Of a stretch of 64,000 nt of DNA, positions 1 through 64,000 are shown in pieces (position 1 is the first letter of the stretch; each line of letters begins with the position of its first letter). Origin of the DNA: Pseudomonadota bacterium (GTDB lineage Bacteria > Pseudomonadota > Gammaproteobacteria > Pseudomonadales > Pseudohongiellaceae); NCBI GenBank assembly GCA_027621405.1, contig JAQCBT010000011.1, positions 1 to 64,000 of the forward strand, in the 5' to 3' direction. A program made the translations under genes and the position numbers. The notes below the pieces were generated by a model. That model was given only the letters and a program-made list of their open reading frames with translations. It did no database searches and was not told the origin of the DNA.

Positions 1-40
1 GGGACAGATTTATTTTTTTTAAAAAAAATAAATCTGTCCC
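1..40. repeat. Perfect 40-bp palindrome, REP-like
   Basis: The first 40 bases form a perfect inverted repeat: arms begin GGGACAGATTTATTTT and meet in a T8/A8 centre with no loop. Similar GGGACAG-ended palindromes are common between genes in gammaproteobacterial genomes, often as REP-like elements mobilised by RAYT transposases. No transposase is visible here, but the window starts at this point, so the element may extend to the left. Confidence 0.6.
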
Positions 41-63
41 TATTTTCTCGCCTATTTTCTCCT

Positions 64-408
64 CTACCAGTTTTTAGGGAGGTCAGAGTGCTTTTGGCGG
101 CGATTGCGATAGCGATCGTCGCGCATCTTGCGATCGATCTTCTGTGCATGCTCTTCATCGAATTTTCGGGTGATCCGGTTTCCGGCTAACACCCTCACAT
201 GCACCAGCCAGCGATAGAGACCCGTGAGCTCCAGCAATGGTCGCAGCCCAAGGCCAAGAAACAACAGCACGGCCACATACCAGAAGAAGAAGTCGATGCT
301 GTAAAGGGGAACCACCAGGGTAGTCCAGAGCAGGCCTCTGTAGATTCCCGTAGCGACCGGACCATATTCGAATTGCTTGTGCCTGATCCTGATTGGCTTC
401 TCAGACAT
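64..408 (-). CDS. Small inner-membrane protein of unknown function
   Basis: A 114-residue protein. Two hydrophobic segments (about residues 22-40 and 43-60) suggest a hairpin in the inner membrane; the last 45 residues are very rich in Arg, Lys and Asp and should be cytoplasmic. The ATG at 408 is preferred over an upstream TTG at 414 because a GGGAA element precedes it. It lies 26 bp downstream of the thioesterase gene and is probably the last gene of a three-gene minus-strand operon. I do not recognise the family. Confidence 0.7.
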   Translation of the reverse strand: MSEKPIRIRHKQFEYGPVATGIYRGLLWTTLVVPLYSIDFFFWYVAVLLFLGLGLRPLLELTGLYRWLVHVRVLAGNRITRKFDEEHAQKIDRKMRDDRYRNRRQKHSDLPKNW

Positions 409-434
409 AGGCAATTCCCATTCCGGCCTCGCTG

Positions 435-872
435 TCAGGCGTTCTTGCGAAGCGTGGTAATCGCGTAAACGAGCTTCTCACCTTCTAGTGAGCTGAAGGT
501 CGTGGCGATGAGGCAAGTACTGCGACCATCGTTGATCAGTTCCCCAAGCAACCTGAATCTGGGTCCCAGCACCGGTGCAAAATAGTCGATGCGCATATTG
601 ATGGTGGCTGACCAGGGTGACGCTGATTTGTCTGCATTCAGAGTGCGGCAGGTATAGAGGGCGATCATGTCCACGTAGGTGCCAGTGAAACCACCGAAAA
701 GTTGCCCCCTCGGATTAAGCACCCGGGTGGGAAGATGGGCTTCCACCTCCACCAGGCCCCGCTCCTCTCGCAGTATCTTCCACTCCCTGGCTTGTACAAG
801 ATCCCCGGCGTTGTGGCCCGGTCGCATGAATATCGGACGATCATCCATGACAACACCCGGTGAGGAACTCAT
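435..872 (-). CDS. PaaI-type hot-dog thioesterase
   Basis: A 145-residue protein that reads as a single hot-dog domain of the PaaI/acyl-CoA thioesterase type. The region LNPRGQLFGGFTGTYVDMIA matches the N-x-x-G-x-x-x-G-G-x-x-x-x-x-x-D layout of the family, followed by the strand INMRIDYFAPVLG. The likely reaction is hydrolysis of an acyl-CoA thioester in the cytoplasm; the substrate cannot be read from sequence. It starts 5 bp after the stop of the upstream MBL-fold gene, so the two are almost certainly co-transcribed. Confidence 0.8.
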   Translation of the reverse strand: MSSSPGVVMDDRPIFMRPGHNAGDLVQAREWKILREERGLVEVEAHLPTRVLNPRGQLFGGFTGTYVDMIALYTCRTLNADKSASPWSATINMRIDYFAPVLGPRFRLLGELINDGRSTCLIATTFSSLEGEKLVYAITTLRKNA

Positions 873-877
873 TGTAC

Positions 878-1945
878 CTAGCGGGCATCAAGCAGCTCAT
901 AGATGCGGCGAATCGCTCTCGGGTCGACCCCTGGACCCCGAATCTGCGCATAGTTATTGGCGTGGTTCGTCATGTCGATGCGCTCCGCTGCCTGCTCCCA
1001 ACTGACACCTTCGTCGTGCATTTTCGCCGTCTTGGTCCAGAGGTCACGCAGATACGCCTGGAAGTTTTCTATAGGCTGCTTACTCTCCATCACTGGTCCA
1101 TGGCCAGGCAACCAGTAGTCGAAATCGAGGGTCTTCAATCCTTCCAGGGTCTGGGGCCATTCATCCACATGGCCATCCCCCATATAGGAGAGTCCGGGCA
1201 GCATCATGTCCCCGGTAAATACCACCCCCTGCTGGGGAAGATATATCACCACGTCACCACCGGTGTGGGCGCGACCAAAATGCAATAGCTGAATCTCGCG
1301 ACTGCCGGTGTCCACCACCTGGAACAGGGTCATCTTGGTTTCCAGGGTGATATTGGGAGGCGTGGGGCGAATTTCAGGTATGGCGTTCAAATAGTCTCGC
1401 TGTACCCGCAGGCGTTCCTGCAGTTCAGCGCGTCGGGCAGGATCCGTTTCGGCTGCCACCTGACGCTCGAGGTTGGCAACGGTCTCGGGCACCGGATCAG
1501 AAAAGCTGCGGAATGTTCTCTCTTCCAGCACATTGCCCGCCTCGCCATTGAGTTTGCTGCGGGTGAACTCGTGCCCGATGATTTCAATGCCTTGCGGAAA
1601 CGCCTGGTTACCGTGGGCATGATCGAAGTGGTAGTGGCTGTTTACCAGGTAACGAACCGGTTTATCCGTGATGGCTGGAATAGACTCCAGCAGCGATCTC
1701 GCGGCCGCCGGTGTCACATGGGAATCGACAACGAGAGTGTCGAAGCTGCCTACCAGCACCATGGCGTTGCTCATCGTGTACACCGAGCCGGTGCCAGTCA
1801 CTAACCAGACGCCATCCGTCACTTCCACGAATCGATGACTGTCTGTTTCCACCACATTCTGAGCCAGCACCGATTGGCAGAGTCCGCCAAAGGCAATTGT
1901 CAGCAGCAGGGCGAAACGCCGTAGCATAAATTGTAATCTATTCAT
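878..1945 (-). CDS. Exported MBL-fold metallo-hydrolase
   Basis: Metallo-beta-lactamase-fold protein of 355 residues. The zinc motif HYHFDHAHGN fits H-x-H-x-D-H, and later metal-ligand candidates are in LHFGRAHTGGD, FTGDMM and LPGHGPV. I place the start at 1945, where AGGA precedes the ATG and the protein then opens with a signal peptide ending near SVLAQ; the open frame runs further to 2029 without a signal peptide at its N-terminus. It is probably a periplasmic hydrolase. It heads the operon with the thioesterase and small membrane protein. The substrate is unknown; the quinoprotein-associated and general SoxH-like groups of MBL hydrolases are the nearest in layout. Confidence 0.85.
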   Translation of the reverse strand: MNRLQFMLRRFALLLTIAFGGLCQSVLAQNVVETDSHRFVEVTDGVWLVTGTGSVYTMSNAMVLVGSFDTLVVDSHVTPAAARSLLESIPAITDKPVRYLVNSHYHFDHAHGNQAFPQGIEIIGHEFTRSKLNGEAGNVLEERTFRSFSDPVPETVANLERQVAAETDPARRAELQERLRVQRDYLNAIPEIRPTPPNITLETKMTLFQVVDTGSREIQLLHFGRAHTGGDVVIYLPQQGVVFTGDMMLPGLSYMGDGHVDEWPQTLEGLKTLDFDYWLPGHGPVMESKQPIENFQAYLRDLWTKTAKMHDEGVSWEQAAERIDMTNHANNYAQIRGPGVDPRAIRRIYELLDAR

Positions 1946-2094
1946 CGCTTGTTCCTGTTCGTGGATCCGCGCGAGACGGACGTTCGGCAGAGTGATCTTG
2001 GGCATTCCTATACGCAGCCACCTGTTCATCGCTGCGCAAGAGTATCACAGCTCTACCCTGTCATTGACCAGCCTGTATGCCGGTCTGGCCGGAA

Positions 2095-2111
2095 TTGGTT
2101 AAATCAACCAA
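2095..2111. promoter_or_regulatory. Inverted repeat in divergent intergenic region
   Basis: TTGGTT-AAATC-AACCAA is a perfect 6-bp inverted repeat between the divergent MBL operon and the VNG-repeat gene. It could be an operator. The 315-bp gap from 1946 to 2260 otherwise holds the sigma-54-like site listed separately. Confidence 0.3.
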
Positions 2112-2193
2112 AAGCGTTGGTGGTATTTGCCAATCCGACCACCTGAAATGATTCGATATTTCATAAGCTGTTGTATTTTAAAGGAATTACAAA

Positions 2194-2210
2194 TTGGCAT
2201 CGTATTTGCT
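2194..2210 (+). promoter_or_regulatory. Probable sigma-54 promoter
   Basis: TTGGCATCGTATTTGCT has GG and GC dinucleotides separated by exactly 10 bp and agrees with the -24/-12 consensus YTGGCACGrNNNTTGCW except at two positions. It lies 51 bp upstream of the ATG at 2261, which would give a transcript start near 2221. This implies RpoN and an enhancer-binding activator; neither is encoded in the window. Confidence 0.6.
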
Positions 2211-2260
2211 CCTTCAAGACTGGTAGTGAATAACAACAGTCTTCATTCGGGGGACAGAAT

Positions 2261-2932
2261 ATGAAAGCTTTTAGTCATTCCTTTCGATTAACAACAGCCA
2301 CGGTATTGGCGATGCTGTTAGGCAGCTACGTGTTCGCAAGCGAGGCCAGTGCCGGCGATCTCAGAGAAATCAGCCGGGTAAACCAGGGTATTACCATAGA
2401 GGCTGCCGAACAGGTCGGAGATGTCTCCTCTGTTAATGGCGGAATCCGTATTGCCGACGGTGCAAGCGCCTTCGAGGTATCCACAATCAATGGATCAATT
2501 ACGCTCGGTAATGGTGTACAGGTTAGCAGCGCCCACACAGTTAACGGACGCATTCTTGTTGGTTCCGAGGTGACGGTGCAGGGTTCACTGGAGACAGTAA
2601 ACGGCGGCATCAGAACCGACAGTGGAACCCAAGTTGAAGAAGCGATTGAAACCGTCAATGGCAGTATCAGTATCCACAATACCCAGGTCGGGGAAGACAT
2701 TGAAACCGCCAATGGAGATATCGACATACTGAACGGCAGCATTGTAAATGGGGACATCATCGTTCGTGGCAAGCGCCACTGGTGGGACCGCTTCTTCGAG
2801 TTCAGCAGCAGCCGTCCAGGCATCACGATCGATAGTGAATCCAGGGTGATGGGCGACATCCACCTGTACCAGGAGGTCGATCTCAACATCGCGCGCGACG
2901 CAGTGGTTGGAGAAATCATCGAGCATTTCTAA
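2261..2932 (+). CDS. Secreted VNG-repeat beta-structure protein
   Basis: A 223-residue protein with a signal peptide (residues 1 to about 31, ending near ASAGD). The body is a repeat of about 18-20 residues with the core V/I-N-G-x-I: SSVNGGIRI, STINGSITL, HTVNGRILV, ETVNGGIRT, ETVNGSISI, ETANGDIDI. This spacing fits a right-handed beta-solenoid. A basic aromatic segment (KRHWWDRFFEF) follows near residue 170, then a last beta-rich part. It resembles DUF4097- and bactofilin-like beta-repeat proteins but I cannot assign a function. It is a single gene behind a sigma-54-like promoter and ahead of a strong hairpin. Confidence 0.75.
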   Translation: MKAFSHSFRLTTATVLAMLLGSYVFASEASAGDLREISRVNQGITIEAAEQVGDVSSVNGGIRIADGASAFEVSTINGSITLGNGVQVSSAHTVNGRILVGSEVTVQGSLETVNGGIRTDSGTQVEEAIETVNGSISIHNTQVGEDIETANGDIDILNGSIVNGDIIVRGKRHWWDRFFEFSSSRPGITIDSESRVMGDIHLYQEVDLNIARDAVVGEIIEHF

Positions 2933-2964
2933 GGGCGAACTCTCAGGGTGATCTCTTGGTGATA

Positions 2965-3000
2965 GTGCATCGGGATGGCAATGGGCTATCCCGATAGCAC
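2965..3000. terminator. Bidirectional hairpin between convergent genes
   Basis: GTGCATCGGGAT pairs with ATCCCGATAGCAC (one bulged base) across an 11-base loop, between two convergent genes (2932 on plus, 3029 on minus). There is no clear T-run, so it may terminate weakly or protect 3' ends. Confidence 0.5.
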
Positions 3001-3028
3001 CTCCGGCTGAGGCTCACTGCCAATACAC

Positions 3029-4753
3029 TCAGCCGGCAGCCAGCAACTGCAGGCCTTCATTCAGGTACCTGTTCGCTGACTCGACATCTCCTACCTGGTA
3101 CAAGCCCAGGAACAGGGCGAGTGAACGAGCGGCGCCTCCAGGCAAGGTCAACACCTCATTGATGCTAGCCACTACCCCTTCCGTATCGTTGTCGGCGGTG
3201 CGGGCCACGATACGCACCAGCGCCGCAGGCGAATGCAGCGCCGATCCAGGAACTACCTCGATCTCACCCAGAATCGCTTTCGCCCTTTCCGGCTCAAAAT
3301 TCCTCAGATAGTGTGTAGCGAGTAGCAGTTGACCGTGTTGTGTACCTGCTGCATTGCTTTCCAGGCATTTTAATTCCCCACTATCCAGGCCCGCGAATAC
3401 ATCTACTGGCTCCGAGACACAATCATTCTGCCCGCCTAGCTGATTCAATGCTGCCTGCAATACCTCTGCCTCAACTCCACGCACTAACACCACATAGGCA
3501 ATCGGATTGTTGGGGGTCGCCTGAATCGCCCTGCTGGCGGTGCTTATATCGTCTCGCCAGCTTCCCACGTAACTGTAAGTGAGCAGACCATAGGCAAACA
3601 CCAGTACAGCGGCGATGCCCGGCAGGTTCTGCTTGAATTCCGCGTGGAAAGACAAACGGTCCACAGCATAGGCGAGGGCCAGCAGTATTCCACTGAGCGG
3701 CAGGTAGGTATACCTGTCTGCCACGAACTGCCCTCCCACCTTCACGAGGCCGATAACTGGCAAGAGCGCGATGATGTACCACCACCAGGCAGTGAACAGG
3801 CAGGGAATGCGCCTGGCGAAGATGATGGAAGCGGTAGTGAGTACGAGCAGCAGCGCCATACTGATCCAGAACATTAGCCCGGGATTGAGCGCCGGCATCG
3901 GGTAATAGAATGCCAGATTCAATGGGACAATGAACTGCTTCAGGTATTCGACATAGGCCATGCAGGCAATAACGATGCGCTCGCCCAGAGAGTAGTCCAC
4001 TACGACGTCTATGGCATTGCTATGGGAAACCAGGGCCATCGCACAGGCGAATACCGAGAACGCAATGAACGGTGATTTCTCGAGTATGTAGGTTCCAAGC
4101 TCGCGGCCGTCTTTCAGGTTCGGCCAGCGATTCAAGGGCCAATAGTCGATCAGGATCAGCAGCACTGGAAATGATACTGCCATGGGCTTCGCCATGAGAG
4201 CAGCGGCGAAGGCGGCCACGGATGCCAGATAGTGTTTTCGCTGCCCACCCTGCTTGTAGGAGACATAGGCATGGGAAGCAATCATCAGGAAGAAGTAGCT
4301 CAATACTTCCTTGCGCTGCGAAATCCAGGCCACAGATTCTACGTGCAGGGGGTGGATCGCAAATACCAGCGCGGCGATAAAGGCAGCGTCTGCAGAAAAG
4401 AATCGCCGCAGGAGCTGAAAAAACAGCAGGCTGTTCGCAAGATGCAATAGCAGGTTCACAGCATGCATCGGTTCTGCGGAAACACCAAACAGTTCCACAT
4501 CCAGCATATAGGACAGCCACGTCAACGGATGCCAGTTGCTGACCTCAATTGACTGTAATGCCCATATAATGTTTTCAAAGGACAGGCCTTGCCGCACATG
4601 CTCGTTCTGGAACACATAGGCGTTGTCATCGATATGGGTGAAGCTTCCCTGCAGGACGGGCGAAAAGCACACTGCCGTGATGAGCAGTAAAAGAACCGGT
4701 CGCGGGGAATTATTCGCAGTAATAGTCACAGGTGCCTGATGTCGTGAGGGCAT
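3029..4753 (-). CDS. TMTC/DUF1736-like multi-span membrane protein
   Basis: A 574-residue protein with about ten hydrophobic segments. The motifs FTHIDDNAYV near the N-terminus, NWHPLTWLSYMLD, HPLHVESVAWISQRKEVLS and MAKPMAVSFPVLLILIDYWPL are those of the bacterial relatives of eukaryotic TMTC O-mannosyltransferases (GT-C fold, DUF1736 type), where the early acidic residues bind the lipid-linked sugar. Bacterial members usually carry long TPR arrays at the C-terminus; here only about 150 residues of helical TPR-like sequence follow the membrane part. It may transfer sugars to exported proteins. It stands alone, convergent with the VNG-repeat gene. Confidence 0.75.
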   Translation of the reverse strand: MPSRHQAPVTITANNSPRPVLLLLITAVCFSPVLQGSFTHIDDNAYVFQNEHVRQGLSFENIIWALQSIEVSNWHPLTWLSYMLDVELFGVSAEPMHAVNLLLHLANSLLFFQLLRRFFSADAAFIAALVFAIHPLHVESVAWISQRKEVLSYFFLMIASHAYVSYKQGGQRKHYLASVAAFAAALMAKPMAVSFPVLLILIDYWPLNRWPNLKDGRELGTYILEKSPFIAFSVFACAMALVSHSNAIDVVVDYSLGERIVIACMAYVEYLKQFIVPLNLAFYYPMPALNPGLMFWISMALLLVLTTASIIFARRIPCLFTAWWWYIIALLPVIGLVKVGGQFVADRYTYLPLSGILLALAYAVDRLSFHAEFKQNLPGIAAVLVFAYGLLTYSYVGSWRDDISTASRAIQATPNNPIAYVVLVRGVEAEVLQAALNQLGGQNDCVSEPVDVFAGLDSGELKCLESNAAGTQHGQLLLATHYLRNFEPERAKAILGEIEVVPGSALHSPAALVRIVARTADNDTEGVVASINEVLTLPGGAARSLALFLGLYQVGDVESANRYLNEGLQLLAAG

Positions 4754-4923
4754 GAGAAGAGCATGCGGAAGCGGCGTGCGATATGCCTTTCACTCAGCAA
4801 TCACGCGCTTGCGAGCCAACACAATGCCCAGAACCTGCGTGAATTCATGCCCAGGCCAGCCCTCCAGATTGCAGTATTCGTACACCAGGGAAGCAGTGGC
4901 CAGCGTGAGTACTCCCCTTTTTG

Positions 4924-5625
4924 TCAGCTCCACTCTTCGTATGCGTACATGAAGCTGTAACCATACTCCTGCGCCCTCGTAGCCGCTATCACACCTGAAG
5001 GAACCAGCCGGCCGTTCGGAATCAGATTCGCCACGAGTTCCTCATAAACTTCGTCGCTCGAGCGATTTACGGAGCGCGCAATCATACCGGCCATACCCTG
5101 GGTCGAGAGATTGCAGATTGCAAAGCGCACACCACGACCGCTCATATTCGCCAGGCTGTTGTTGCGATTCCCATAGGTGCGTTCTGCGGTCAAGGGGTTC
5201 ACGGTAACGGGCTCACCATTCTCGTTACTCACTCCCGTGCGACCTACAAACACTTCGTGGTATTTTGCCCACATCTCGTCGTTAAACCCATAAGGCGCCG
5301 ATGCGTGGCGGAAGCAGACGATCATGCCGTAGTCTTCATCCTTACCGCCGTATCCAGAAGCGTGCGAATTAAGGATATTGGCTGCAAAGTTAACGGCCCC
5401 TATTCCGCCCGGACCAGTGGAAGAATCAACGAAGGCCCTGTGCTTGCCTCCCAGTTCATCCATCCAGCTATCTGTTGGATGACGCTCAGGGGTAAATCCC
5501 GAGGGACTTCGACCGGTCTGCGCTACCGCACTCGCCGAGGCACCGATTGACGCTCCGGCCACAGCCAATCCCGCTCCAGTGAGAAATCTGCGTCGTCTTA
5601 TATTTTGGTGTTGATCTTCGCTCAT
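4924..5625 (-). CDS. Tat-exported protein of unknown function
   Basis: A 233-residue protein with a twin-arginine signal: NIRRRRFLTGAGLAVAGASI, then an Ala-rich cleavage region (SAVAQ). The ATG at 5625 has a TGGAG ribosome site and starts 21 residues downstream of the longest possible frame. The mature part contains DYGMIVCFRHASAPYGFNDEMW and two conserved-looking cysteines but no fold I can name; the pattern recalls the small DsrE-like alpha/beta proteins sometimes seen with Tat signals. Tat export suggests it folds in the cytoplasm, perhaps with a cofactor. It is divergent from the secreted VOC gene 145 bp away. Confidence 0.7.
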   Translation of the reverse strand: MSEDQHQNIRRRRFLTGAGLAVAGASIGASASAVAQTGRSPSGFTPERHPTDSWMDELGGKHRAFVDSSTGPGGIGAVNFAANILNSHASGYGGKDEDYGMIVCFRHASAPYGFNDEMWAKYHEVFVGRTGVSNENGEPVTVNPLTAERTYGNRNNSLANMSGRGVRFAICNLSTQGMAGMIARSVNRSSDEVYEELVANLIPNGRLVPSGVIAATRAQEYGYSFMYAYEEWS

Positions 5626-5769
5626 TGCGTCTCGCTCCAGCCTGATTGCTCTTGGAATAACAGTATAGCTAAGTGACGGTACTGACAACCACCCAATCGT
5701 TCGCTATTCATTCTGGCCAATCTACGGTATTTTTATCGTGCCCATCGTTCCCAAACCGAGAGATTTCTC

Positions 5770-6624
5770 ATGAACAGACTACTGGTATTTGTTTGTGCCT
5801 GCTTCTGCAGCACCCAGATTCTCGCCCAACTGGAAGCAGCGCGGGACGCCGAAGTCGCCTATGGCCACCATCATATCAACACCACAGACACAGAAGCGCA
5901 GCGACGGTTTTGGGTAGAAGGGCTTGGTGGCAAGGTCGCGGAGATCGGTACAGCCAGGCGCGAAGTAATAGCCTTCCCCAACGTTCTGGTGCTGTTTTCA
6001 GAACGGGAACATGGCGGTGGAACCCGTGGCTCGGTAGTGAATCACGTTGGCTTCGAGACCCAGGACATCGAAGCGGATGTGGCCCGCCTGATCGAGCTCG
6101 GCTATACCATGATCTCCAGGGAAGAGCTGCCCGCCGTCTACGAAGTCACCAACGGCATCGCACGCCAGCCGGGTGGCAACACCATCGCTTACGTGCTCGG
6201 CCCGGATGATCTCAAGGTTGAGCTGATAGAAAACCCTTCCATCCAGCACCCGATACAGATGCATCATATCCACTGGGCCCATCCCGAAGGCGAGGCCATG
6301 CAGCAGTGGTACCTTGATCACTTCGGCGGGGTCAAGGGAACCCGCATCGGCCAACCCGCCATCGACCTGCCCGGCGTGAACCTGACCTACGGACCGGGTA
6401 CTGAGGACGTGGCAGCAACCCAGGGTCGAGCATTGGATCATATCGGTTTTGAAGTGAACAACCTGCAAGCCTTTGTGGCCGAGTTGGAAAGCAAGGGAGT
6501 CACTATGGATCGTGGCTATACCGAGGTTGCCTCACTAGGCATCGCGATCGCTTTTCTTACCGATCCATGGGGGACCTATATCGAGCTTACCGAAGGCCTG
6601 GACGTTGATCTCCTGGCTGAATAG
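5770..6624 (+). CDS. Secreted protein with two VOC domains
   Basis: A 284-residue protein with a signal peptide (MNRLLVFVCACFCSTQILAQ) and two vicinal-oxygen-chelate (glyoxalase/dioxygenase-type) domains. Domain 1 spans about residues 30-150 (YGHHHINTTD to VELIENP) and domain 2 about residues 155-275 (MHHIHWAHPEG to YIELTEG). Candidate metal ligands are the His of HHHIN, the His of VNHVGF, the Glu of KVELIE, and the matching HIH, DHIGF and YIELTE residues of the second half. VOC enzymes are mostly cytoplasmic, so the clear signal peptide is unusual. Substrate unknown. Confidence 0.82.
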   Translation: MNRLLVFVCACFCSTQILAQLEAARDAEVAYGHHHINTTDTEAQRRFWVEGLGGKVAEIGTARREVIAFPNVLVLFSEREHGGGTRGSVVNHVGFETQDIEADVARLIELGYTMISREELPAVYEVTNGIARQPGGNTIAYVLGPDDLKVELIENPSIQHPIQMHHIHWAHPEGEAMQQWYLDHFGGVKGTRIGQPAIDLPGVNLTYGPGTEDVAATQGRALDHIGFEVNNLQAFVAELESKGVTMDRGYTEVASLGIAIAFLTDPWGTYIELTEGLDVDLLAE

Positions 6625-6767
6625 CTAGCACCTGGAGACATCATTAGCTGTTAGTTACAGCAGGTACAGCAGCCGAATCCATTTCATTGATCGATCTCAA
6701 GCTCTTTAAATCCTGCGATGATAAAAAGTAATATAATTTCAATCACCCAAGACACAGTGGAGACAGT

Positions 6768-7049
6768 ATGAGCAGCCGTAAAGAATATGAAGCGAAAGTC
6801 AGGACCAGACTGGCTGAACTGGAAGCGGAAGTTGAACGCCTGCAGCTTCACATAAAGCAGGCCGAAGAAGAGCTCCAGCCAGAGCACCACGAAAAAATGG
6901 ATGAGATCAAGGAACTGGCCGGCAAGGCACGGGGTAAACTGGAAGAACTCGCAGCAGCGAGCGAAGATTCCTGGGAACATCTACAGGAAGGGTTAGAGCA
7001 CTACTGGCAATCCCTGGGAAATGAATTGAAGGCATTTGAGAAGATCTAG
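6768..7049 (+). CDS. Small coiled-coil protein, Sll1863-like
   Basis: A 93-residue, highly charged and almost entirely helical protein with a heptad-rich region (LAELEAEVERLQLHIKQAEE) and a terminal DSWEHLQEGLEHYWQSLGNE segment. The size and tail resemble the Sll1863-type stress-response coiled-coil proteins. There is no signal peptide. It is a lone plus-strand gene, convergent with the hybrid kinase gene 53 bp away. Confidence 0.65.
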   Translation: MSSRKEYEAKVRTRLAELEAEVERLQLHIKQAEEELQPEHHEKMDEIKELAGKARGKLEELAAASEDSWEHLQEGLEHYWQSLGNELKAFEKI

Positions 7050-7102
7050 GGCGTGAGCGAAGAATGCATTCGCTGCTTCCCGCTCGAGTATTGGAGTTGA
7101 CC

Positions 7103-10100
7103 CTATGCCCCAATGGCTTCCTGTAAATTTTTCAAGAGCTTGACAGCCTCTGCATAATCGAACCTTGCAATCGCTGACTCAAGAGAAGAAACCAGCTCCT
7201 CGTCAGCGATTTCCAGGCTTTCTACCGCGGGTTTTAAATTAAACCACAATCGTTGAGCATCCAACTCATCGGCAGACAGCGAAGCAATTAGATTCTTGAT
7301 TTCCTGTGCAAGTAACGATAAATCAATCTTTACTTTTTCCCGCGGCACATCATCCAGAGATAGTTGCGAATCACTGTCAGCTTGCCTAGCATCTGCCAGA
7401 CCGCCCAAGGCTGCGATAATTGCTGGCTCCGACGCAGCCAGAATCTTCTCAAGCGCAACGATTCTTTCTTCGATAGCCGAGTCATTAGCCCTTATAGCTT
7501 CTTCAAGGTCCTTCGCTGCATCCTGGCAAGAAAGCGCACCCAAGCTGCCAGCAATGCTCTTCAATGCATGAGCCAGTCTTTGCGCTTCCTCTTTATCCCC
7601 TAGCTGTATCTTTTCACGAATACGCGCGCCTTCATCAAGATGCTCGCTTACAAATTTAGACAGCAAGCGGGCCCACAAGCGCCTGTTCCCTCCGAAATAG
7701 CGCATGGCAGTCTTTTCATCAAGCAATTCTCTATGCGACAGAGTCTCACGAGTTAAAGCCCCCCAATCCAGAGCTTTCGCAGCATTCTCAGAGAGCGATG
7801 AATCAGATTGCAATGATTGCAGCTCCTGTTCGGATTCGGGGGTACTCTGAGTTGTCGACAACCACTTGGCAAGTGTCGCATAAAGCAACTCAGGCTCTAC
7901 TGGTTTGCTTACAAAATCATTCATGCCCGCTTCGCGGCTTGCCTTTCGATCTTCTTCGAAGGCATTAGCAGTCATCGCTATAATAGGTAGTGCCTTAGCT
8001 TTATGTATCTGTCGGATGCGGCGCGTTGCGGTCAGGCCATCCATAACAGGCATTTGAATATCCATGAGGACCAGATCAAAAGACTCATTCTCAATTTTCT
8101 CGCATGCCTGCTGCCCATTGCTTGCCGTCGAAACCTTCAGCCCCACATCGGTTAACAACTCAACCGCCAGTTCCTTATTGATAATATTGTCCTCTACAAC
8201 CAGAATTTTTGAGCCGGCCTTGAGTGCGGAATTGAGAACGGGAGCTTCCATAGCCTGATAGCCATCTTCGAGTACTTTTAGCTTAGCAGTAAACCAGAAC
8301 GTACTGCCCTCGCCCGGCCTACTTTTAACTCCAGCCTTACCATGCATTAAACCTGCCAGACGACGGCTTATCGTAAGTCCCAGGCCAGTACCTCCATATT
8401 TACGCTGGGAACTTGTATCGAGTTGAGTAAAGGGCTGAAATAATTCTGACATCTTTTCTTCACTGATCCCGATACCTGTATCCTTTACTGATACCCTTAC
8501 GGTCAGAAACCCTCCGTTTTCCTGATCGATCTCTGCTGCCACAGATACCTTGCCGTGATCAGTGAACTTCACTGCGTTTGAGAGGTAGTTGATGATTATC
8601 TGTCTGAAGCGAACCGGGTCTCCCAATAACTGAATTGATCTCAATTGTGGCGTAACTGAATACTCCAATTCGATACCCTTGGTGTAAAAGGCGTTTTTCA
8701 TCATACTGCAGGATTGATCGATAACCACGGCAACATTGAATGCCACTTCATCCAACCCCAGTGATTCAGCTTCAATCTTCGATAGATCAAGAATGTCATT
8801 AATAATCGATAGAAGGTGTTTGCCAGATTCAATTATTCTCAGCACTTTATCTTGCTGTTTATCGTTTTCGAGATCCCTCTTGAGCAAATGCGCATATCCG
8901 ATGACAGCGTTTAACGGGGTTCGTATCTCATGACTCATGTTGGCCAGGAACTCGCTCTTGGCCTGGCTAGAAACTTCGGCAAGTTTTACAGCCTTGTTTA
9001 ATTCCTGTGTCCGCACAGAGACCAGGGCTTCGAGGTTTTCCTGGTGCTGCCTGAGTTCTTCATAGATGGCGTGCCTCTCGGTAAGGTCCTTCAGGAATAC
9101 ATAAAATACCTCAACTCCTTCCTCCTCTTCTCCTGCATAGCTCACCGAAACTTCCACAGGCCATTCGCGGCCGTTTTTCGCAATGTGTTCTGATTCAAAA
9201 CGAATATGCTTCGCTTCCCTGATTTTTTCTATCTTTTGAGCAACGAGGGTCTTTGAGTCATTCTTATCGAAGTCAGAGATATGCATACCAATGACTTCAG
9301 ATCTTTCATACCCGGACATAGACAGATATGCCTGATTGACATCGAGTAACTGTCCGTTCATGCCGACCATCCAGAATCCATCCATCGCGCTGTCGATTGC
9401 GTTCGTATATTGAGACTCCTTGATTCTCGCTCGATTCTCCATCTCTCTCTGATAGCTTACATCCTGGCTTAGAGCCACGTAATTTACATAGTTGCCATCT
9501 TTATCTTTCATCGGCGCTATGTGCGCCATGTCTATGTACTCTCTACCATCCTTCGTTCTGTTTATAAGTTCCCCGCTCCAGTCACCCCCTAGGGTCAGGC
9601 TATTCCACATCTGCTGATAGGTCTCTCGAGAGGTCTTTCCAGATTGCAGAAAACGCGGATTCTTTCCCAGGGCCTCTTCCTTCGAATATCCGCTAACTTT
9701 AGTAAATGCCTCATTGACATAGACTATGTCGGCGTCCAGATTCGTGACAATGACAGTATTGGGCGACTGCTCGATGGCAAGGCTCAAACGCTCAAGCTCA
9801 TTCTCTCTGATTAACTGCTCGGAAATATCCCGCCATGTTTGGGCGATATAGTGATGATCATCAATAACGAAATGGCTATTACTGCCCTCCACATCAAACA
9901 CTCTACCACTTTTGCATTTACGTCGGGATCGAAAGTGTCCCTCATGATTGGCTGAAAGGCGTTGATCAATGAATTGCCCAAGATCTGTAATGGAGTCAAC
10001 CTCTATGTCGGGCAGCTTTATAGCTACTAGCTCTTCAGCCGAGTATCCAAGCTGTTCGCAAGCAGCCTGATTAACTTCTACGATCTCTTGCGTTGCAGCA

Positions 10101-11296
10101 TCTACAAGCACAATAGCTTCAACGGATTGCGTAACTATCGTTTCAAAGATCTTTTTGCGAAAGCTGTATTTCTTCTCAAGCTGATTCAATGCCAGGAAAG
10201 AACTCAATCTATTTGCAATGGACTTCAAGAGAGCCTTCTCTTCATACAGGAAAGGGCCTTCATCGAGCCTTGGCATTGGCTCACGATAACTGACCCTTAT
10301 AGATCCAGCATTGTCATCCCTGTCTGCAATCAACTCCTCCAGATATTCCTGTGTATGCTCATAACGCTCAGTAGTAAGTTCATTCTCACCCCATCGAATA
10401 CATACCTCCACGAATTCGGGATAAAACCACCCAGATGGAATTATCTCCAGAGTCGCTCGAAAAATACTCTCTACGGACGCACTCTTGTCTTCGGTTATTG
10501 CAAATATCTCTCCCAAACAGGACTGTTCTTTTATCCTCTCCCTCAGCTGAATCTCATTGTCCCTGATTGACGAAACATCTTTGAGGATTGCAATTACCCC
10601 TGACACTTCCGATTCATTAGAGTATGCAGGCATTATGGTGGCCTCAAATTCACCAGACTTGCCCTTGCCGCGCCCCAGCGTGAGCCTAAGCGTCTTGAAA
10701 TCGGCTGATTTGCTGGCTAATACTGATTTCGCCTGCTGCTGCAAAATGTTTTCACTATTTCGGTCCATGAAATCGGCGTTATACAGGTTACTGCCTTCGA
10801 TAGAGTCGACTCCTGCCATCATTTTAAAGGCATGGTTTGCGTATCCACATCGACCATCACGATCAAACATCCAAACTATGTAGGGCAGAGAATCAAACAT
10901 GCTCTGCAGTTTTCTAAGCTCATTGCTTAGATTGCGCGAGACTGCCAACACCTTTAGTTCATTACGGAGAGAAGCTCTTAATTGTCTTTTCGTCAGGAAT
11001 AGAGCATAGATCAGCCCGATCAGGACAAGAATGGTCACCGAGAAAGCCAGCGGATGACTGAAGATAAACTCAAACAGAGTGTCATGCTCTGTCAGGTCTT
11101 CAATAAGAGACTCTCGAAGAATTGCTAGGTTAGACGGTAGAGCCTGACTATCAACAGGCTGGATTACTTCGTTTTCAGATTGCGCGCCGGCCTGATTTGA
11201 AGCAAGTGACAATAAGCCAGCAAACAGAAAGGCCATAAACTGCTTGAATACAGGTACTATCATTTGAAACCCAGCCCCATAATGCACACGTCTCAT
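7103..11296 (-). CDS. Hybrid sensor histidine kinase, PAS4-HK-REC-HPt
   Basis: A 1397-residue membrane kinase. An N-terminal signal/anchor (to about residue 38) and a second membrane helix (about 83-102) enclose a short periplasmic loop. Four PAS-like domains follow (about 125-250, 385-500, 505-625, 635-755). The kinase has the H-box SHEIRTPLNAVIGY (His789), the N-box NYLSNAVKFTD and the G-boxes DTGIGI and GGTGLGLTI. A receiver domain has Asp1079 in LMDIQMPVMDG, and a C-terminal HPt has His1243 in AHALKSIAG, giving a full phosphorelay. No ribosome site decides between the ATG at 11296 and an in-frame ATG at 11263. It lies 72 bp downstream of the HD-GYP regulator gene, a likely partner in c-di-GMP signalling. 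Confidence 0.92.
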   Translation of the reverse strand: MRRVHYGAGFQMIVPVFKQFMAFLFAGLLSLASNQAGAQSENEVIQPVDSQALPSNLAILRESLIEDLTEHDTLFEFIFSHPLAFSVTILVLIGLIYALFLTKRQLRASLRNELKVLAVSRNLSNELRKLQSMFDSLPYIVWMFDRDGRCGYANHAFKMMAGVDSIEGSNLYNADFMDRNSENILQQQAKSVLASKSADFKTLRLTLGRGKGKSGEFEATIMPAYSNESEVSGVIAILKDVSSIRDNEIQLRERIKEQSCLGEIFAITEDKSASVESIFRATLEIIPSGWFYPEFVEVCIRWGENELTTERYEHTQEYLEELIADRDDNAGSIRVSYREPMPRLDEGPFLYEEKALLKSIANRLSSFLALNQLEKKYSFRKKIFETIVTQSVEAIVLVDAATQEIVEVNQAACEQLGYSAEELVAIKLPDIEVDSITDLGQFIDQRLSANHEGHFRSRRKCKSGRVFDVEGSNSHFVIDDHHYIAQTWRDISEQLIRENELERLSLAIEQSPNTVIVTNLDADIVYVNEAFTKVSGYSKEEALGKNPRFLQSGKTSRETYQQMWNSLTLGGDWSGELINRTKDGREYIDMAHIAPMKDKDGNYVNYVALSQDVSYQREMENRARIKESQYTNAIDSAMDGFWMVGMNGQLLDVNQAYLSMSGYERSEVIGMHISDFDKNDSKTLVAQKIEKIREAKHIRFESEHIAKNGREWPVEVSVSYAGEEEEGVEVFYVFLKDLTERHAIYEELRQHQENLEALVSVRTQELNKAVKLAEVSSQAKSEFLANMSHEIRTPLNAVIGYAHLLKRDLENDKQQDKVLRIIESGKHLLSIINDILDLSKIEAESLGLDEVAFNVAVVIDQSCSMMKNAFYTKGIELEYSVTPQLRSIQLLGDPVRFRQIIINYLSNAVKFTDHGKVSVAAEIDQENGGFLTVRVSVKDTGIGISEEKMSELFQPFTQLDTSSQRKYGGTGLGLTISRRLAGLMHGKAGVKSRPGEGSTFWFTAKLKVLEDGYQAMEAPVLNSALKAGSKILVVEDNIINKELAVELLTDVGLKVSTASNGQQACEKIENESFDLVLMDIQMPVMDGLTATRRIRQIHKAKALPIIAMTANAFEEDRKASREAGMNDFVSKPVEPELLYATLAKWLSTTQSTPESEQELQSLQSDSSLSENAAKALDWGALTRETLSHRELLDEKTAMRYFGGNRRLWARLLSKFVSEHLDEGARIREKIQLGDKEEAQRLAHALKSIAGSLGALSCQDAAKDLEEAIRANDSAIEERIVALEKILAASEPAIIAALGGLADARQADSDSQLSLDDVPREKVKIDLSLLAQEIKNLIASLSADELDAQRLWFNLKPAVESLEIADEELVSSLESAIARFDYAEAVKLLKNLQEAIGA

Positions 11297-11368
11297 ATGG
11301 TCATGAATGTCAGATTAACGCATCATTATTGCTGAGATTGGAAGCGGTCGATTTGATCAAAAACAATA

Positions 11369-12448
11369 TTATCTGGAACCAGATAATTCCAGGGCAATAC
11401 TAACAAACTGGTCCTTGGTTTCTTCGAATGCCTTGACTAGCAGTGGATCGAAGTGGACGCCACTTCCTTCCAGAATTAATCTGCTGGATTCCTCGAAACT
11501 GAACTTATCCTTATATATACGCTTTGATGTAAGCGCATCGAACACATCTGCAAGCGCCATCACCCTCGCAGCAATTGGTATATCGTCGCCGCTGAGCCCT
11601 TTCGGATAGCCGCTACCATCCCATTTCTCGTGGTGAAAGTGAGCGATATCCATTGCCACCCTAAGAAAATCCAGTGACTCTTGCGCTGACTGATTCTTGA
11701 TGGCGTGCCAGATGGCACTAGCACCCTTTTCCGCATGCTGCTGCATAATCGTCCATTCATCGGCAGTCAGTTTACCGGGCTTACGCAATATATTATCAGG
11801 TATTCCCACTTTCCCGATGTCATGTAAAGGAGACGCCTTCACTATCAAGCGAATCTTTTCTGGCGTTAACTCTCCGCGATATTTTTCATAGGTGGCAAGC
11901 TTCTTCGCAAGCACTTCAACATATCGCTGAGTTCTAAGGATGTGCTCACCTGTTTCCGTATCGCGCATCTCCGCCAGGCTAGCCAGAGCGCGCAAGGCAA
12001 CATCCTGGACAATTTCGTTCTCTCGCATCCTGCGACTGACTTCTTCCTCAAGCCAGGTGTTCTGGTCGGCAAGTATGCTCCTTGCCGCTTTTAGTTGCAG
12101 TTGCGTACGAACCCTTGCGAGCACTACTTCCGGCCGATAAGGCTTTGTAATATAGTCTACTGCGCCCTTCCCCAGCCCTGTTATCTCATCCGCTTCACTG
12201 TCCTTTGCTGTAACAAAAATGACGGGGATGTCTTCTGTGGCCATATTGGCTCTTATTTTTTCGAGCACCTCGTAGCCATCCATGCCAGGCATCATAATAT
12301 CAAGGAGGACAATATCTACTTTAGGCTCAGTATTGGCTATTTTAAGCGCTCTATCTCCGCTATTTGCGACCCTGACGTAGTAGAATGGATCAAGAATCTC
12401 TCCCAATAAGGTCAGGTTTTCAGGTGTGTCATCAACCACAAGAACCAC
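11369..12448 (-). CDS. HD-GYP response regulator, RpfG-like
   Basis: A 359-residue two-domain regulator. The receiver domain (about 1-120) has its phospho-acceptor Asp50 in IVLLDIMMPGMDG and Lys102 in ITKPYRP. The HD-GYP domain carries His209-Asp210 in SPLHDIGKVGIPDN, FHHEKWDGSGYP around 271-282 and IAARVMALADVFDALTS. Proteins of this design are c-di-GMP phosphodiesterases. The reading frame opens with GTG at 12448 immediately after an in-frame TAA and has no evident ribosome site, so the receiver's first strand sits at the very N-terminus. It is first in an operon with the hybrid kinase. Confidence 0.88.
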   Translation of the reverse strand: MVLVVDDTPENLTLLGEILDPFYYVRVANSGDRALKIANTEPKVDIVLLDIMMPGMDGYEVLEKIRANMATEDIPVIFVTAKDSEADEITGLGKGAVDYITKPYRPEVVLARVRTQLQLKAARSILADQNTWLEEEVSRRMRENEIVQDVALRALASLAEMRDTETGEHILRTQRYVEVLAKKLATYEKYRGELTPEKIRLIVKASPLHDIGKVGIPDNILRKPGKLTADEWTIMQQHAEKGASAIWHAIKNQSAQESLDFLRVAMDIAHFHHEKWDGSGYPKGLSGDDIPIAARVMALADVFDALTSKRIYKDKFSFEESSRLILEGSGVHFDPLLVKAFEETKDQFVSIALELSGSR

Positions 12449-13423
12449 TTATTTTTTTGTTCATATTCATAGCAATCTCGGTGGTATCCCTCAGCTTCTC
12501 GTCCATTTTGAACCGATTAGCTGGGTAGATTTTTTACTAATACCCGGAAAACCAGGGATTTACGGATATTACCAATTAATAGTGGCCAGGGAATAATCCT
12601 GAGCCTTATATAACCGATATTTCTTCTATTGATGCTCTTGGGTAATAGATGCCAGCAAGGTGCTAGTCCAGAATTGACTTCCTGGGCTAGGAGCGCTCCC
12701 TGCAATTGCCTCAGTCACGACCTTCTGAAGGACCACTACATTGTATCGCCTGGCATTATTATGCTCGATTCTTGGGATTGATTTCAGGTTTGATACAGCC
12801 CACATACCACTATAATAAATAGAGAGATACTGACATATAAACCAACTCTCGGAAGATCCGCTTGAACTGCCTCTTATGATGTTGATTTGAATTTCTCAGA
12901 AACTACAAACTTATGTGCTACATCGCTTTAACATCATGATATTGAATGCAGTACATACTACTACTACACGTTACGTGACATCATGGAGTTATTATGACTT
13001 AGCTTCTGCGCTCTCTCCATCTGAGGGAAATAACTGATACAGAGGCCAATCAACCAGCCTCAGACGGATCGAGCGTAGAGTATGATTAGAAGCAGTAACA
13101 GATCTTGACGTAAGCGATGGAGCCAGTAAAGGAAGTGCTTGGGGAAGCAATTGGCAAGCAGTATTCGGTGATACAAGTATTTGTGTCTGACCTACGACAC
13201 CCAATCGCTAATCAATTCGCAACATAAATCATACGCCCTAAATCAACATTGAGTTCGAGTTGAGATGTAATAGTTGTTGGACGCAAATGTATGCATAAAC
13301 TTTTAGAACAGGTCAACGCCTTCATCCAGGATATGGCAATGCGTGATCCCTTGCGATAGAAATTCAGGAGCATCGGCCATCCGACCATGCACAAGAGCAA
13401 GCTTTAGTGCTTCCTATAAAATC
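12449..13423. other. 975-bp gap without an intact gene
   Basis: AT-richer than its neighbours and holding only short broken frames. On the minus strand a 36-codon open stretch at about 13308-13418 reads ALKLALVHGRMADAPEFL and looks protein-like, but it has no start and ends in a stop, so I take it as a gene remnant. A GGAGCGCTCC palindrome lies at 12690-12699. Part of the left end should hold the promoter of the HD-GYP operon. Confidence 0.5.
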
Positions 13424-14203
13424 CTAGCCATAAGCTTTCTTCCTGAAGCACCAGAAGATCTCAGTCGGAAATGACGGAAAAAGTGCGCCAGCGATAACAT
13501 TTCCACGAGCCCACCACTCAAAATTTTCAATTGGAGACCCAGAGCGCCTCATCATAAAAGCGCTACTGAGAAATTCGATTTCCAGATTATTGAGCTGTGC
13601 GAGCTGCTCAGTGCGCTTTTTGGAGAAGCAGCTAACATGACCAAAAGGCAATGCAGCTTTACGTAAACTGCGCTCTTTCCAGTTTAAATAGCATTATGGT
13701 GTCGAGGGGTATCCGCCCATAACAACTCCATTCGGGGCGAGGGTGTCGCACACTCTGGAAAAGGCCACCTCGGGTTCGTGCAAATGCTCCAGCACATGCA
13801 GAAGCACAACCACATCATATCCTGCATTAGGCAGGGCCATATCATCTTCAAGGTTATGCTGAAATAGTTTTGTATAGAGTTCTTTCGGCGCGCGACTAAT
13901 GTCTACGTCGACGCCATCCCAGCTCTCGATTAGCTCATCCCGGGCTTCCACTTGACAATGGTGCCGATAGAATCTGCGCATCTCTCCGATATTTATCCCG
14001 ATCTCATTGACCTTCTCGGGCTTGTCGGAGTCGATAAAATTGCAAATTGCCTGAGCGACATACCAGTAGCGGAGAGCTCTGATTGGGTACTTTGTTGCAC
14101 GACACCGATCGGACAGTTGCAGCGAAAGGCTGGTTTTTTCCGGTATACGCAGTGACCTCAGAGACCAGCGTAACGCCGATGAAAGCTCCAGTTTCAACAT
14201 CAT
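13424..14203 (-). pseudogene. SAM-dependent methyltransferase broken by one stop
   Basis: A class I SAM methyltransferase split by a single in-frame TAA at 13694-13696. The upstream part holds the SAM-binding and product regions (NEIGINIGEMRRFYRHH, DVVVLLHVLEHLHEPEVAF) and ends at NGVVMGGYPSTP. After the TAA the same frame continues WKERSLRKAALPFGHVSCFS to a stop at 13424, the normal C-terminal half of such enzymes. No frame change is needed. The best start is the ATG at 14203 (GAGAG upstream), giving 260 codons including the stop; the frame remains open to 14383. It lies in the decayed 12.5-14.7 kb stretch. Either a nonsense mutation or a sequencing error. Confidence 0.8.
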
Positions 14204-14524
14204 TACTCTCAAGAGAAATAAAGCTAGCTGTAAGCTTACGCGACTAGTATCGCTCCTATCAGAAAAAAGGCATCTATTTTTGTATCGTTTAGTATCAATA
14301 TTGAATACCCAGACTCTGTCCTTTCGAGAATTGCCTAACAGGGAATCACCAAGCGCAATGATGGAAAAAATAAAGGGGATCATGTCAGAGGAAGGAACTC
14401 AAGTACTGCTGAGCATTCAAAGAATCACAAGCGCCTGAGTAGTGGCTAGAAGAACAACACGCCCAATCGGAAAGCAAGGAGTCAATCCCCGCTTTCAGTC
14501 CGAGACTTATAGAAGGAGAACCAC

Positions 14525-14557
14525 ATGACGCCTTGCAAAGATGCCGACTGGCAATGA
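14525..14557 (+). CDS. 10-residue mini-ORF with strong ribosome site
   Basis: MTPCKDADWQ, preceded by AGAAGGAGAACCAC, the best Shine-Dalgarno in this stretch. Its stop overlaps the ATG of the next mini-ORF as ATGA. It could be a leader peptide, a truncated gene start or chance. Confidence 0.25.
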   Translation: MTPCKDADWQ

Positions 14558-14640
14558 TTCCACAGCAAGCCGACTATTACCTATCCACCCGGAACGAGAC
14601 AGTTGACCGGAGGGTGACCGGCGTAGTGAAAAGGCAGTAA
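14554..14640 (+). CDS. 28-residue mini-ORF overlapping the previous one
   Basis: Starts MIPQQADYYLSTRNETVDRR and ends at a TAA at 14640. Its ATG overlaps the stop of the 10-residue frame by four bases, the arrangement used for translational coupling. One missing base between the two frames would also explain them as one 39-residue gene. No family recognised. Confidence 0.25.
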   Translation: MIPQQADYYLSTRNETVDRRVTGVVKRQ

Positions 14641-14684
14641 ATCCCCGTATTAATTCGAAAACCCTCAAGAAAAATCAGAGACAT

Positions 14685-14710
14685 AAAAAAGCGGGCAGTG
14701 CCCGCTTTCT
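14685..14710 (-). terminator. Rho-independent terminator
   Basis: AAAGCGGGC-AGT-GCCCGCTTT, a perfect 9-bp stem with a 3-base loop. On the minus strand the stem is followed by at least six T residues. It terminates the YbhB-like gene that ends at 14733, and probably the acyl-CoA synthetase transcript upstream of it. Confidence 0.88.
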
Positions 14711-14732
14711 CCTAACTATCACTGAGGACGCA

Positions 14733-15308
14733 TTATTCCTCGCGCTGGTAGTGCCCCATCAGCATACCTGTGGCCAATACGTGGCCTTCGATGGCCGCCA
14801 GCAATTCATCCTTACCCAGACCCGGCTCGAGATCCAGCTCATCATCCAGTGCATACACGCGGAAGTGATAGGCATGTAGTCGACCATTAGCCGGTGGACG
14901 GGGACCAAAATAGCCCGGACGACGCAGTCCGTTCAGGCCGTTGATCATGCCATCCAGGCCCGCCTCGGTAACTTCCGCATCCTTGCTCATATTTGCAGGT
15001 AGACCGGAAGCCGACGCCGGAATGTTATAGGCAACCCAGTGCACAAAGGGGGTTTCCATCATGCCCGCTTCTACGACGATCGGGTCATCACAAATCAGGG
15101 CAAGCTGCTCGGTGCCTGCCGGCAGGTTTGACCAGCTGAGGTCGATGGAGATGTTTTCACCATAGGCAGAGTTCGCTTCAGGAACCGTGCCGTGATGAGC
15201 AAAGGCAGAGCTGGTTACGGTGATGGTTTCCGGGATGTCCTGGGCCTGGGCCTGGGTCATGCCCACAACGGTCATGATCATGACCAATTTCACAAGTAGG
15301 GATTTCAT
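14733..15308 (-). CDS. Exported YbhB/YbcL (PEBP) family protein
   Basis: A 191-residue protein with a signal peptide (MKSLLVKLVMIMTVVGMTQA, cleavage near QAQAQ) and one phosphatidylethanolamine-binding-protein-like domain: LSWSNLPAGTEQLALICDDP, TPFVHWVAYNIP, GLRRPGYFGPRPPANGRLHAYHF. The ATG at 15308 is chosen for its AGAGGAAA ribosome site and signal peptide. YbhB/YbcL proteins resemble Raf kinase inhibitors in fold, but their bacterial ligands are mostly unknown. It follows the acyl-CoA synthetase gene by 27 bp and shares its terminator. Confidence 0.88.
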   Translation of the reverse strand: MKSLLVKLVMIMTVVGMTQAQAQDIPETITVTSSAFAHHGTVPEANSAYGENISIDLSWSNLPAGTEQLALICDDPIVVEAGMMETPFVHWVAYNIPASASGLPANMSKDAEVTEAGLDGMINGLNGLRRPGYFGPRPPANGRLHAYHFRVYALDDELDLEPGLGKDELLAAIEGHVLATGMLMGHYQREE

Positions 15309-15335
15309 GGATTTTCCTCTCATAGGGTTTAACAA

Positions 15336-16982
15336 CTATTTTTTCAGGGCCAGTTCCACTGTCTCGGCTTTTTCCCGCAGCAGGTACTTCTGCACCTTGC
15401 CGGTTGAAGTCTTGTCGATGGGACCGAATACCACCTTCTTTGGAATCTTGAATCCGGCCAATTCCTCACGGCAATAGGCTATCAGTTCTTCGGCTGTCAT
15501 TTCCTGCCCGGATTTCAAGCAAACGAATGCACAGGGCACTTCGCCCCATTTTTCGTCGGAACTGGCGACCACGGCCGCCTCAAGTATCTTCGGATGCTTG
15601 AACAGCACGGATTCAACTTCCAGGGAAGAGATGTTCTCACCACCGGAGATGATAATGTCCTTGGAGCGGTCCTTGATCTGGGCGTAACCATCCTCGTGCC
15701 AGACTGCCAGGTCGCCAGAATGAAACCAGCCACCGGCAAAGGATTCCTGGGTGGTCTTCGGGTTCTTCAAATAACCCTTCATGACAAGATTTCCACGCAT
15801 GAATATCTCACCCATGGTCTTGCCATCCTTGGGCACCGGCTCCAGGGTTTCGGGGTCGGCCACCATCATTTCATCCTGCATCGGCGCACGTACACCCTGC
15901 CTGGCCAGCATCTCCGCACGGTCCTCAATACTCAAGTCATTCCATGCCGCTTGTGGAGCACAGCTGATACAGGGCCCGTAAGTTTCAGTCAGGCCGTAGA
16001 CATGGGTAACCCCGATACCCATATTCTCCATGCCAGCTATCACAGCCGCAGGCGGCGCGGCGCCTGCTGTCATCACTTTTACCTTGTGCTCTATGCCTTC
16101 CTTTAAATCGTCTGCTGCGTTAATAAGTGTATTCAGTACAACGGGGGCACCGCAGAAATGGGTCACCTTGTGTTGCTTGATGGCGTCGAAGATTGCCTCG
16201 TCCCTCACATGCCGAAGACAAACACTGGTGCCAGTGACCGCGGCCAGACTCCAGGGCCAGCACCAGCCATTGCAATGGAACATCGGCAAGGTCCACAGAT
16301 ACACTGGATGGGACACCATGTCCCAACTCATTACATTGGATATCGCGTTCAGGTAGGCGCCGCGATGATGGAACACCACGCCCTTTGGATTACCGGTGGT
16401 ACCCGAGGTGTAGTTCAGACTGATGGCCTGCCATTCATCCTTGATTTGGAAGCAGCGGTAGTCTGGATCGCCTTCCTTCAGAACATCTTCGTAGTTCTTC
16501 TCACCAAGCAGTTCACCCCCTTCGAAATAGGGATCATCGATGTCGATGACGATGGGCTTGTTTGCCATCAGTTCGAGTGCAGCTTTGATGGTGTTGCTGT
16601 ATTCCCGGTCAGTGAATAGCACCCTGGTCTCGGCATGATCGAGAATAAAGGCAATAGCCTTTGCATCGAGACGCACATTGAGAGCATTGAGTACGGCGCC
16701 GACCATGGGGACACCAAAATGCGCCTCGAAAGTCTCGGGCGTATTGGCCCCCATGAATGAAACGGTGTCGCCTTCACCAATGCCCATTTTGGCTAATGCT
16801 GAGGCAAGGAGGCAGCAGCGCTGGTAGGTCTGGGACCAGGTATAACGTGTATCACCATGGATAACAGAGGGATGATCGGGATAAACGCTCGCTGCTCGCT
16901 CCAGGAAGGTTAATGGCGTGAGGTGAGCGAAGTTTGCCTCGTTCCTGTCCAGACCCTGTTCATAAATGTTTGTACTACCCAT
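15336..16982 (-). CDS. Acyl-CoA synthetase (AMP-forming)
   Basis: A 548-residue ANL-family ligase that activates a fatty or aromatic acid to its CoA thioester through an acyl-adenylate. The P-loop YTSGTTGNPKGVVF, the A5 region HVYGLTETYGP, the A7 region WFHSGDLAVWHEDGYAQIKDR and the hinge DIIISGGENIS are all present, as is the terminal catalytic Lys in the IDKTSTGKVQKY segment. Length and layout match the medium/long-chain AlkK-like group. The substrate cannot be fixed from sequence. Followed by the YbhB-like gene, presumably one transcript. Confidence 0.92.
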   Translation of the reverse strand: MGSTNIYEQGLDRNEANFAHLTPLTFLERAASVYPDHPSVIHGDTRYTWSQTYQRCCLLASALAKMGIGEGDTVSFMGANTPETFEAHFGVPMVGAVLNALNVRLDAKAIAFILDHAETRVLFTDREYSNTIKAALELMANKPIVIDIDDPYFEGGELLGEKNYEDVLKEGDPDYRCFQIKDEWQAISLNYTSGTTGNPKGVVFHHRGAYLNAISNVMSWDMVSHPVYLWTLPMFHCNGWCWPWSLAAVTGTSVCLRHVRDEAIFDAIKQHKVTHFCGAPVVLNTLINAADDLKEGIEHKVKVMTAGAAPPAAVIAGMENMGIGVTHVYGLTETYGPCISCAPQAAWNDLSIEDRAEMLARQGVRAPMQDEMMVADPETLEPVPKDGKTMGEIFMRGNLVMKGYLKNPKTTQESFAGGWFHSGDLAVWHEDGYAQIKDRSKDIIISGGENISSLEVESVLFKHPKILEAAVVASSDEKWGEVPCAFVCLKSGQEMTAEELIAYCREELAGFKIPKKVVFGPIDKTSTGKVQKYLLREKAETVELALKK

Positions 16983-17068
16983 TTTCTGGCAATTCCTTCT
17001 TCCTGCGTTAAAGCGTTAGCTATTCCAACAACACCCGACTGATCGCCACGTAACGGACGAACAAGCGG

Positions 17069-18961
17069 TTAGACGAAATCCATATCGCCCGCCGTTAGCC
17101 ACCAGGCACCATAAAGGACCTCCGAACTGGGCCCCGGATTCCAACTATTACAGGGTATCTCAATACCCAATTCTTGCACAGCCACATCGGGCAACTGGAG
17201 GCGCTTTTGCCATTCCCGGGTGAGCCAGAATATTAGTCTGCCGGCACCCGCCAGCCCGGCAACGAAGCGGTTAATCTCCGCAATTACCGACTCAATTTCC
17301 CCCGCTTCGCATACAACATCCATTAGCAGGGTATTCTGCTCATGAGGCTTTAGAACGAAGAAAGCTTTCGGCAAAGCCGTGGCCTCGTCCCAGAGGAAGT
17401 ACTGCCGGTACTTGCCACGACTCGCAAAAGGATGCTGGTAGTAGCGATAACTAATATAGCCTGAGTGACGCACGCCGATTATTGCATCCTGGTAGCGCAC
17501 AAGCATTGACCTCCAGAGCCTGTCTATAGCTTCCCGCAGACCATCTTCCTCCAGGTCAGAAGCCTCCTTGACAATATCTGAGCCGGCTGCCTGGGGAGGG
17601 AGAAACTGGATCTCAACAAAGTCATCTGTCTTTTCATACAAACCCAGCCGAAGTGCAATATTCATGGCCTTCTGGTTGGGAAACCCGAAGCCCAGCAGAT
17701 GATTCACCGTATTGCCAATTTCACGCTCCAGAAAAGTCGCAGCGGTTTTGAAGAACAGGCTGTTACGACCATATTGCCGACGCACCTCGGGCAATACCAT
17801 GACATCACAGGGCTGTATCGCCCAGGTTGAGTCGCCAAAATATTCGATCTGTCGCGGGGCGCCACCATAGTGGGACACGATGGCGCCGCCGGGCTCGGCC
17901 CGGGCAACCACGCACACTCCCTCTCCCAGACCGTACTTCCAGTTCCACAACTCCGGATCGAAGTTTACTCCGAAGCTTGCCTCGAACAGGGAACTGATTT
18001 CCGCCGGTTCGAAGGAATCGATATCGCCATATTCCGCATGGGCGTATTCCCCCGGAGGGTCGCCGAGCTTCTGCAGCACAAAGAATCGAAAACAACGTCT
18101 GCCTGACCTGAACTCGTCGGCAATGGCTTGCAATTCCAGTAGTAGCATCTCTATTGAGCCCACTGTGACATCGAGTGCAGAGGCGATCTCGGAGGGTCTT
18201 GAAGATGCGATCACATGCAGGCGTTCGACGCAGCTCAAGGCGTTCGCCGAATAGTCCTTTTCTTCCAGCAGACCAAAGCCGAGTCGCTCCGAGAGCTGGC
18301 GCAGCGAGCTCAGGTTTGCCAGGGGAGAATGCTCGATCCGGGAATCATCGTCGAGATTTTCCCCGAACAGGAACAGCAAAGCCTCATCCTTCAAGAGGCT
18401 TCGAATCCGGGTGAGCAATGAGAGCTGATCGAGATAATTGATCGAGCCTTCCACCAGCAAGCCGTCCAAAAGTGCATCGCCAGCATCGGGAAAGGTGGTT
18501 TCGGAAAGACCGGAATGTGACCCAGCTTCGTTGAGGGTCGAATCGAGAAAGAGTAGATTCGGATGATTCCAACTCACTGCCCTGCCGGCGGCCGTCATGC
18601 TCTGGAGCATCCTGCCCAGACTAGGACCTCGCAGATGCAGCTTGCCGCCTTCCGGGATTCGCTCCAGTATCCGCTCCTGTATTTCCATCAGGAAGCTCTG
18701 CTGCCTGTCGGCGAGGCTTGGACTCTCACCCAGTCCATAGCAGAGCGCTACGCATTCACCATATTCCGCACGCATTGCAGCGGCAATCAATGGCAGAAGA
18801 TCGGGTTTGGGTTCAGCGTATTTATGAGACAAGATCTGACTGGAAAGCTGGCTAAAGGCGTTGCAATATAACCCGCAGGGTGCGCTTTGCAAAGTGGCTC
18901 CCCTGACTGAACTCGATGCCGGCTTGGGATAGAATAGCGCAATGCGAAACAAATCCAGCAT
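17069..18961 (-). CDS. Methyltransferase-like plus GNAT fusion protein
   Basis: A protein of about 630 residues. The first half (about 50-270) has the alternation of a class I methyltransferase-like domain (GGKLHLRGPSLGRMLQ, HPNLLFLDSTLNEAG, DALLDGLLVEGSINYLDQLS, LKDEALLFLFGEN) but no clear SAM glycine motif. The second half (about 310-500) looks like a GNAT acyltransferase: WNWKYGLGEGVCVVARAEPG, PCDVMVLPEVRRQYGRNSLF, LLGFGFPNQKAMNIALRLGL. I start it at the ATG at 18961; the open frame runs on to 19294 but that part lies opposite the regB coding sequence. The start overlaps the divergent regB start by 20 bp. Substrates unknown. Confidence 0.65.
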   Translation of the reverse strand: MLDLFRIALFYPKPASSSVRGATLQSAPCGLYCNAFSQLSSQILSHKYAEPKPDLLPLIAAAMRAEYGECVALCYGLGESPSLADRQQSFLMEIQERILERIPEGGKLHLRGPSLGRMLQSMTAAGRAVSWNHPNLLFLDSTLNEAGSHSGLSETTFPDAGDALLDGLLVEGSINYLDQLSLLTRIRSLLKDEALLFLFGENLDDDSRIEHSPLANLSSLRQLSERLGFGLLEEKDYSANALSCVERLHVIASSRPSEIASALDVTVGSIEMLLLELQAIADEFRSGRRCFRFFVLQKLGDPPGEYAHAEYGDIDSFEPAEISSLFEASFGVNFDPELWNWKYGLGEGVCVVARAEPGGAIVSHYGGAPRQIEYFGDSTWAIQPCDVMVLPEVRRQYGRNSLFFKTAATFLEREIGNTVNHLLGFGFPNQKAMNIALRLGLYEKTDDFVEIQFLPPQAAGSDIVKEASDLEEDGLREAIDRLWRSMLVRYQDAIIGVRHSGYISYRYYQHPFASRGKYRQYFLWDEATALPKAFFVLKPHEQNTLLMDVVCEAGEIESVIAEINRFVAGLAGAGRLIFWLTREWQKRLQLPDVAVQELGIEIPCNSWNPGPSSEVLYGAWWLTAGDMDFV

Positions 18962-20285
18962 ACAGAAACTCATGGAGACCCTGGTTCCGGCCAGCATGGA
19001 CCAGAGCGCCCTGGCGAAGCAGGGTTTGCAGCGATTGTTGCTGCTTAGAGCATTTGTTACGGCCCTCAGTGCAATTGGGCTCGTGGTTTTCCAAAGCTTT
19101 GCGGATCTCAGTATCTCTCCCTTCCTGGTACTGTCGCTCATTGCCGCCGTAGTGCTCTCCGTTGCGTTCGGATACTGGCGCCTGCAGCATGCATCGGTGA
19201 TCCGGGATCGGGAATTGTTTCTGCACCTGCTGATCGATGTGGGCATTCTCTTCGTGCTGTTGCTGAATTCAGGGGGCGCGAGCAACCCACTCATCTCCTA
19301 TATGCTCGTTCTGTTGGCAGTGACCGCGACCCTGCTATCCAGAAGCTACGCGTATGCGCTGGCGGCAGCAGGCATTCTCATGTACACCTATTTCCTATTG
19401 CGGGACCTGGGTGTGGATCACAGTGACGGCATGAGCATGGACCAGAATTCCATCTTCGAGCTTCACCTGGTAGGCATGTGGGTGATCTTTCTGGTTAGTG
19501 CAATCCTGATCAGCGTATTCCTTACCCGCATGGCCAGCGCGATTCGCGAACGGGAACTGAATCTGGCCAAGGCTCGTGAAAGCGAGATGCGTAATGAGCA
19601 ATTAGTGGCAATTGGCACCCTCGCTGCCGGCACCGCACATGCTCTGGGCACCCCCTTGTCAACTATGGCCGTGCTGCTGACTGAGCTGGACAAGCTGGAC
19701 GAGGAAGACTTGCGACAGGCCAACATAAAGGAAGATATCAGTATCCTCAAACAACAGGTGACACGCTGCAAGGATTCCATCAATCAGTTGATTCGCTACT
19801 ACCAGAAAGATAATCCTGCCGAGTTGGAATACATCCAGCTTTCAGATTTCGTCTCAGATATTCAGGATTACATTACGAACATCCACCCGTCTGCCTCGGT
19901 GACTTTTAGCGTGGAGGCCGAACTGGATCCCATCATGGCCGCCGAACTTAGCGTCAAACATGCCGTTATCAATATCATCGAGAATGGAATCAAGGCGGCA
20001 ACTCAGCGCGTGGAAGTCAAATTTCGGATCAGTGGCAAGGAAGCAGAATTTGTTGAAATCTCAATCAATGATGACGGGCCAGGCATCCCTGCCAGGGTGA
20101 TGGAAAACATGGGAGAGCCATTTATCTCCACTCGAAAAGACAGCATGGGACTGGGAATCTTCTTGGCAAATGCGGCAGTACAACGACTGGGTGGCACTAT
20201 CGAAATGTTCAACCTGAAACTGGGAGGCGCATTGACCCTCATTCGCCTGCCGTTACCGGATTCGTCACAGGTATCCAGCCTATGA
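18942..20285 (+). CDS. regB: Redox sensor histidine kinase RegB/PrrB
   Basis: A 447-residue kinase with about six membrane helices in the first 195 residues. GGASNPL at 111-117 matches the quinone-binding GGxxNPF heptad of RegB/PrrB/ActS with Leu for Phe. The H-box AAGTAHALGTPLST carries His233, and Cys276 in VTRCKDSINQL sits where the redox-active cysteine of the family lies. N-box (INIIENGIKAA) and G-boxes (DDGPGIP, GLGIFLA) follow. In known systems it senses the respiratory quinone pool and phosphorylates RegA to control energy metabolism. The stop overlaps the regA start by ATGA. Confidence 0.92.
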   Translation: MRNKSSIQKLMETLVPASMDQSALAKQGLQRLLLLRAFVTALSAIGLVVFQSFADLSISPFLVLSLIAAVVLSVAFGYWRLQHASVIRDRELFLHLLIDVGILFVLLLNSGGASNPLISYMLVLLAVTATLLSRSYAYALAAAGILMYTYFLLRDLGVDHSDGMSMDQNSIFELHLVGMWVIFLVSAILISVFLTRMASAIRERELNLAKARESEMRNEQLVAIGTLAAGTAHALGTPLSTMAVLLTELDKLDEEDLRQANIKEDISILKQQVTRCKDSINQLIRYYQKDNPAELEYIQLSDFVSDIQDYITNIHPSASVTFSVEAELDPIMAAELSVKHAVINIIENGIKAATQRVEVKFRISGKEAEFVEISINDDGPGIPARVMENMGEPFISTRKDSMGLGIFLANAAVQRLGGTIEMFNLKLGGALTLIRLPLPDSSQVSSL

Positions 20286-20836
20286 GCGCCTTCCACAATC
20301 AGACACTACTGCTGGTAGAAGACGACGAGGTGTTCTCGCGCGTGATGCTACGTGCCTTGCAACAACGTAGTTACACTGTCGTACAAGCCAGCTCGAAATC
20401 CGAGGCGGAAGCGGAGATCGAAGCGCAGCCTCTGGATTTTGCCATTCTCGACCTGAACCTGGGGGGTGAAACATCCCTGGATCTGATCAAGCCCCTGTTG
20501 GCAGCTAATCCCGGCATGCGAATTCTGGTGCTCACAGGCTACGCCAGCATTGCGACAGCCGTTGAAGCGATCAAGCTCGGCGCCCACAATTACCTGGCAA
20601 AACCGGCCGATGCTGACGAAATCCTGAGCGCCTTGTTGTCTGAGGAGTCCATATCAGATTCCCCGATTGGCGAATCTGGCAAGATGGAGCCCATGTCCGT
20701 GAGACGACTGGAATGGGAACATATCCAGAAAGTATTAAAGGAAAATGATGGCAATATTTCGGCCACCGCGCGCCAACTGAAAATGCATCGACGTACCCTG
20801 CAACGCAAGCTGCAGAAGAAACCTGTCGCCAAGTAA
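20282..20836 (+). CDS. regA: Redox response regulator RegA/PrrA
   Basis: A 184-residue regulator: receiver domain (about 1-125) with Asp57 in FAILDLNLGGETS and Lys105-Pro in YLAKPADADE, a short linker, then the Fis-type helix-turn-helix RRLEWEHIQKVL and NISATARQLKMHRRTLQRKL, the hallmark of the RegA/PrrA/ActR family. It should bind DNA as a phospho-dimer and control respiratory or redox genes. It overlaps regB by four bases and is translationally coupled to it. Typical length for the family. Confidence 0.94.
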   Translation: MSAFHNQTLLLVEDDEVFSRVMLRALQQRSYTVVQASSKSEAEAEIEAQPLDFAILDLNLGGETSLDLIKPLLAANPGMRILVLTGYASIATAVEAIKLGAHNYLAKPADADEILSALLSEESISDSPIGESGKMEPMSVRRLEWEHIQKVLKENDGNISATARQLKMHRRTLQRKLQKKPVAK

Positions 20837-20879
20837 TGGCTCAATTCAGACCCGGACTGGAAAGCGGCCTTGCGCCTTA

Positions 20880-21671
20880 CTAGCGCCTGGTCAGCGGGGC
20901 CATTGCGAGATGGCGCCCACCATCGACAATCAAGGTCTCACCCGTAACGACCTGAGAACCAATGACGAAGTGGAGGATGGCATCGGCGACAGTTTCTGGC
21001 GTTGCTGTACGTTTCAGCGGGGCATTCTCACGGTTGAATTCCATTAATTTCTGGTAACGTTCTTCACCGAAGCCATCACGCAGCCAGTCGCCCTCGATAA
21101 AACCCGGACAGACGGCATTGATGCGCATGGCTGGCCCCAGTGCCCTGGCCAGGGATAGGGTCATCGTAACCATCGCTCCCTTGGAAGCAGCATAGGCGAT
21201 ACAGCTACCGATGCCGGTGATTCCCGCCGTCGAAGCCACGTTGACCACTGCCCCGCCGCCCTCTTGCGCATTCATCTGCCTGCTTACTGCACGGGTCATC
21301 TGATACGCACCGACAACGTTGACGTCATAGATCCGGCGAAAGTCGTCTTTGTCCAATCCATCGAGGTTCTGGTGATCGACAAACTTGGTGGTACCCGCAT
21401 TATTTACCAGGACGTCAATACGCCCCCATTTCGTAATCGCGGCCTCAGCCATGGCGATACAATCACCATCTTCGGCGACATTGCCCTGCTGAATCAGGGC
21501 CTCGACTCCCACCGCTCGACACTCATCAGCTACCGACTGGGCGCCGGCCTCATTGGAATTGTAATTGATAAGAACATGACAGCCCTGGCTTGCCAGGAGT
21601 CGGGCCGTGGCGGCACCAACACCACTGCTGGAACCTGTGACTATGGCCACATGATTACTTAAGTCTTTCAC
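20880..21671 (-). CDS. Short-chain dehydrogenase/reductase
   Basis: A 263-residue classical SDR. The NAD(P)-binding TGSSSGVGAA motif is at residues 13-22, NNAG near 90, and the catalytic Ser, Tyr and Lys are in VVNVASTAGITG and YAASKGAMV; ending IVDGGRHLAM is typical. It probably oxidises or reduces a small alcohol or ketone in the cytoplasm. It converges on regA, with 43 bp between them. The exact substrate is not deducible. Confidence 0.88.
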   Translation of the reverse strand: MKDLSNHVAIVTGSSSGVGAATARLLASQGCHVLINYNSNEAGAQSVADECRAVGVEALIQQGNVAEDGDCIAMAEAAITKWGRIDVLVNNAGTTKFVDHQNLDGLDKDDFRRIYDVNVVGAYQMTRAVSRQMNAQEGGGAVVNVASTAGITGIGSCIAYAASKGAMVTMTLSLARALGPAMRINAVCPGFIEGDWLRDGFGEERYQKLMEFNRENAPLKRTATPETVADAILHFVIGSQVVTGETLIVDGGRHLAMAPLTRR

Positions 21672-21954
21672 GCGTTAATCCTGCCTGAGTGGAAAATTTA
21701 GTGTTGCCGAAAGCTATCACATTCCGGACGGAATTCCTGCCCCGCTTTTTACCGCCAGATGCCCGGTTCACGGGGTGAATCGAGCTGTTTTCGATGCAAT
21801 CATCCCTTGCAACCTGATTTTCTTCCGTTACAATACGTAACACTTCCGGGAGGGTGGATCCCCCCTCCTACTCAAAGCCTCAGGATGCAGGGCTAATCTC
21901 AATAACACGGACGAGCAACTCAAGCGTAAAAAAACAAATCCGGATGCGGTAACG

Positions 21955-21967
21955 GGCGTGATACGCC
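21955..21967. promoter_or_regulatory. Inverted repeat upstream of the RND operon
   Basis: GGCGTGATACGCC is a perfect 5-bp inverted repeat with a 3-base centre, placed just upstream of the likely -35 region of the RND promoter; GGCGTAT recurs 13 bp further on. It could be a repressor site, but no regulator gene lies alongside. Confidence 0.35.
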
Positions 21968-21987
21968 TGCTTGTCATTGGCGTATCC

Positions 21988-21993
21988 TATAAT
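21988..21993 (+). promoter_or_regulatory. -10 box for the RND efflux operon
   Basis: Exact TATAAT, about 43 bp upstream of the GTG start. The -35 is poor: TTGTCA lies only 11 bp upstream, so an activator or an extended -10 may be used. Confidence 0.45.
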
Positions 21994-22035
21994 TTCAGGG
22001 TTTGAGCCCTGCTCTGAGAACGGCTGGAGGCCTAA

Positions 22036-23148
22036 GTGAAAAAGCAGCAACTCGTCGCAATTGCCATATTCGCCGCCCTGGTGGTATGGATGGTCATCCC
22101 CCGACCTGGAACCAGTACTGCTGAGGAGCCTGAGACGCCTGTAACCCGGGTGGAAGCAGTATCTTCCGGCCAGGCCGCTAGCGAAGATCCGGCCGTAATG
22201 ACCGTGCGCGCCGAGCGTATACAGCCAGAATCCTATATCGAGCGACTCACCGTACGTGGCCGCACCCAGGCCTTCCGCCATGTAGAGGTGCGGGCGGAAC
22301 AGGCCGGTCGTATTGTCAACAACCCCGTGCCTCGCGGAACCCGGGTCAGGGCTGGAGAAGTACTCTGCGAAATCGCTATCGATGACCGTGAGGCCAATCT
22401 CAGTGAGGCAGTGGCTCGCCGCGAACAGGCGCAATTTGAATACGACGCCGCCGTGGATCTGCAGCGCCGGGATCTGCAGTCCGAAGTCGCGGTAGCCCAA
22501 TTCAAGGCTGCACTCGAATCTGCACAAGCTGCCGTGACCCGGGCTGAAATCGCGCTGAATAACACCCGCATTGTTGCCCCATTTGATGGTGTCGTCGAAA
22601 CCCGCAACGTAGAAATGGGCGATCTTTTGAATGTCGGAACCGTCTGTGCTTCGGTACTGGACGACAGCCCCATGTTGTTGGTTGGACTGGTTCCTGAGCA
22701 GGATGTGAACCGAATTCGAACCGGATCCCGCGTCACTGGACAGTTGCTCAATGGCCAGAGAGTCGATGGAACAGTGACCTATCTCGCTACTTCAGCCGAT
22801 CCGATTTCCCGCAGTTATCGTATAGAAATCGAAGTGGATGCGAACCAGCAGGCACTGCGCGATGGAATCACCACCGAAATCCTCGTCGATGCATCAGATA
22901 TCATGGCGCACCGCATACCGTCTTCCGCGCTGACCCTGGATGACAACGGTGCAATTGGCGTGAAGCTGCTGGATGAGAAAAATGAAGTCTACTTCCGCAA
23001 TGTAGAAATCGTTGGTGATGACACCAACCAACTGAACCCCGGCATCTGGGTCACCGGTCTTAACGGTACCGTGGTGCTGATCACCCTGGGACAGGAAATC
23101 GTATTCCCCGGCCAGGTAGTGCAAGCCAACTTCGACTGGGATCAATAA
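22036..23148 (+). CDS. RND efflux periplasmic adaptor (MFP)
   Basis: A 370-residue HlyD/AcrA-type membrane fusion protein. A single membrane anchor (about residues 5-17) is followed by the lipoyl/biotinyl-like domain (EVRAEQAGRIVNNPV and RIVAPFDGVVETRNVEMGD), a short helical hairpin between the two halves, then beta-barrel and membrane-proximal domains. It bridges the pump and an outer-membrane channel. The start is GTG, supported by GGAGG eight bases upstream. The pump gene starts 18 bp downstream. Confidence 0.92.
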   Translation: MKKQQLVAIAIFAALVVWMVIPRPGTSTAEEPETPVTRVEAVSSGQAASEDPAVMTVRAERIQPESYIERLTVRGRTQAFRHVEVRAEQAGRIVNNPVPRGTRVRAGEVLCEIAIDDREANLSEAVARREQAQFEYDAAVDLQRRDLQSEVAVAQFKAALESAQAAVTRAEIALNNTRIVAPFDGVVETRNVEMGDLLNVGTVCASVLDDSPMLLVGLVPEQDVNRIRTGSRVTGQLLNGQRVDGTVTYLATSADPISRSYRIEIEVDANQQALRDGITTEILVDASDIMAHRIPSSALTLDDNGAIGVKLLDEKNEVYFRNVEIVGDDTNQLNPGIWVTGLNGTVVLITLGQEIVFPGQVVQANFDWDQ

Positions 23149-23166
23149 ACAGGGAACCGCTTCATC

Positions 23167-26100
23167 ATGCTCGGATACATAGATTCCGCAATCAGCCGAT
23201 CACGAACCACTCTCAGTATCTTCATGGTAACCCTGCTCGCTGGCCTGGCAGCCTATCGGGCCATTCCCATTGAGATGTTCCCAGATGTGCAGGTGCCTGT
23301 AGTCGTTACCACCGTGATGCATGAAGGCATCTCTCCGGAAGACGCGGAACGCCTGCTGACCAAACCTGTCGAACTGGAACTCAAAACCATCGACGGCATC
23401 ACCGAGATCAGTTCATTCTCCAGTGAAAATGCCGCCACTATCATGACTGAGTTCGACATCAGTTTTGAGTCAGCCACCGCATTGGCAGAGATAAGAGAAG
23501 CTGTAAACCGTGCCAAGGCACGCTTCCCGCAGTCTACCGAGGAACCAATTATCCTGGAGGTCTCAGCCGTCTCCATGCCGATCGTGCAGATTGCAATCGG
23601 TGGCGAAGGCGTGCCTGAGCGGACCCTGCTTCGAGTTGCAGAAAACCTGCAGCGAGAAATCGAATTGCTGCCCGATATCCTGGAAGCTCCCATGGTCGGC
23701 AACCGGGAAGAACTGCTGGAAGCCGTGATCAATCCCTCGAAACTCGAAACCTACGGCATCCCCAATAGTTCAATCGTCCAGACTGTCACCAGCAATAATC
23801 GGCTGATTGCCGCCGGGCAGGTGGACACCGGACAGGGCAGCTTCTCGGTTAAGGTTCCCGGCCTGATTGAAGACGCAGACGATCTGTTTAATCTACCCTT
23901 GGCATCGACCGACCTGGGTGCGTTGACGGTGTCTGATCTGGCCGAAGTGCGACGCACGTTCAAGGATGCAACCCGCTACTCCTATTCCAATCATACCCAG
24001 ACAATTTCCCTGAACGTGATGAAGCGCAAGGGCGCGAACCTCATTCAGGCCATGGAAGGTATCGATGCGCTGGTCCAGGAAGTCCGACCCTCACTGCCAC
24101 CTTCGGTCACCCTGTCCTATATCAACAACACGATCCCACTGACACTGGAACAGAATGCCGGCCTGTCGGGCAACATGGCCACAGCAATGGCACTGGTGCT
24201 GGTGGTCGTGATTGCGGCTGTAGGCGTCCGCTCTGGCCTGCTGGTCACCATGGCCGTGCCCTTCTCGTTCTTCTTTGCCTTCATCATCATCAACATGCTG
24301 GATTTCACCTATAACTTCATGGTGATCTTCGGCCTGCTGCTGGGTCTGGGCATGCTGATTGACGGCGCCATCGTGATGGTGGAGTTTGCCGATCGCAAAA
24401 TGGCAGAAGGTCTCAACAGCAGGGAAGCCTACAAGAGCGCAGTACGCCGCATGTTCTGGCCTATCATGGCATCAACGGCCACCACCCTCGCCGCTTTCTT
24501 GCCCATCATGTTCTGGCCCGGCGTTTCCGGACAGTTCATGAGCTATCTGCCGATCACGGTGTTTGCCGTTCTGGTTGGCTCGCTGTTTTATGCACTGCTG
24601 TTTGCACCCGCGATCGGTGCCCTGATAGGCACATCCAGCGAGGCAGACAAGAAGCACTTGCTTGAGCTGGAAGAAGGTGACCCGGAAAAAGTTCACGGGA
24701 TAACCGGACTCTATGCTCGCGTTCTCGCGTTCGCCGTGCGCATTCCTGGCACGGTACTGACCGCGACCCTGGTAGTCATGGTCGGTGTCGTAATGGCCTA
24801 CATGCGTTGGGGTGCCGGATTCGAATTCTTTGTATCCTCTGAACCTCTGCAGACACAAATCCAGGTCTTCGCACGCGGCAATTATTCACCGGCCGAACTG
24901 CGCGACATCATGCTGGATGCCGAGCGTCGCATACAGGAAGTTGGCTACTACGATGGCATCGTGACCCAGTCAGGCGCCGGCCAGCAGATGGGTGGTGGGC
25001 AAGCTGCCGCGCCCGATCTTATAGGCACCATCTTCATCGAATTGACTGATCGCCGCACCCGGGAACTCAATGGTTTCGAAATTGAATCCATGTACCGTGA
25101 TGCCTTATCGGACATTCCGGGAGTACGTTCCGAGATCGTCTCCGTGGAACAGGGCCCACCGGTAGGCAAGGAAATTCAGATCGAGTTGTCAGGCGATAAC
25201 CTGGAACTTCTGTACAGTGAAGCTGAGCGCATTCGCAATTTCATGGAAAACCAGATGACCGGCCTCATCGATATTGACGACACCACGCCTGTGCCTGCCA
25301 TCGAATGGGAAATCAATGTAGACCGGGCCCGGGCAGCCATGCTGGGTGCCAATATGGCGGAAATCGGAACAGCCATTCAGTTAATGACGAATGGTGTCTT
25401 CATGGGTGACTACCGTCCCAACGACAGTGAGGAAGAAGTAGACATCCGGGTTCGCTACCCGGCCGAGTACCGCGGCTTGTACCAGATGGACAATATCCGC
25501 ATCAGCACTGCCAATGGCCCTGTACCTTTGAGCAGCTTCGTCACCCGGCAACCGCGACAGAAGGTGAGTGAAATTCAGCGGGTTGATGGCAATAGGGTCG
25601 TTTATATTCGTGCCAACCCAGCTCCAGGAGTACTTGCAGCGAATAAGTTGCAGGAAGTTGCCGCCTATATGGAAGAAAATCCAACGGTACCCGGTGTGTT
25701 CTACCAATTCCGTGGCGCCAATGAGGAACAGGCTGATAGCGCCGCCTTCCTTGTGCAGGCTTTCGCCCTGTCCATGGCCTTGATGGCGATTCTGCTGGTG
25801 ACCCAGTTTAATAGCTACTATCAGGCTCTGTTGATTCTCTCTTCGGTGCTGATGTCTACCGTAGGTGTATTGTTAGGATTGCTGACAACGGGAATGCCAT
25901 TCAGTGTGATGCTGACAGGGATCGGTATCGTCGCCCTGGCCGGCATCATTGTGAACAACAATATCGTGCTCATCGATACCTTCAACGTGCTCAAGAATGA
26001 GCACCCCGAATGGACGATTCAGGACATCATCGTGCACACCGGTGTACAGCGTCTGCGCCCGGTGTTTCTGACCACCTTCACCACCGGTTTCGGTCTTCTA

Positions 26101-26334
26101 CCACTGGCCATGGGAATATCCATTGACCTGGTAGGCGCGGAAATTGAGATTGGTGGACCCATCGCATCCCAGTGGTCCGGTCTGGCGTCGACAATCGTGT
26201 TTGGTCTGTCATTCGCGACTATTCTCACCCTGGTGGTAACGCCAGCCATGCTGGCCCTGCCCGACTCAATTCGCAACATGTTCAAGCGCGAACCCAAGTC
26301 TGGGCAGGTGCCCGTAGCGGCCAGCCTCTCCTGA
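23167..26334 (+). CDS. RND efflux permease (AcrB/HAE family)
   Basis: A 1055-residue proton-driven RND transporter with the usual two repeats of one helix, a large periplasmic loop and five or more helices. The N-terminal SRTTLSIFMVTLLAGLAAYRA and PIEMFPDVQVPVVVTTV are characteristic. The helix-4 proton relay reads GMLIDGAIVMVEFADR, with one Asp instead of the AcrB Asp pair, and helix 10 reads GIIVNNNIVLIDTFN. It forms an operon with the adaptor. No outer-membrane factor is adjacent, so it probably uses a shared TolC-like channel. Substrates unknown. Confidence 0.92.
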   Translation: MLGYIDSAISRSRTTLSIFMVTLLAGLAAYRAIPIEMFPDVQVPVVVTTVMHEGISPEDAERLLTKPVELELKTIDGITEISSFSSENAATIMTEFDISFESATALAEIREAVNRAKARFPQSTEEPIILEVSAVSMPIVQIAIGGEGVPERTLLRVAENLQREIELLPDILEAPMVGNREELLEAVINPSKLETYGIPNSSIVQTVTSNNRLIAAGQVDTGQGSFSVKVPGLIEDADDLFNLPLASTDLGALTVSDLAEVRRTFKDATRYSYSNHTQTISLNVMKRKGANLIQAMEGIDALVQEVRPSLPPSVTLSYINNTIPLTLEQNAGLSGNMATAMALVLVVVIAAVGVRSGLLVTMAVPFSFFFAFIIINMLDFTYNFMVIFGLLLGLGMLIDGAIVMVEFADRKMAEGLNSREAYKSAVRRMFWPIMASTATTLAAFLPIMFWPGVSGQFMSYLPITVFAVLVGSLFYALLFAPAIGALIGTSSEADKKHLLELEEGDPEKVHGITGLYARVLAFAVRIPGTVLTATLVVMVGVVMAYMRWGAGFEFFVSSEPLQTQIQVFARGNYSPAELRDIMLDAERRIQEVGYYDGIVTQSGAGQQMGGGQAAAPDLIGTIFIELTDRRTRELNGFEIESMYRDALSDIPGVRSEIVSVEQGPPVGKEIQIELSGDNLELLYSEAERIRNFMENQMTGLIDIDDTTPVPAIEWEINVDRARAAMLGANMAEIGTAIQLMTNGVFMGDYRPNDSEEEVDIRVRYPAEYRGLYQMDNIRISTANGPVPLSSFVTRQPRQKVSEIQRVDGNRVVYIRANPAPGVLAANKLQEVAAYMEENPTVPGVFYQFRGANEEQADSAAFLVQAFALSMALMAILLVTQFNSYYQALLILSSVLMSTVGVLLGLLTTGMPFSVMLTGIGIVALAGIIVNNNIVLIDTFNVLKNEHPEWTIQDIIVHTGVQRLRPVFLTTFTTGFGLLPLAMGISIDLVGAEIEIGGPIASQWSGLASTIVFGLSFATILTLVVTPAMLALPDSIRNMFKREPKSGQVPVAASLS

Positions 26335-26351
26335 GTCCCGGCTCAGGAGAG
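26326..26351 (+). terminator. Perfect 10-bp hairpin across the pump stop codon
   Basis: CTCTCCTGAG-TCCCGG-CTCAGGAGAG, a perfect 10-bp stem that includes the TGA of the RND gene. No T-run follows. It may attenuate read-through into the next gene or protect the mRNA end. Confidence 0.5.
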
Positions 26352-26429
26352 CCGCGATGGTCGTTGGCCCTGTTCCCGATTTCGTGTAACAATCCTCACC
26401 CTGCAAGATTTTAATAGCTCCAGGCCCCA

Positions 26430-27560
26430 ATGGGACTTCTACTCGCTTTTTTCTTCGTCAGTATTTTCTTCTCCTTTCTCTGCTCCATCCTGGAAGCGGT
26501 TCTGCTGAGCATTACGCCCGCTTACGTAGGCATACAGGAGCAGAAAGGCGGCCACCTCGCGAAAGACCTGGTGCGCTTCAAGGACGATATCGACCGTCCG
26601 CTAGCCGCAATTCTCACCCTGAACACAATCGCTCACACTGTTGGCGCCATCGGCGTCGGGTCCCAGGCAGCTGTGCTGTTTGACGGTGCCAACATCGAGC
26701 TATTTGGTGTATCCCTCATTAGCTGGGAAGCCATCATAGCCGGTCTGATGACACTGGCGATTCTCATCTTTTCGGAGATCATTCCCAAGACAATTGGTGC
26801 TAACAACTGGGAAACCTTGACCCCATTTTCCATTTCCGCGCTGAAGGTTATGTTGTTTGCGCTGGCACCGCTGGTGTGGGTTAGCCAATACATCACGCGC
26901 CACCTGAGTCGGGACAAGAGCAAACCTGTACTTAGTCGTACTGACTTTATAGCCATGACGCGACTGGGAACGGAGAGTGGCGCCCTGGAAGAGAAAGAAC
27001 AAACCATCATTCACAACCTCCTGCGTTTCTCCCGGGTGCTCGTCAAGAATGTGATGACGCCTCGCATCGTGGTAATCGCGGCCAGCGACACCATGACCAT
27101 TCGCGAATTCCACGAACTGAATGCCGATCTGCCTTTCTCCCGCATACCCATCTATCATGAACAGAATGACAATGTGACGGGATACATCCTGAAAGATGAA
27201 TTGTTGTTGAAACTCGTGGAAGATCAGGGAGACCGCACTCTGAACGAAATTCGTCGGGACATCATCGTCGTGCACAAGACCCTGCCGATTCCCGAGTTGC
27301 TGGATAATTTCATATCACGCAAGGAACACCTCGCCCTGGTGGTCGATGAATTTGGTGCGATGGAAGGGATTGTCACCATGGAAGATATCATCGAGACCCT
27401 GCTTGGGCTTGAGATTGTCGACGAATCCGACAGTGAAGAAGATATGCAGGCGCTGGCGAAGAAGAACTGGGAGCGCCGCGCCAAACGCCTCGGCATCATT
27501 ACTCCCGAAGAAGACAAGCCACCTTTCAAACCCGGGCCCGGGGAAGACCACGACATCTAG
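26430..27560 (+). CDS. CNNM/CorC-type transporter with CBS domains
   Basis: A 376-residue protein with a DUF21/CNNM membrane domain (about residues 1-190; the segment LILFSEIIPKTIGANNWE is typical) and a CBS pair (about 205-335: VMTPRIVVIAASDTMTIREF, LVVDEFGAMEGIVTMEDIIE). It lacks the C-terminal CorC_HlyC domain of full-length YfjD-like proteins and ends in an acidic, Pro-rich tail. Relatives are linked to magnesium or cobalt efflux. It starts 95 bp after the pump gene and may have its own promoter. Confidence 0.88.
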   Translation: MGLLLAFFFVSIFFSFLCSILEAVLLSITPAYVGIQEQKGGHLAKDLVRFKDDIDRPLAAILTLNTIAHTVGAIGVGSQAAVLFDGANIELFGVSLISWEAIIAGLMTLAILIFSEIIPKTIGANNWETLTPFSISALKVMLFALAPLVWVSQYITRHLSRDKSKPVLSRTDFIAMTRLGTESGALEEKEQTIIHNLLRFSRVLVKNVMTPRIVVIAASDTMTIREFHELNADLPFSRIPIYHEQNDNVTGYILKDELLLKLVEDQGDRTLNEIRRDIIVVHKTLPIPELLDNFISRKEHLALVVDEFGAMEGIVTMEDIIETLLGLEIVDESDSEEDMQALAKKNWERRAKRLGIITPEEDKPPFKPGPGEDHDI

Positions 27561-28092
27561 ATTCTGTGAGACTCGACCCTTTCCGGGGCGGTAGAGTCAC
27601 ATCGATGTCCGCTGCGATCACAAAACCGATCAAGCGTTCGTTCTATTCAGAAAACCGATCAATCGCTCTACAGGCCACGTATTCTCTGGCATTGTGACAA
27701 ATTGTTACCACGATGACGCTTTCGAAAAGCTGTGTTACTATCAGGCCACTTTGCAATCGTGCGCCTAAATGGATTCAAGCCCACGATGGCAAAGAGCTAA
27801 AGTACGGAGCTTGGAAGTTTTTCTTTGTTCCCCCCTTTTCTAAAGCATTGAGTCACTTTCAAGTTTCCGCTTTAGCGCCTCATTCCCCAGGCGGCTTCAT
27901 CCGCAAACTCCAAGCTGATTTTTCTCCGACTCGTTGCAACCCATCGCGCTCGATCACTAGCGGCGAACAGTCTTTTCTCCATAGCCCATCGGATTACTGA
28001 ATCAAAGGCTTCTGACACCCATATCAGAATTGCACAGGCGCTGGGCTACCAGACGGACACGTTCGTGATGTAGGAAAGTGTGCAGGGAGGAC
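27561..28092. other. 532-bp gap, no clear gene
   Basis: Contains an imperfect hairpin at about 27566-27600 after the CNNM stop (possible terminator), and a direct repeat AAAACCGATCAA at about 27622 and 27651. An open stretch at 27876-28070 has no start codon. No RNA gene recognised. Confidence 0.45.
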
Positions 28093-28893
28093 TCAGTCGA
28101 GAGTTGCCAGCAAGCCCTCACGAGCGGCTTGTTGCTGTTTCTGAATCATCATCTTGTAGCGTTCAGACATCAGATACAGGTGTTGTTCGCTGAGACGGAT
28201 ACTCTCATTAAGAAACGCGAACCTGGGATCTCCCTCGGGCAAGGTCAGTTCGGCAACTTCGAGCCGGGTCTTCAATACCTGCCGCGCCTTGCGCAGGTGT
28301 TCTTCCCGCTTGCCATCAACGTTCACGTTGAAGGCATTGATATGCCAGGAAGATACCTTCTGCAATCCCGTCTCCAGTCGCGGGTCATCAATCTCGTACA
28401 GGCGGGTGTAGATTAGCTCAATATAGCCATAGTGCTCATCGATTGCCTGCCAGTCTTCCAGTTCAATCTGGCTGGCGATCATGCTCTCCAGCAGCGGGAC
28501 CTGGGATTCATGATAGAGGCCATACGCCACCCGGCTGACCTGCCAGGCCTGCTCGAAGAACCGCAGTGCCACTGCATGCGCTCCGGCCTCCTGCTGCTGC
28601 CGGGCCGCCACAACCAGATCTTCCAATTGCTGGTCATCGAAGGGATTAAATTCTTCAGAAAGCAGTTCCGTCGAAACTGAGGGAAGCATCACAGCGGATT
28701 GCTGGGAGTATGCTAGATTGGAAGATGAATCAGGGCTGTTTTCCTGTGCCTGCGCCATGAGACTAATGATCAGCAGCGGCAAGCCGGCGAGCAGGTGTGC
28801 CAGAGAGAGTAAATGAGTTGTGCTCTTTTTGGACTTTCTTGATTCGATAGTAGTCATACTAGATACGCCTGTAATATTTCTAGCATGGACCAT
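28093..28893 (-). CDS. Exported TPR-like helical protein
   Basis: A 266-residue protein (or 254 from the ATG at 28857). A hydrophobic N-terminal segment (LLSLAHLLAGLPLLIISLMAQAQ) suggests export or membrane anchoring. The rest is helical with TPR-like pairs (LEDLVVAARQQQEAGAHAVA, LRFFEQAWQVSRVAYGLYH) and a charged C-terminus. No enzyme motif. It sits alone behind a 425-bp AT-rich region carrying three inverted repeats, so it is probably tightly regulated. Family not recognised. Confidence 0.65.
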   Translation of the reverse strand: MVHARNITGVSSMTTIESRKSKKSTTHLLSLAHLLAGLPLLIISLMAQAQENSPDSSSNLAYSQQSAVMLPSVSTELLSEEFNPFDDQQLEDLVVAARQQQEAGAHAVALRFFEQAWQVSRVAYGLYHESQVPLLESMIASQIELEDWQAIDEHYGYIELIYTRLYEIDDPRLETGLQKVSSWHINAFNVNVDGKREEHLRKARQVLKTRLEVAELTLPEGDPRFAFLNESIRLSEQHLYLMSERYKMMIQKQQQAAREGLLATLD

Positions 28894-28930
28894 AAGTACT
28901 GATTTTTCAACGAGTTTTTCTTTAAAATTT

Positions 28931-28951
28931 ACACTTATATGACATAAGTGT
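28931..28951. promoter_or_regulatory. Inverted repeat, 8-bp arms
   Basis: ACACTTAT-ATGAC-ATAAGTGT, perfect arms, about 40 bp upstream of the TPR-like gene's start. Operator-like spacing. Confidence 0.4.
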
Positions 28952-28998
28952 TACAAATCAAAAATAAATATCCAATAAAAACAATTGCTTAATTTTTC

Positions 28999-29017
28999 AC
29001 GCACTAATTTGGTGCGT
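28999..29017. promoter_or_regulatory. Inverted repeat, 6-bp arms
   Basis: ACGCAC-TAATTTG-GTGCGT, about 105 bp upstream of the TPR-like gene. Second of three repeats in the same gap. Confidence 0.3.
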
Positions 29018-29038
29018 AATGAAATTGTCATATTTCTT

Positions 29039-29053
29039 GATCAATAATTGATC
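29039..29053. promoter_or_regulatory. 15-bp palindrome
   Basis: GATCAAT-A-ATTGATC, a perfect 7-bp repeat around one base. Third repeat in the gap. Confidence 0.35.
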
Positions 29054-29318
29054 TATTTCCCACCCTATTAAGGGGCAATACCTGCCTTCTCCACATATAT
29101 TGGCGTTTTCGGGAAGAATCGAACTACATATAGATCCAGACAAATATTGCCGTTGTGTAAAATCTGAACAGCTGGCAGGTCAAGTCTGAAACATTCGAGG
29201 TTCGGCAGCCGTTACAGCTTCTTCCAGGACGCCCAGGAGAAACGGCTATTGGATGGGAATCAGACTGGGTAATGGCCGCCCGGCCTGTAGAAGATCGGCC
29301 AGCAGGTGCAGCACTATG

Positions 29319-31337
29319 CTAGCGGTAGGTGCGGTTGGCGATCACAGCTTCCGCCAGTATCAGCAACATCACCAATACGAGGATGTACCACCACATGCGT
29401 TGCGGACGCTCCAACTCCTCGATCATCTGCACCGTCTGCACCTCCCTGGACTGAATAGGGCTGGTATCCGGATTGATCACTGCATCGTAAAGCGTCGCCG
29501 GCGCTACCCGCGCCAGATTGGACTCTTCGGGGAGAAAATTGACCGCGTAGCGGGTTTCCCTACCATCGATGGTCGCCGTGACAAAACCGGGCGTGGTGGC
29601 AGTGAACACAGAATTGTCCACGAGCCGGATGTCCGCACCCGCAGGATCCCTGGCTGCGATTGAGCCTGCACTACCCTGGGTATCGAGATTGATCGTATCT
29701 CCTACCGCATAGGCTCGCTGCCGGAAGTCTGTTTGCACAAGGTGTCGCAGGGTCTCATGCACAAAGGGCAGGTAAAGGCCCTGTAGCGCAAGATTGTTCC
29801 ATTCCAGATCCAAAGTAGAGGCAAACAGCATCACCTTGCCCTGGCCATAGTCCCGCTCCACCAGCGCGGGCTCGGTGTTATCAAACTGCATCAACACATC
29901 GGCATCGTCTTTGGCCACCATGGGCCAGTGCCCCTCAAAGCGTGCCGTCCAGTCACCAACGAGCGGTCGCAGCACCGGATGTCGCCGATCATAGTCCGCG
30001 ATGACCAGGTAGTCATCGATCCTGCCGGTAGGGCGCTGCAGGTCGGCCGGGGTGACTTCCGCGAACTGGCGATTAAACAATTCCGGCTCCACACGGTCAC
30101 CAGGCGCGATTAACAGGCTGCCGCCCTCCTCCACATAGGCCGTTATGGCTTCGGCTTGCCCGTTATTGAGATCGCCCACATTGAGCAGGACTGTCACATC
30201 ACTCTGGCGCAGGGCGGCGGCACTTAACTGATTCGATTCAACACTCTGCAGATCGAACGGAGACGTCTCCGTGCCACCGACCGCGAGCCCGAACCAATGC
30301 CCCTCATCATCGAACCAGTTTTCCGATGCTTCGCCATTTACGACAAGCACGCGGATCTTGGGCAGGACATCGACGGTGAAGTAGAACGCATTGTCATCGA
30401 CGTATTCATCACCGCTGACCCTGACCTCACCGGTATAGGTGCCCTCGGCTTCGAACAGGCTGCTGAAGGTCACTACTTCTTCCGATCTCTCCCCCAGGTC
30501 AACCTGCACCCGATCCACCATCTGGCCATTGATACTCAGGGATACTTCGCCCGCATCCTCGTACACCGTGCCGGTGCTGCGTACCCTGGCCAGGATCTGT
30601 TGTTCTGCGGCATCTTCCAGTAATTGCTCCGGTGAGCGCACATCGGTCAATGCCAGGTTAACTGACTCAGCCGCACCAACGTCTACTGTGGTCAATGCGA
30701 TTCCGGGTGCCAGCTTCCAGGATTCTTCGCCATCCTGCATGCCCGTATCCTGGAAATCGGAAATCAGGTACACGGCTCGATTATCAAACTGCGCTGTCTC
30801 CAGGAGCTGATCCGCCAGGCGTAGATTGGGATAGAAACGCGTGCTGCCATAACCTGGCGCTTCCACATCGTTAATCAATGCCCGGACACTGGCTATATCC
30901 GTATCCAGTTCCCGCACCAGTTGAGCTGAATCGGAAAACGTTACCAGGGCAACCTCATCACCACCACCCATGCGACCAAGGATGTCCAGCGCTTCATCTC
31001 GCGCACGCTCGAAGGTATCTCCATAACGCATACTCATGGACACATCGAGCAGGATAACGGCGGACTGGGGATCGGCATCCACGAGACGTGCCACCGACTG
31101 GTTAAACAACGGGCGGGCAAAAGCTATCACCAGCAGGACGATCACGGCGGCGCGCAAGAGCAGCAATGCGATCTGCTGTAGCTGCTGAAACAGCACCAGC
31201 TTTTTCGATGTCTTCTTCAGAAACCTGATGGTGCTGAACATGACCTTCGGCGGTTTCTCGCGCCGGATCAGGTGTATCGCGATAGGGATCAGTGCGGCCA
31301 GCAGTCCAAGCAAGAATATTGGCGTGAGGAATACCAT
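29319..31337 (-). CDS. BatA-like VWA membrane protein
   Basis: A 672-residue protein with an N-terminal BatA-type domain (two helices in the first 80 residues: LTPIFLLGLLAALIPIAIHL, LLLLRAAVIVLLVIAFARPL), a von Willebrand A domain with a MIDAS motif (ILLDVSMSMRYGD), beta-rich periplasmic domains and a C-terminal helix (YILVLVMLLILAEAVI). The long central part recalls the GATase-like region of BatA-type proteins. It is last in the eight-gene operon, 4 bp after the DUF58 gene. Probably a metal-dependent adhesion or assembly module at the inner membrane. Confidence 0.85.
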   Translation of the reverse strand: MVFLTPIFLLGLLAALIPIAIHLIRREKPPKVMFSTIRFLKKTSKKLVLFQQLQQIALLLLRAAVIVLLVIAFARPLFNQSVARLVDADPQSAVILLDVSMSMRYGDTFERARDEALDILGRMGGGDEVALVTFSDSAQLVRELDTDIASVRALINDVEAPGYGSTRFYPNLRLADQLLETAQFDNRAVYLISDFQDTGMQDGEESWKLAPGIALTTVDVGAAESVNLALTDVRSPEQLLEDAAEQQILARVRSTGTVYEDAGEVSLSINGQMVDRVQVDLGERSEEVVTFSSLFEAEGTYTGEVRVSGDEYVDDNAFYFTVDVLPKIRVLVVNGEASENWFDDEGHWFGLAVGGTETSPFDLQSVESNQLSAAALRQSDVTVLLNVGDLNNGQAEAITAYVEEGGSLLIAPGDRVEPELFNRQFAEVTPADLQRPTGRIDDYLVIADYDRRHPVLRPLVGDWTARFEGHWPMVAKDDADVLMQFDNTEPALVERDYGQGKVMLFASTLDLEWNNLALQGLYLPFVHETLRHLVQTDFRQRAYAVGDTINLDTQGSAGSIAARDPAGADIRLVDNSVFTATTPGFVTATIDGRETRYAVNFLPEESNLARVAPATLYDAVINPDTSPIQSREVQTVQMIEELERPQRMWWYILVLVMLLILAEAVIANRTYR

Positions 31338-31341
31338 GTAC

Positions 31342-32235
31342 CTAGAAACTCCTGGCCCGCTTCGACATATAGGCAGAGAGGGCCTCGTCCAGCGGTTCTG
31401 CCGTGTTCAACAGGCAGTAGTCTACCCCACTACTCTGGCACTTCTTCTTGCAGAAGGCCAAGTATTCATTGAGATTTTCCAGGTAAGCTTCCCGAATCGC
31501 CGCTGGCGAGGTGATGTAAGTTTCCTGGTTTTCCATGTCGATGAATTCAGAGGCTTCATTGAACGGGAACTTGAGCTCGGCTTCGTCCATCAGGTGGAAT
31601 GTAATCACGTCATTGCCCATGCCACGCAGATTCCGCAAGGTGTTGATCACCCGCTCCTCGTCATCCAGCAGATCGCTAATCAGGATCACCATACTCTTCT
31701 TATGCAGGCTGGCTGCCAGGTCTGACAGCGGCTTCACTGCATTGGTCTTGTTCCCCGACTGAACATGGGCCAGGGTCCGCAAGATACGCATCAAATGCGG
31801 CTGCCTGCACTTGGCGGGAATGTATTCCTGCACTTCATCATCGAAGGTGATCAGGCCAACAGCATCGCGCTGGCGCATGATGAAGTAAGCCAGCGCCGAG
31901 GCCAGGGTGATACCGTAGTTCAGTTTGCTCACCGAACCGGAACTGTAGTCCATGGAGGCACTGACATCGAGCAGGATCACCACCCGGACGTTGGTCTCAT
32001 CTTCATACTGCTTGATATAGAACTTGTCGCTGCGTGCGTAGAGCTTCCAGTCAACGTGGCGCATATCATCGCCACGCTGATAGTGACGATAATCATTAAA
32101 CTCGACACTGAAACCGCGATTCGGACTCTTGTGCAATCCTGAAAGAAAACCTTCCACGACGGTGCGTGCCCGTAATTCAAGGTTAGACAGTCCAGAGAGG
32201 ACCGATGGGTCGAGAAAGTTTAGCGATTCTGACAT
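31342..32235 (-). CDS. DUF58 protein
   Basis: A 297-residue cytosolic protein of the DUF58 family: NRGFSVEFNDYRHYQRGDDM, RHVDWKLYARSDKFYIKQYE, then a VWA-like segment with DVSASMDYSSG. No membrane helix. DUF58 proteins are regular partners of MoxR ATPases and carry a degenerate VWA fold. It starts 42 bp after the MoxR gene and precedes the BatA-like gene, the usual moxR-DUF58-batA order. Confidence 0.93.
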   Translation of the reverse strand: MSESLNFLDPSVLSGLSNLELRARTVVEGFLSGLHKSPNRGFSVEFNDYRHYQRGDDMRHVDWKLYARSDKFYIKQYEDETNVRVVILLDVSASMDYSSGSVSKLNYGITLASALAYFIMRQRDAVGLITFDDEVQEYIPAKCRQPHLMRILRTLAHVQSGNKTNAVKPLSDLAASLHKKSMVILISDLLDDEERVINTLRNLRGMGNDVITFHLMDEAELKFPFNEASEFIDMENQETYITSPAAIREAYLENLNEYLAFCKKKCQSSGVDYCLLNTAEPLDEALSAYMSKRARSF

Positions 32236-32277
32236 ACGGCTATAATCGGTGTGTGAATTTGGTTAACGGCCTGGCGT

Positions 32278-33306
32278 CTAGAGTTCCGAGGTAGGCTCAG
32301 GCACTGCCTGCAGCAATTTCTGGATCACGTGGTCGGTAGTAACTCGTTCTGCTTCGGCATGGAAGTTGAGCAGCACACGATGACGCAATACAGAAGGCGC
32401 CAGGGCTCTCACATCACCATAGGACACGTTATACCGCCCATGCAGTAGTGCCCTTACCTTTCCTGCGAGTATCAGGTTCTGGGATGCGCGAATGCCTGCT
32501 CCCCAACTAACCCAATCCTTCACGAAGTCCGGGGCAGTCTCACTCTGCGGTCGCGAGGCATGTACCAGCCGTACTGCATATTTGATCACCGCTTCCGCAG
32601 CGGGAACCTGGCGCGCGATACGCTGGAATTCCAGGATGTCCTCACCACCCAGTGGGTGGGCAAGGGGATTGTCATGGATCTGGGTAGTCTGGCTTACTAC
32701 CTGCACCTCGTCGGCTTCCGAGAGATAGCCCAATTCAATCTTGAACATGAAGCGATCGAGTTGTGCTTCCGGCAATGGGTAAGTACCTTCCAGTTCAATC
32801 GGGTTCTGGGTTGCCAGTACGAAGAATGGCTTCGACATGGGATAGGTAACACCGGCAGCAGTCACCTGGCGTTCCTCCATGGCTTCCAACAGGGACGACT
32901 GGGTCTTGGGAGGCGTTCGGTTGATCTCATCCGCCAGCAGAATATTGGTAAAGATCGGCCCCTTCACGAACGTCAGTTTGCGCTGGCCGTCCTTCTCTTC
33001 CACAACCTCAGCACCGACCACGTCGGCAGGCATCAGGTCCGGGGTGAACTGGATACGACTGAAATCAACTTGCAGAATATCCGCGACTGTCTTGATCAGC
33101 AGCGTCTTGGCAAGTCCGGGCACACCGGTCACGAGTACGTGACCACCACCGAAGAGTGCAATCAATAACTCATCGATAATGTCTTCCTGGCCTACGATGA
33201 CTTTCTTGATCTCGGCAACAATCTGATCACGACCTTCCTGCATGCGTTTGACCAGGGCAACATCATCCTGATTGTCCATTTCCAATACTTCTTCTGTCTC
33301 TGCCAT
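32278..33306 (-). CDS. MoxR-family AAA+ ATPase
   Basis: A 342-residue ATPase: Walker A GVPGLAKTLL (about residues 60-69), Walker B ILLADEINRTPPKTQSSLLEA (about 122-142; the ATPase Asp-Glu pair), sensor-1 region FFVLATQNPIE, and a C-terminal lid with the sensor-2 Arg. MoxR proteins are chaperone-like ATPases that act on VWA-domain partners. Cytosolic. It is the sixth gene of the operon, 16 bp after the DUF4159 gene. Confidence 0.95.
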   Translation of the reverse strand: MAETEEVLEMDNQDDVALVKRMQEGRDQIVAEIKKVIVGQEDIIDELLIALFGGGHVLVTGVPGLAKTLLIKTVADILQVDFSRIQFTPDLMPADVVGAEVVEEKDGQRKLTFVKGPIFTNILLADEINRTPPKTQSSLLEAMEERQVTAAGVTYPMSKPFFVLATQNPIELEGTYPLPEAQLDRFMFKIELGYLSEADEVQVVSQTTQIHDNPLAHPLGGEDILEFQRIARQVPAAEAVIKYAVRLVHASRPQSETAPDFVKDWVSWGAGIRASQNLILAGKVRALLHGRYNVSYGDVRALAPSVLRHRVLLNFHAEAERVTTDHVIQKLLQAVPEPTSEL

Positions 33307-33322
33307 TTGCTGTTCCCGTCTA

Positions 33323-34165
33323 TCAGTGGCTAAAAGCGTAAATGAGAAAATTGATGCCTATCTTGTAAGCTTCATTCGTATATTTCGTTGGATAGGCTTC
33401 ATAGAACGTGTGTTCCCAGCCATCGCCAAGATCCGTGTTGTAATGGGCTGCCATCATGATTCGACCATCATCATCCAGCACCGCATAAATCTCCGGCGGG
33501 TAGTTGGGATCGTCCAGGCTCATGAAGCCCCCGAAGTCCCAGGTCACCATTCGCCCTGGCACCTGCGCCAGTTCATCGATATCGAAGAAGATATGGAAGA
33601 CCTCGTGACTGGTATCCAGCCGCACGATTTCCCGGTCGGGAAAGATTTTCCCTATTTCCATGAACATATCGTCGAGGTGTGGCTCGCCCCAGAAATCGTC
33701 CACCATGATCAGGCCACCCCTGAACATGAATTCCCGCATGGCCTCAATCTCTTCCGGGGTGAAATTGGGTCCGCTGTAGGAGGAGCCAATAGGCACCCGC
33801 TTCCAGTTCATGTAGAGGAAGATGTGCTCATACAGGCGCGGGTCGGTAAGTGCGAGAAATGTATGGTTGCGCGGGTTGGTATCCACATTGGTGTAGCGCT
33901 GCACACCGCGGAGAAAGTTTTCATCCGAATCGGGATAGTCCGTATCCCACCAGCCGCCCCGACGTCGGAAGCCGAAGCCGCCCTGTCCTCCACCGTAGTT
34001 GGTGTACTGCCCTCGCAGCCAGGTGAATTCCGTCACCTCGGTGCCGTAGATGCCGAGATCTTCATTACCACCCAGCCCCTCGGAGAGAGGGAATACCTGC
34101 GCCATTGCCAGCTGGCTACCGAAAAGGCAGGCCATTGCGACAATTGCATGCCGGGTCAGGCTCAC
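33323..34165 (-). CDS. Exported DUF4159 protein
   Basis: A 280-residue protein with a signal peptide (MSLTRHAIVAMACLFGSQLAMA) and a DUF4159 domain: FMFRGGLIMVDDFWGEPHLD, EVFHIFFDIDELAQVPG, MMAAHYNTDLGDGWEH. The GG-x3-DD-x-x-G signature resembles a glutamine-amidotransferase-like fold, although no catalytic Cys is seen at that position. It overlaps the upstream TPR-peptidase gene by four bases and is likely periplasmic. Function unknown; the family recurs beside MoxR genes. Confidence 0.88.
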   Translation of the reverse strand: MSLTRHAIVAMACLFGSQLAMAQVFPLSEGLGGNEDLGIYGTEVTEFTWLRGQYTNYGGGQGGFGFRRRGGWWDTDYPDSDENFLRGVQRYTNVDTNPRNHTFLALTDPRLYEHIFLYMNWKRVPIGSSYSGPNFTPEEIEAMREFMFRGGLIMVDDFWGEPHLDDMFMEIGKIFPDREIVRLDTSHEVFHIFFDIDELAQVPGRMVTWDFGGFMSLDDPNYPPEIYAVLDDDGRIMMAAHYNTDLGDGWEHTFYEAYPTKYTNEAYKIGINFLIYAFSH

Positions 34166-36849
34166 TGGGCGGCTTCCTTGTCTACGGCATCCAGCAGTAA
34201 CTGTTGCGCTCGCTGGAAGCTGGGGGCCTGCTCCAGCGCATAGAGGACATTCTGCTTGGCTTCGGAAAGCTGACCATTGTTCAGGTAGGCTTCTGCAAGG
34301 TTGGTTCGGGCCTCCACCGGATCGGTGATCTCCAGCTTCATCAATACTTCATATTCGGTTACCGCCAACTGCGTATCGTTGATGGTATCGGCATAACGGG
34401 CCTTCAACAGATGTACATCCTGTCGGTACGGATCTACCTGCAGCGCCCGGTCGATGTAGTAGCTGACTCGCTCCATGTTCCCTGCTTCCAGCGCCGCCTC
34501 GGCAAGGATCATGGCCGAACCGTAATCGTGCTGCAGATTCTCCAGCAGTTGCTCAAGCCACTGCAATTGCATTTCACGATTGCCTTCACGCTCATAAATC
34601 TGCGACAGCACGAGTGCCGGGCTCGGGTATCCGGTATAGCTCGGCAGCATCTCGTGGGCAGTTTCCAGGTAAGACCGGGCCTCTTCAAAGGCCTCCTCCT
34701 TGAACAACACGATGCCCAATTGCAGGTAGGCCTGGAAGTCTCGCGGATTTTCCTCGATACGGGAACGCATATGCTGCTTCAGGGAAGCGTTGTTGTATAA
34801 CTCGGCGAGGATCGCGCTGCTGTTCTCCCGAATGCCATGACCATGGCCTTCACCTTCGTCGGGAACATCTTCCGTGTGGACATAGACATTGATCTCTTCC
34901 ACTCGCTGATCGATCCAGCCCCGGAAGCCAGCATCGAATTCACCGATGTCCATGGCGAACACTTCGCTGAAGCGCTCACTATCCTCCTTGATGAAGGCGT
35001 ACTGCTTGACCAGTTCCACCAGCTTATCGAATCCGTATTGACTGGCGATGTAATCAACTACCAGGTAAGACTGGAAGTAAGCGAAACTCAGGTCAGCGTT
35101 GTTGCGAGCACCAGAGAAGCCGGAGTTCAAATCGGCTACCGGCAACAACTTGCCCTGATCTGCTGCACGCACCAGGTCCAGGCCCTGGTCCCGTCCCCAA
35201 TAAGGCCGGCCTTCACGTTCTTCCCACACGGAAATACCCTCGCTGAGCCAGCGCGGCATGCGGTTATCGGTCATCTGCAGGGTGATCACATGCATGAATT
35301 CGTGCCAGACGATTTCCTGCCAGTTCGCGGTCAGGGTGTCGGGCGAGATCAATGTCACCACCTTGCCAAAGCAGATGCCCACCAGCGGTCCGATATCTGG
35401 CAGGCCAACGGAGCGCACAGCGAAGTCCTCCGAATTCTCGAAGACCTCGATCAGGATCGGACCTTCTGGCTCATAGGCATATTTCTCGGTAAGCGTATCC
35501 CAGGCTTCCTCCAATAGCGGCTCAAGATAGGGCCAGAGAATGTCTGCGTCCCGTTCGCTCATATGGACCTTGAAGTGTTCACTCTCCAGGGTGGCGTAGG
35601 TTTCCAGGGTGTCAAAGACCTTGAGCATGTTCGAGGTCAAGACGTTGAACGGATCATTCTCGAAACCGATTTCCAGGTTGGCCTTGCCCTCTTCTTCTTC
35701 ACCCAACCGAATCAGGTTGTTTCCCAGCAGGGTATAGCCTTGCCAGTACTCGGGATCGGCTTCCAGTGCGGCGCGTGCATATGCCACCGCCTCGGTGAAG
35801 CGGTAGTTATTACCGAAAGCATCGGCGATATCACCGAGGAACTGGGCGTTGCCGGGACTGAAGGCCTGCACCTGTTCATAGTAATTGACATACTCGTCCA
35901 TGCGCTCATTGAGGGCCGCCTGGGCCGCGAGGATACTGAGCGTCTTCAGGGATTCAGGATTCAGCGCCAACACCTGGGTGAAGTAGGCCATGGCCTCGTC
36001 TTCGCGCCCGTTCATCATCAGCAGTTGAGCGTAAGTCTCCAGGGCAGGAATAGAATTGGGATTGATGGCGAGGGCGCGCTGCAGGCTCCTCTCGTCGCCC
36101 ACTACCCGGGCTATACCCACCAGCGCAGGCACGTAGCGGTTATTTATTTCCAGTGCCTCCTGGTATCCTCGCTCCGCGTCCGAGGCGTTGTATTTTTCCA
36201 GGAATAAGTCGGCCCACAGGGCATGGGCTTCGAGATTGTTCGGATTGGCCCGGGTCGCCTCGTCGAACAGACTGTTGGCATCATAGAAGTTGCCCATCAA
36301 CCAGCTTGCCAGTGCCACCATGGCCACATCTTCGGAGGTGAAAACCAGGCCACTGTTATAGCGCTGTACGGCCATATCCAGAATGCGATAGGCATCGGAA
36401 CGCTGCCCCTTGAATTGTAGCAGGCTGCCATACTGCACGAGTGTCCGCACTGGTGGCTCGGGCAAGCCTTCCATTACGGCCTCAAATATTGCGAGCGCTT
36501 CAGCGGACTCACCGACAGCTCGCTTGATCTCGGCCAGCTGTGTACTCAACAGCGGGAAGCGGGCGTAGTCATCACCTTCGATGGCATCCGCCACTACACT
36601 CTCGGCTTGCTGATAGTTGCCAGTCATGAAATAGGCGCGACTGGCACCGATGAGTCCATCGGTGCGGTCCAGCCCATCTGTCATCTGGAACATCTCGGCA
36701 GCTGCCGCATAAGAACCACTCAGCAGGAGTTGTTCGGCGCGAAACAGCGCGGAATCGCCAGCCTGGTCCTGATCGTCCTGGGCATATGCCGCCGAGAGCG
36801 GTGCCAGCACCAGGATGCAGGCGATGATTGAACGAAGTGAGTTTCTCAT
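34162..36849 (-). CDS. TPR protein with a gluzincin peptidase domain
   Basis: An 895-residue exported protein (signal peptide MRNSLRSIIACILVLAPLSA). Residues 30-410 are TPR repeats. A zinc-peptidase domain of the peptidase-MA type follows: His516-Glu-Phe-Met-His520 in EIVWHEFMHVIT, with the third-ligand/Glu region in RWLSEGISVWEEREG. More TPRs make up the C-terminal 200 residues. It may cut or bind envelope proteins. It overlaps both neighbours by four bases (C13-like upstream, DUF4159 downstream), so the three periplasmic proteins are coupled. Confidence 0.88.
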   Translation of the reverse strand: MRNSLRSIIACILVLAPLSAAYAQDDQDQAGDSALFRAEQLLLSGSYAAAAEMFQMTDGLDRTDGLIGASRAYFMTGNYQQAESVVADAIEGDDYARFPLLSTQLAEIKRAVGESAEALAIFEAVMEGLPEPPVRTLVQYGSLLQFKGQRSDAYRILDMAVQRYNSGLVFTSEDVAMVALASWLMGNFYDANSLFDEATRANPNNLEAHALWADLFLEKYNASDAERGYQEALEINNRYVPALVGIARVVGDERSLQRALAINPNSIPALETYAQLLMMNGREDEAMAYFTQVLALNPESLKTLSILAAQAALNERMDEYVNYYEQVQAFSPGNAQFLGDIADAFGNNYRFTEAVAYARAALEADPEYWQGYTLLGNNLIRLGEEEEGKANLEIGFENDPFNVLTSNMLKVFDTLETYATLESEHFKVHMSERDADILWPYLEPLLEEAWDTLTEKYAYEPEGPILIEVFENSEDFAVRSVGLPDIGPLVGICFGKVVTLISPDTLTANWQEIVWHEFMHVITLQMTDNRMPRWLSEGISVWEEREGRPYWGRDQGLDLVRAADQGKLLPVADLNSGFSGARNNADLSFAYFQSYLVVDYIASQYGFDKLVELVKQYAFIKEDSERFSEVFAMDIGEFDAGFRGWIDQRVEEINVYVHTEDVPDEGEGHGHGIRENSSAILAELYNNASLKQHMRSRIEENPRDFQAYLQLGIVLFKEEAFEEARSYLETAHEMLPSYTGYPSPALVLSQIYEREGNREMQLQWLEQLLENLQHDYGSAMILAEAALEAGNMERVSYYIDRALQVDPYRQDVHLLKARYADTINDTQLAVTEYEVLMKLEITDPVEARTNLAEAYLNNGQLSEAKQNVLYALEQAPSFQRAQQLLLDAVDKEAAQ

Positions 36850-37904
36850 TGAGTTACCCCATCGGCAGTCGTAGCTGTTTGAGCATTGAATCGTGCAGTG
36901 GCGCGGGCGAGTTCGACCAGCAAGGCTTCCATCTCGCGCCAGTAATCGGCTTCCAGGTATTCGGCCTTGCGACCACGCAGAATAAATACAGATCTCTCCA
37001 GTTCCTGCATGCGTGCCTTGCTTGCCAATGCCTCGGCAGATAATCCGGCAGTGTCATCCACCAAGGTGTCAATGTAGGCGATCTCGGCAAGCAGGCCGTC
37101 GGCTTCATTCATGCCTGGATTCAGGCTGAACATGGAGTCGCCGTTGTCATCCAGCCCGGCGTGCTCCGAAGCCAGCCTGCCCTGCTCGGAATACCATTGC
37201 TCGACGTTGGCCTTGGCGTATTCGAAAGCTTCCAGTATCGAAACCCGGTTGTTCTTGTCCCGGTCACCATTGCGCCCATCCAGAGCCTCGATAAAGTAAC
37301 CGGAGAATACTGGGTCGTAGCGCTCAGATGGAGAGCGAGTAGAAGAGATAACCACTCTGCCCTCACTGGACAGGGATGCCGAGAAGCCATAACTGGCGCT
37401 GGTGGTATTGACGATAACTATGTCCTGCCGATCGAAGCGATCCAGCATGTCGGCGAACTCGATACCCGTGATATCGGGACCAACGATATTGAACTTCGCT
37501 TCCTGCTCCGCACCGGAGCCGTGACCAATCAGGTAGATGGTTATCTGGTCACCAGTATCTACCCGGTCATGCAGCGCCGTCAGCGCCTGTTCGATACCCT
37601 CTCGATCCGTGACGCCATCGATTCTCTCAGCGCCATTGAAGGCGGCTTCGCCATCGTTATACAGCAGGGTTATCGTGTCTGAACTATAGCCATAGTCGCG
37701 GGCCAGTATATCGTGCAGGCTAAGACCCCACTGCCGAAATCGTTCCTCGTTCGTCTCACCAACTGCCGGACCAATCATGATCACGGCATACTTGGTGCTG
37801 TCCGGCCGGTCGAGGAAATAGTCGGCGGCAAGATCCTGGGCGCTTGCTGAAATGGCTGTGCACAGGGTGGCTAGGAACATGATTAGCTTGTTGGTGCTTG
37901 GCAT
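36846..37904 (-). CDS. Caspase-like (C13-like) protein without nucleophile Cys
   Basis: A 352-residue exported protein (signal peptide to SASAQ, residue 23). The fold reads like a C13/legumain-type caspase: YAVIMIGPAVG, then QITIYLIGHGSG with His128. The next strand, where active members have A-C-x-S-G-S, reads DIVIVNTTSASYGFS: Thr167/Thr168 stand in place of Ala-Cys. The catalytic dyad is therefore incomplete and the protein is probably a pseudoenzyme or has other chemistry. The start is the ATG at 37904, which overlaps the upstream stop (TGATG); the longer frame to 37937 has no signal peptide at its end. A helical C-terminal tail follows. Confidence 0.8.
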   Translation of the reverse strand: MPSTNKLIMFLATLCTAISASAQDLAADYFLDRPDSTKYAVIMIGPAVGETNEERFRQWGLSLHDILARDYGYSSDTITLLYNDGEAAFNGAERIDGVTDREGIEQALTALHDRVDTGDQITIYLIGHGSGAEQEAKFNIVGPDITGIEFADMLDRFDRQDIVIVNTTSASYGFSASLSSEGRVVISSTRSPSERYDPVFSGYFIEALDGRNGDRDKNNRVSILEAFEYAKANVEQWYSEQGRLASEHAGLDDNGDSMFSLNPGMNEADGLLAEIAYIDTLVDDTAGLSAEALASKARMQELERSVFILRGRKAEYLEADYWREMEALLVELARATARFNAQTATTADGVTQ

Positions 37905-40207
37905 CACGATAGGCCCTTCAGTCTTCTGGCAACCCAATCCAGGCAGAGCAGCGAGATTAACAGGGCAAGGATCCAGGGCTTATCCCATAGATCGATCTGC
38001 ACTTCCCGCGAATAGGCATTGGGTGTGAACTCGATGGCGCTCGCCAACTGGGAAACGTTATTGATATCGAAATATTGTCCGCCACTGGCATCGGCGATTC
38101 TTGCCAGCAGGCCGCTGTCCCTTTCGGCATTGTTGTACTCGCGCAGTGAAGGAGTCACAACAAATGCCGCACGTTTCTCTGCCGCATCGCTGGCGCCTTC
38201 ACCGGCGGCACTGGCTACATCTACGAGCAGGTTAAACACGCCCTCTTCTTCAACGATGAAACTGCTGCGGTAGACGCCGTCTTCGGAAATATCCCACTCC
38301 ATCGGGGTATCACTCACCTGGTCAAGCGGAGTCGTGGTCTGCATCCACAGAGTGGCGTCATTATCTGGCTCGTAACTGTCATCGAGCACGGTTGCCGTGA
38401 TATTTACCTCGTCACCGACGTTATAGAATTCACGATCGAACTCAACGGTGATGCGCTCGGGTGCGGAGACCGCGGACCAGCGCAGGATCTGCCGCCACAG
38501 GGTTTCCTGTGACTGATCGGCGAATGGCATCATCATCTGCCAGCGCCAGGTGCTGGCAGTGGCGACCACCATGCTGCGTCCGCTACCGTAACGCTGCGAG
38601 GCGATGATAGGCAGCGGTTGGTTCTGGTATTGCAGCAGCGGATGTTCCATCAGCACGGTTGCCCCCGGCTTGATACGGCCGGTGACATAGACGCCCTGTA
38701 ACTCTGGCAACTGCCGCCACAACATGGCGTTCTCATCGTCATCACTGGCAAGTCGCAGCAAGGGTGAGAATTCACCGTTATTGGTGAGGCGAGGATAATA
38801 GAGTTCACCGGTGGGATGGCTACCGCGCCGGATACCGCCACGCAGATGGGAAGGCAGGAAGTTTTCTTCCACCAGTGTCACCGGCAGGATGTCGGCGATG
38901 GGGGTGGTGATAAACTCTTCATCAATCATGCCACTCATGATCAGGCCGCCACCGCGCTCGGCGACAAAATCCTGGATCATCTGCAACTGATCGGCATTGA
39001 AGAAGTTTTCCTCGATATCCCCGAGGATCAAGGCCTCATACTGGTACAGTTCTTCCTTATCTCTCGGAAAGCCTTCACTCAGTTCGGTTGGGGAACGAAT
39101 TCCCTGGCGATAGTATTTCTCTGGACCAGTCTGCAGGTAAGTCGCCAACCTTAGAGAAGTGTCACCTTCTACAGCTCGCCGAATGAACTTGTATTCATTG
39201 CGCGGATGCCCCTCGAGATAAAGAATGTCGAGCGGCTCTTTCTCGCTGTTGTCCACCAGGAAACTATAGGCATTGTTCTGCTCGATGATCTCGCCGGGCT
39301 GCAATTCTACCTGCAGCTCGTAGACGATCGCCTCTTCCCGCTCGGGAGTAAGCTCCATCTCGTAACGGCGGGTCACCCCTTCCGCGCCCAGGGTCACTAC
39401 CTCAGTTTCCACCACGGTCTCACCGTCGAGAATAGAGAGCTGAATTTCCTGACCCTCGAAACCCTGATGCTGAAGACCTACCGCGATAGTAAAGACCGAA
39501 CCTTCCAACACCGTCTCCGCGGCACTGACATCGACGATGCCGATGTCCTGGGGTATCTCGTCCTGACCAACGCCCACGGTAAACACCGGTATCTGACGCG
39601 TACCAAATTCCTGCGCCTTGATTGCTGGATCGATGTCGCTATTGTCTGCACCGTCCGAGATAAGCACGAGTCCGCCGAGAGGCAAACCATTCAATTGGCC
39701 ATCGACATACTCCAGAGCCTGGCTGATAGAAGAGGCCGTACCCGCCTCATTCAATTCGCTTGCATCGGCAATGCGTTCTGCCTGCTTGTCAAAGCGGAAG
39801 CTGCGAATCTGGAAGGACTCCGACAGGTCATCGATTACACCGCGGGAGAACAGGGCCTGACGCATGGCAGCGGTGCGCGATTCGCCACCGGGCATGTCGG
39901 CAATAGCCATGCTCTGTGAATCATCGATTATGACTCCCAGATAGGTTTCCTGTGGCGAGACCTGCAAGCTGGTTACGACAGGGCGCAATAACAGGAACAG
40001 CAATAACACCAGCACCGAAGAACGCAGCGCGATCAGGAAGGCCTTCCAGCCCGGGGTGAGCGGACGGGTAGTCTTGCGATAGGTAAACCAGACCGCCACA
40101 CAGGCAATGATCGCTATCAGGACAAACAGCAACGGACTGATGCCATAGGCGAAGCTTAGACTGCCATCAGTAAATGCGGTAAGTAGAGTGGGTTCCGTGT
40201 ATTGCAT
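37904..40207 (-). CDS. VWA-domain membrane protein, BatB/GATase-like
   Basis: A 767-residue protein with two N-terminal helices (SPLLFVLIAIIACVAVWFTY, FLIALRSSVLVLLLFLLLRP), a VWA-like domain with the MIDAS start DDSQSM, beta-sandwich repeats, a GATase-like central region (ERGGGLIMSGMIDEEF) and a C-terminal helix (WILALLISLLCLDWVARRLK). It is the second gene of the operon: 2 bp after the DUF4175 gene and overlapping the caspase-like gene by one base. It may hold the complex in the membrane. Confidence 0.85.
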   Translation of the reverse strand: MQYTEPTLLTAFTDGSLSFAYGISPLLFVLIAIIACVAVWFTYRKTTRPLTPGWKAFLIALRSSVLVLLLFLLLRPVVTSLQVSPQETYLGVIIDDSQSMAIADMPGGESRTAAMRQALFSRGVIDDLSESFQIRSFRFDKQAERIADASELNEAGTASSISQALEYVDGQLNGLPLGGLVLISDGADNSDIDPAIKAQEFGTRQIPVFTVGVGQDEIPQDIGIVDVSAAETVLEGSVFTIAVGLQHQGFEGQEIQLSILDGETVVETEVVTLGAEGVTRRYEMELTPEREEAIVYELQVELQPGEIIEQNNAYSFLVDNSEKEPLDILYLEGHPRNEYKFIRRAVEGDTSLRLATYLQTGPEKYYRQGIRSPTELSEGFPRDKEELYQYEALILGDIEENFFNADQLQMIQDFVAERGGGLIMSGMIDEEFITTPIADILPVTLVEENFLPSHLRGGIRRGSHPTGELYYPRLTNNGEFSPLLRLASDDDENAMLWRQLPELQGVYVTGRIKPGATVLMEHPLLQYQNQPLPIIASQRYGSGRSMVVATASTWRWQMMMPFADQSQETLWRQILRWSAVSAPERITVEFDREFYNVGDEVNITATVLDDSYEPDNDATLWMQTTTPLDQVSDTPMEWDISEDGVYRSSFIVEEEGVFNLLVDVASAAGEGASDAAEKRAAFVVTPSLREYNNAERDSGLLARIADASGGQYFDINNVSQLASAIEFTPNAYSREVQIDLWDKPWILALLISLLCLDWVARRLKGLS

Positions 40208-40209
40208 TG

Positions 40210-43200
40210 CTACTGGGTCGCGCTATTCGACCCCTGACTCTCTGACAGTACACGATAATATTGCTCAACAAGTTCCCGGTACTGCTCTGGAACTTCTTCG
40301 TCGGCGGCCGCATACAGCTTGTTATTGATTTCGTTAAGTTCAGCCTGGGCGCGCAAAGCTCCCTCCAATTCAAGGATCGGCTGCAACAATTGAGAGAACA
40401 ATTCCGGCTGATTCAGGAAGTCTTCTATATCCTGCTGGGTCAGCTGCTGGCGAATGGAGCGCGCATTACCCCAGGGCATGGCGCTACCATCTGTGGTCAC
40501 ACGACCACCCTGACCAATCTGATCCTGGTTGCCGCCACGGGCACCGCCGAGTTGCTGCCTGCCGCCAGCGCCGGCCTGTTGACCCGACTGGTTGCCTTGC
40601 TGCTGGCCGCCACCCCGAGCCTGATCCTGCAGCTGCTGTTGCAGTTGCTGGGCCAGCTGCTGGGATCTCTGCAGCTGATCACGCATTTCTCGTAGACTGG
40701 GAACTCCGGGGCCCGGCTGTTGGCCAGCCTCGTTGAAGGCCAATGCCTGTTGTTGCAAGGCTTCAATTTGCTCGCGCAAGGCTTCGGCATCATCAGCCGC
40801 TACCTGAGTGGGGTCACCTGCCCCTCTTTGGGCGGAAGGATCGAGAGCGGCAAGTGAAGACGCCAGTTCTTCGAGCCGGTCTTCAATCTCTTCTTCGATA
40901 TCAACCGCCAGGTTCACCATGCCGTTTCTCAGCACCCGGTTACTGGTTTGCATTTCTTCCTGAATCGGGCGCAGGTCTCTCGATGCTTCCTGCGCCTGGG
41001 ACATCAAACGCTGATCCTCACTGCCACCACGGGCAATGATGGCTCGCAGCATGTCTTCAATCTCTTCGAGGTCGCGCTGCTGTTGCTGCTGGGCCTCGAT
41101 CAATTCCTGCAGGCTCTCATCATTACGCACCGACTGCCGGGTCTGCCCCAGGCCTTGCTCGCGCGTAGTTTCTGCCATGGTTTCCTGTAACTGGCGTTGC
41201 TGGTTTAGCAGTTGTTGCCCACGCTGACTCAGGTTCTGCGCCAGCTGGTTTACCGAACTCTCACCCTCTTCACTCAGCTCGCGCTGCTGCTCACGGAGGT
41301 TTTCCAGGGCCTTCTGGCTTCTCGCTGCCGCGATGGAGGCATTGTCGCTCTGGGCGGCTTCCTGCATCTGCTGGGCGGCGCGCTGCAGAGCTGTCTGTTG
41401 CTGCTGCTGTCCGCCACTGCTCTGCGACGAAGATGACGCCTGGGATTGGGACTGTGATTGCGATTGTGACTGTGAGCTGCTCTGGGACTGCGACTGGGAG
41501 CGCTGCTGGCTATTGGACATCTGTTGTGCCAACTGCTGGACTTCCTGGCTCAGCTGTTCCTGCTGACGCATCAGTCGCTCCAGTTCACGACGCTTCTGTT
41601 CTTCGGTCATCTGGTCTTCACGTCGAGCCAGATTGCGCTGGGCTCTGGTCAGGCTTTCCTGGCGTCGGGCCAGTTCTTCCAGCTTATTGACCTCTTCCTG
41701 GTTCTGCTGCGAGCCGCCACCACGACTATTGGGCGTTTCGTAACGGTTCTCCAACTGCCCCATTTCCATCTCAAACAATTCACGCAGGTCTTCACGTTCC
41801 TGCTGGGCTCCGCCGCCGCCACCGCCACCGCCACCGTTCTGCATGCTGATGTTGGTGCGGTTGATGCTCGCTTCTGCCTTGAGGATGTATTGCAAGGCCA
41901 ACTGCTCAGGTTGCAGGGCGCTGGTAATCTGCTCCAGCTCCAGTTCATTGGCAGCCAGATTCATCTGATCGATAGCCAGTGAAAGGTTTTCAACCGCGGC
42001 ATCATAAGTATCGTCAGAGAAATTAAGACGCTCCGCCAGACGATCGATAGACATACGGGCACGACCCGTCGCCTCACGTTGCGACTCGGCAATAATCTCC
42101 GCGTCGCTGGCAAACTCTTCCTGTGTAACCTGGCTCTGCCTGTTACGCAGCTTCCAGGTGGCGGCAATAATATCCTTTTGGATAGAAACCAGGGCACTGC
42201 TGTCTCCTCCCTGGCCACCGCCACCACCGCCACCACCGCCGCTCATACCGGGGTTGCGACGGAATTCCTGGTCGGTGGGAATGATCTGCAGGAAGTAAAT
42301 ATCGGATATCACCTGGGCAGGCCCGTCCAGTCCATTATTGTCTGCGAGGGTCAGGAAATAACTGACAAAATCACCCGGCTCAACATCCAGGTCTTCCAGG
42401 TAAATCAGTTCGCTGCCGGAAACGGAGCGCATATTGGGCTCGCGCAGGAAATCCACCTGCACTTCATCCGAACCCACCACGCTGTAATTCAGTTCAAACT
42501 GGCTCAGGCCATAATCGTCACTGGCATCCACTTCCAGCACCACTTCCTCGAGGGGCATGACCTCCTGGTCGCGACCGGGTCGCTTCAATGCCAGTTCAGG
42601 AGGCGTGTCCTCAATGGCACGAATGAAATAGTCCAGTGGATTTTGGCTCTGCAGGCCATCGAAGTCGGTGGCACGAATGCGATAGACACCGTCGGCGCCG
42701 ACAGTAAATGCTGCCGTACCCGTACTACCATTGATGACAACAGGAATGTCCGCATAATTGCTTATCACATTGCCGTCTTCATCGAAGCTCTCGTCGAACT
42801 CGAGCACGGCTTCCCTTACAGCCTTGTTAAAGGCGATATTCAATTCCACCCGGGTACCTTCCGGCACTACCATGTCACCGCTGTCTTCTTCCAGCAGGTC
42901 TTCGATACCGGTGTAATCAGGGTAATCCAGCGCCAGGTCGATCTGTTCTACCTGAGGCAGGTCAAACAGGCTGATGCGATACTGCTGCGAGTTCTGCTCA
43001 CCCCGTTCATTAAAGGCAATATAGTAAGTCGTGTCTTCCTGCAGCGATGGCAGGAAATAGCTATAGGTGGCACTGTCGCTGCCACTGCCATCCCGGTTCA
43101 TGGACACGTCCCGCCAGTTCACATTGTCATTCTGCAGGCGCAGGTTGATGGCGTCAGGTTGGGCATTGATTACCCGGGCGATGATGGTGATGCTGTCACC

Positions 43201-43851
43201 ACGCTGCATCTCGACATCACCGGGCTCTACACTGATCTCGATATCCGGCAACACCTCTACGATCGGGATGGGCTCGTTTATAGCAAAGGGCCAGGCCAGT
43301 CGCGAGCCGGCATTGATCAGCGCTTCAGAGCTGATGAACAGGGCCATTACGGCCAACGCGACAGCCACGGCGGAGGCCAGGCTTATCCAGGAGGTACGTG
43401 CCGGAGCGATCGTCTCCACATGCCGCTGTTGCTGCTGAACATGGACCTGGGCATCTTGCCAGAGTTGGCGGATGAACTGCTGGGACACACCCGCGCGGCC
43501 GTTCTGCAGATCGGCCTCGCTAAATTCCAGCGAGGTGAGCAGCCGCTGCTCCAGGTCAGGAATATGGTCTTCTACATAGTGGGCCAGAACCTTGTCGTTG
43601 CTGTGACGCCTGCCGAGAATGCGAATGAAATTCCACACTAGTGCCCCTGTCGCCAGCAGGGTAAACCCGAACAGCAGGATACTTCCCAGCTTGCCCGGTT
43701 CCAGCCACAGGGCAACAGCAGCCACCGCCAGGACCAGGGCTGAAAATTCGATTACAAGAAAACTGGCCTGTTTGAGGAGAAACAGGTTGCTGCGTCGGCG
43801 ACGCAAGTGTTGGAGGGTTTCGCGGAGGCTATCAAATGTAGGTGTGGACAT
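40210..43851 (-). CDS. DUF4175 giant membrane protein, Gln/Ser-rich
   Basis: A 1213-residue protein. Two helices near residues 28-75, a third at about 155-180, then beta-rich periplasmic repeats (200-540) and a long helical, Gln-rich second half. DUF4175-type segments include LLTSLEFSEADLQNGRAGVS and RPGRDQEVMPLEEVVLEVDA. Glycine runs occur near 540 and 715, and a Ser-Gln dipeptide tract at about 775-820 (positions 41400-41520). The C-terminus holds many QQLQQQ helices. It is the first gene of the eight-gene operon; family members usually accompany MoxR clusters. Confidence 0.85.
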   Translation of the reverse strand: MSTPTFDSLRETLQHLRRRRSNLFLLKQASFLVIEFSALVLAVAAVALWLEPGKLGSILLFGFTLLATGALVWNFIRILGRRHSNDKVLAHYVEDHIPDLEQRLLTSLEFSEADLQNGRAGVSQQFIRQLWQDAQVHVQQQQRHVETIAPARTSWISLASAVAVALAVMALFISSEALINAGSRLAWPFAINEPIPIVEVLPDIEISVEPGDVEMQRGDSITIIARVINAQPDAINLRLQNDNVNWRDVSMNRDGSGSDSATYSYFLPSLQEDTTYYIAFNERGEQNSQQYRISLFDLPQVEQIDLALDYPDYTGIEDLLEEDSGDMVVPEGTRVELNIAFNKAVREAVLEFDESFDEDGNVISNYADIPVVINGSTGTAAFTVGADGVYRIRATDFDGLQSQNPLDYFIRAIEDTPPELALKRPGRDQEVMPLEEVVLEVDASDDYGLSQFELNYSVVGSDEVQVDFLREPNMRSVSGSELIYLEDLDVEPGDFVSYFLTLADNNGLDGPAQVISDIYFLQIIPTDQEFRRNPGMSGGGGGGGGGQGGDSSALVSIQKDIIAATWKLRNRQSQVTQEEFASDAEIIAESQREATGRARMSIDRLAERLNFSDDTYDAAVENLSLAIDQMNLAANELELEQITSALQPEQLALQYILKAEASINRTNISMQNGGGGGGGGGAQQEREDLRELFEMEMGQLENRYETPNSRGGGSQQNQEEVNKLEELARRQESLTRAQRNLARREDQMTEEQKRRELERLMRQQEQLSQEVQQLAQQMSNSQQRSQSQSQSSSQSQSQSQSQSQASSSSQSSGGQQQQQTALQRAAQQMQEAAQSDNASIAAARSQKALENLREQQRELSEEGESSVNQLAQNLSQRGQQLLNQQRQLQETMAETTREQGLGQTRQSVRNDESLQELIEAQQQQQRDLEEIEDMLRAIIARGGSEDQRLMSQAQEASRDLRPIQEEMQTSNRVLRNGMVNLAVDIEEEIEDRLEELASSLAALDPSAQRGAGDPTQVAADDAEALREQIEALQQQALAFNEAGQQPGPGVPSLREMRDQLQRSQQLAQQLQQQLQDQARGGGQQQGNQSGQQAGAGGRQQLGGARGGNQDQIGQGGRVTTDGSAMPWGNARSIRQQLTQQDIEDFLNQPELFSQLLQPILELEGALRAQAELNEINNKLYAAADEEVPEQYRELVEQYYRVLSESQGSNSATQ
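41400..41520 (-). repeat. Ser-Gln dipeptide tract in the DUF4175 gene
   Basis: About 40 codons of alternating Ser and Gln with short Ser and Gln runs, encoded by imperfect 6-bp DNA repeats. Likely disordered and prone to length change. Confidence 0.75.
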
Positions 43852-44310
43852 GAGACCTCTTCGGTTGGGTTCTTGGAATAGCTACCGCTGGCCGTACCTC
43901 AATCTTCACCTGAACCACATAATCGTGCACTGGCTTCCTGGTACGTTACTCCGCCAAAATGCGGAACCAGCCTGACCTTAATTCTTCGGGAAACGCTATA
44001 CCGTTATACGCGAGACGGGCAACTGGCGATGTGCATGCAACACCCCATCTAAACCCGAATTCCCTTGCCTCCAGCTGACCTTGCAGGGACGCAAAATGTT
44101 TAAAAATTCGACCTCAACTATCCCACTAACTCAACCTCAAAAGCAAGGGGTTCCGGGGTCTCCAGCCCTGGGTAAAGCCAGTAAAATCAATTAGTCCGAG
44201 AATTGCCTCGGTCTACCGGAAAAATACCCTGATGCTGCCCTGTTTCGGTCTGTCCAGATAATGTCCTTGTTTGCAGTACTGACCTGTCCGGCCGGACTTG
44301 GAGACTATTT
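43852..44310. other. 459-bp gap upstream of the DUF4175 operon
   Basis: Holds the candidate promoter listed at 43995-44022 for the eight-gene operon, and the end of the Nudix gene's transcript. No gene found. Confidence 0.5.
43995..44022 (-). promoter_or_regulatory. Candidate sigma-70 promoter for the operon
   Basis: On the minus strand, TTGCCC (-35), 16 bp, then TATAGC (-10). It would start a transcript about 135 bases upstream of the DUF4175 ATG. Two mismatches in each half make this a moderate call. Confidence 0.35.
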
Positions 44311-44931
44311 TCAGGCCTGGTTGTAGCCCATCTCATCGGGACGGTAGTGTTCTGAGTTTTCGGGAAAGACCCTGATTTCCCCCGCGCTTGCTGCCGCCAC
44401 CAGTTCATCCAGGTGCCTGAAGCCCAGCATATCCCGCAGAGTGGTCTGGGTGGGCCGGGGCAGGACTATCTTCTGCTGCTTTGCCTCCGACAGGGCCTGA
44501 TCCGGACTGAGCCAACGGAAATCCAGGATCTCGTCGTTATCTACCGTGACCCGAGCAGCTTCCCGGGAGGCCTCATACAAGGGATACAGAAAGAACCAGG
44601 TGCTGAAGCGACGCGGCAAGTTGGGCGGTGTCGTCCAGTGCGCCGTATGAATCAAGTGCTCGGGTAACAGCTCGATCCCTGCCTCTTCCCGGGTTTCGCG
44701 CACGGCAGCCTGCACGGCAGCGGGGTACTCCAGACGTGCTTCATCCACGAAATCCGCTTCATCGATACGCCCTCCCGGGAACACCCAGTGTCCTCCATGG
44801 AACACGAGCTTGGCATTGCGTCGCAGCAGGAGCACTTCGATCTGTTGCTGTCCGGAACCAGACCGTGCTGATTCCCTGGCAAGGACTACTGTCGCTGCTG
44901 GCACCGGCGGTTCCGAATCTTCCATTCCCAT
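44311..44931 (-). CDS. Nudix hydrolase, NUDT7/19-like
   Basis: A 206-residue Nudix protein. The box is split by an insertion: the GG of FPGGRIDEADF is followed by 15 extra residues before the REXXEEXG core, RETREEAGIEL. That arrangement is typical of the NUDT19/CoA-pyrophosphatase-like group. The likely reaction is hydrolysis of a nucleoside diphosphate derivative such as CoA. I choose the ATG at 44931; the longer open frame to 45111 is unlikely because it carries poor codons and no ribosome site. It is divergent from the SDR gene at 45138. Confidence 0.82.
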   Translation of the reverse strand: MGMEDSEPPVPAATVVLARESARSGSGQQQIEVLLLRRNAKLVFHGGHWVFPGGRIDEADFVDEARLEYPAAVQAAVRETREEAGIELLPEHLIHTAHWTTPPNLPRRFSTWFFLYPLYEASREAARVTVDNDEILDFRWLSPDQALSEAKQQKIVLPRPTQTTLRDMLGFRHLDELVAAASAGEIRVFPENSEHYRPDEMGYNQA

Positions 44932-45137
44932 GCTTCTCTGGAGTTGTTGCAACTGATGATAGCGTGAACCGGGGCCGTCTCTCACCTGCAATCCTGCCCT
45001 TGCCTGCTGCCAGTCTCCGCGTTTGCAGACGACTCGACAGCGACTTAGAATGCGGCCTCCACCGAGCCTCTGGAGCGGGCTCTGCAAGCAACGATGACTC
45101 TGCCTGCACAACGGGCAAGAGTCCCTGGAGAACAGAC

Positions 45138-46010
45138 ATGAGCATTAGTTTCGAAGATCGCGTAGCCATCGTAACCGGCGCCGGTGGCGGATTAGGCCGT
45201 CAACACGCCCTGGAATTGGGTCGCCGCGGTGCAAAGGTTGTAGTCAACGATCTCGGCGGCTCGGTAGATGGCTCCGGCGGCTCTCTCTCAGCAGCAGAAG
45301 CGGTTGCCGGGGAAATCAACGATGCCGGCGGTACGGCCGTGGCCAACAGCGCCTCGGTCACCGACCTCGACGCCGTGCAGGCCATGGTGGATGACACGAT
45401 GCAGCGTTGGGGTCGCATCGATATCGTGGTCAACAATGCCGGTATCCTGCGCGACAAGACCTTCGCCAAGATGGAACTGGCGAACTGGCACGCGGTGATG
45501 GATGTTCACTTGACCGGCAGCCTCAATGTCACCAAATGCGTCTGGCCTATCATGGTGAAGCAGAACTACGGACGCATCGTCATGACTACCTCTACCTCCG
45601 GTCTGTTTGGAAATTTCGGCCAAAGCAATTATGGCGCGGCGAAGCTGGGCCTGGTCGGCTTCATGAATACTCTCCGCCTGGAAGGTGCCAAGTACAATAT
45701 TTTCACCAACGCCATCGCCCCGATTGCCGCCACCCGCATGACCCTGAACCTGCCAGGCTTCGAGGATAGCGAAGAAAGGCTCGCACCGGAGCTGGTAACC
45801 CCGGCCGTTGTATTCCTGTGCAGTGAAGAGGCTCCCAATGGGCGCATCATCCAGGCCATGGGTGGCCGCTATTATTCCGCCGATGTGCGGGAAAATGTCG
45901 GAGTAGACCTGGGTGCCGGCGCCACGGTGGAAGACATTGCCGCCAATATCGACACCATCCTGGACATGACTGAGAACAAGGGTGTCTTGGAGCGCACCCA
46001 CCATCGCTAG
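45138..46010 (+). CDS. SDR, HSD17B4-like 3-hydroxyacyl-CoA dehydrogenase
   Basis: A 290-residue SDR. TGAGGGLGRQHAL near residue 13, VVNDLGGSVDGSGG, NNAGILRDKTFAKM and the catalytic YGAAK (STSGLFGNFGQSNYGAAKLG) match the (3R)-hydroxyacyl-CoA dehydrogenase domain of peroxisomal multifunctional enzyme 2. The ATG at 45138 has a CTGGAG site and a textbook N-terminus (MSISFEDRVAIVTG); longer frames from 44628 are not credible. It probably acts in beta-oxidation, in line with the acyl-CoA enzymes elsewhere in the window. Confidence 0.85.
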   Translation: MSISFEDRVAIVTGAGGGLGRQHALELGRRGAKVVVNDLGGSVDGSGGSLSAAEAVAGEINDAGGTAVANSASVTDLDAVQAMVDDTMQRWGRIDIVVNNAGILRDKTFAKMELANWHAVMDVHLTGSLNVTKCVWPIMVKQNYGRIVMTTSTSGLFGNFGQSNYGAAKLGLVGFMNTLRLEGAKYNIFTNAIAPIAATRMTLNLPGFEDSEERLAPELVTPAVVFLCSEEAPNGRIIQAMGGRYYSADVRENVGVDLGAGATVEDIAANIDTILDMTENKGVLERTHHR

Positions 46011-46028
46011 TTTTTGCTCTCTCAAGCG

Positions 46029-46055
46029 GCAGGCTGGATCTAGTTTCCAGCCTGC
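46029..46055. terminator. Perfect 10-bp hairpin between convergent genes
   Basis: GCAGGCTGGA-TCTAGTT-TCCAGCCTGC. It spans the stop codon of the GST gene (minus strand) and follows the SDR stop (plus strand). No long T-run. Confidence 0.5.
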
Positions 46056-46669
46056 TGGTCAGCCATCGCTCGCTGCACCGATTCCCGCTCATCCATCAGG
46101 CTCATAAGGGGTTTTATTTCCGCTATCTCGTTATAGACATCCCAGTTGAGCGCCTTCCTGGCAACAATGCTGGCCAGGTTGACCGAGAAGCGGAAGAAGA
46201 AGTCGGCGTAGGTAATCTCAGGACCGGCGATATAGGGTTCATATTTGGCGATTCGGGCCAGCGCGGCGAAGCCTTTCTCCAGCTGCCCTCTCACCTCCTC
46301 CCGCAAGGTCTCGTTGGGTTCCCGGCCAAAGAATACCTCGCCGTAGAGCCTGCGTGCGGGCAGCTCTAAATACAGTTCCATGTAGTGAATGAGCTCCTCT
46401 ACCTTGGCACGCTCAAACGGGTCCGCGGGATAAAAGCCGGGGCCTTGTCCAAGGGCGTCAAGGTAGTTGATGATCACCGTGGTCTCGGTAAGGAATCCTT
46501 TCTCTGTTTCCAGGCAGGGAACTTTTCCCATGGGACTCTGGGTCAGATACCCTGCTTCCTGGTTCGGCTTTACCAATACTTCTTCGAAATCCATTCCCTT
46601 TTCTATGAGGATGGTTTTCACCATGTTGTAATAGTTGCTGAGCGGCATACCATAGAGTTTCAGGCGCAT
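46040..46669 (-). CDS. Glutathione S-transferase family protein
   Basis: A 209-residue GST. The N-terminal thioredoxin-like domain contains MRLKLYGMPLSNYYNMVKTI, the cis-Pro region SPMGKVPCLETEKGFLTETT (the conserved VPxLE/Dx...ESxAI layout) and a helical C-terminal domain (residues 85-205). The ATG at 46669 has a GGGG ribosome site; a TTG at 46717 is less likely. It conjugates glutathione or acts as a peroxidase on a cytosolic substrate. Convergent with the SDR gene. Confidence 0.88.
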   Translation of the reverse strand: MRLKLYGMPLSNYYNMVKTILIEKGMDFEEVLVKPNQEAGYLTQSPMGKVPCLETEKGFLTETTVIINYLDALGQGPGFYPADPFERAKVEELIHYMELYLELPARRLYGEVFFGREPNETLREEVRGQLEKGFAALARIAKYEPYIAGPEITYADFFFRFSVNLASIVARKALNWDVYNEIAEIKPLMSLMDERESVQRAMADQQAGN

Positions 46670-46842
46670 GCTTTTCCCCTTTTCTGATGCGAAAGCCATG
46701 ATCTGGTTAGGCGACAAATTAGCTGTTTATTGTTGGCAATGCAAAACCAGCATTGGAAGAGCTTCTATAATTTTCTGCTTTACACATAAGTGCAAGAATC
46801 ATTGGCTGGCCAAAAACGCAGCCGCTTTGGAAGTCAGCTAAA

Positions 46843-47982
46843 TTGTCACCTCGTATCCTTCTTCTCTCTGCCTATCATGCCCAGAGCCATGCAGTCTGGG
46901 CAGAGCGCCTGCAGGCGCTTTTCCCGGACTGGTATTGGAACTGTCTTTGTCTGCCACCGCGACATTTCAATTGGCGTATTCGCAGCAACGGTCTGCATTG
47001 GGCCTATGCAGAGAGGGAGACCTTAGAACAGCACTGGGATCTGTTGATCGCCACATCCATGGTGGATCTCGCGAGTCTGCGCAGCCTTGTGCCCAGCCTT
47101 TGCAGCATACCGAGCGTGGTTTATTTTCATGAGAACCAGTTTGCTTATCCGGGCAACGAGACGGCTGATGCCCGTGACAATATCGAGCCCAAGCTGGTGC
47201 CTGTGTATTCGGCGCTGAGTGCTGATCGCATCATCTTTAACAGCCATTTTAATCGAGACACCTTTTTGGAAGGGGTCAGGAATCTTTCAAAGAGATTGCC
47301 TGAACCCTTGCCTGAGGGCGCATTGAAGAAACTGGAGAACTCTGGCGTTCTGGCAGTTCCCCTGCTTCCCGCTGATTCGGGCGATCGAGATGACGACATG
47401 GTCGGGATGGTCGAAGCTGGGGTTCTGGATGTGGTGTGGAATCATCGCTGGGAATACGACAAGAATCCGGCACTATTGTTGGCGATTGTGCGGCAGTGCC
47501 TGAAAGATACGCCTGCAGTGAGATTTCATATAGTAGGCCAGCAGTTTCGGCAGCGGCCTTCTGAGTTCGAGGAGATCGCTCGCATCCTGGATGAATGGGG
47601 AGAATCCCAAGGTAAGCCCGCTGGCGTGTGCGGTTATCTCGAGGATGTTGCATATCGGCGCTTGTTGCACTCGGCTGACGTCGTGCTTTCGACTGCGCTG
47701 CATGATTTCCAGGGGCTGGCGGTGCAGGAAGCCAGTGTGGCGGGTTGTTCGCCACTGGCACCCAATGATCTGGTGTACCCAGAGTACCTGGGGAGGGAGT
47801 TCCTGTATGCTGCAAACGGATCAGCGGAGGAAGTCGCTGACGATGTCGTGAGGCGCCTGCAGGGGTTACTGGCCCGGAAGTCAAATGGCGAGAAACTTCC
47901 TGTACCTGATCTGACTCGCTATGAAGCGAAGGCTGTGAAGTTGGAGTATGCCCGCCTGTTCTCCGCGCTGGGTGTTGGCTGA
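46843..47982 (+). CDS. Putative tRNA-queuosine mannosyltransferase (DUF3524)
   Basis: A 379-residue glycosyltransferase of the GTDC1/QTMAN type: ILLLSAYHAQSHAVWAERLQ at the start, LPPRHFNWRIRSN, then IPSVVYFHENQFAYP and the GT-B half with VVWNHRWEYDKNPALLL, FHIVGQQFRQRP and ADVVLSTALHDFQGLAVQEA. Human GTDC1 adds mannose to queuosine in tRNA-Asp; the bacterial role is inferred. The start is TTG at 46843, supported by GGAAG. Tgt, which installs the queuine base, is encoded 6 kb away in the same window. Confidence 0.85.
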   Translation: MSPRILLLSAYHAQSHAVWAERLQALFPDWYWNCLCLPPRHFNWRIRSNGLHWAYAERETLEQHWDLLIATSMVDLASLRSLVPSLCSIPSVVYFHENQFAYPGNETADARDNIEPKLVPVYSALSADRIIFNSHFNRDTFLEGVRNLSKRLPEPLPEGALKKLENSGVLAVPLLPADSGDRDDDMVGMVEAGVLDVVWNHRWEYDKNPALLLAIVRQCLKDTPAVRFHIVGQQFRQRPSEFEEIARILDEWGESQGKPAGVCGYLEDVAYRRLLHSADVVLSTALHDFQGLAVQEASVAGCSPLAPNDLVYPEYLGREFLYAANGSAEEVADDVVRRLQGLLARKSNGEKLPVPDLTRYEAKAVKLEYARLFSALGVG

Positions 47983-48001
47983 GCCTGGGTCTTGTGCTGG
48001 C

Positions 48002-50275
48002 TTACTCGACCTGTTCTACCAGGGGGAAGACGATTTCCTGGCCTATCTGGATGCGATTGAAGTCCAGGGTGGGGTTGTACTGGCGAAGCAGCCAGATGGG
48101 GGTGGAATAACGCTCCCTGGCGATGCTGCCGATGTTGTCGCCGCGACTGACAGCATAGGTCTCCACATCCTGAATGCGGTAGTTGGCGAAGAACTCCTGC
48201 TGCAGGGTGGAATGGAATTCGCGTCTGGCGCGCTCAAACTCCGGGATGTTCACTCGCGAAAAATCCAGAGTCAGCCGTTCACCGATAATCACAGGATCAC
48301 TGTAGGCCATGCCATTCAACCTGCGGATGTCCCAGGCGCGGATTCCCAACCATTCGGCGTAGTGACCGAGTGTCTCTGAAGCCTGAACTTCCACGCTGTT
48401 GTTGCTGGCCACGCTGTAGTCAGAGGGGTCGGCTGCAAGCGATTCCACGAGCTGCTCATTACTCTCGCGCACATCCAGTTCCGGGTCGATAGCTTCCGCT
48501 TCTTCTTCCTCGACCGTAACAGCTACGTCCATCTCCTGGTTATCCGGGAGCACAGCGGCTGGCGGGAGTAAGTCCTCGGTCAGCGCCAGCTGGGCTTGGG
48601 TTTCCTCAATAGCAGGATCGGGAGACGGTTTTTCAGGTTCCGGCTCAATCGTGCGGTTGCCTTCGATAACCACGCCATCGGCAAATTCGACCCGGGTTGG
48701 CGGTTCCGGGGTCACATTGGCATCAATCACGGCCAACTGGTTGTTTTCATTGTTATATCCCGGCATGCGCAGCAGCTGGCCAGGGAAGATTCGGTTCCTG
48801 TCCTGGATACCATTGAGCGACAGCAATTCCTGTTCCTGGACACCGTGACGAGCTGCGATAAGTGAAACCGTGTCTCCACGGCGGACGGTGTAGATGCCGT
48901 CTTCCGACGCCAGTGCTTCATTAATCAGCAGGTTGGCACTGTTGGCACCCTGGGGCAGCAACAGGCGCTGGCCAATCTGGATTCGATTCCTGCTGCGCAG
49001 CTGGTTAAGCGCAACCAGTTCTGTCACCGAGGTGTCGAAACGGGCGGCGATTGCGGAGAGGCTGTCACCACGCTCCACCACGTAGGCCACGTCAGGTGTC
49101 TGCACGGCAAACTTGTAATCCGCTGGCACCATGGCCAACAGGTCACCCTCAGACACGGCCTGCGACCTGACCTTGACCGGGAAGCCACGGGGAATTCGCT
49201 TGTTGCCTTCCCAAACTGCCGGCCGCAGGGCAGGATTATCAGCACGCAGTTGCTCCAGGCTAATACCCACTGAGCGTGCGAACACCTCCGCATCAATGAA
49301 CGCATCCACTTCCACTTCCCGGAATTGTGGTGCCGCATCGAAGTTAACGGTTCCGAAATAGTTGCGGGCATTGTTCTCAACATCGAGAACCGCCAGGAAT
49401 TGGGCGTAGAAGTTTCTGGAGGCGAAGCCGAAGGCACGGCCGCGGTAATTGGCGACAATCTTCTCGATGTCGGTTGTCCCCGTTTCACGAACAGCCCTGG
49501 CTATGCCACCAGCACCATGATTGTAGGCGGTCAATGCCAGAGGCCAGGTACCCAGTACGGAGTAGTTGTACTCCAGCAGGCTCATCGCTGCATTGGTCGC
49601 GATATACGGGTCCATGCGCTCATCGACAATATGGTCGATGCGCATGAAACGGCGTCCGGTATCCCGGCCAAACTGCCACATGCCTGCGGCCGCAGCACTG
49701 GAATAGGCGCTGGGATTGAAGGAAGACTCCACATGGGGAAGCACGGCCAGTTCTACTGGCAGGTTCTTCTCCCGAATCACCTGCTGGATATGGTCACGGT
49801 AGGCACCGGATCGGCGCAGGCCTCCGAGGAAACGGTCGGACTGTCCCAATTGCCAGCGCACATTGGATGCAGCGGTCCTCAATGTTTCGTTGCTGACATC
49901 GTCGGGCCACAGCGCCAGTATCTCAGCCTGGGAAGGTGTCAGGCCGCTGCGTTTGCCCGTGGCAAGTACCTGCAGGTCTTCCCGAATGCGGCTGCGGCGA
50001 TCCTCGATCTGGCGTCGATCCAGAGGCAGCGCCGTGTAAATGACGGACAGGTTCTGTGAGTCATGAAGGAAACCGCTGCGGGTATCTACCTCGGTATAGA
50101 CCTTGATCCAGAACTGCACGGCTGGTTCGAGTTCGGGTGGCCTGGGAAAGTTGGCAGCGGACTGCGCGGAGGCATTGGCCACAACCAGCAGTAGCGAAAG
50201 GGTAAGCAACAGACGGGCCAGCCCCGTGCTGATTTCTTGCCCTGTTTCTGCCGCTTTCTTGCCTGGAATTATCAA
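48002..50275 (-). CDS. mltD: Membrane-bound lytic transglycosylase D
   Basis: A 757-residue protein with a signal peptide (LARLLLTLSLLLVVANASAQ). The SLT domain (about 160-290) contains the catalytic Glu in LAVLPHVESSFNPSAYSSAA and the motif LALTAYNHGAGG. Four LysM-type repeats follow: two canonical (VVERGDSLSAIAARF; VRRGDTVSLIAARHGV), one degenerate (ASETLGHYAEWLGIRAWDIR) and one at the C-terminus (VSRGDNIGSIARERY). It cleaves peptidoglycan to anhydro-muropeptides in the periplasm. It begins at TTG 50275 with GAGG upstream. Longer than E. coli MltD (452 residues) because of the extra LysM region. Confidence 0.92.
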   Translation of the reverse strand: MIIPGKKAAETGQEISTGLARLLLTLSLLLVVANASAQSAANFPRPPELEPAVQFWIKVYTEVDTRSGFLHDSQNLSVIYTALPLDRRQIEDRRSRIREDLQVLATGKRSGLTPSQAEILALWPDDVSNETLRTAASNVRWQLGQSDRFLGGLRRSGAYRDHIQQVIREKNLPVELAVLPHVESSFNPSAYSSAAAAGMWQFGRDTGRRFMRIDHIVDERMDPYIATNAAMSLLEYNYSVLGTWPLALTAYNHGAGGIARAVRETGTTDIEKIVANYRGRAFGFASRNFYAQFLAVLDVENNARNYFGTVNFDAAPQFREVEVDAFIDAEVFARSVGISLEQLRADNPALRPAVWEGNKRIPRGFPVKVRSQAVSEGDLLAMVPADYKFAVQTPDVAYVVERGDSLSAIAARFDTSVTELVALNQLRSRNRIQIGQRLLLPQGANSANLLINEALASEDGIYTVRRGDTVSLIAARHGVQEQELLSLNGIQDRNRIFPGQLLRMPGYNNENNQLAVIDANVTPEPPTRVEFADGVVIEGNRTIEPEPEKPSPDPAIEETQAQLALTEDLLPPAAVLPDNQEMDVAVTVEEEEAEAIDPELDVRESNEQLVESLAADPSDYSVASNNSVEVQASETLGHYAEWLGIRAWDIRRLNGMAYSDPVIIGERLTLDFSRVNIPEFERARREFHSTLQQEFFANYRIQDVETYAVSRGDNIGSIARERYSTPIWLLRQYNPTLDFNRIQIGQEIVFPLVEQVE

Positions 50276-50464
50276 GGATTTCAGCCTCTTACCTATCCTG
50301 ATCAGGAATCGCGCTAAACGATAACAACAAAGTGACCGATCTCCAAGTACTTATCACAGCCTATACCAACAATCGGGCGTAATCTGTTCCCGACTCAAAG
50401 TATATCGAGTCAGATCGGCTTGGGCTTTATGGGAGATTTTACTTTGGTGGATAGACTCAGAGAA

Positions 50465-51415
50465 CTAGGGTGTGTCATCCAGTTCAGCACCCTCTTTAAT
50501 CGGAATCATCAAATCCTCCCGCGTCACATTCATCATCAGAATGACAACAGAGGCAATGTAGATAGATGAGTAGGTACCAATCACCACGCCGATGATCAGT
50601 GCGATGGCGAAACCCCGGGTCGCGTCCCCGCCGATGAACAGGATGGCGAACAATACCAGCAGGGTCGTGAACGACGTGATCAAGGTACGACCAAGCGTCT
50701 GGTTGAGTGAGAAATTCACCATTTCCACGGGAGTTCCCTTGCGCATGCGCCGGAAGTTTTCCCGGATGCGATCTGCTACCACGATGGTGTCATTCAAGGA
50801 ATAACCGATGATCGCCAGCATGGCCGCCAGGGTGTTGAGATTAAACTCCATCTGGAACAGGGAAAAGATTCCCAGGGTAATGATCAGGTCGTGGGCCAGC
50901 GCCACCACAGCACCCACCGAGAACTTGAACTGAAACCGCAGGGCGATGTACACCATGATGATGCCAAGGGCAACCAGCATACCGAGACCACCCTGCTCCG
51001 CCAGTTCATCACCCACCTTGGCGCTCACGAAATCGGAACCTATCAGCAATACGTCAACGCTGGTGTTCTGGCGCATCAACTCGGCAATGGTCTCACCAAC
51101 CGCCAGAGCCTGCTCTGCCTGGTTCGCTTCCTCGATACCTTCATCCACTGGCAGCAATATCCGGATATCCCGGTCTGTACCGAACTGAACGATCACCGCA
51201 TTCTGGTAACCGTTGTCGGCCAATATGTTATTCACGTCCTGAATGACCACGCTCTCAGAAAAATTCAGTCGCACCGAGGTGCCGCTGGTGAAATCCAGGC
51301 CAAAGTTGAGCGAGTTAATCGCCAGGGAAATTATTGAAACCACAACAAGCAGCGCCGAGATTGTCCCCGCAATCTTGCGCTTACCCATAAAATCTATTTC
51401 GCTAGCCAGAATCAT
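50465..51415 (-). CDS. secF: Protein translocase subunit SecF
   Basis: A 316-residue membrane protein with six predicted helices and a P1-like periplasmic domain (SINSLNFGLDFTSGTSVRLN). The conserved GYSLNDTIVVADRIREN and LNQTLGRTLITSFTTLL are the SecF signature. With SecD it uses the proton motive force to complete protein export. It follows secD by 57 bp in the standard yajC-secD-secF order. Confidence 0.97.
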   Translation of the reverse strand: MILASEIDFMGKRKIAGTISALLVVVSIISLAINSLNFGLDFTSGTSVRLNFSESVVIQDVNNILADNGYQNAVIVQFGTDRDIRILLPVDEGIEEANQAEQALAVGETIAELMRQNTSVDVLLIGSDFVSAKVGDELAEQGGLGMLVALGIIMVYIALRFQFKFSVGAVVALAHDLIITLGIFSLFQMEFNLNTLAAMLAIIGYSLNDTIVVADRIRENFRRMRKGTPVEMVNFSLNQTLGRTLITSFTTLLVLFAILFIGGDATRGFAIALIIGVVIGTYSSIYIASVVILMMNVTREDLMIPIKEGAELDDTP

Positions 51416-51472
51416 GCTTTGTGTATCCGAACGTCTGTAACTTTTTAACGATGACTTTTACTTGCCCGTGGT

Positions 51473-53359
51473 TCAGCTTGCGTCGGCGGTGCTTGCTGCA
51501 CTCGCGTATTTCCCTATGGACAGGGTTTTCACCTTTTTGCCGCCATAGATCAGGTTGATCAAGGCGCGGGTTCCCACGATTGCCGTGAACATGGAGGTAA
51601 CGATTCCGATCATCAGGGTGACCGAGAATCCGCGCACGGGTCCGGTACCGATCGTGAACAGCACCAGGGCCACAAGGAAAGTAGTCACGTTGGCATCGAG
51701 AATCGTGGAGAATGCGTTGTTGTATCCTTCATCGATCGCCCTCTGCGGAGGTGCCCCGTTCGCCAACTCCTCCCTGATGCGGGTAAAGATCAACACATTG
51801 GCATCAACCGCCATTCCCACCGTCAGAACAATACCGACGATGCCGGGCAGAGTGAGTGTGGCATTGATCGCCGACATCACGGTGAAGATCAGGAGGATAT
51901 TGAGAATCAGTGCCGCGTTGGCTGCCAGGCCGAATACCCTGTAATAAAACAGCATGAACAGCACCACCAGTACCGCCGCAACCTGAACGGCGGTAAAACC
52001 AGCCTGCAGGTTTTCCGCTCCCAGGCTGGGGCCGATCACCGACTGCTCCACGATGGTCATTGGCGCAGACAGGGAACCAGCGCGAATCAGCAGTGCCGTG
52101 TCATTGGCTTCCCGCGGGGTAAGACCAGTGATGCGAAACTGCCGCCCCAGAGCAGTCTGAATCTGGGCGTGGCTGATCAGTCGCTTCTCTTCATAGAATT
52201 CGGTTTCTTCAACTTCCTCGCCGTCCTCGTTCAGCACGAGATTGGTTCTGGACTTGGTTTCGATCAGCAGAATATCCATGAACCAGCCGACGTTGTCCCG
52301 GGTCACCCGATTGATCTGGTTGCCACCCTGGGCGTCCAGGGTGATGGATACCTGGGGCTGGCTGTATTCATCAATGCCCGACACCGCGTTACTGATGCGG
52401 TCACCCTGCAGGATCACATCATTACTCACATCAACGATCTGAGTACCTTCGGGGGTAACGTATTCGTAAGTCTCATAGCTCGATCTTGGCGAACCCGGCT
52501 GGGCGGTAAGATGGAACTGCAGGGTCGCGATGCGTTGCAGGATTCGGATCGCCTGGGCTGGATCCTGCACACCGGGTAACTCGACCACGATACGATCTGC
52601 ACCCTGTTGCTGTACGGTGGGTTCGGCCACACCCAACTCATCCACCCGGTTCATCAGGGTCGTTCGGTTAGCCTGCAAGGTATCCCGCTGAATCTGCAGG
52701 ATAGTGTCTGGTGTCAGGATCATGTCCAGTACGAACGATTCACCCACTTCCCGGTTTTGGAACTGCATCTCCGGAAAATTATCGATGAATTCTGAACGCG
52801 CCCGCGAGCGATCTTCGGAACTGTTGAATGCCACCTCAAGGCGGTTGTCATCGGCTATCTGGGCCCGGGATCGAATACGCTCTTCCCGCAGAATCGAACG
52901 AACGGCGCTGAGATTGTCCTGCATGCGTCGCTCGATCGCGGCCTCCATATCCACTTCCATCAGGAAGTGCACGCCGCCCTGCAGGTCGAGACCCCGTGCC
53001 ATCTTCTTTGCCCCGAGGGACTGCATCCATGCGGGGGTTGTAGGCGCCAGGTTCAATGCCACGATGTAGTCACTGGTAAACGCTTCTTCCAGTGCGGTCT
53101 TGGCCCGCAACTGGTCGTCGACTGTATCGACCCGGACAATCATGTTGCCGTCATTGATCTCCATGCCAAAGAAATTCACCTGCGCCGCTTCCAGAGCAGT
53201 AGTCGCGATGTTCACATCGGATTCACTAATTTCGAAGCTCTCATTAGTGAGAAGAATCGCCTCATCATCTTCATAGAGGTTAGGAATTGAATAGACAAAT
53301 CCCAGCACCGCCACAAGCAGGATGAGAAGGTTTTTCCACAGAGGGTATTTGTTCAACAT
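51473..53359 (-). CDS. secD: Protein translocase subunit SecD
   Basis: A 628-residue protein with the large periplasmic P1 domain, signature GLDLQGGVHFLMEVD at about 123, the P1-head insertion including VRVDTVDDQLRAKTALEEAF, and six helices with LPGIVGIVLTVGMAVDANVLIFTRIREEL. SecD and SecF aid late export and membrane-protein folding. It lies between yajC (37 bp upstream) and secF. Confidence 0.97.
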   Translation of the reverse strand: MLNKYPLWKNLLILLVAVLGFVYSIPNLYEDDEAILLTNESFEISESDVNIATTALEAAQVNFFGMEINDGNMIVRVDTVDDQLRAKTALEEAFTSDYIVALNLAPTTPAWMQSLGAKKMARGLDLQGGVHFLMEVDMEAAIERRMQDNLSAVRSILREERIRSRAQIADDNRLEVAFNSSEDRSRARSEFIDNFPEMQFQNREVGESFVLDMILTPDTILQIQRDTLQANRTTLMNRVDELGVAEPTVQQQGADRIVVELPGVQDPAQAIRILQRIATLQFHLTAQPGSPRSSYETYEYVTPEGTQIVDVSNDVILQGDRISNAVSGIDEYSQPQVSITLDAQGGNQINRVTRDNVGWFMDILLIETKSRTNLVLNEDGEEVEETEFYEEKRLISHAQIQTALGRQFRITGLTPREANDTALLIRAGSLSAPMTIVEQSVIGPSLGAENLQAGFTAVQVAAVLVVLFMLFYYRVFGLAANAALILNILLIFTVMSAINATLTLPGIVGIVLTVGMAVDANVLIFTRIREELANGAPPQRAIDEGYNNAFSTILDANVTTFLVALVLFTIGTGPVRGFSVTLMIGIVTSMFTAIVGTRALINLIYGGKKVKTLSIGKYASAASTADAS

Positions 53360-53396
53360 GGCTACTGTTCGTTTTATTAGAGCGGGAGTGGGTTCA

Positions 53397-53726
53397 CTAG
53401 ATCTGGGAAATGGTTCCCTTTGGCAGCGCGGCGGCCACTGCAGATTTTTGCAACTTCAGTTCCACGTTTTCGGAGACTTCGATGGCGATGTATTCGTCGC
53501 TCACTCGAGTAACCTTGCCCAGCAAGCCACCGGAGGTCATGACCTCGTCACCCTTGCTGATCGCGTCCACCAATTCCCTATGTTCCTTCGCACGCTTCGA
53601 TTGCGGGCGCCACAGGATGAGATAGAACAGCAGGAACATGCCCCCGAAGAGGACAAGATTGTAGGTCAGAGAAGGTTGAGGGGCGGCCGCCTCCTGGGCG
53701 TAGGCGGTTGGGAATAGAAAATTCAT
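53397..53726 (-). CDS. yajC: Preprotein translocase accessory subunit YajC
   Basis: A 109-residue protein: one helix (LVLFGGMFLLFYLILW), then RPQSKRAKEHRELVDAISKG and GDEVMTSGGLLGKVTRVSDE, the typical YajC tail. It binds SecDF in the holo-translocon. The ATG lies just after a short tandem repeat. It is followed by secD. Confidence 0.95.
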   Translation of the reverse strand: MNFLFPTAYAQEAAAPQPSLTYNLVLFGGMFLLFYLILWRPQSKRAKEHRELVDAISKGDEVMTSGGLLGKVTRVSDEYIAIEVSENVELKLQKSAVAAALPKGTISQI

Positions 53727-53738
53727 GGTGTCTCTCGA

Positions 53739-53760
53739 TGAATCAATGAATCAATGAATC
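53739..53760. repeat. Short tandem repeat upstream of yajC
   Basis: TGAATCAA twice and TGAATC once, 12 bp upstream of the yajC ATG and just before its GAGAGA ribosome site. On the minus strand it reads GATTCATTGATTCAT. Confidence 0.6.
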
Positions 53761-53985
53761 TCAGTAAAGGCTATGTAGCCACTCGATCCCTGTCGGGCGC
53801 ATCATTTACGAATACAGGGTTCGCATTATCGCAGGTTCAGCAGCAATGTGCGGCATGCCGACCTGTTTCTTTATATAGGATGCCGGAAATCTTGGGCCCA
53901 AAAGCCAGAATTCAAGGCGTCCAGGCAGAAAAAGGCGATTGAATCACGAACTGGCAGGACGCCCACTACGACGCCAAATTCCCTA

Positions 53986-56702
<2,717 letters not shown>

Positions 56703-56995
56703 TGGAATCCTGATGGGCGCTTGGTGCCCTGGGGTGGCGAAAAAGCGGCGATTATAGCAGTGAGGGAGCTTTCGCACACCGATGAAAAGAGGAGCATAAT
56801 TCTCGATGCCCGGTCGATCGTTGTGGTATCGGGGCCAGGAACGCGCCTGCTCGACACCCACCAAGCTGCGTTCAATTCAAGGTCCGCACTCCTGCGAGCC
56901 ATCTATTTCGTTCTTGATTGAAGGTTAGCGGTACGACAATCATGCTCTACAATGAAGTCGCGAAACATTGAGTTGAAACTTGAAAGGAATGAACC

Positions 56996-58159
56996 ATGGA
57001 TTTTACCCTGACACCGGAACAGGTTGCGCTGCAGGAATCTGTGCGCAAATTTGCCCAAAGAGAATTGCCGGATATCGCGCGGGCCATTGAAGAATCTGAC
57101 GAGCCGGTTAGTCTTGAATTGCGCAAGCGCTACGGTGAGCTGGGTTATCTGGGGGTCAATCTCGATAGCAGGTATGGCGGCGGCGGACTCAGCCACCTTG
57201 ATGCGGTTATCGTGCTGGAGGAAATTGCAAAGATCTCCATCGCCGTGGCCTTCCCGATTTTCGAATCCTGCTTTGGTCCCTGCCTAGCGATTTCCCATTT
57301 TGGCAATGAACAACTAAAAGACTCGATCCTGCCCGGAGTTTGTTCGGGAGAAATCGTGGTGGCGGTTTCCATGTCGGAGCCTGCCGCCGGGTCGGCCCTT
57401 ACGGATCTGACAACGAGAGCGGTTATCGATGGCAATACTGTTACGGTTAACGGCAACAAACGCTGGTGTTCTGGTGCGGGACACTCGGAGACCTACGTGG
57501 TGTATTGCCGGCTGTCGGATGCACCAGGTGCCAAGGGTATCGGTGCGGTGGTGATTCCAAGAGAAGCGGCTGGCTTGAGCTTCGGCAGACGGGAGAAACA
57601 TATGGGATTCCGTGGTGTAACCAGTGCCGATATGCATTTCGACAATGTGCAGGTGCCCATCGAGAATCTGCTGGTTCCAGCGGGTGGTTTCAGCAAGCTG
57701 ATGGATGCCTTCGACCTCGAACGCTGCGGCAACACCACCATGTCGCTGGCGGTCGCCCAGTCGGCATTCGACTATGTGCTTGCGTACACCCAGGAGCGTG
57801 AACAGTTTGGCAAGCAGCTAGTTGATTTTCAGGCGGTGCAGATTCATCTTGCCGAGATGAAGATGAAGCTGGAGGCGGCTCGCTTGCTGTTGTATAGGGC
57901 CGTGGTGAACGCGGCCCAGGGTTTGCCTTCCGTGGGGGAGAGTTCGATTGCCAAGTGTTTTGCGAACGAGACGGTCAGGGAAGTCACCGGCAAAGCAATG
58001 CAACTGATGGGAGGCTATGGATATTCAACCGAATATCCCATAGAACAAAAGCTAAGAGATGCCTGGGGTTGGGGGATTGCCGGTGGGGCAATCGATATCC
58101 AGAAGGTGAACATCACCAGTGCGTTGGTCGGACGCCGATTCAATCAGCGGGCCAAATAG
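56996..58159 (+). CDS. Acyl-CoA dehydrogenase, IVD/LCAD type
   Basis: A 387-residue FAD enzyme that oxidises acyl-CoA at C2-C3. It has VAVSMSEPAAGSALTDLTTR (FAD/substrate segment), CSGAGHSETYVV and a C-terminal helical bundle with QEREQFGKQLVDFQAVQIHL and ATEVI-like segments (REVTGKAMQLMGGYG). The catalytic Glu is placed as in isovaleryl/long-chain enzymes: Glu242 in MDAFDLERCG. The MCAD-type position reads IAGGA, with Gly363. A good ribosome site (AAGGAA) precedes the ATG. Substrate chain length uncertain. Confidence 0.92.
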   Translation: MDFTLTPEQVALQESVRKFAQRELPDIARAIEESDEPVSLELRKRYGELGYLGVNLDSRYGGGGLSHLDAVIVLEEIAKISIAVAFPIFESCFGPCLAISHFGNEQLKDSILPGVCSGEIVVAVSMSEPAAGSALTDLTTRAVIDGNTVTVNGNKRWCSGAGHSETYVVYCRLSDAPGAKGIGAVVIPREAAGLSFGRREKHMGFRGVTSADMHFDNVQVPIENLLVPAGGFSKLMDAFDLERCGNTTMSLAVAQSAFDYVLAYTQEREQFGKQLVDFQAVQIHLAEMKMKLEAARLLLYRAVVNAAQGLPSVGESSIAKCFANETVREVTGKAMQLMGGYGYSTEYPIEQKLRDAWGWGIAGGAIDIQKVNITSALVGRRFNQRAK

Positions 58160-58252
58160 AAAACAATAGCTGAATCGGCCTGATCGAGAAGAAATTGCCA
58201 ATCGGATGAGCGCCTACCCGGATTCCTCGGGTCAGGAGAAGCCTGGGCGGGT

Positions 58253-58891
58253 CTAGTGAAGCACCGCATGCGCCGGGCGCGCATGACTCTCGGCGTATTC
58301 AGGATGCAGTATGTCGATGCGCTTCACCAGCAGCAGATCGTGTTTGCACAACTGCTCAAAGTCAGTATCACTGGGGATCATATTGATCTCATCCAGCAGC
58401 ACACACACGACATCGTCGTCATCCACATCCACCACGATACACGACTTGAAGCCATTCACGGTATTCAGTGATGCCAGGGAACCTATATCGAACTGGAAGA
58501 CCGGGAAACTGCCGTCGGCGTCATTCAACAATCCATAGGATGTAAATGCCACTCCGAATCCGGCAGCTGCCACGACATTGATGATGTCGATGATTTCCGG
58601 ATCTGTCAGATCGACCCGTACCGTATCATCGAGGAAGTCATTGCCAAACAACCGGCGTTGATTCACCAGCTTCAGGAACAGATCGATATCTTCCTGGTTC
58701 CATTCAAGGGTTTCTTCCGTTTCGGAACGGGTACTGTCTGAGGACAGGCTGAGGACATTGGTCTGGATGGTAAAATCCTGAACCTCGGTTTCAGGGGGAC
58801 AGGGTACGACCATGGAGACTGAACAGTAGCCTTCGCTACTCTCGGCGCTCAATCGCCACAAGAAAGGAACTTCACTGCTAAATTCAATCAT
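58253..58891 (-). CDS. Acidic conserved hypothetical protein
   Basis: A 212-residue soluble protein, rich in Asp and Glu. It has no signal peptide or membrane helix. The centre (DDTVRVDLTDPEIIDIINVV, GFGVAFTSYGLLND) alternates strand and helix; the Asp-rich run VVDVDDDDVVCVLLDEIN stands out. No family recognised. It converges on the acyl-CoA dehydrogenase gene and is transcribed away from the AT-rich gap at 58.9-59.4 kb. Confidence 0.65.
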   Translation of the reverse strand: MIEFSSEVPFLWRLSAESSEGYCSVSMVVPCPPETEVQDFTIQTNVLSLSSDSTRSETEETLEWNQEDIDLFLKLVNQRRLFGNDFLDDTVRVDLTDPEIIDIINVVAAAGFGVAFTSYGLLNDADGSFPVFQFDIGSLASLNTVNGFKSCIVVDVDDDDVVCVLLDEINMIPSDTDFEQLCKHDLLLVKRIDILHPEYAESHARPAHAVLH

Positions 58892-59095
58892 CTACTTCGT
58901 AATTTCCTGATGCAGGATTTTGCTCCGTCTACTAAATCGCATCGGCCGAATGATTGACAAAATTAGACATGCGAGCAAGAAATTTTTGAGACAAAAAAAA
59001 TCCCAGTTACGCAACATTGTTCAAATATACAGTAAACTGTCAGCACTAAACTGTTGAGTCTGCGGTGATTTTCTAGCTAAAACCCCGAAAGGCAT

Positions 59096-59308
59096 TTATC
59101 AACAGAATCTGTGGATAAGTGTGTGTATATTTCCTGGAAAATGCTCTTCAGCTGCGTAAAATCCGGCAATTGCCCTATTTTGCGCAAATTTTAATCAATC
59201 ATTATTTTCTTTATAATTCAATTAGTTAGATGTTTTTGAAAGGTCGAACAAAAATAAAAGCCGCAATTTATAAGGCTTTTGTGACGTCCCCGTCTCTTTT
59301 GTGCATAA
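59096..59308. other. DnaA-box cluster, possible origin
   Basis: TTATCAACA at 59096-59104; TGTGGATAA (inverse of the perfect TTATCCACA) at 59110-59118; TGTGTATAT at 59122-59130 (one mismatch to TTATACACA inverted); TGTGCATAA at 59300-59308 (perfect TTATNCACA inverted). Between the third and fourth lies an AT-rich block (59176-59230) like an unwinding element. dnaA, gidA or parA are not in the window. Could be oriC, or a DnaA-binding regulatory locus, or chance in AT-rich DNA. Confidence 0.45.
59256..59280 (-). terminator. Hairpin with T-rich flank
   Basis: AAAAGCC-N11-GGCTTTT stem of 7 bp. On the minus strand it is followed by TATTTTTG, so it could end a short transcript starting near 59400, or act in the plus direction. 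Confidence 0.4.
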
Positions 59309-59380
59309 AAAAGCGGCCTAATTGCAATTCGCGAAAATTGGCCATTCTTTTCTCGTTGTTTTTATTGAAGTTTTTTCAAC

Positions 59381-59386
59381 TATAAT
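59381..59386 (+). promoter_or_regulatory. -10 box upstream of the 59429 gene
   Basis: Exact TATAAT, 43 bp upstream of the ATG at 59429, inside ACTATAATACCG. The -35 is weak (T-rich). Confidence 0.45.
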
Positions 59387-59428
59387 ACCGTTCGTTCACA
59401 AAGCATTTTTCCAGCTTCTGGCAGCACT

Positions 59429-59881
59429 ATGAAGAACTCGCGGCTACTCAGCGGCCTCCTGACATCCCTGTTTCTGATTCTTGTCTATTTCGCCTGGGGC
59501 GCCTTCAGTAAATATCGCAACGATGCCAGCAGCAGCGAACTGGCGCTCAGCCTTACGGAGAATGCCCTCACCTCTGCCAATGCGGAGGAGTTAAACAGCT
59601 ATGCCCATACCGAATGGGCCCAGCAGATGCCTGCCCCGAACATGCAACGCTATATCGAACGCTATGTGGACAGGCTTGGCACTTTTCAGGGAATGACAGC
59701 GATAACCGGCAGCAGTGATTCACCCCTGCTGCTGGTACCGGGACAGGCAATCAGCGCCAGCTACATCATCGAATTGCGCATGGAGAACCAGCCCGTGAGT
59801 GCGTTTGTAGACCTGGTGAAGGAAAGAGGCCGATGGTGGGTCACACGCTTTCGCGTTAATGCACCACCACCTGAAGCCTGA
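59429..59881 (+). CDS. Exported or membrane-anchored hypothetical protein
   Basis: A 150-residue protein with an N-terminal signal-anchor (LLSGLLTSLFLILVYFAWGAF) and a mixed alpha/beta soluble part that resembles small DUF4878/NTF2-like fold proteins only in length and in the pair TAITGSSDSPLLLVPGQAIS, DLVKERGRWWVTRFRVN. Function unknown. Its last codons lie in a 7-bp triple repeat (CCTGAAG). Confidence 0.6.
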   Translation: MKNSRLLSGLLTSLFLILVYFAWGAFSKYRNDASSSELALSLTENALTSANAEELNSYAHTEWAQQMPAPNMQRYIERYVDRLGTFQGMTAITGSSDSPLLLVPGQAISASYIIELRMENQPVSAFVDLVKERGRWWVTRFRVNAPPPEA

Positions 59882-59890
59882 AGCCTGAAG
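59870..59890. repeat. CCTGAAG x3 across a stop codon
   Basis: Three tandem copies of a 7-bp unit span the TGA of the 59429 gene. Gain or loss of a copy would shift the frame and move the stop. Confidence 0.55.
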
Positions 59891-59899
59891 GGCATCCGA

Positions 59900-60244
59900 C
59901 TAACGGAACACGATATTATAGACTGACGGCGCCAGGATAATGGCGCAAACAGCTGCAACGAGAACGTCACGATCGAGACGATAGGTGAGTAATGTCGCAT
60001 CTGGCATGTTCATCAGGATCACTCCACCCAACACCAGACCCAACATCAAGATATTTCTGCTCAGTAACAAGACCGCCAGCAGCAAGGCCAGGGAAAACAA
60101 CATGACATAGTTGTCTTCCAGACCAAACCTGGCGAGCGTTTCATTGGCGATAGACACGCCGAGCGTAAGAAAAACGACAGCCCCGAAAATTAGTGGCTTC
60201 ATTACGCTGTTGTTACGACCTGAAACACGTCGATCAGTTTGCAT
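59900..60244 (-). CDS. Three-helix membrane protein of unknown function
   Basis: A 114-residue inner-membrane protein with helices at about 17-35, 49-80 (probably two) and 92-110. A strong AGGAGGG site fixes the start at 60244. It converges on the 59429 gene and has no recognisable motif. Possibly a small integral membrane regulator. Confidence 0.65.
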   Translation of the reverse strand: MQTDRRVSGRNNSVMKPLIFGAVVFLTLGVSIANETLARFGLEDNYVMLFSLALLLAVLLLSRNILMLGLVLGGVILMNMPDATLLTYRLDRDVLVAAVCAIILAPSVYNIVFR

Positions 60245-60478
60245 AATCCCTCCTGTCGGGCACGAAAAGCAGTGCCCGCTGAACTAACTATAGATCAAGC
60301 CAGCGCCGCAAAAAGTGCCAAATACCGGGATTTTGAACCGCATCAAACCGGAAATGTGCGGTCCTCGACATTTTGCCGGAAGTGCATGATTTGCGAGTCA
60401 AAATTTCCCGCTCATGGGGTGGGAGCCTAACAGGTAATGCTATGGTTTGGAGCGCGACCAGCAGCCAGGCTGACGCTG

Positions 60479-62818
60479 TTACTCGGAAACTACCCGCAGC
60501 AGCTGCTGGTAATCGGTGAGGCCCTGGAAGATCTTGAAGATACCGTCCTGCTTCATGGTACGCATGCCATCCAGCAGCGCCTGCTTACGGATTTCATCCA
60601 GTTCCGCTTTCTTGTAAATCATACCCTGCAGAGTAGGGGTACCCGTCAACAGCTCATGAATACCGGTTCGGCCCTTATAGCCCGTACCACCACAATCATC
60701 GCAACCATCGGGATTGGCGCCCATCAATTCCACGTTCTTGAAATCGATGTTGGGCATGTCGCCTTCGATCATGTCCCTGCCATAGGAATCCATAAGGTGA
60801 TCCAGTTCTTTCTGGTCGGGTTTGTAGGGTTGTTTACACTTGCCGCACAGGGTTCGCATCAGACGTTGCGCCAGTACGCCCAGCAAGGCGTCAGAGAAGT
60901 TCACCGGATCCAGACCAAGGTCCAGCAGACGGGTAACAGTTTCCGGTGCAGAGTTCGTGTGCAGAGTGCTCAATACAAGGTGACCCGTGAGTGACGCCTC
61001 AACACCGATACTCGCCGTCTCGTGGTCTCGCATCTCACCGATCAGAATCACATCAGGATCAGCACGGAGGAAGGCACGCATCGCCGTGGCGAAGGTGAAA
61101 TCAATCTTGGGAATCATCTGCACCTGCTGCAGGCCTGGCTGGGTAATCTCCACCGGGTCTTCCGCAGTCCAGATCTTGCGCTCCGGTTTATTGATATGCC
61201 CCAGTACCGCGTGCAGCGTCGTTGTCTTACCAGAACCTGTTGGCCCCACCACCAGGAACAAGCCATGGGGATGAGCGGACAGCTCAATGACCCTTTTGTG
61301 ATTGGCCGGAGTCATATTCAGCTTTTCGAGTGGCATGGCGGAACCAGCAGCGAGGATACGCAGAACGGCGCTCTCACCCTGTACCGTGGGAACCGTGGCT
61401 ACACGAAGTTCAAGCTTCTTGCCCCGCACTTTCAGCTTACACTTGCCATCCTGGGGCAGACGCTTCTCGGCGATGTTCAGCCGCGACATTACCTTGATAC
61501 GGGCAATCAGGGCGGCACAGTGTTCCTTGGGAATCTTGATAATTTCCCGACACAGGCCGTCCACACGAATTCGTACCCCGCCGGGAGCATTATCTTTACC
61601 GGGCTCGATGTGAATATCGGAAGCACCGAGACGATCCGATTCGGTAATGATGCGATTTACCAGTTGGATGATCGCCGAGGTAGCGGCCAGACCTTCATCT
61701 TCATCGTCATCATCGCCCTCCTCCATCTCGACGCCAGCGTCGTCGTCCATATTGGAGAAGATGTCATCGAAACCTTCTTCATAATCACCGCCATCACCGC
61801 TTCGCAGGAACTGGATGATGTGCTCAGGCAGGCCAACCCTGAATGCATAGTTGCGGGCGTTCACTACACCCTGGATTTCCATGATGCGCTGATAGTCCGA
61901 GGGGTCATCGATAAGAATGACCGCCTCCTCTTTGTTACCCGCAACAGGAAGCCACAGGTTGCTGCGCAGATAGCTGATGCCAATATTTTCCAGCAGGTCA
62001 GTAGGGAGTTCATGGTTGGCGTCGTACTTCATGTACGGTACCCGGTAATAGTATTCCAGCGACTTGCCGATCATGTCGGCTTCGATGTCATACTCTTCCA
62101 TTAGCACACGACTGATTGATCCGCCGTAGAGTGAAGCCTTGTTGGACACATCTTCCAGTTCCACGCTGGATATCTTGCCCTTCTGCACCAGGTAGTCATA
62201 AGGCCCCTGGGTACTCTGCAGGGAGGAGCGGAATTGCTTGGCCAGCATCTGGCTGACCATGAGCGCGTGCTTCAAGTCTTCCTTGGTGAAGTCGCGATCG
62301 CCTTCGAAGTTGATGAGCTGCATGACACCCAGCAGGATCTCGTCCTTGATGGGTACCACGATCTGGGACTTCACGGCCCAGCCCTTGGCATCACTGAATT
62401 TGCTGTCGAATTGCAGGCGGGGATGGATGTCAGTCAGCTCTTCACTGTTTTTGACATTCTTGATAACCAGTGCCCGCTGGCTCAGGGCGACGTAACCAGC
62501 GAGTGAAGTCGTACTGAATGGAACCCGAATCTGAACCGAATCATCATCGTCGGGATCTCCACCCTTGAAGGTGGCCAGGATTTCCTTTCCGTTGTCTACA
62601 GACTGGAATATGGTAAACAGCCGCACGCCGAGGAGATCGAGCAGATCCTGCTCTACCTCCTTCATCGCCACTTTCAGCTTCTTGCTGTATTTTAGCTTCT
62701 GGTAGATTTTCGAGAGCTTGCCAACGAAGGGATCCTTCTCCGCCTTGGCGGCGCCCTTCTCCACCTCACTCGGCGGCAGTTCTTCGACTTCTACTTCTGT
62801 GGTTGCAGTTTCTGCCAT
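60479..62818 (-). CDS. GspE/PilB-type ATPase with N-terminal GAF domain
   Basis: A 779-residue ATPase of the type II secretion/type IV pilus family with an unusual N-terminus. Residues about 45-205 look like a GAF domain (LFTIFQSVDNGKEILATFKG, VVPIKDEILLGVMQLINFEG). An MshEN-like domain follows (210-330), then an acidic linker (about 340-380). The motor has Walker A GPTGSGKTTTLHAVLG at about 524, Asp box (DPDVILIGEMRDHETA) and the zinc-binding CGKC at 656 and CDDCGGTGY at about 706. No pilus or secretion gene is adjacent, so it may serve a remote system. The GAF domain may bind c-di-GMP or another ligand; that is inference. Confidence 0.9.
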   Translation of the reverse strand: MAETATTEVEVEELPPSEVEKGAAKAEKDPFVGKLSKIYQKLKYSKKLKVAMKEVEQDLLDLLGVRLFTIFQSVDNGKEILATFKGGDPDDDDSVQIRVPFSTTSLAGYVALSQRALVIKNVKNSEELTDIHPRLQFDSKFSDAKGWAVKSQIVVPIKDEILLGVMQLINFEGDRDFTKEDLKHALMVSQMLAKQFRSSLQSTQGPYDYLVQKGKISSVELEDVSNKASLYGGSISRVLMEEYDIEADMIGKSLEYYYRVPYMKYDANHELPTDLLENIGISYLRSNLWLPVAGNKEEAVILIDDPSDYQRIMEIQGVVNARNYAFRVGLPEHIIQFLRSGDGGDYEEGFDDIFSNMDDDAGVEMEEGDDDDEDEGLAATSAIIQLVNRIITESDRLGASDIHIEPGKDNAPGGVRIRVDGLCREIIKIPKEHCAALIARIKVMSRLNIAEKRLPQDGKCKLKVRGKKLELRVATVPTVQGESAVLRILAAGSAMPLEKLNMTPANHKRVIELSAHPHGLFLVVGPTGSGKTTTLHAVLGHINKPERKIWTAEDPVEITQPGLQQVQMIPKIDFTFATAMRAFLRADPDVILIGEMRDHETASIGVEASLTGHLVLSTLHTNSAPETVTRLLDLGLDPVNFSDALLGVLAQRLMRTLCGKCKQPYKPDQKELDHLMDSYGRDMIEGDMPNIDFKNVELMGANPDGCDDCGGTGYKGRTGIHELLTGTPTLQGMIYKKAELDEIRKQALLDGMRTMKQDGIFKIFQGLTDYQQLLRVVSE

Positions 62819-63068
62819 TATGAATCTTGCTTTTCGTTGTAGTTCCGACTGTTAATTCCGGTCAATGAGTCAGGTCGGTTGCAGTTCTGGCCTTCAGGTG
62901 CCGACTAACTCCATTGACACAGCTGAAGAACGCCAGCAGGCCGCATTCGCCGCTGATTGTGGGCGCTTCCCCGATTCTTGTCTACAGGGTCTCTCCACTG
63001 CCCAGTCGGCTTGTTAGCAGCCAACTGACTACAGCCAATCGACTTGCTGTGGTCTTACAATAGACGTT

Positions 63069-63914
63069 ATGCGATCTGATAATAGAATTGTAGTCCAAGC
63101 AAAAATGCCAGTAAATTCAAATAGATTCAATAAGTTTTTGGTGGTTTTGGGACTCTGGGCCGGAATTGGTCCCGGCGCTTTCGGGGCCATTCCACAACTC
63201 CCCAGCGAGCACTATGACTGGCTTGCGGACAGAATCTTCGCCAACGAGTGCAATCGCGACCTGCGCTGCCTCAGCCACTGGAATGCCGGTGAGGATTTTC
63301 CGTCACTGGGTATCGGCCATTTCATCTGGTACAGAGAGGACCAACAGGAGCTGTTTGAAGAGACTTTTCCCGCGCTCCTGCTGCATCTGCAACGCTCCGG
63401 GGTTGCACTCCCGGCATGGCTGAATCCACCTCTCGAGTCCAACAATCCCTGGGCCGATCGGGACAGTTTCATGGCAGCCCTGGATTCACAGCGACTGGTC
63501 GCGTTGCGCGCGTTGCTCGCTGATACCATGGGCCTGCAGGCCCACTTCATCGCCAGCAGACTGGACCTGACAATCGATGAAATCATCGGCAGTTTTCCCG
63601 CCTCGAGACAGGCCGAAGTGGAGCGGATTTTTTCCTCTCTTGCCACTCGGGAATCACCGCTCGGCCTCTATGCCCTCATCGATTATCTTCACTTCAAGGG
63701 CAGCGGCCTAAAAACCAGCGAAAGCTATGCCGGGCAAGGCTGGGGCTTGCGCCAGGTTATTGAACAGATGCACAGCGATGACACCAGCCTGCAGGCCTTC
63801 GTCACGGCTGCCACGGCAGTGTTGCAAAATCGGGTTGACAATGCTCCACCGGAGCGAAACGAAGGACGCTGGCTACAGGGTTGGGTCAATCGGCTGCACA
63901 CCTACCTGCCCTGA
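63069..63914 (+). CDS. Exported conserved hypothetical protein
   Basis: A 281-residue protein. The N-terminus carries a signal-like segment (KFLVVLGLWAGIGPGAFGAI), better placed from the ATG at 63105. The body is mostly helical with the conserved-looking block CNRDLRCLSHWNAGEDFPSL and GIGHFIWYREDQQELFEE, and a second block YALIDYLHFKGSGLKTSESY. These recall lysozyme-like or peptidoglycan-active proteins in having a Glu/Asp-rich WNxGExFPSLGIGHFIW motif, but I cannot prove activity. Two Cys residues near 62-67 could form a disulfide. It is the last gene in the window. Confidence 0.65.
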   Translation: MRSDNRIVVQAKMPVNSNRFNKFLVVLGLWAGIGPGAFGAIPQLPSEHYDWLADRIFANECNRDLRCLSHWNAGEDFPSLGIGHFIWYREDQQELFEETFPALLLHLQRSGVALPAWLNPPLESNNPWADRDSFMAALDSQRLVALRALLADTMGLQAHFIASRLDLTIDEIIGSFPASRQAEVERIFSSLATRESPLGLYALIDYLHFKGSGLKTSESYAGQGWGLRQVIEQMHSDDTSLQAFVTAATAVLQNRVDNAPPERNEGRWLQGWVNRLHTYLP

Positions 63915-64000
63915 TAAATTACTTGGCCAGCTGCACTGAAAATTTGCCCCGCGGCAGTAATGCCTTTACTCTTCAGCCCTCCATTGCCGGGTCCACTACC

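Follow-up and report, generated by a model that had tools for sequence, protein, structure and literature searches.

Clan CD enzymes are described as carrying their catalytic His after strand 3 and their catalytic Cys after strand 4 (PMC4357240). The pseudo-orthocaspases, which are mostly cyanobacterial and alphaproteobacterial, most commonly carry substitutions at the two catalytic positions together: the dyads YS, YA and FS are common, QC and HA are also named, and YG, YN and HG are given for cyanobacteria (PMC6426788). About 70% of the caspase domains at the effector position of MoxR-vWA conflict systems are described as inactive (PMC7159879), and a natural Ser at the nucleophile position with the His kept is reported from SERA5 of Plasmodium, a protein described as indispensable but non-enzymatic (PMC4671257). 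Here we analyze a gene, CASP, found in a window of 64,000 nucleotides (the whole stretch of DNA under study), whose product is a legumain relative, probably exported from the cell interior. Judged by titles and the openings of abstracts, none of the matches listed in our literature search deals with this family.

The CASP gene and its operon

CASP overlaps the genes on both sides (Table 1): its start overlaps the stop of the VWA/GATase1_like gene, and its stop and the TPR-metallopeptidase gene overlap by 4 bases. In each of 48 named loci, the next matched operon gene after CASP is the TPR-metallopeptidase gene; in 46 of them the matched gene before CASP is that for VWA/GATase, and the other two loci start at a contig end. 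HExxH is present in 65 of 66 neighbor proteins, the lone exception being cut by a contig end, and the metallopeptidase that a preliminary description of this DNA had noticed in the next gene is indeed there, with TPR repeats and a Peptidase_MA_2 domain carrying HEFMH. The arrangement is conserved in six families of the class, deeper families included, and the same operon occurs on one Gemmatimonadota megaplasmid, the single record for that phylum.

Table 1. Coordinates of the CASP gene, its features and the surrounding operon genes within the window
Feature	Position	Strand	Basis
DUF4175-type protein, first cluster gene in the window	40210..43851	minus	
VWA (below Pfam cut-off) and GATase1_like protein, hydrophobic N-terminal segments	37904..40207	minus	
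CASP, exported-looking C13/caspase-fold protein, 352 aa plus stop, His128/Ser169	36846..37904	minus	
Signal-peptide-like N-terminus, residues 1-23, A-S-A ahead of the likely cleavage site	37836..37904	minus	read from sequence
Predicted caspase/legumain-like domain, about residues 36-245	37170..37799	minus	AlphaFold2 models, fold matches
HGSG motif, first residue His128	37512..37523	minus	
Codon of His128, which corresponds to the catalytic His and precedes invariant Gly129	37521..37523	minus	75/75
VNTTSASYG, residues 165-173	37386..37412	minus	
Ser169 codon AGC, catalytic-Cys equivalent	37398..37400	minus	Ser in 74/75
Predicted C-terminal helix pair, about residues 290-347, possible docking arm	36864..37037	minus	AlphaFold2, low to medium confidence
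TPR protein with Peptidase_MA_2 domain (HEFMH, from residue 516), signal-peptide-like start	34162..36849	minus	
DUF4159 protein, signal-peptide-like start	33323..34165	minus	
MoxR-type AAA_3 ATPase	32278..33306	minus	
DUF58/VWA protein	31342..32235	minus	
BatA-like protein (BatA N-terminal region, VWA, GATase1_like)	29319..31337	minus	

The signal peptide had earlier been taken to place CASP in the periplasm. The N-terminus is signal-peptide-like and export is likely, as far as can be read from the sequence, and a periplasmic location may follow from it. DUF4159 and DUF4175, names that still denote domains of unknown function, belong to two of the operon genes and do not occur in the papers listed by one of our literature searches. 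We rejected a phage or defense origin of CASP: there was no phage match, and none of the seven viral-contig stretches that matched a pattern encodes a relative. PADLOC, run on seven proteins, returned nothing for CASP and only weak MoxR matches.

Predicted fold and the residue at the nucleophile position

The window protein has no Pfam or NCBIfam match above cut-off; its score against PF01650 (Peptidase C13) is 12.4 bits, below the cut-off of 22.8. At E values up to 1, PF01650 matches 10 of 25 family members (best 1.3e-7), while caspase_w_EACC1 of NCBIfam matches six weakly (best E 1.7e-5) and Pfam C14 one, also weakly (E 0.057). Stray matches of single members, for example to Abhydrolase_6 (1/25, 3.3e-5) and YbjN (2/25, 7.8e-4), were seen as well. 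Searching the PDB chains with phmmer and the window protein gave just one irrelevant match (E 0.48); the best PDB sequence match of the family profile is Arabidopsis metacaspase-4 (E 2.4e-6). The missing domain match could be taken to mean that CASP is a decaying pseudogene or a mis-called ORF, an explanation we consider extremely improbable, as it is contradicted by dN/dS values of 0.04-0.20 in the closest 25 of 160 pairs (median 0.16 over the 160) and by conservation across two phyla. Judging from these coding sequences, CASP is a real ORF under purifying selection.

Legumain is the best match of two AlphaFold2 models of CASP, with VIA Z scores of 15.0 (3.2 A over 189 residues) and 15.9 (3.1 A over 195 residues), against 14.4 and 15.4 for metacaspase-4 and 13.8 and 14.6 for subunit K of the GPI transamidase; the matches to legumain are given as residue ranges and scores. 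The models are of moderate confidence (mean pLDDT 63.7 and 71.0, falling below 50 in the loop directly after His128) and contain the core sheet and helices of clan CD. Foldseek by itself performed weakly on the first model, with one match at E <= 0.001 and VWA domains and others close behind. Given that two models match legumain and that dN/dS is low, the observation is not a chance one. The caspase/C13-type fold proposed in the preliminary description thus agrees with the models, according to which CASP has a caspase/legumain fold. Predicted strand 3 (model residues 97-103) precedes His128, which is model residue 105, and predicted strand 4 precedes Ser169.

Two profile alignments place Ser169 on the nucleophile column. 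In hmmsearch with the family profile it aligns on Cys139 of Arabidopsis metacaspase-4, and in hhalign (probability 99.3, E 3.1e-20) on the Cys column of 11 aligned Cys-type C13 proteins, 10 from the same order and one from the same class. Thr had initially been read as the substitute for the nucleophile, a reading that these alignments do not bear out: Thr168 sits one residue ahead of the Cys column, where it pairs with the Ala or Ser preceding that Cys, and eight of the 75 sequences have Ser, Gly or Ala there instead. The alternative that the nucleophile lies elsewhere fails for a nucleophilic Cys, because the sole Cys of the window protein, Cys15, is inside the signal-peptide-like N-terminus and the presumed mature protein therefore has none. 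From the alignments, the residue at the nucleophile position of CASP is Ser169, not Thr168, and CASP appears to have a common ancestor with C13/C14-type Cys-His peptidases (legumain, metacaspase, GPI8-like). The direction of the change, from Cys to Ser, is one that we infer.

In order to read the same position in ordinary C13 loci, we applied a regular expression to 30 of them, preferring Cys wherever a locus offered a choice of candidates, as L206 alone did. C-x-S-G was found in 27 of the 30 and Ser at the Cys position in none; two of the remaining loci lacked the motif and one had a spurious motif.

Conservation and possible functions

Residue counts refer to 75 distinct sequences, window included, drawn from 88 taken; they are not independent, as 56 fall in a single clade made up of the window's own genus and its near relatives, and 19 are more distant. 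Left out were L001 (the window again), L002 (spurious), L022 (cut off at a contig end), L069 (with a broken reading frame), L085 and L086 (of Cys type or else very weak) and L087 (second piece of the gene in L084). L152-L160 and L164 are longer stretches of sequence around genes that the count already includes. The dropped rows L022 and L069 likewise carry NTTSASYG. A candidate second copy in the window's genome (G000:C45:11737-11994, E 1e-4) was rejected, as it shows no alignment at the HG and S-x-S motifs.

His128, reported earlier within the HGSG motif, is present in 75/75 sequences, as is Gly129. The nucleophile Cys is missing as had been noted, with Cys at position 169 in 0/75. The nearly fixed residue is Ser169 (74/75, the other sequence having Asn), rather than Thr168 (67/75). 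Ser169 is encoded by AGY in 58 sequences and by TCN in 16, with at least three switches between the serine codon classes (counted by a quick tree method, the single non-Ser row being treated as missing), as expected if serine itself is selected. The family tree is rooted at the midpoint only and has long branches, so we made no use of how the deepest branches of the Ser clade are ordered.

The retained His, the Ser in place of Cys and the conserved chaperone-and-peptidase cluster suggest that CASP either serves as an adaptor that does not cut or is an unusual enzyme of serine type. We favor reading it as a client receptor, for the most part non-catalytic, that works together with the TPR-HExxH metallopeptidase; in its specific form, a periplasmic subunit that binds clients, without efficient cleavage, for an envelope MoxR/DUF58/VWA chaperone module, we consider this reading about evenly balanced between right and wrong. 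The nucleophile position would have turned to Ser early in the family, with the His and its adjacent Gly retained. The cleft would keep binding an extended peptide, whose carbonyl His128 and Ser169 would hold via hydrogen bonds without efficient cleavage, and the bound client might then be passed to the metallopeptidase, whose gene comes next and overlaps that of CASP, as well as to the VWA membrane proteins, which the MoxR ATPase would drive from the cytoplasm. Peptide binding, absence of efficient catalysis and partnership with the neighbors are what we infer; predicted fold, residue identities, conservation and gene linkage were computed. The receptor reading is favored by the fold, the Ser on the Cys column, the operon linkage, the gene overlaps, the inactive caspases of conflict systems and the ortholog L078 (longer cut L164), which carries Asn169 and Gly171 while its operon is intact and so argues against indispensable catalysis. 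It is weakened by the moderate confidence of the models, by the invariant His, whereas pseudo-orthocaspases mostly change both residues (PMC6426788), and by the near-fixation and codon-class switches of Ser169, which exceed what a merely tolerated residue would show. A pseudo-peptidase scaffold, one of the options offered in the preliminary description, is in our view still the likeliest reading, although a Ser-His hydrolase, to be considered given the conserved His and Ser, had been overlooked.

Because both residues are conserved, CASP may instead be an active Ser-His hydrolase or transpeptidase in which Ser169 attacks, His128 serves as base and acid and the product goes to the metallopeptidase, a less probable reading that we nevertheless take seriously. 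Besides the conservation and codon evidence for the dyad, Asn139, Asp144 and Thr189 are found in 75/75, S-x-S is kept where ordinary C13 loci show C-x-S-G, and transamidase subunits and peptide ligases are among the fold neighbors. Against it stand L078 and the fact that we know of no serine peptidase in clan CD. Moreover, substitution of the Cys in classical cysteine peptidases is described as invariably reducing or abolishing activity (PMC4671257). A bolder proposal, which we hold to be a little less probable again, is that the family is the first serine-type branch of the caspase/legumain clan, its Ser169-His128 dyad, perhaps with the invariant Asn139 or Asp144, cleaving or ligating exported clients, and that the MoxR/VWA machine and the TPR-metallopeptidase form with it a two-protease envelope quality-control or maturation pathway.

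Alternatively, His and Ser may be kept solely for fold stability or for binding of a small ligand or metal, CASP being a structural part of an envelope complex with its ancestral cleft unused. Asp119, Asn139, Asp144, Thr189, Asp214, Glu225 and Glu247 are just as invariant (75/75), and the predicted helical C-terminal arm could serve docking, but the conserved pair coincides precisely with the active-site positions that follow strands 3 and 4, and we regard this explanation as unlikely.

A Cys position near-fixed as Ser with the His kept amounts to a natural experiment on whether the clan CD fold is capable of serine chemistry, or on how it turns into a binding protein. Either answer would provide a handle on the caspase-fold and metallopeptidase genes in this MoxR/DUF58/BatA-like operon.

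Comparison with described systems

CASP resembles C13 proteins (legumain, PIG-K/GPI8) in its best fold match, in the His-Gly after strand 3, in the second Ser of C-x-S-G and in the homology found by profile comparison, and its spacing from His to nucleophile is 41, versus 43 in the Cys-type C13 protein L118. It differs in having Ser or, once, Asn for Cys, in its C-terminal helices and in its MoxR/VWA operon. The His-Gly that marks the end of strand 3 in clan CD is present and the Cys at the end of strand 4 is not, which also separates CASP from the metacaspases and orthocaspases (C14). Pseudo-orthocaspases are likewise prokaryotic caspase-fold proteins in which the dyad is substituted, in many cases by Ser at the Cys position, but the match of the CASP family to Pfam C14 is weak (one of 25 members, E 0.057), and a family fixed as His-Ser is not among the dyads named in the relevant passages of PMC6426788. 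SERA5, a papain-fold protein in which peptidase activity appears once the Ser is replaced with Cys, differs in fold and organism.

MoxR-vWA ternary conflict systems likewise combine MoxR and VWA with caspase-like, often inactive domains, which in most cases occur as fusions with the vWA or VMAP protein and on occasion stand alone (PMC7159879). CASP, unlike these, is a separate exported-looking protein accompanied by DUF58, BatA-like, DUF4159, DUF4175 and TPR-metallopeptidase proteins; Pfam named no VMAP, iSTAND, FtsH or beta-propeller in the eight operon proteins scanned, and the window MoxR scores 43.2 bits with bpMoxR versus 212.4 with AAA_3. The adjacent MoxR, DUF58 and BatA-type VWA genes (AAA_3, DUF58, BatA N-terminal and VWA matches) recall the Bat (Bacteroides aerotolerance)/MoxR operons, to which the window cluster adds genes for the caspase-fold protein, the TPR-metallopeptidase, DUF4159 and DUF4175.

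Serine at the catalytic cysteine position and the predicted fold

The caspase/legumain-fold protein of the MoxR/VWA operon (CASP) carries an HGSG motif beginning at His128 and the stretch VNTTSASYG at residues 165-173, and contains no Cys outside its signal-peptide-like stretch. The only Pfam match was a sub-threshold one to the legumain/GPI8 peptidase family C13 (12.4 bits vs a cut-off of 22.8), and an NCBIfam scan of the protein gave nothing useful. The preliminary description had taken Thr to replace the nucleophile Cys, a placement contradicted by both profile alignments, which put Ser169 on the Cys column. A CASP family profile (alignment A3, 25 sequences) matches Arabidopsis metacaspase-4 (E 2.4e-6) with Ser169 opposite Cys139, and profile-profile comparison of the family with 11 Cys-type C13 proteins (A4; probability 99.3, E 3.1e-20) sets Ser169 opposite the catalytic Cys and Thr168 opposite the preceding Ala. 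The equivalence is made plain by divergent CASP orthologues, whose S-[AST]-S-G matches the C-x-S-G of C13.

Features of the window discussed here
Feature	Position	Strand	Basis
CASP, 352 residues, signal-peptide-like start	36846-37904	minus	sequence
Cluster protein, GATase1_like stretch beside VWA domain (VWA match below Pfam cut-off)	37904-40207		
Cluster protein, GATase1_like stretch beside VWA domain	29319-31337		
Exported-looking 266-aa ORF downstream of operon	28093-28893	same as operon	
PAS-rich hybrid histidine kinase, adjoining the next entry	7103-11296		
Response regulator with HD domain	11369-12448		

Strands and helices alternate as in the caspase fold in both AlphaFold2 models, one built from an alignment of 36 sequences from the window and related loci (model 1; pLDDT 63.7, pTM 0.61) and one of the CASP domain alone from 45 sequences (model 2; pLDDT 71.0, pTM 0.77). 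VIA-align ranked legumain first for model 1 (Z 15.0, 3.2 A, 189 residues) and model 2 (Z 15.9, 3.1 A, 195 residues), with metacaspase-4 within one Z in each, which is a tie; plant legumains and GPI-transamidase subunit K come close after, and caspases score Z ~12 (model 1). Foldseek results were weak for model 1 (one match at E <= 0.001) and better for model 2 (34 matches at the same threshold). CASP is not a new fold. In model numbering, His128 is residue 105 and lies after strand 97-103, and Ser169 is residue 146 and lies after strand 138-143; these are the places where clan CD enzymes have their His and Cys (PMC4357240). The loop directly after His128 has low confidence in both models.

Conservation and probable selection at Ser169

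Conservation was assessed in 75 distinct sequences including the window's (88 taken, 13 duplicates), which are not independent, since 56 form one close clade and 19 are more distant. His128, Gly129, Asn139, Asp144 and Thr189 are each invariant (75/75), Ser169 and Ser171 are each kept in 74/75, and Thr168 in 67/75. The sole exception at Ser169 (locus L078, genome G134) has Asn169 and Gly171 and keeps His128; its operon (L164) is present and otherwise complete, which makes it a naturally occurring check on the importance of the serine. Serine codons of both classes occur at position 169 (AGY in 58 sequences, TCN in 16), and the tree implies at least three switches between them. Because single-base routes between AGY and TCN run through a non-serine codon, the recurrence of Ser suggests that this residue is itself under selection. 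The fixed His, the nearly fixed Ser169 and its codon switching would all suit a true Ser-His hydrolase, an alternative we regard as possible but somewhat doubtful.

As a control, 200 genomes of the phylum were searched for C13 (PF01650); of the 30 loci fetched, 27 showed C-x-S-G, two yielded no motif and one a spurious one, and none showed Ser. The Ser family is separated from five Cys-type C13 rows in the tree (support 100/100), and CASP dN/dS has a median of 0.16 over 160 pairs and spans 0.04-0.20 in the 25 closest of those listed.

Genomic neighborhood and distribution

The cluster order is DUF4175, VWA/GATase-like, CASP, TPR-metallopeptidase, DUF4159, MoxR, DUF58 and BatA-like. In the window the CASP start overlaps the stop of the VWA/GATase-like gene, and its stop overlaps the start of the TPR-Peptidase_MA_2 gene. 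Among 48 named loci (two from one assembly, and one, L069, with a broken CASP frame), the metallopeptidase follows CASP among matched operon genes in all 48 and the VWA/GATase gene precedes it in 46, the other two beginning at a contig end. CASP with the operon was also found in 16 of 19 further stretches from other genomes, spanning six family codes (f1, f25, f63, f139, f165, f191); both neighbors are present in 15, the remaining one being cut by the contig start, and the other three stretches are one spurious match and two C13 loci of the Cys type that lack the operon. DUF4159 and DUF4175 lie elsewhere in the cluster in some families, or are not seen within the stretch, and the VWA/GATase, CASP and metallopeptidase trio is unbroken across families. 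HExxH occurs in 65 of 66 neighboring metallopeptidases, the exception being truncated by a contig end. The ORF downstream of the operon had no Pfam match at E 1e-5; in most relatives the locus stops close to that position or short of it.

Of the 24 other genomes of the genus, 20 carry CASP, and the four without a match are 69-89% complete; the 13 genomes searched from other families gave no match. The order search matched 16 of 292 other genomes, 14 of them true; the weak matches in G081 (Cys-type) and G308 were not counted. Six of 368 other genomes in the class matched at E 1e-58 or better, remaining matches being weak (2.5e-12 or worse). In the phylum search nothing new matched strongly, the hits being Cys-type C13 proteins and other weak matches. 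Searches with the metallopeptidase (E <= 1e-40; 7/144 other genomes of the order) and the VWA/GATase protein (E <= 1e-20; 3/273 of the class) found exclusively CASP-positive genomes. The cluster, with a Ser-type caspase gene (motif D-A-S-S-A-S), also occurs on the 1.1-Mb megaplasmid of Gemmatirosa kalamazoonensis (NZ_CP007129.1, L169), a member of another phylum.

Proposed role and comparison with known families

MoxR ATPases are described as chaperone-like factors aiding maturation of dedicated complexes (PMC3893208). Here the MoxR/DUF58 pair would drive the membrane VWA proteins from the cytoplasm. CASP and the metallopeptidase each begin with an export-like N-terminus and would work beyond the inner membrane. 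CASP may well be a receptor of caspase fold that binds clients without cleaving them efficiently, a reading that we hold at even confidence and favor because of the natural N169/G171 member, the precedent of the Plasmodium protein SERA5, which has a natural Ser at the nucleophile and a non-enzymatic role (PMC4671257), and the frequency with which caspase domains of MoxR-vWA systems are described as inactive (PMC7159879).

Pseudo-orthocaspases are well described, with dyads YS, YA, FS, QC and HA (PMC6426788), and Ser is the commonest Cys substitute according to PMC3501461. Among the literature matches listed, we did not find a His-Ser-fixed family in a MoxR operon. The only Gemmatimonadetes metacaspase known at the time of PMC3501461 is reported there to lack the dyad; it may or may not belong to the CASP family, and we mention it as a lead only. 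The Cys-type C13 proteins of family f21 (L118-L126, L130; presumably Pseudomonas-like) carry the domain C-terminally in a protein of ~600 aa; these proteins also contain many short Gly-rich repeats.
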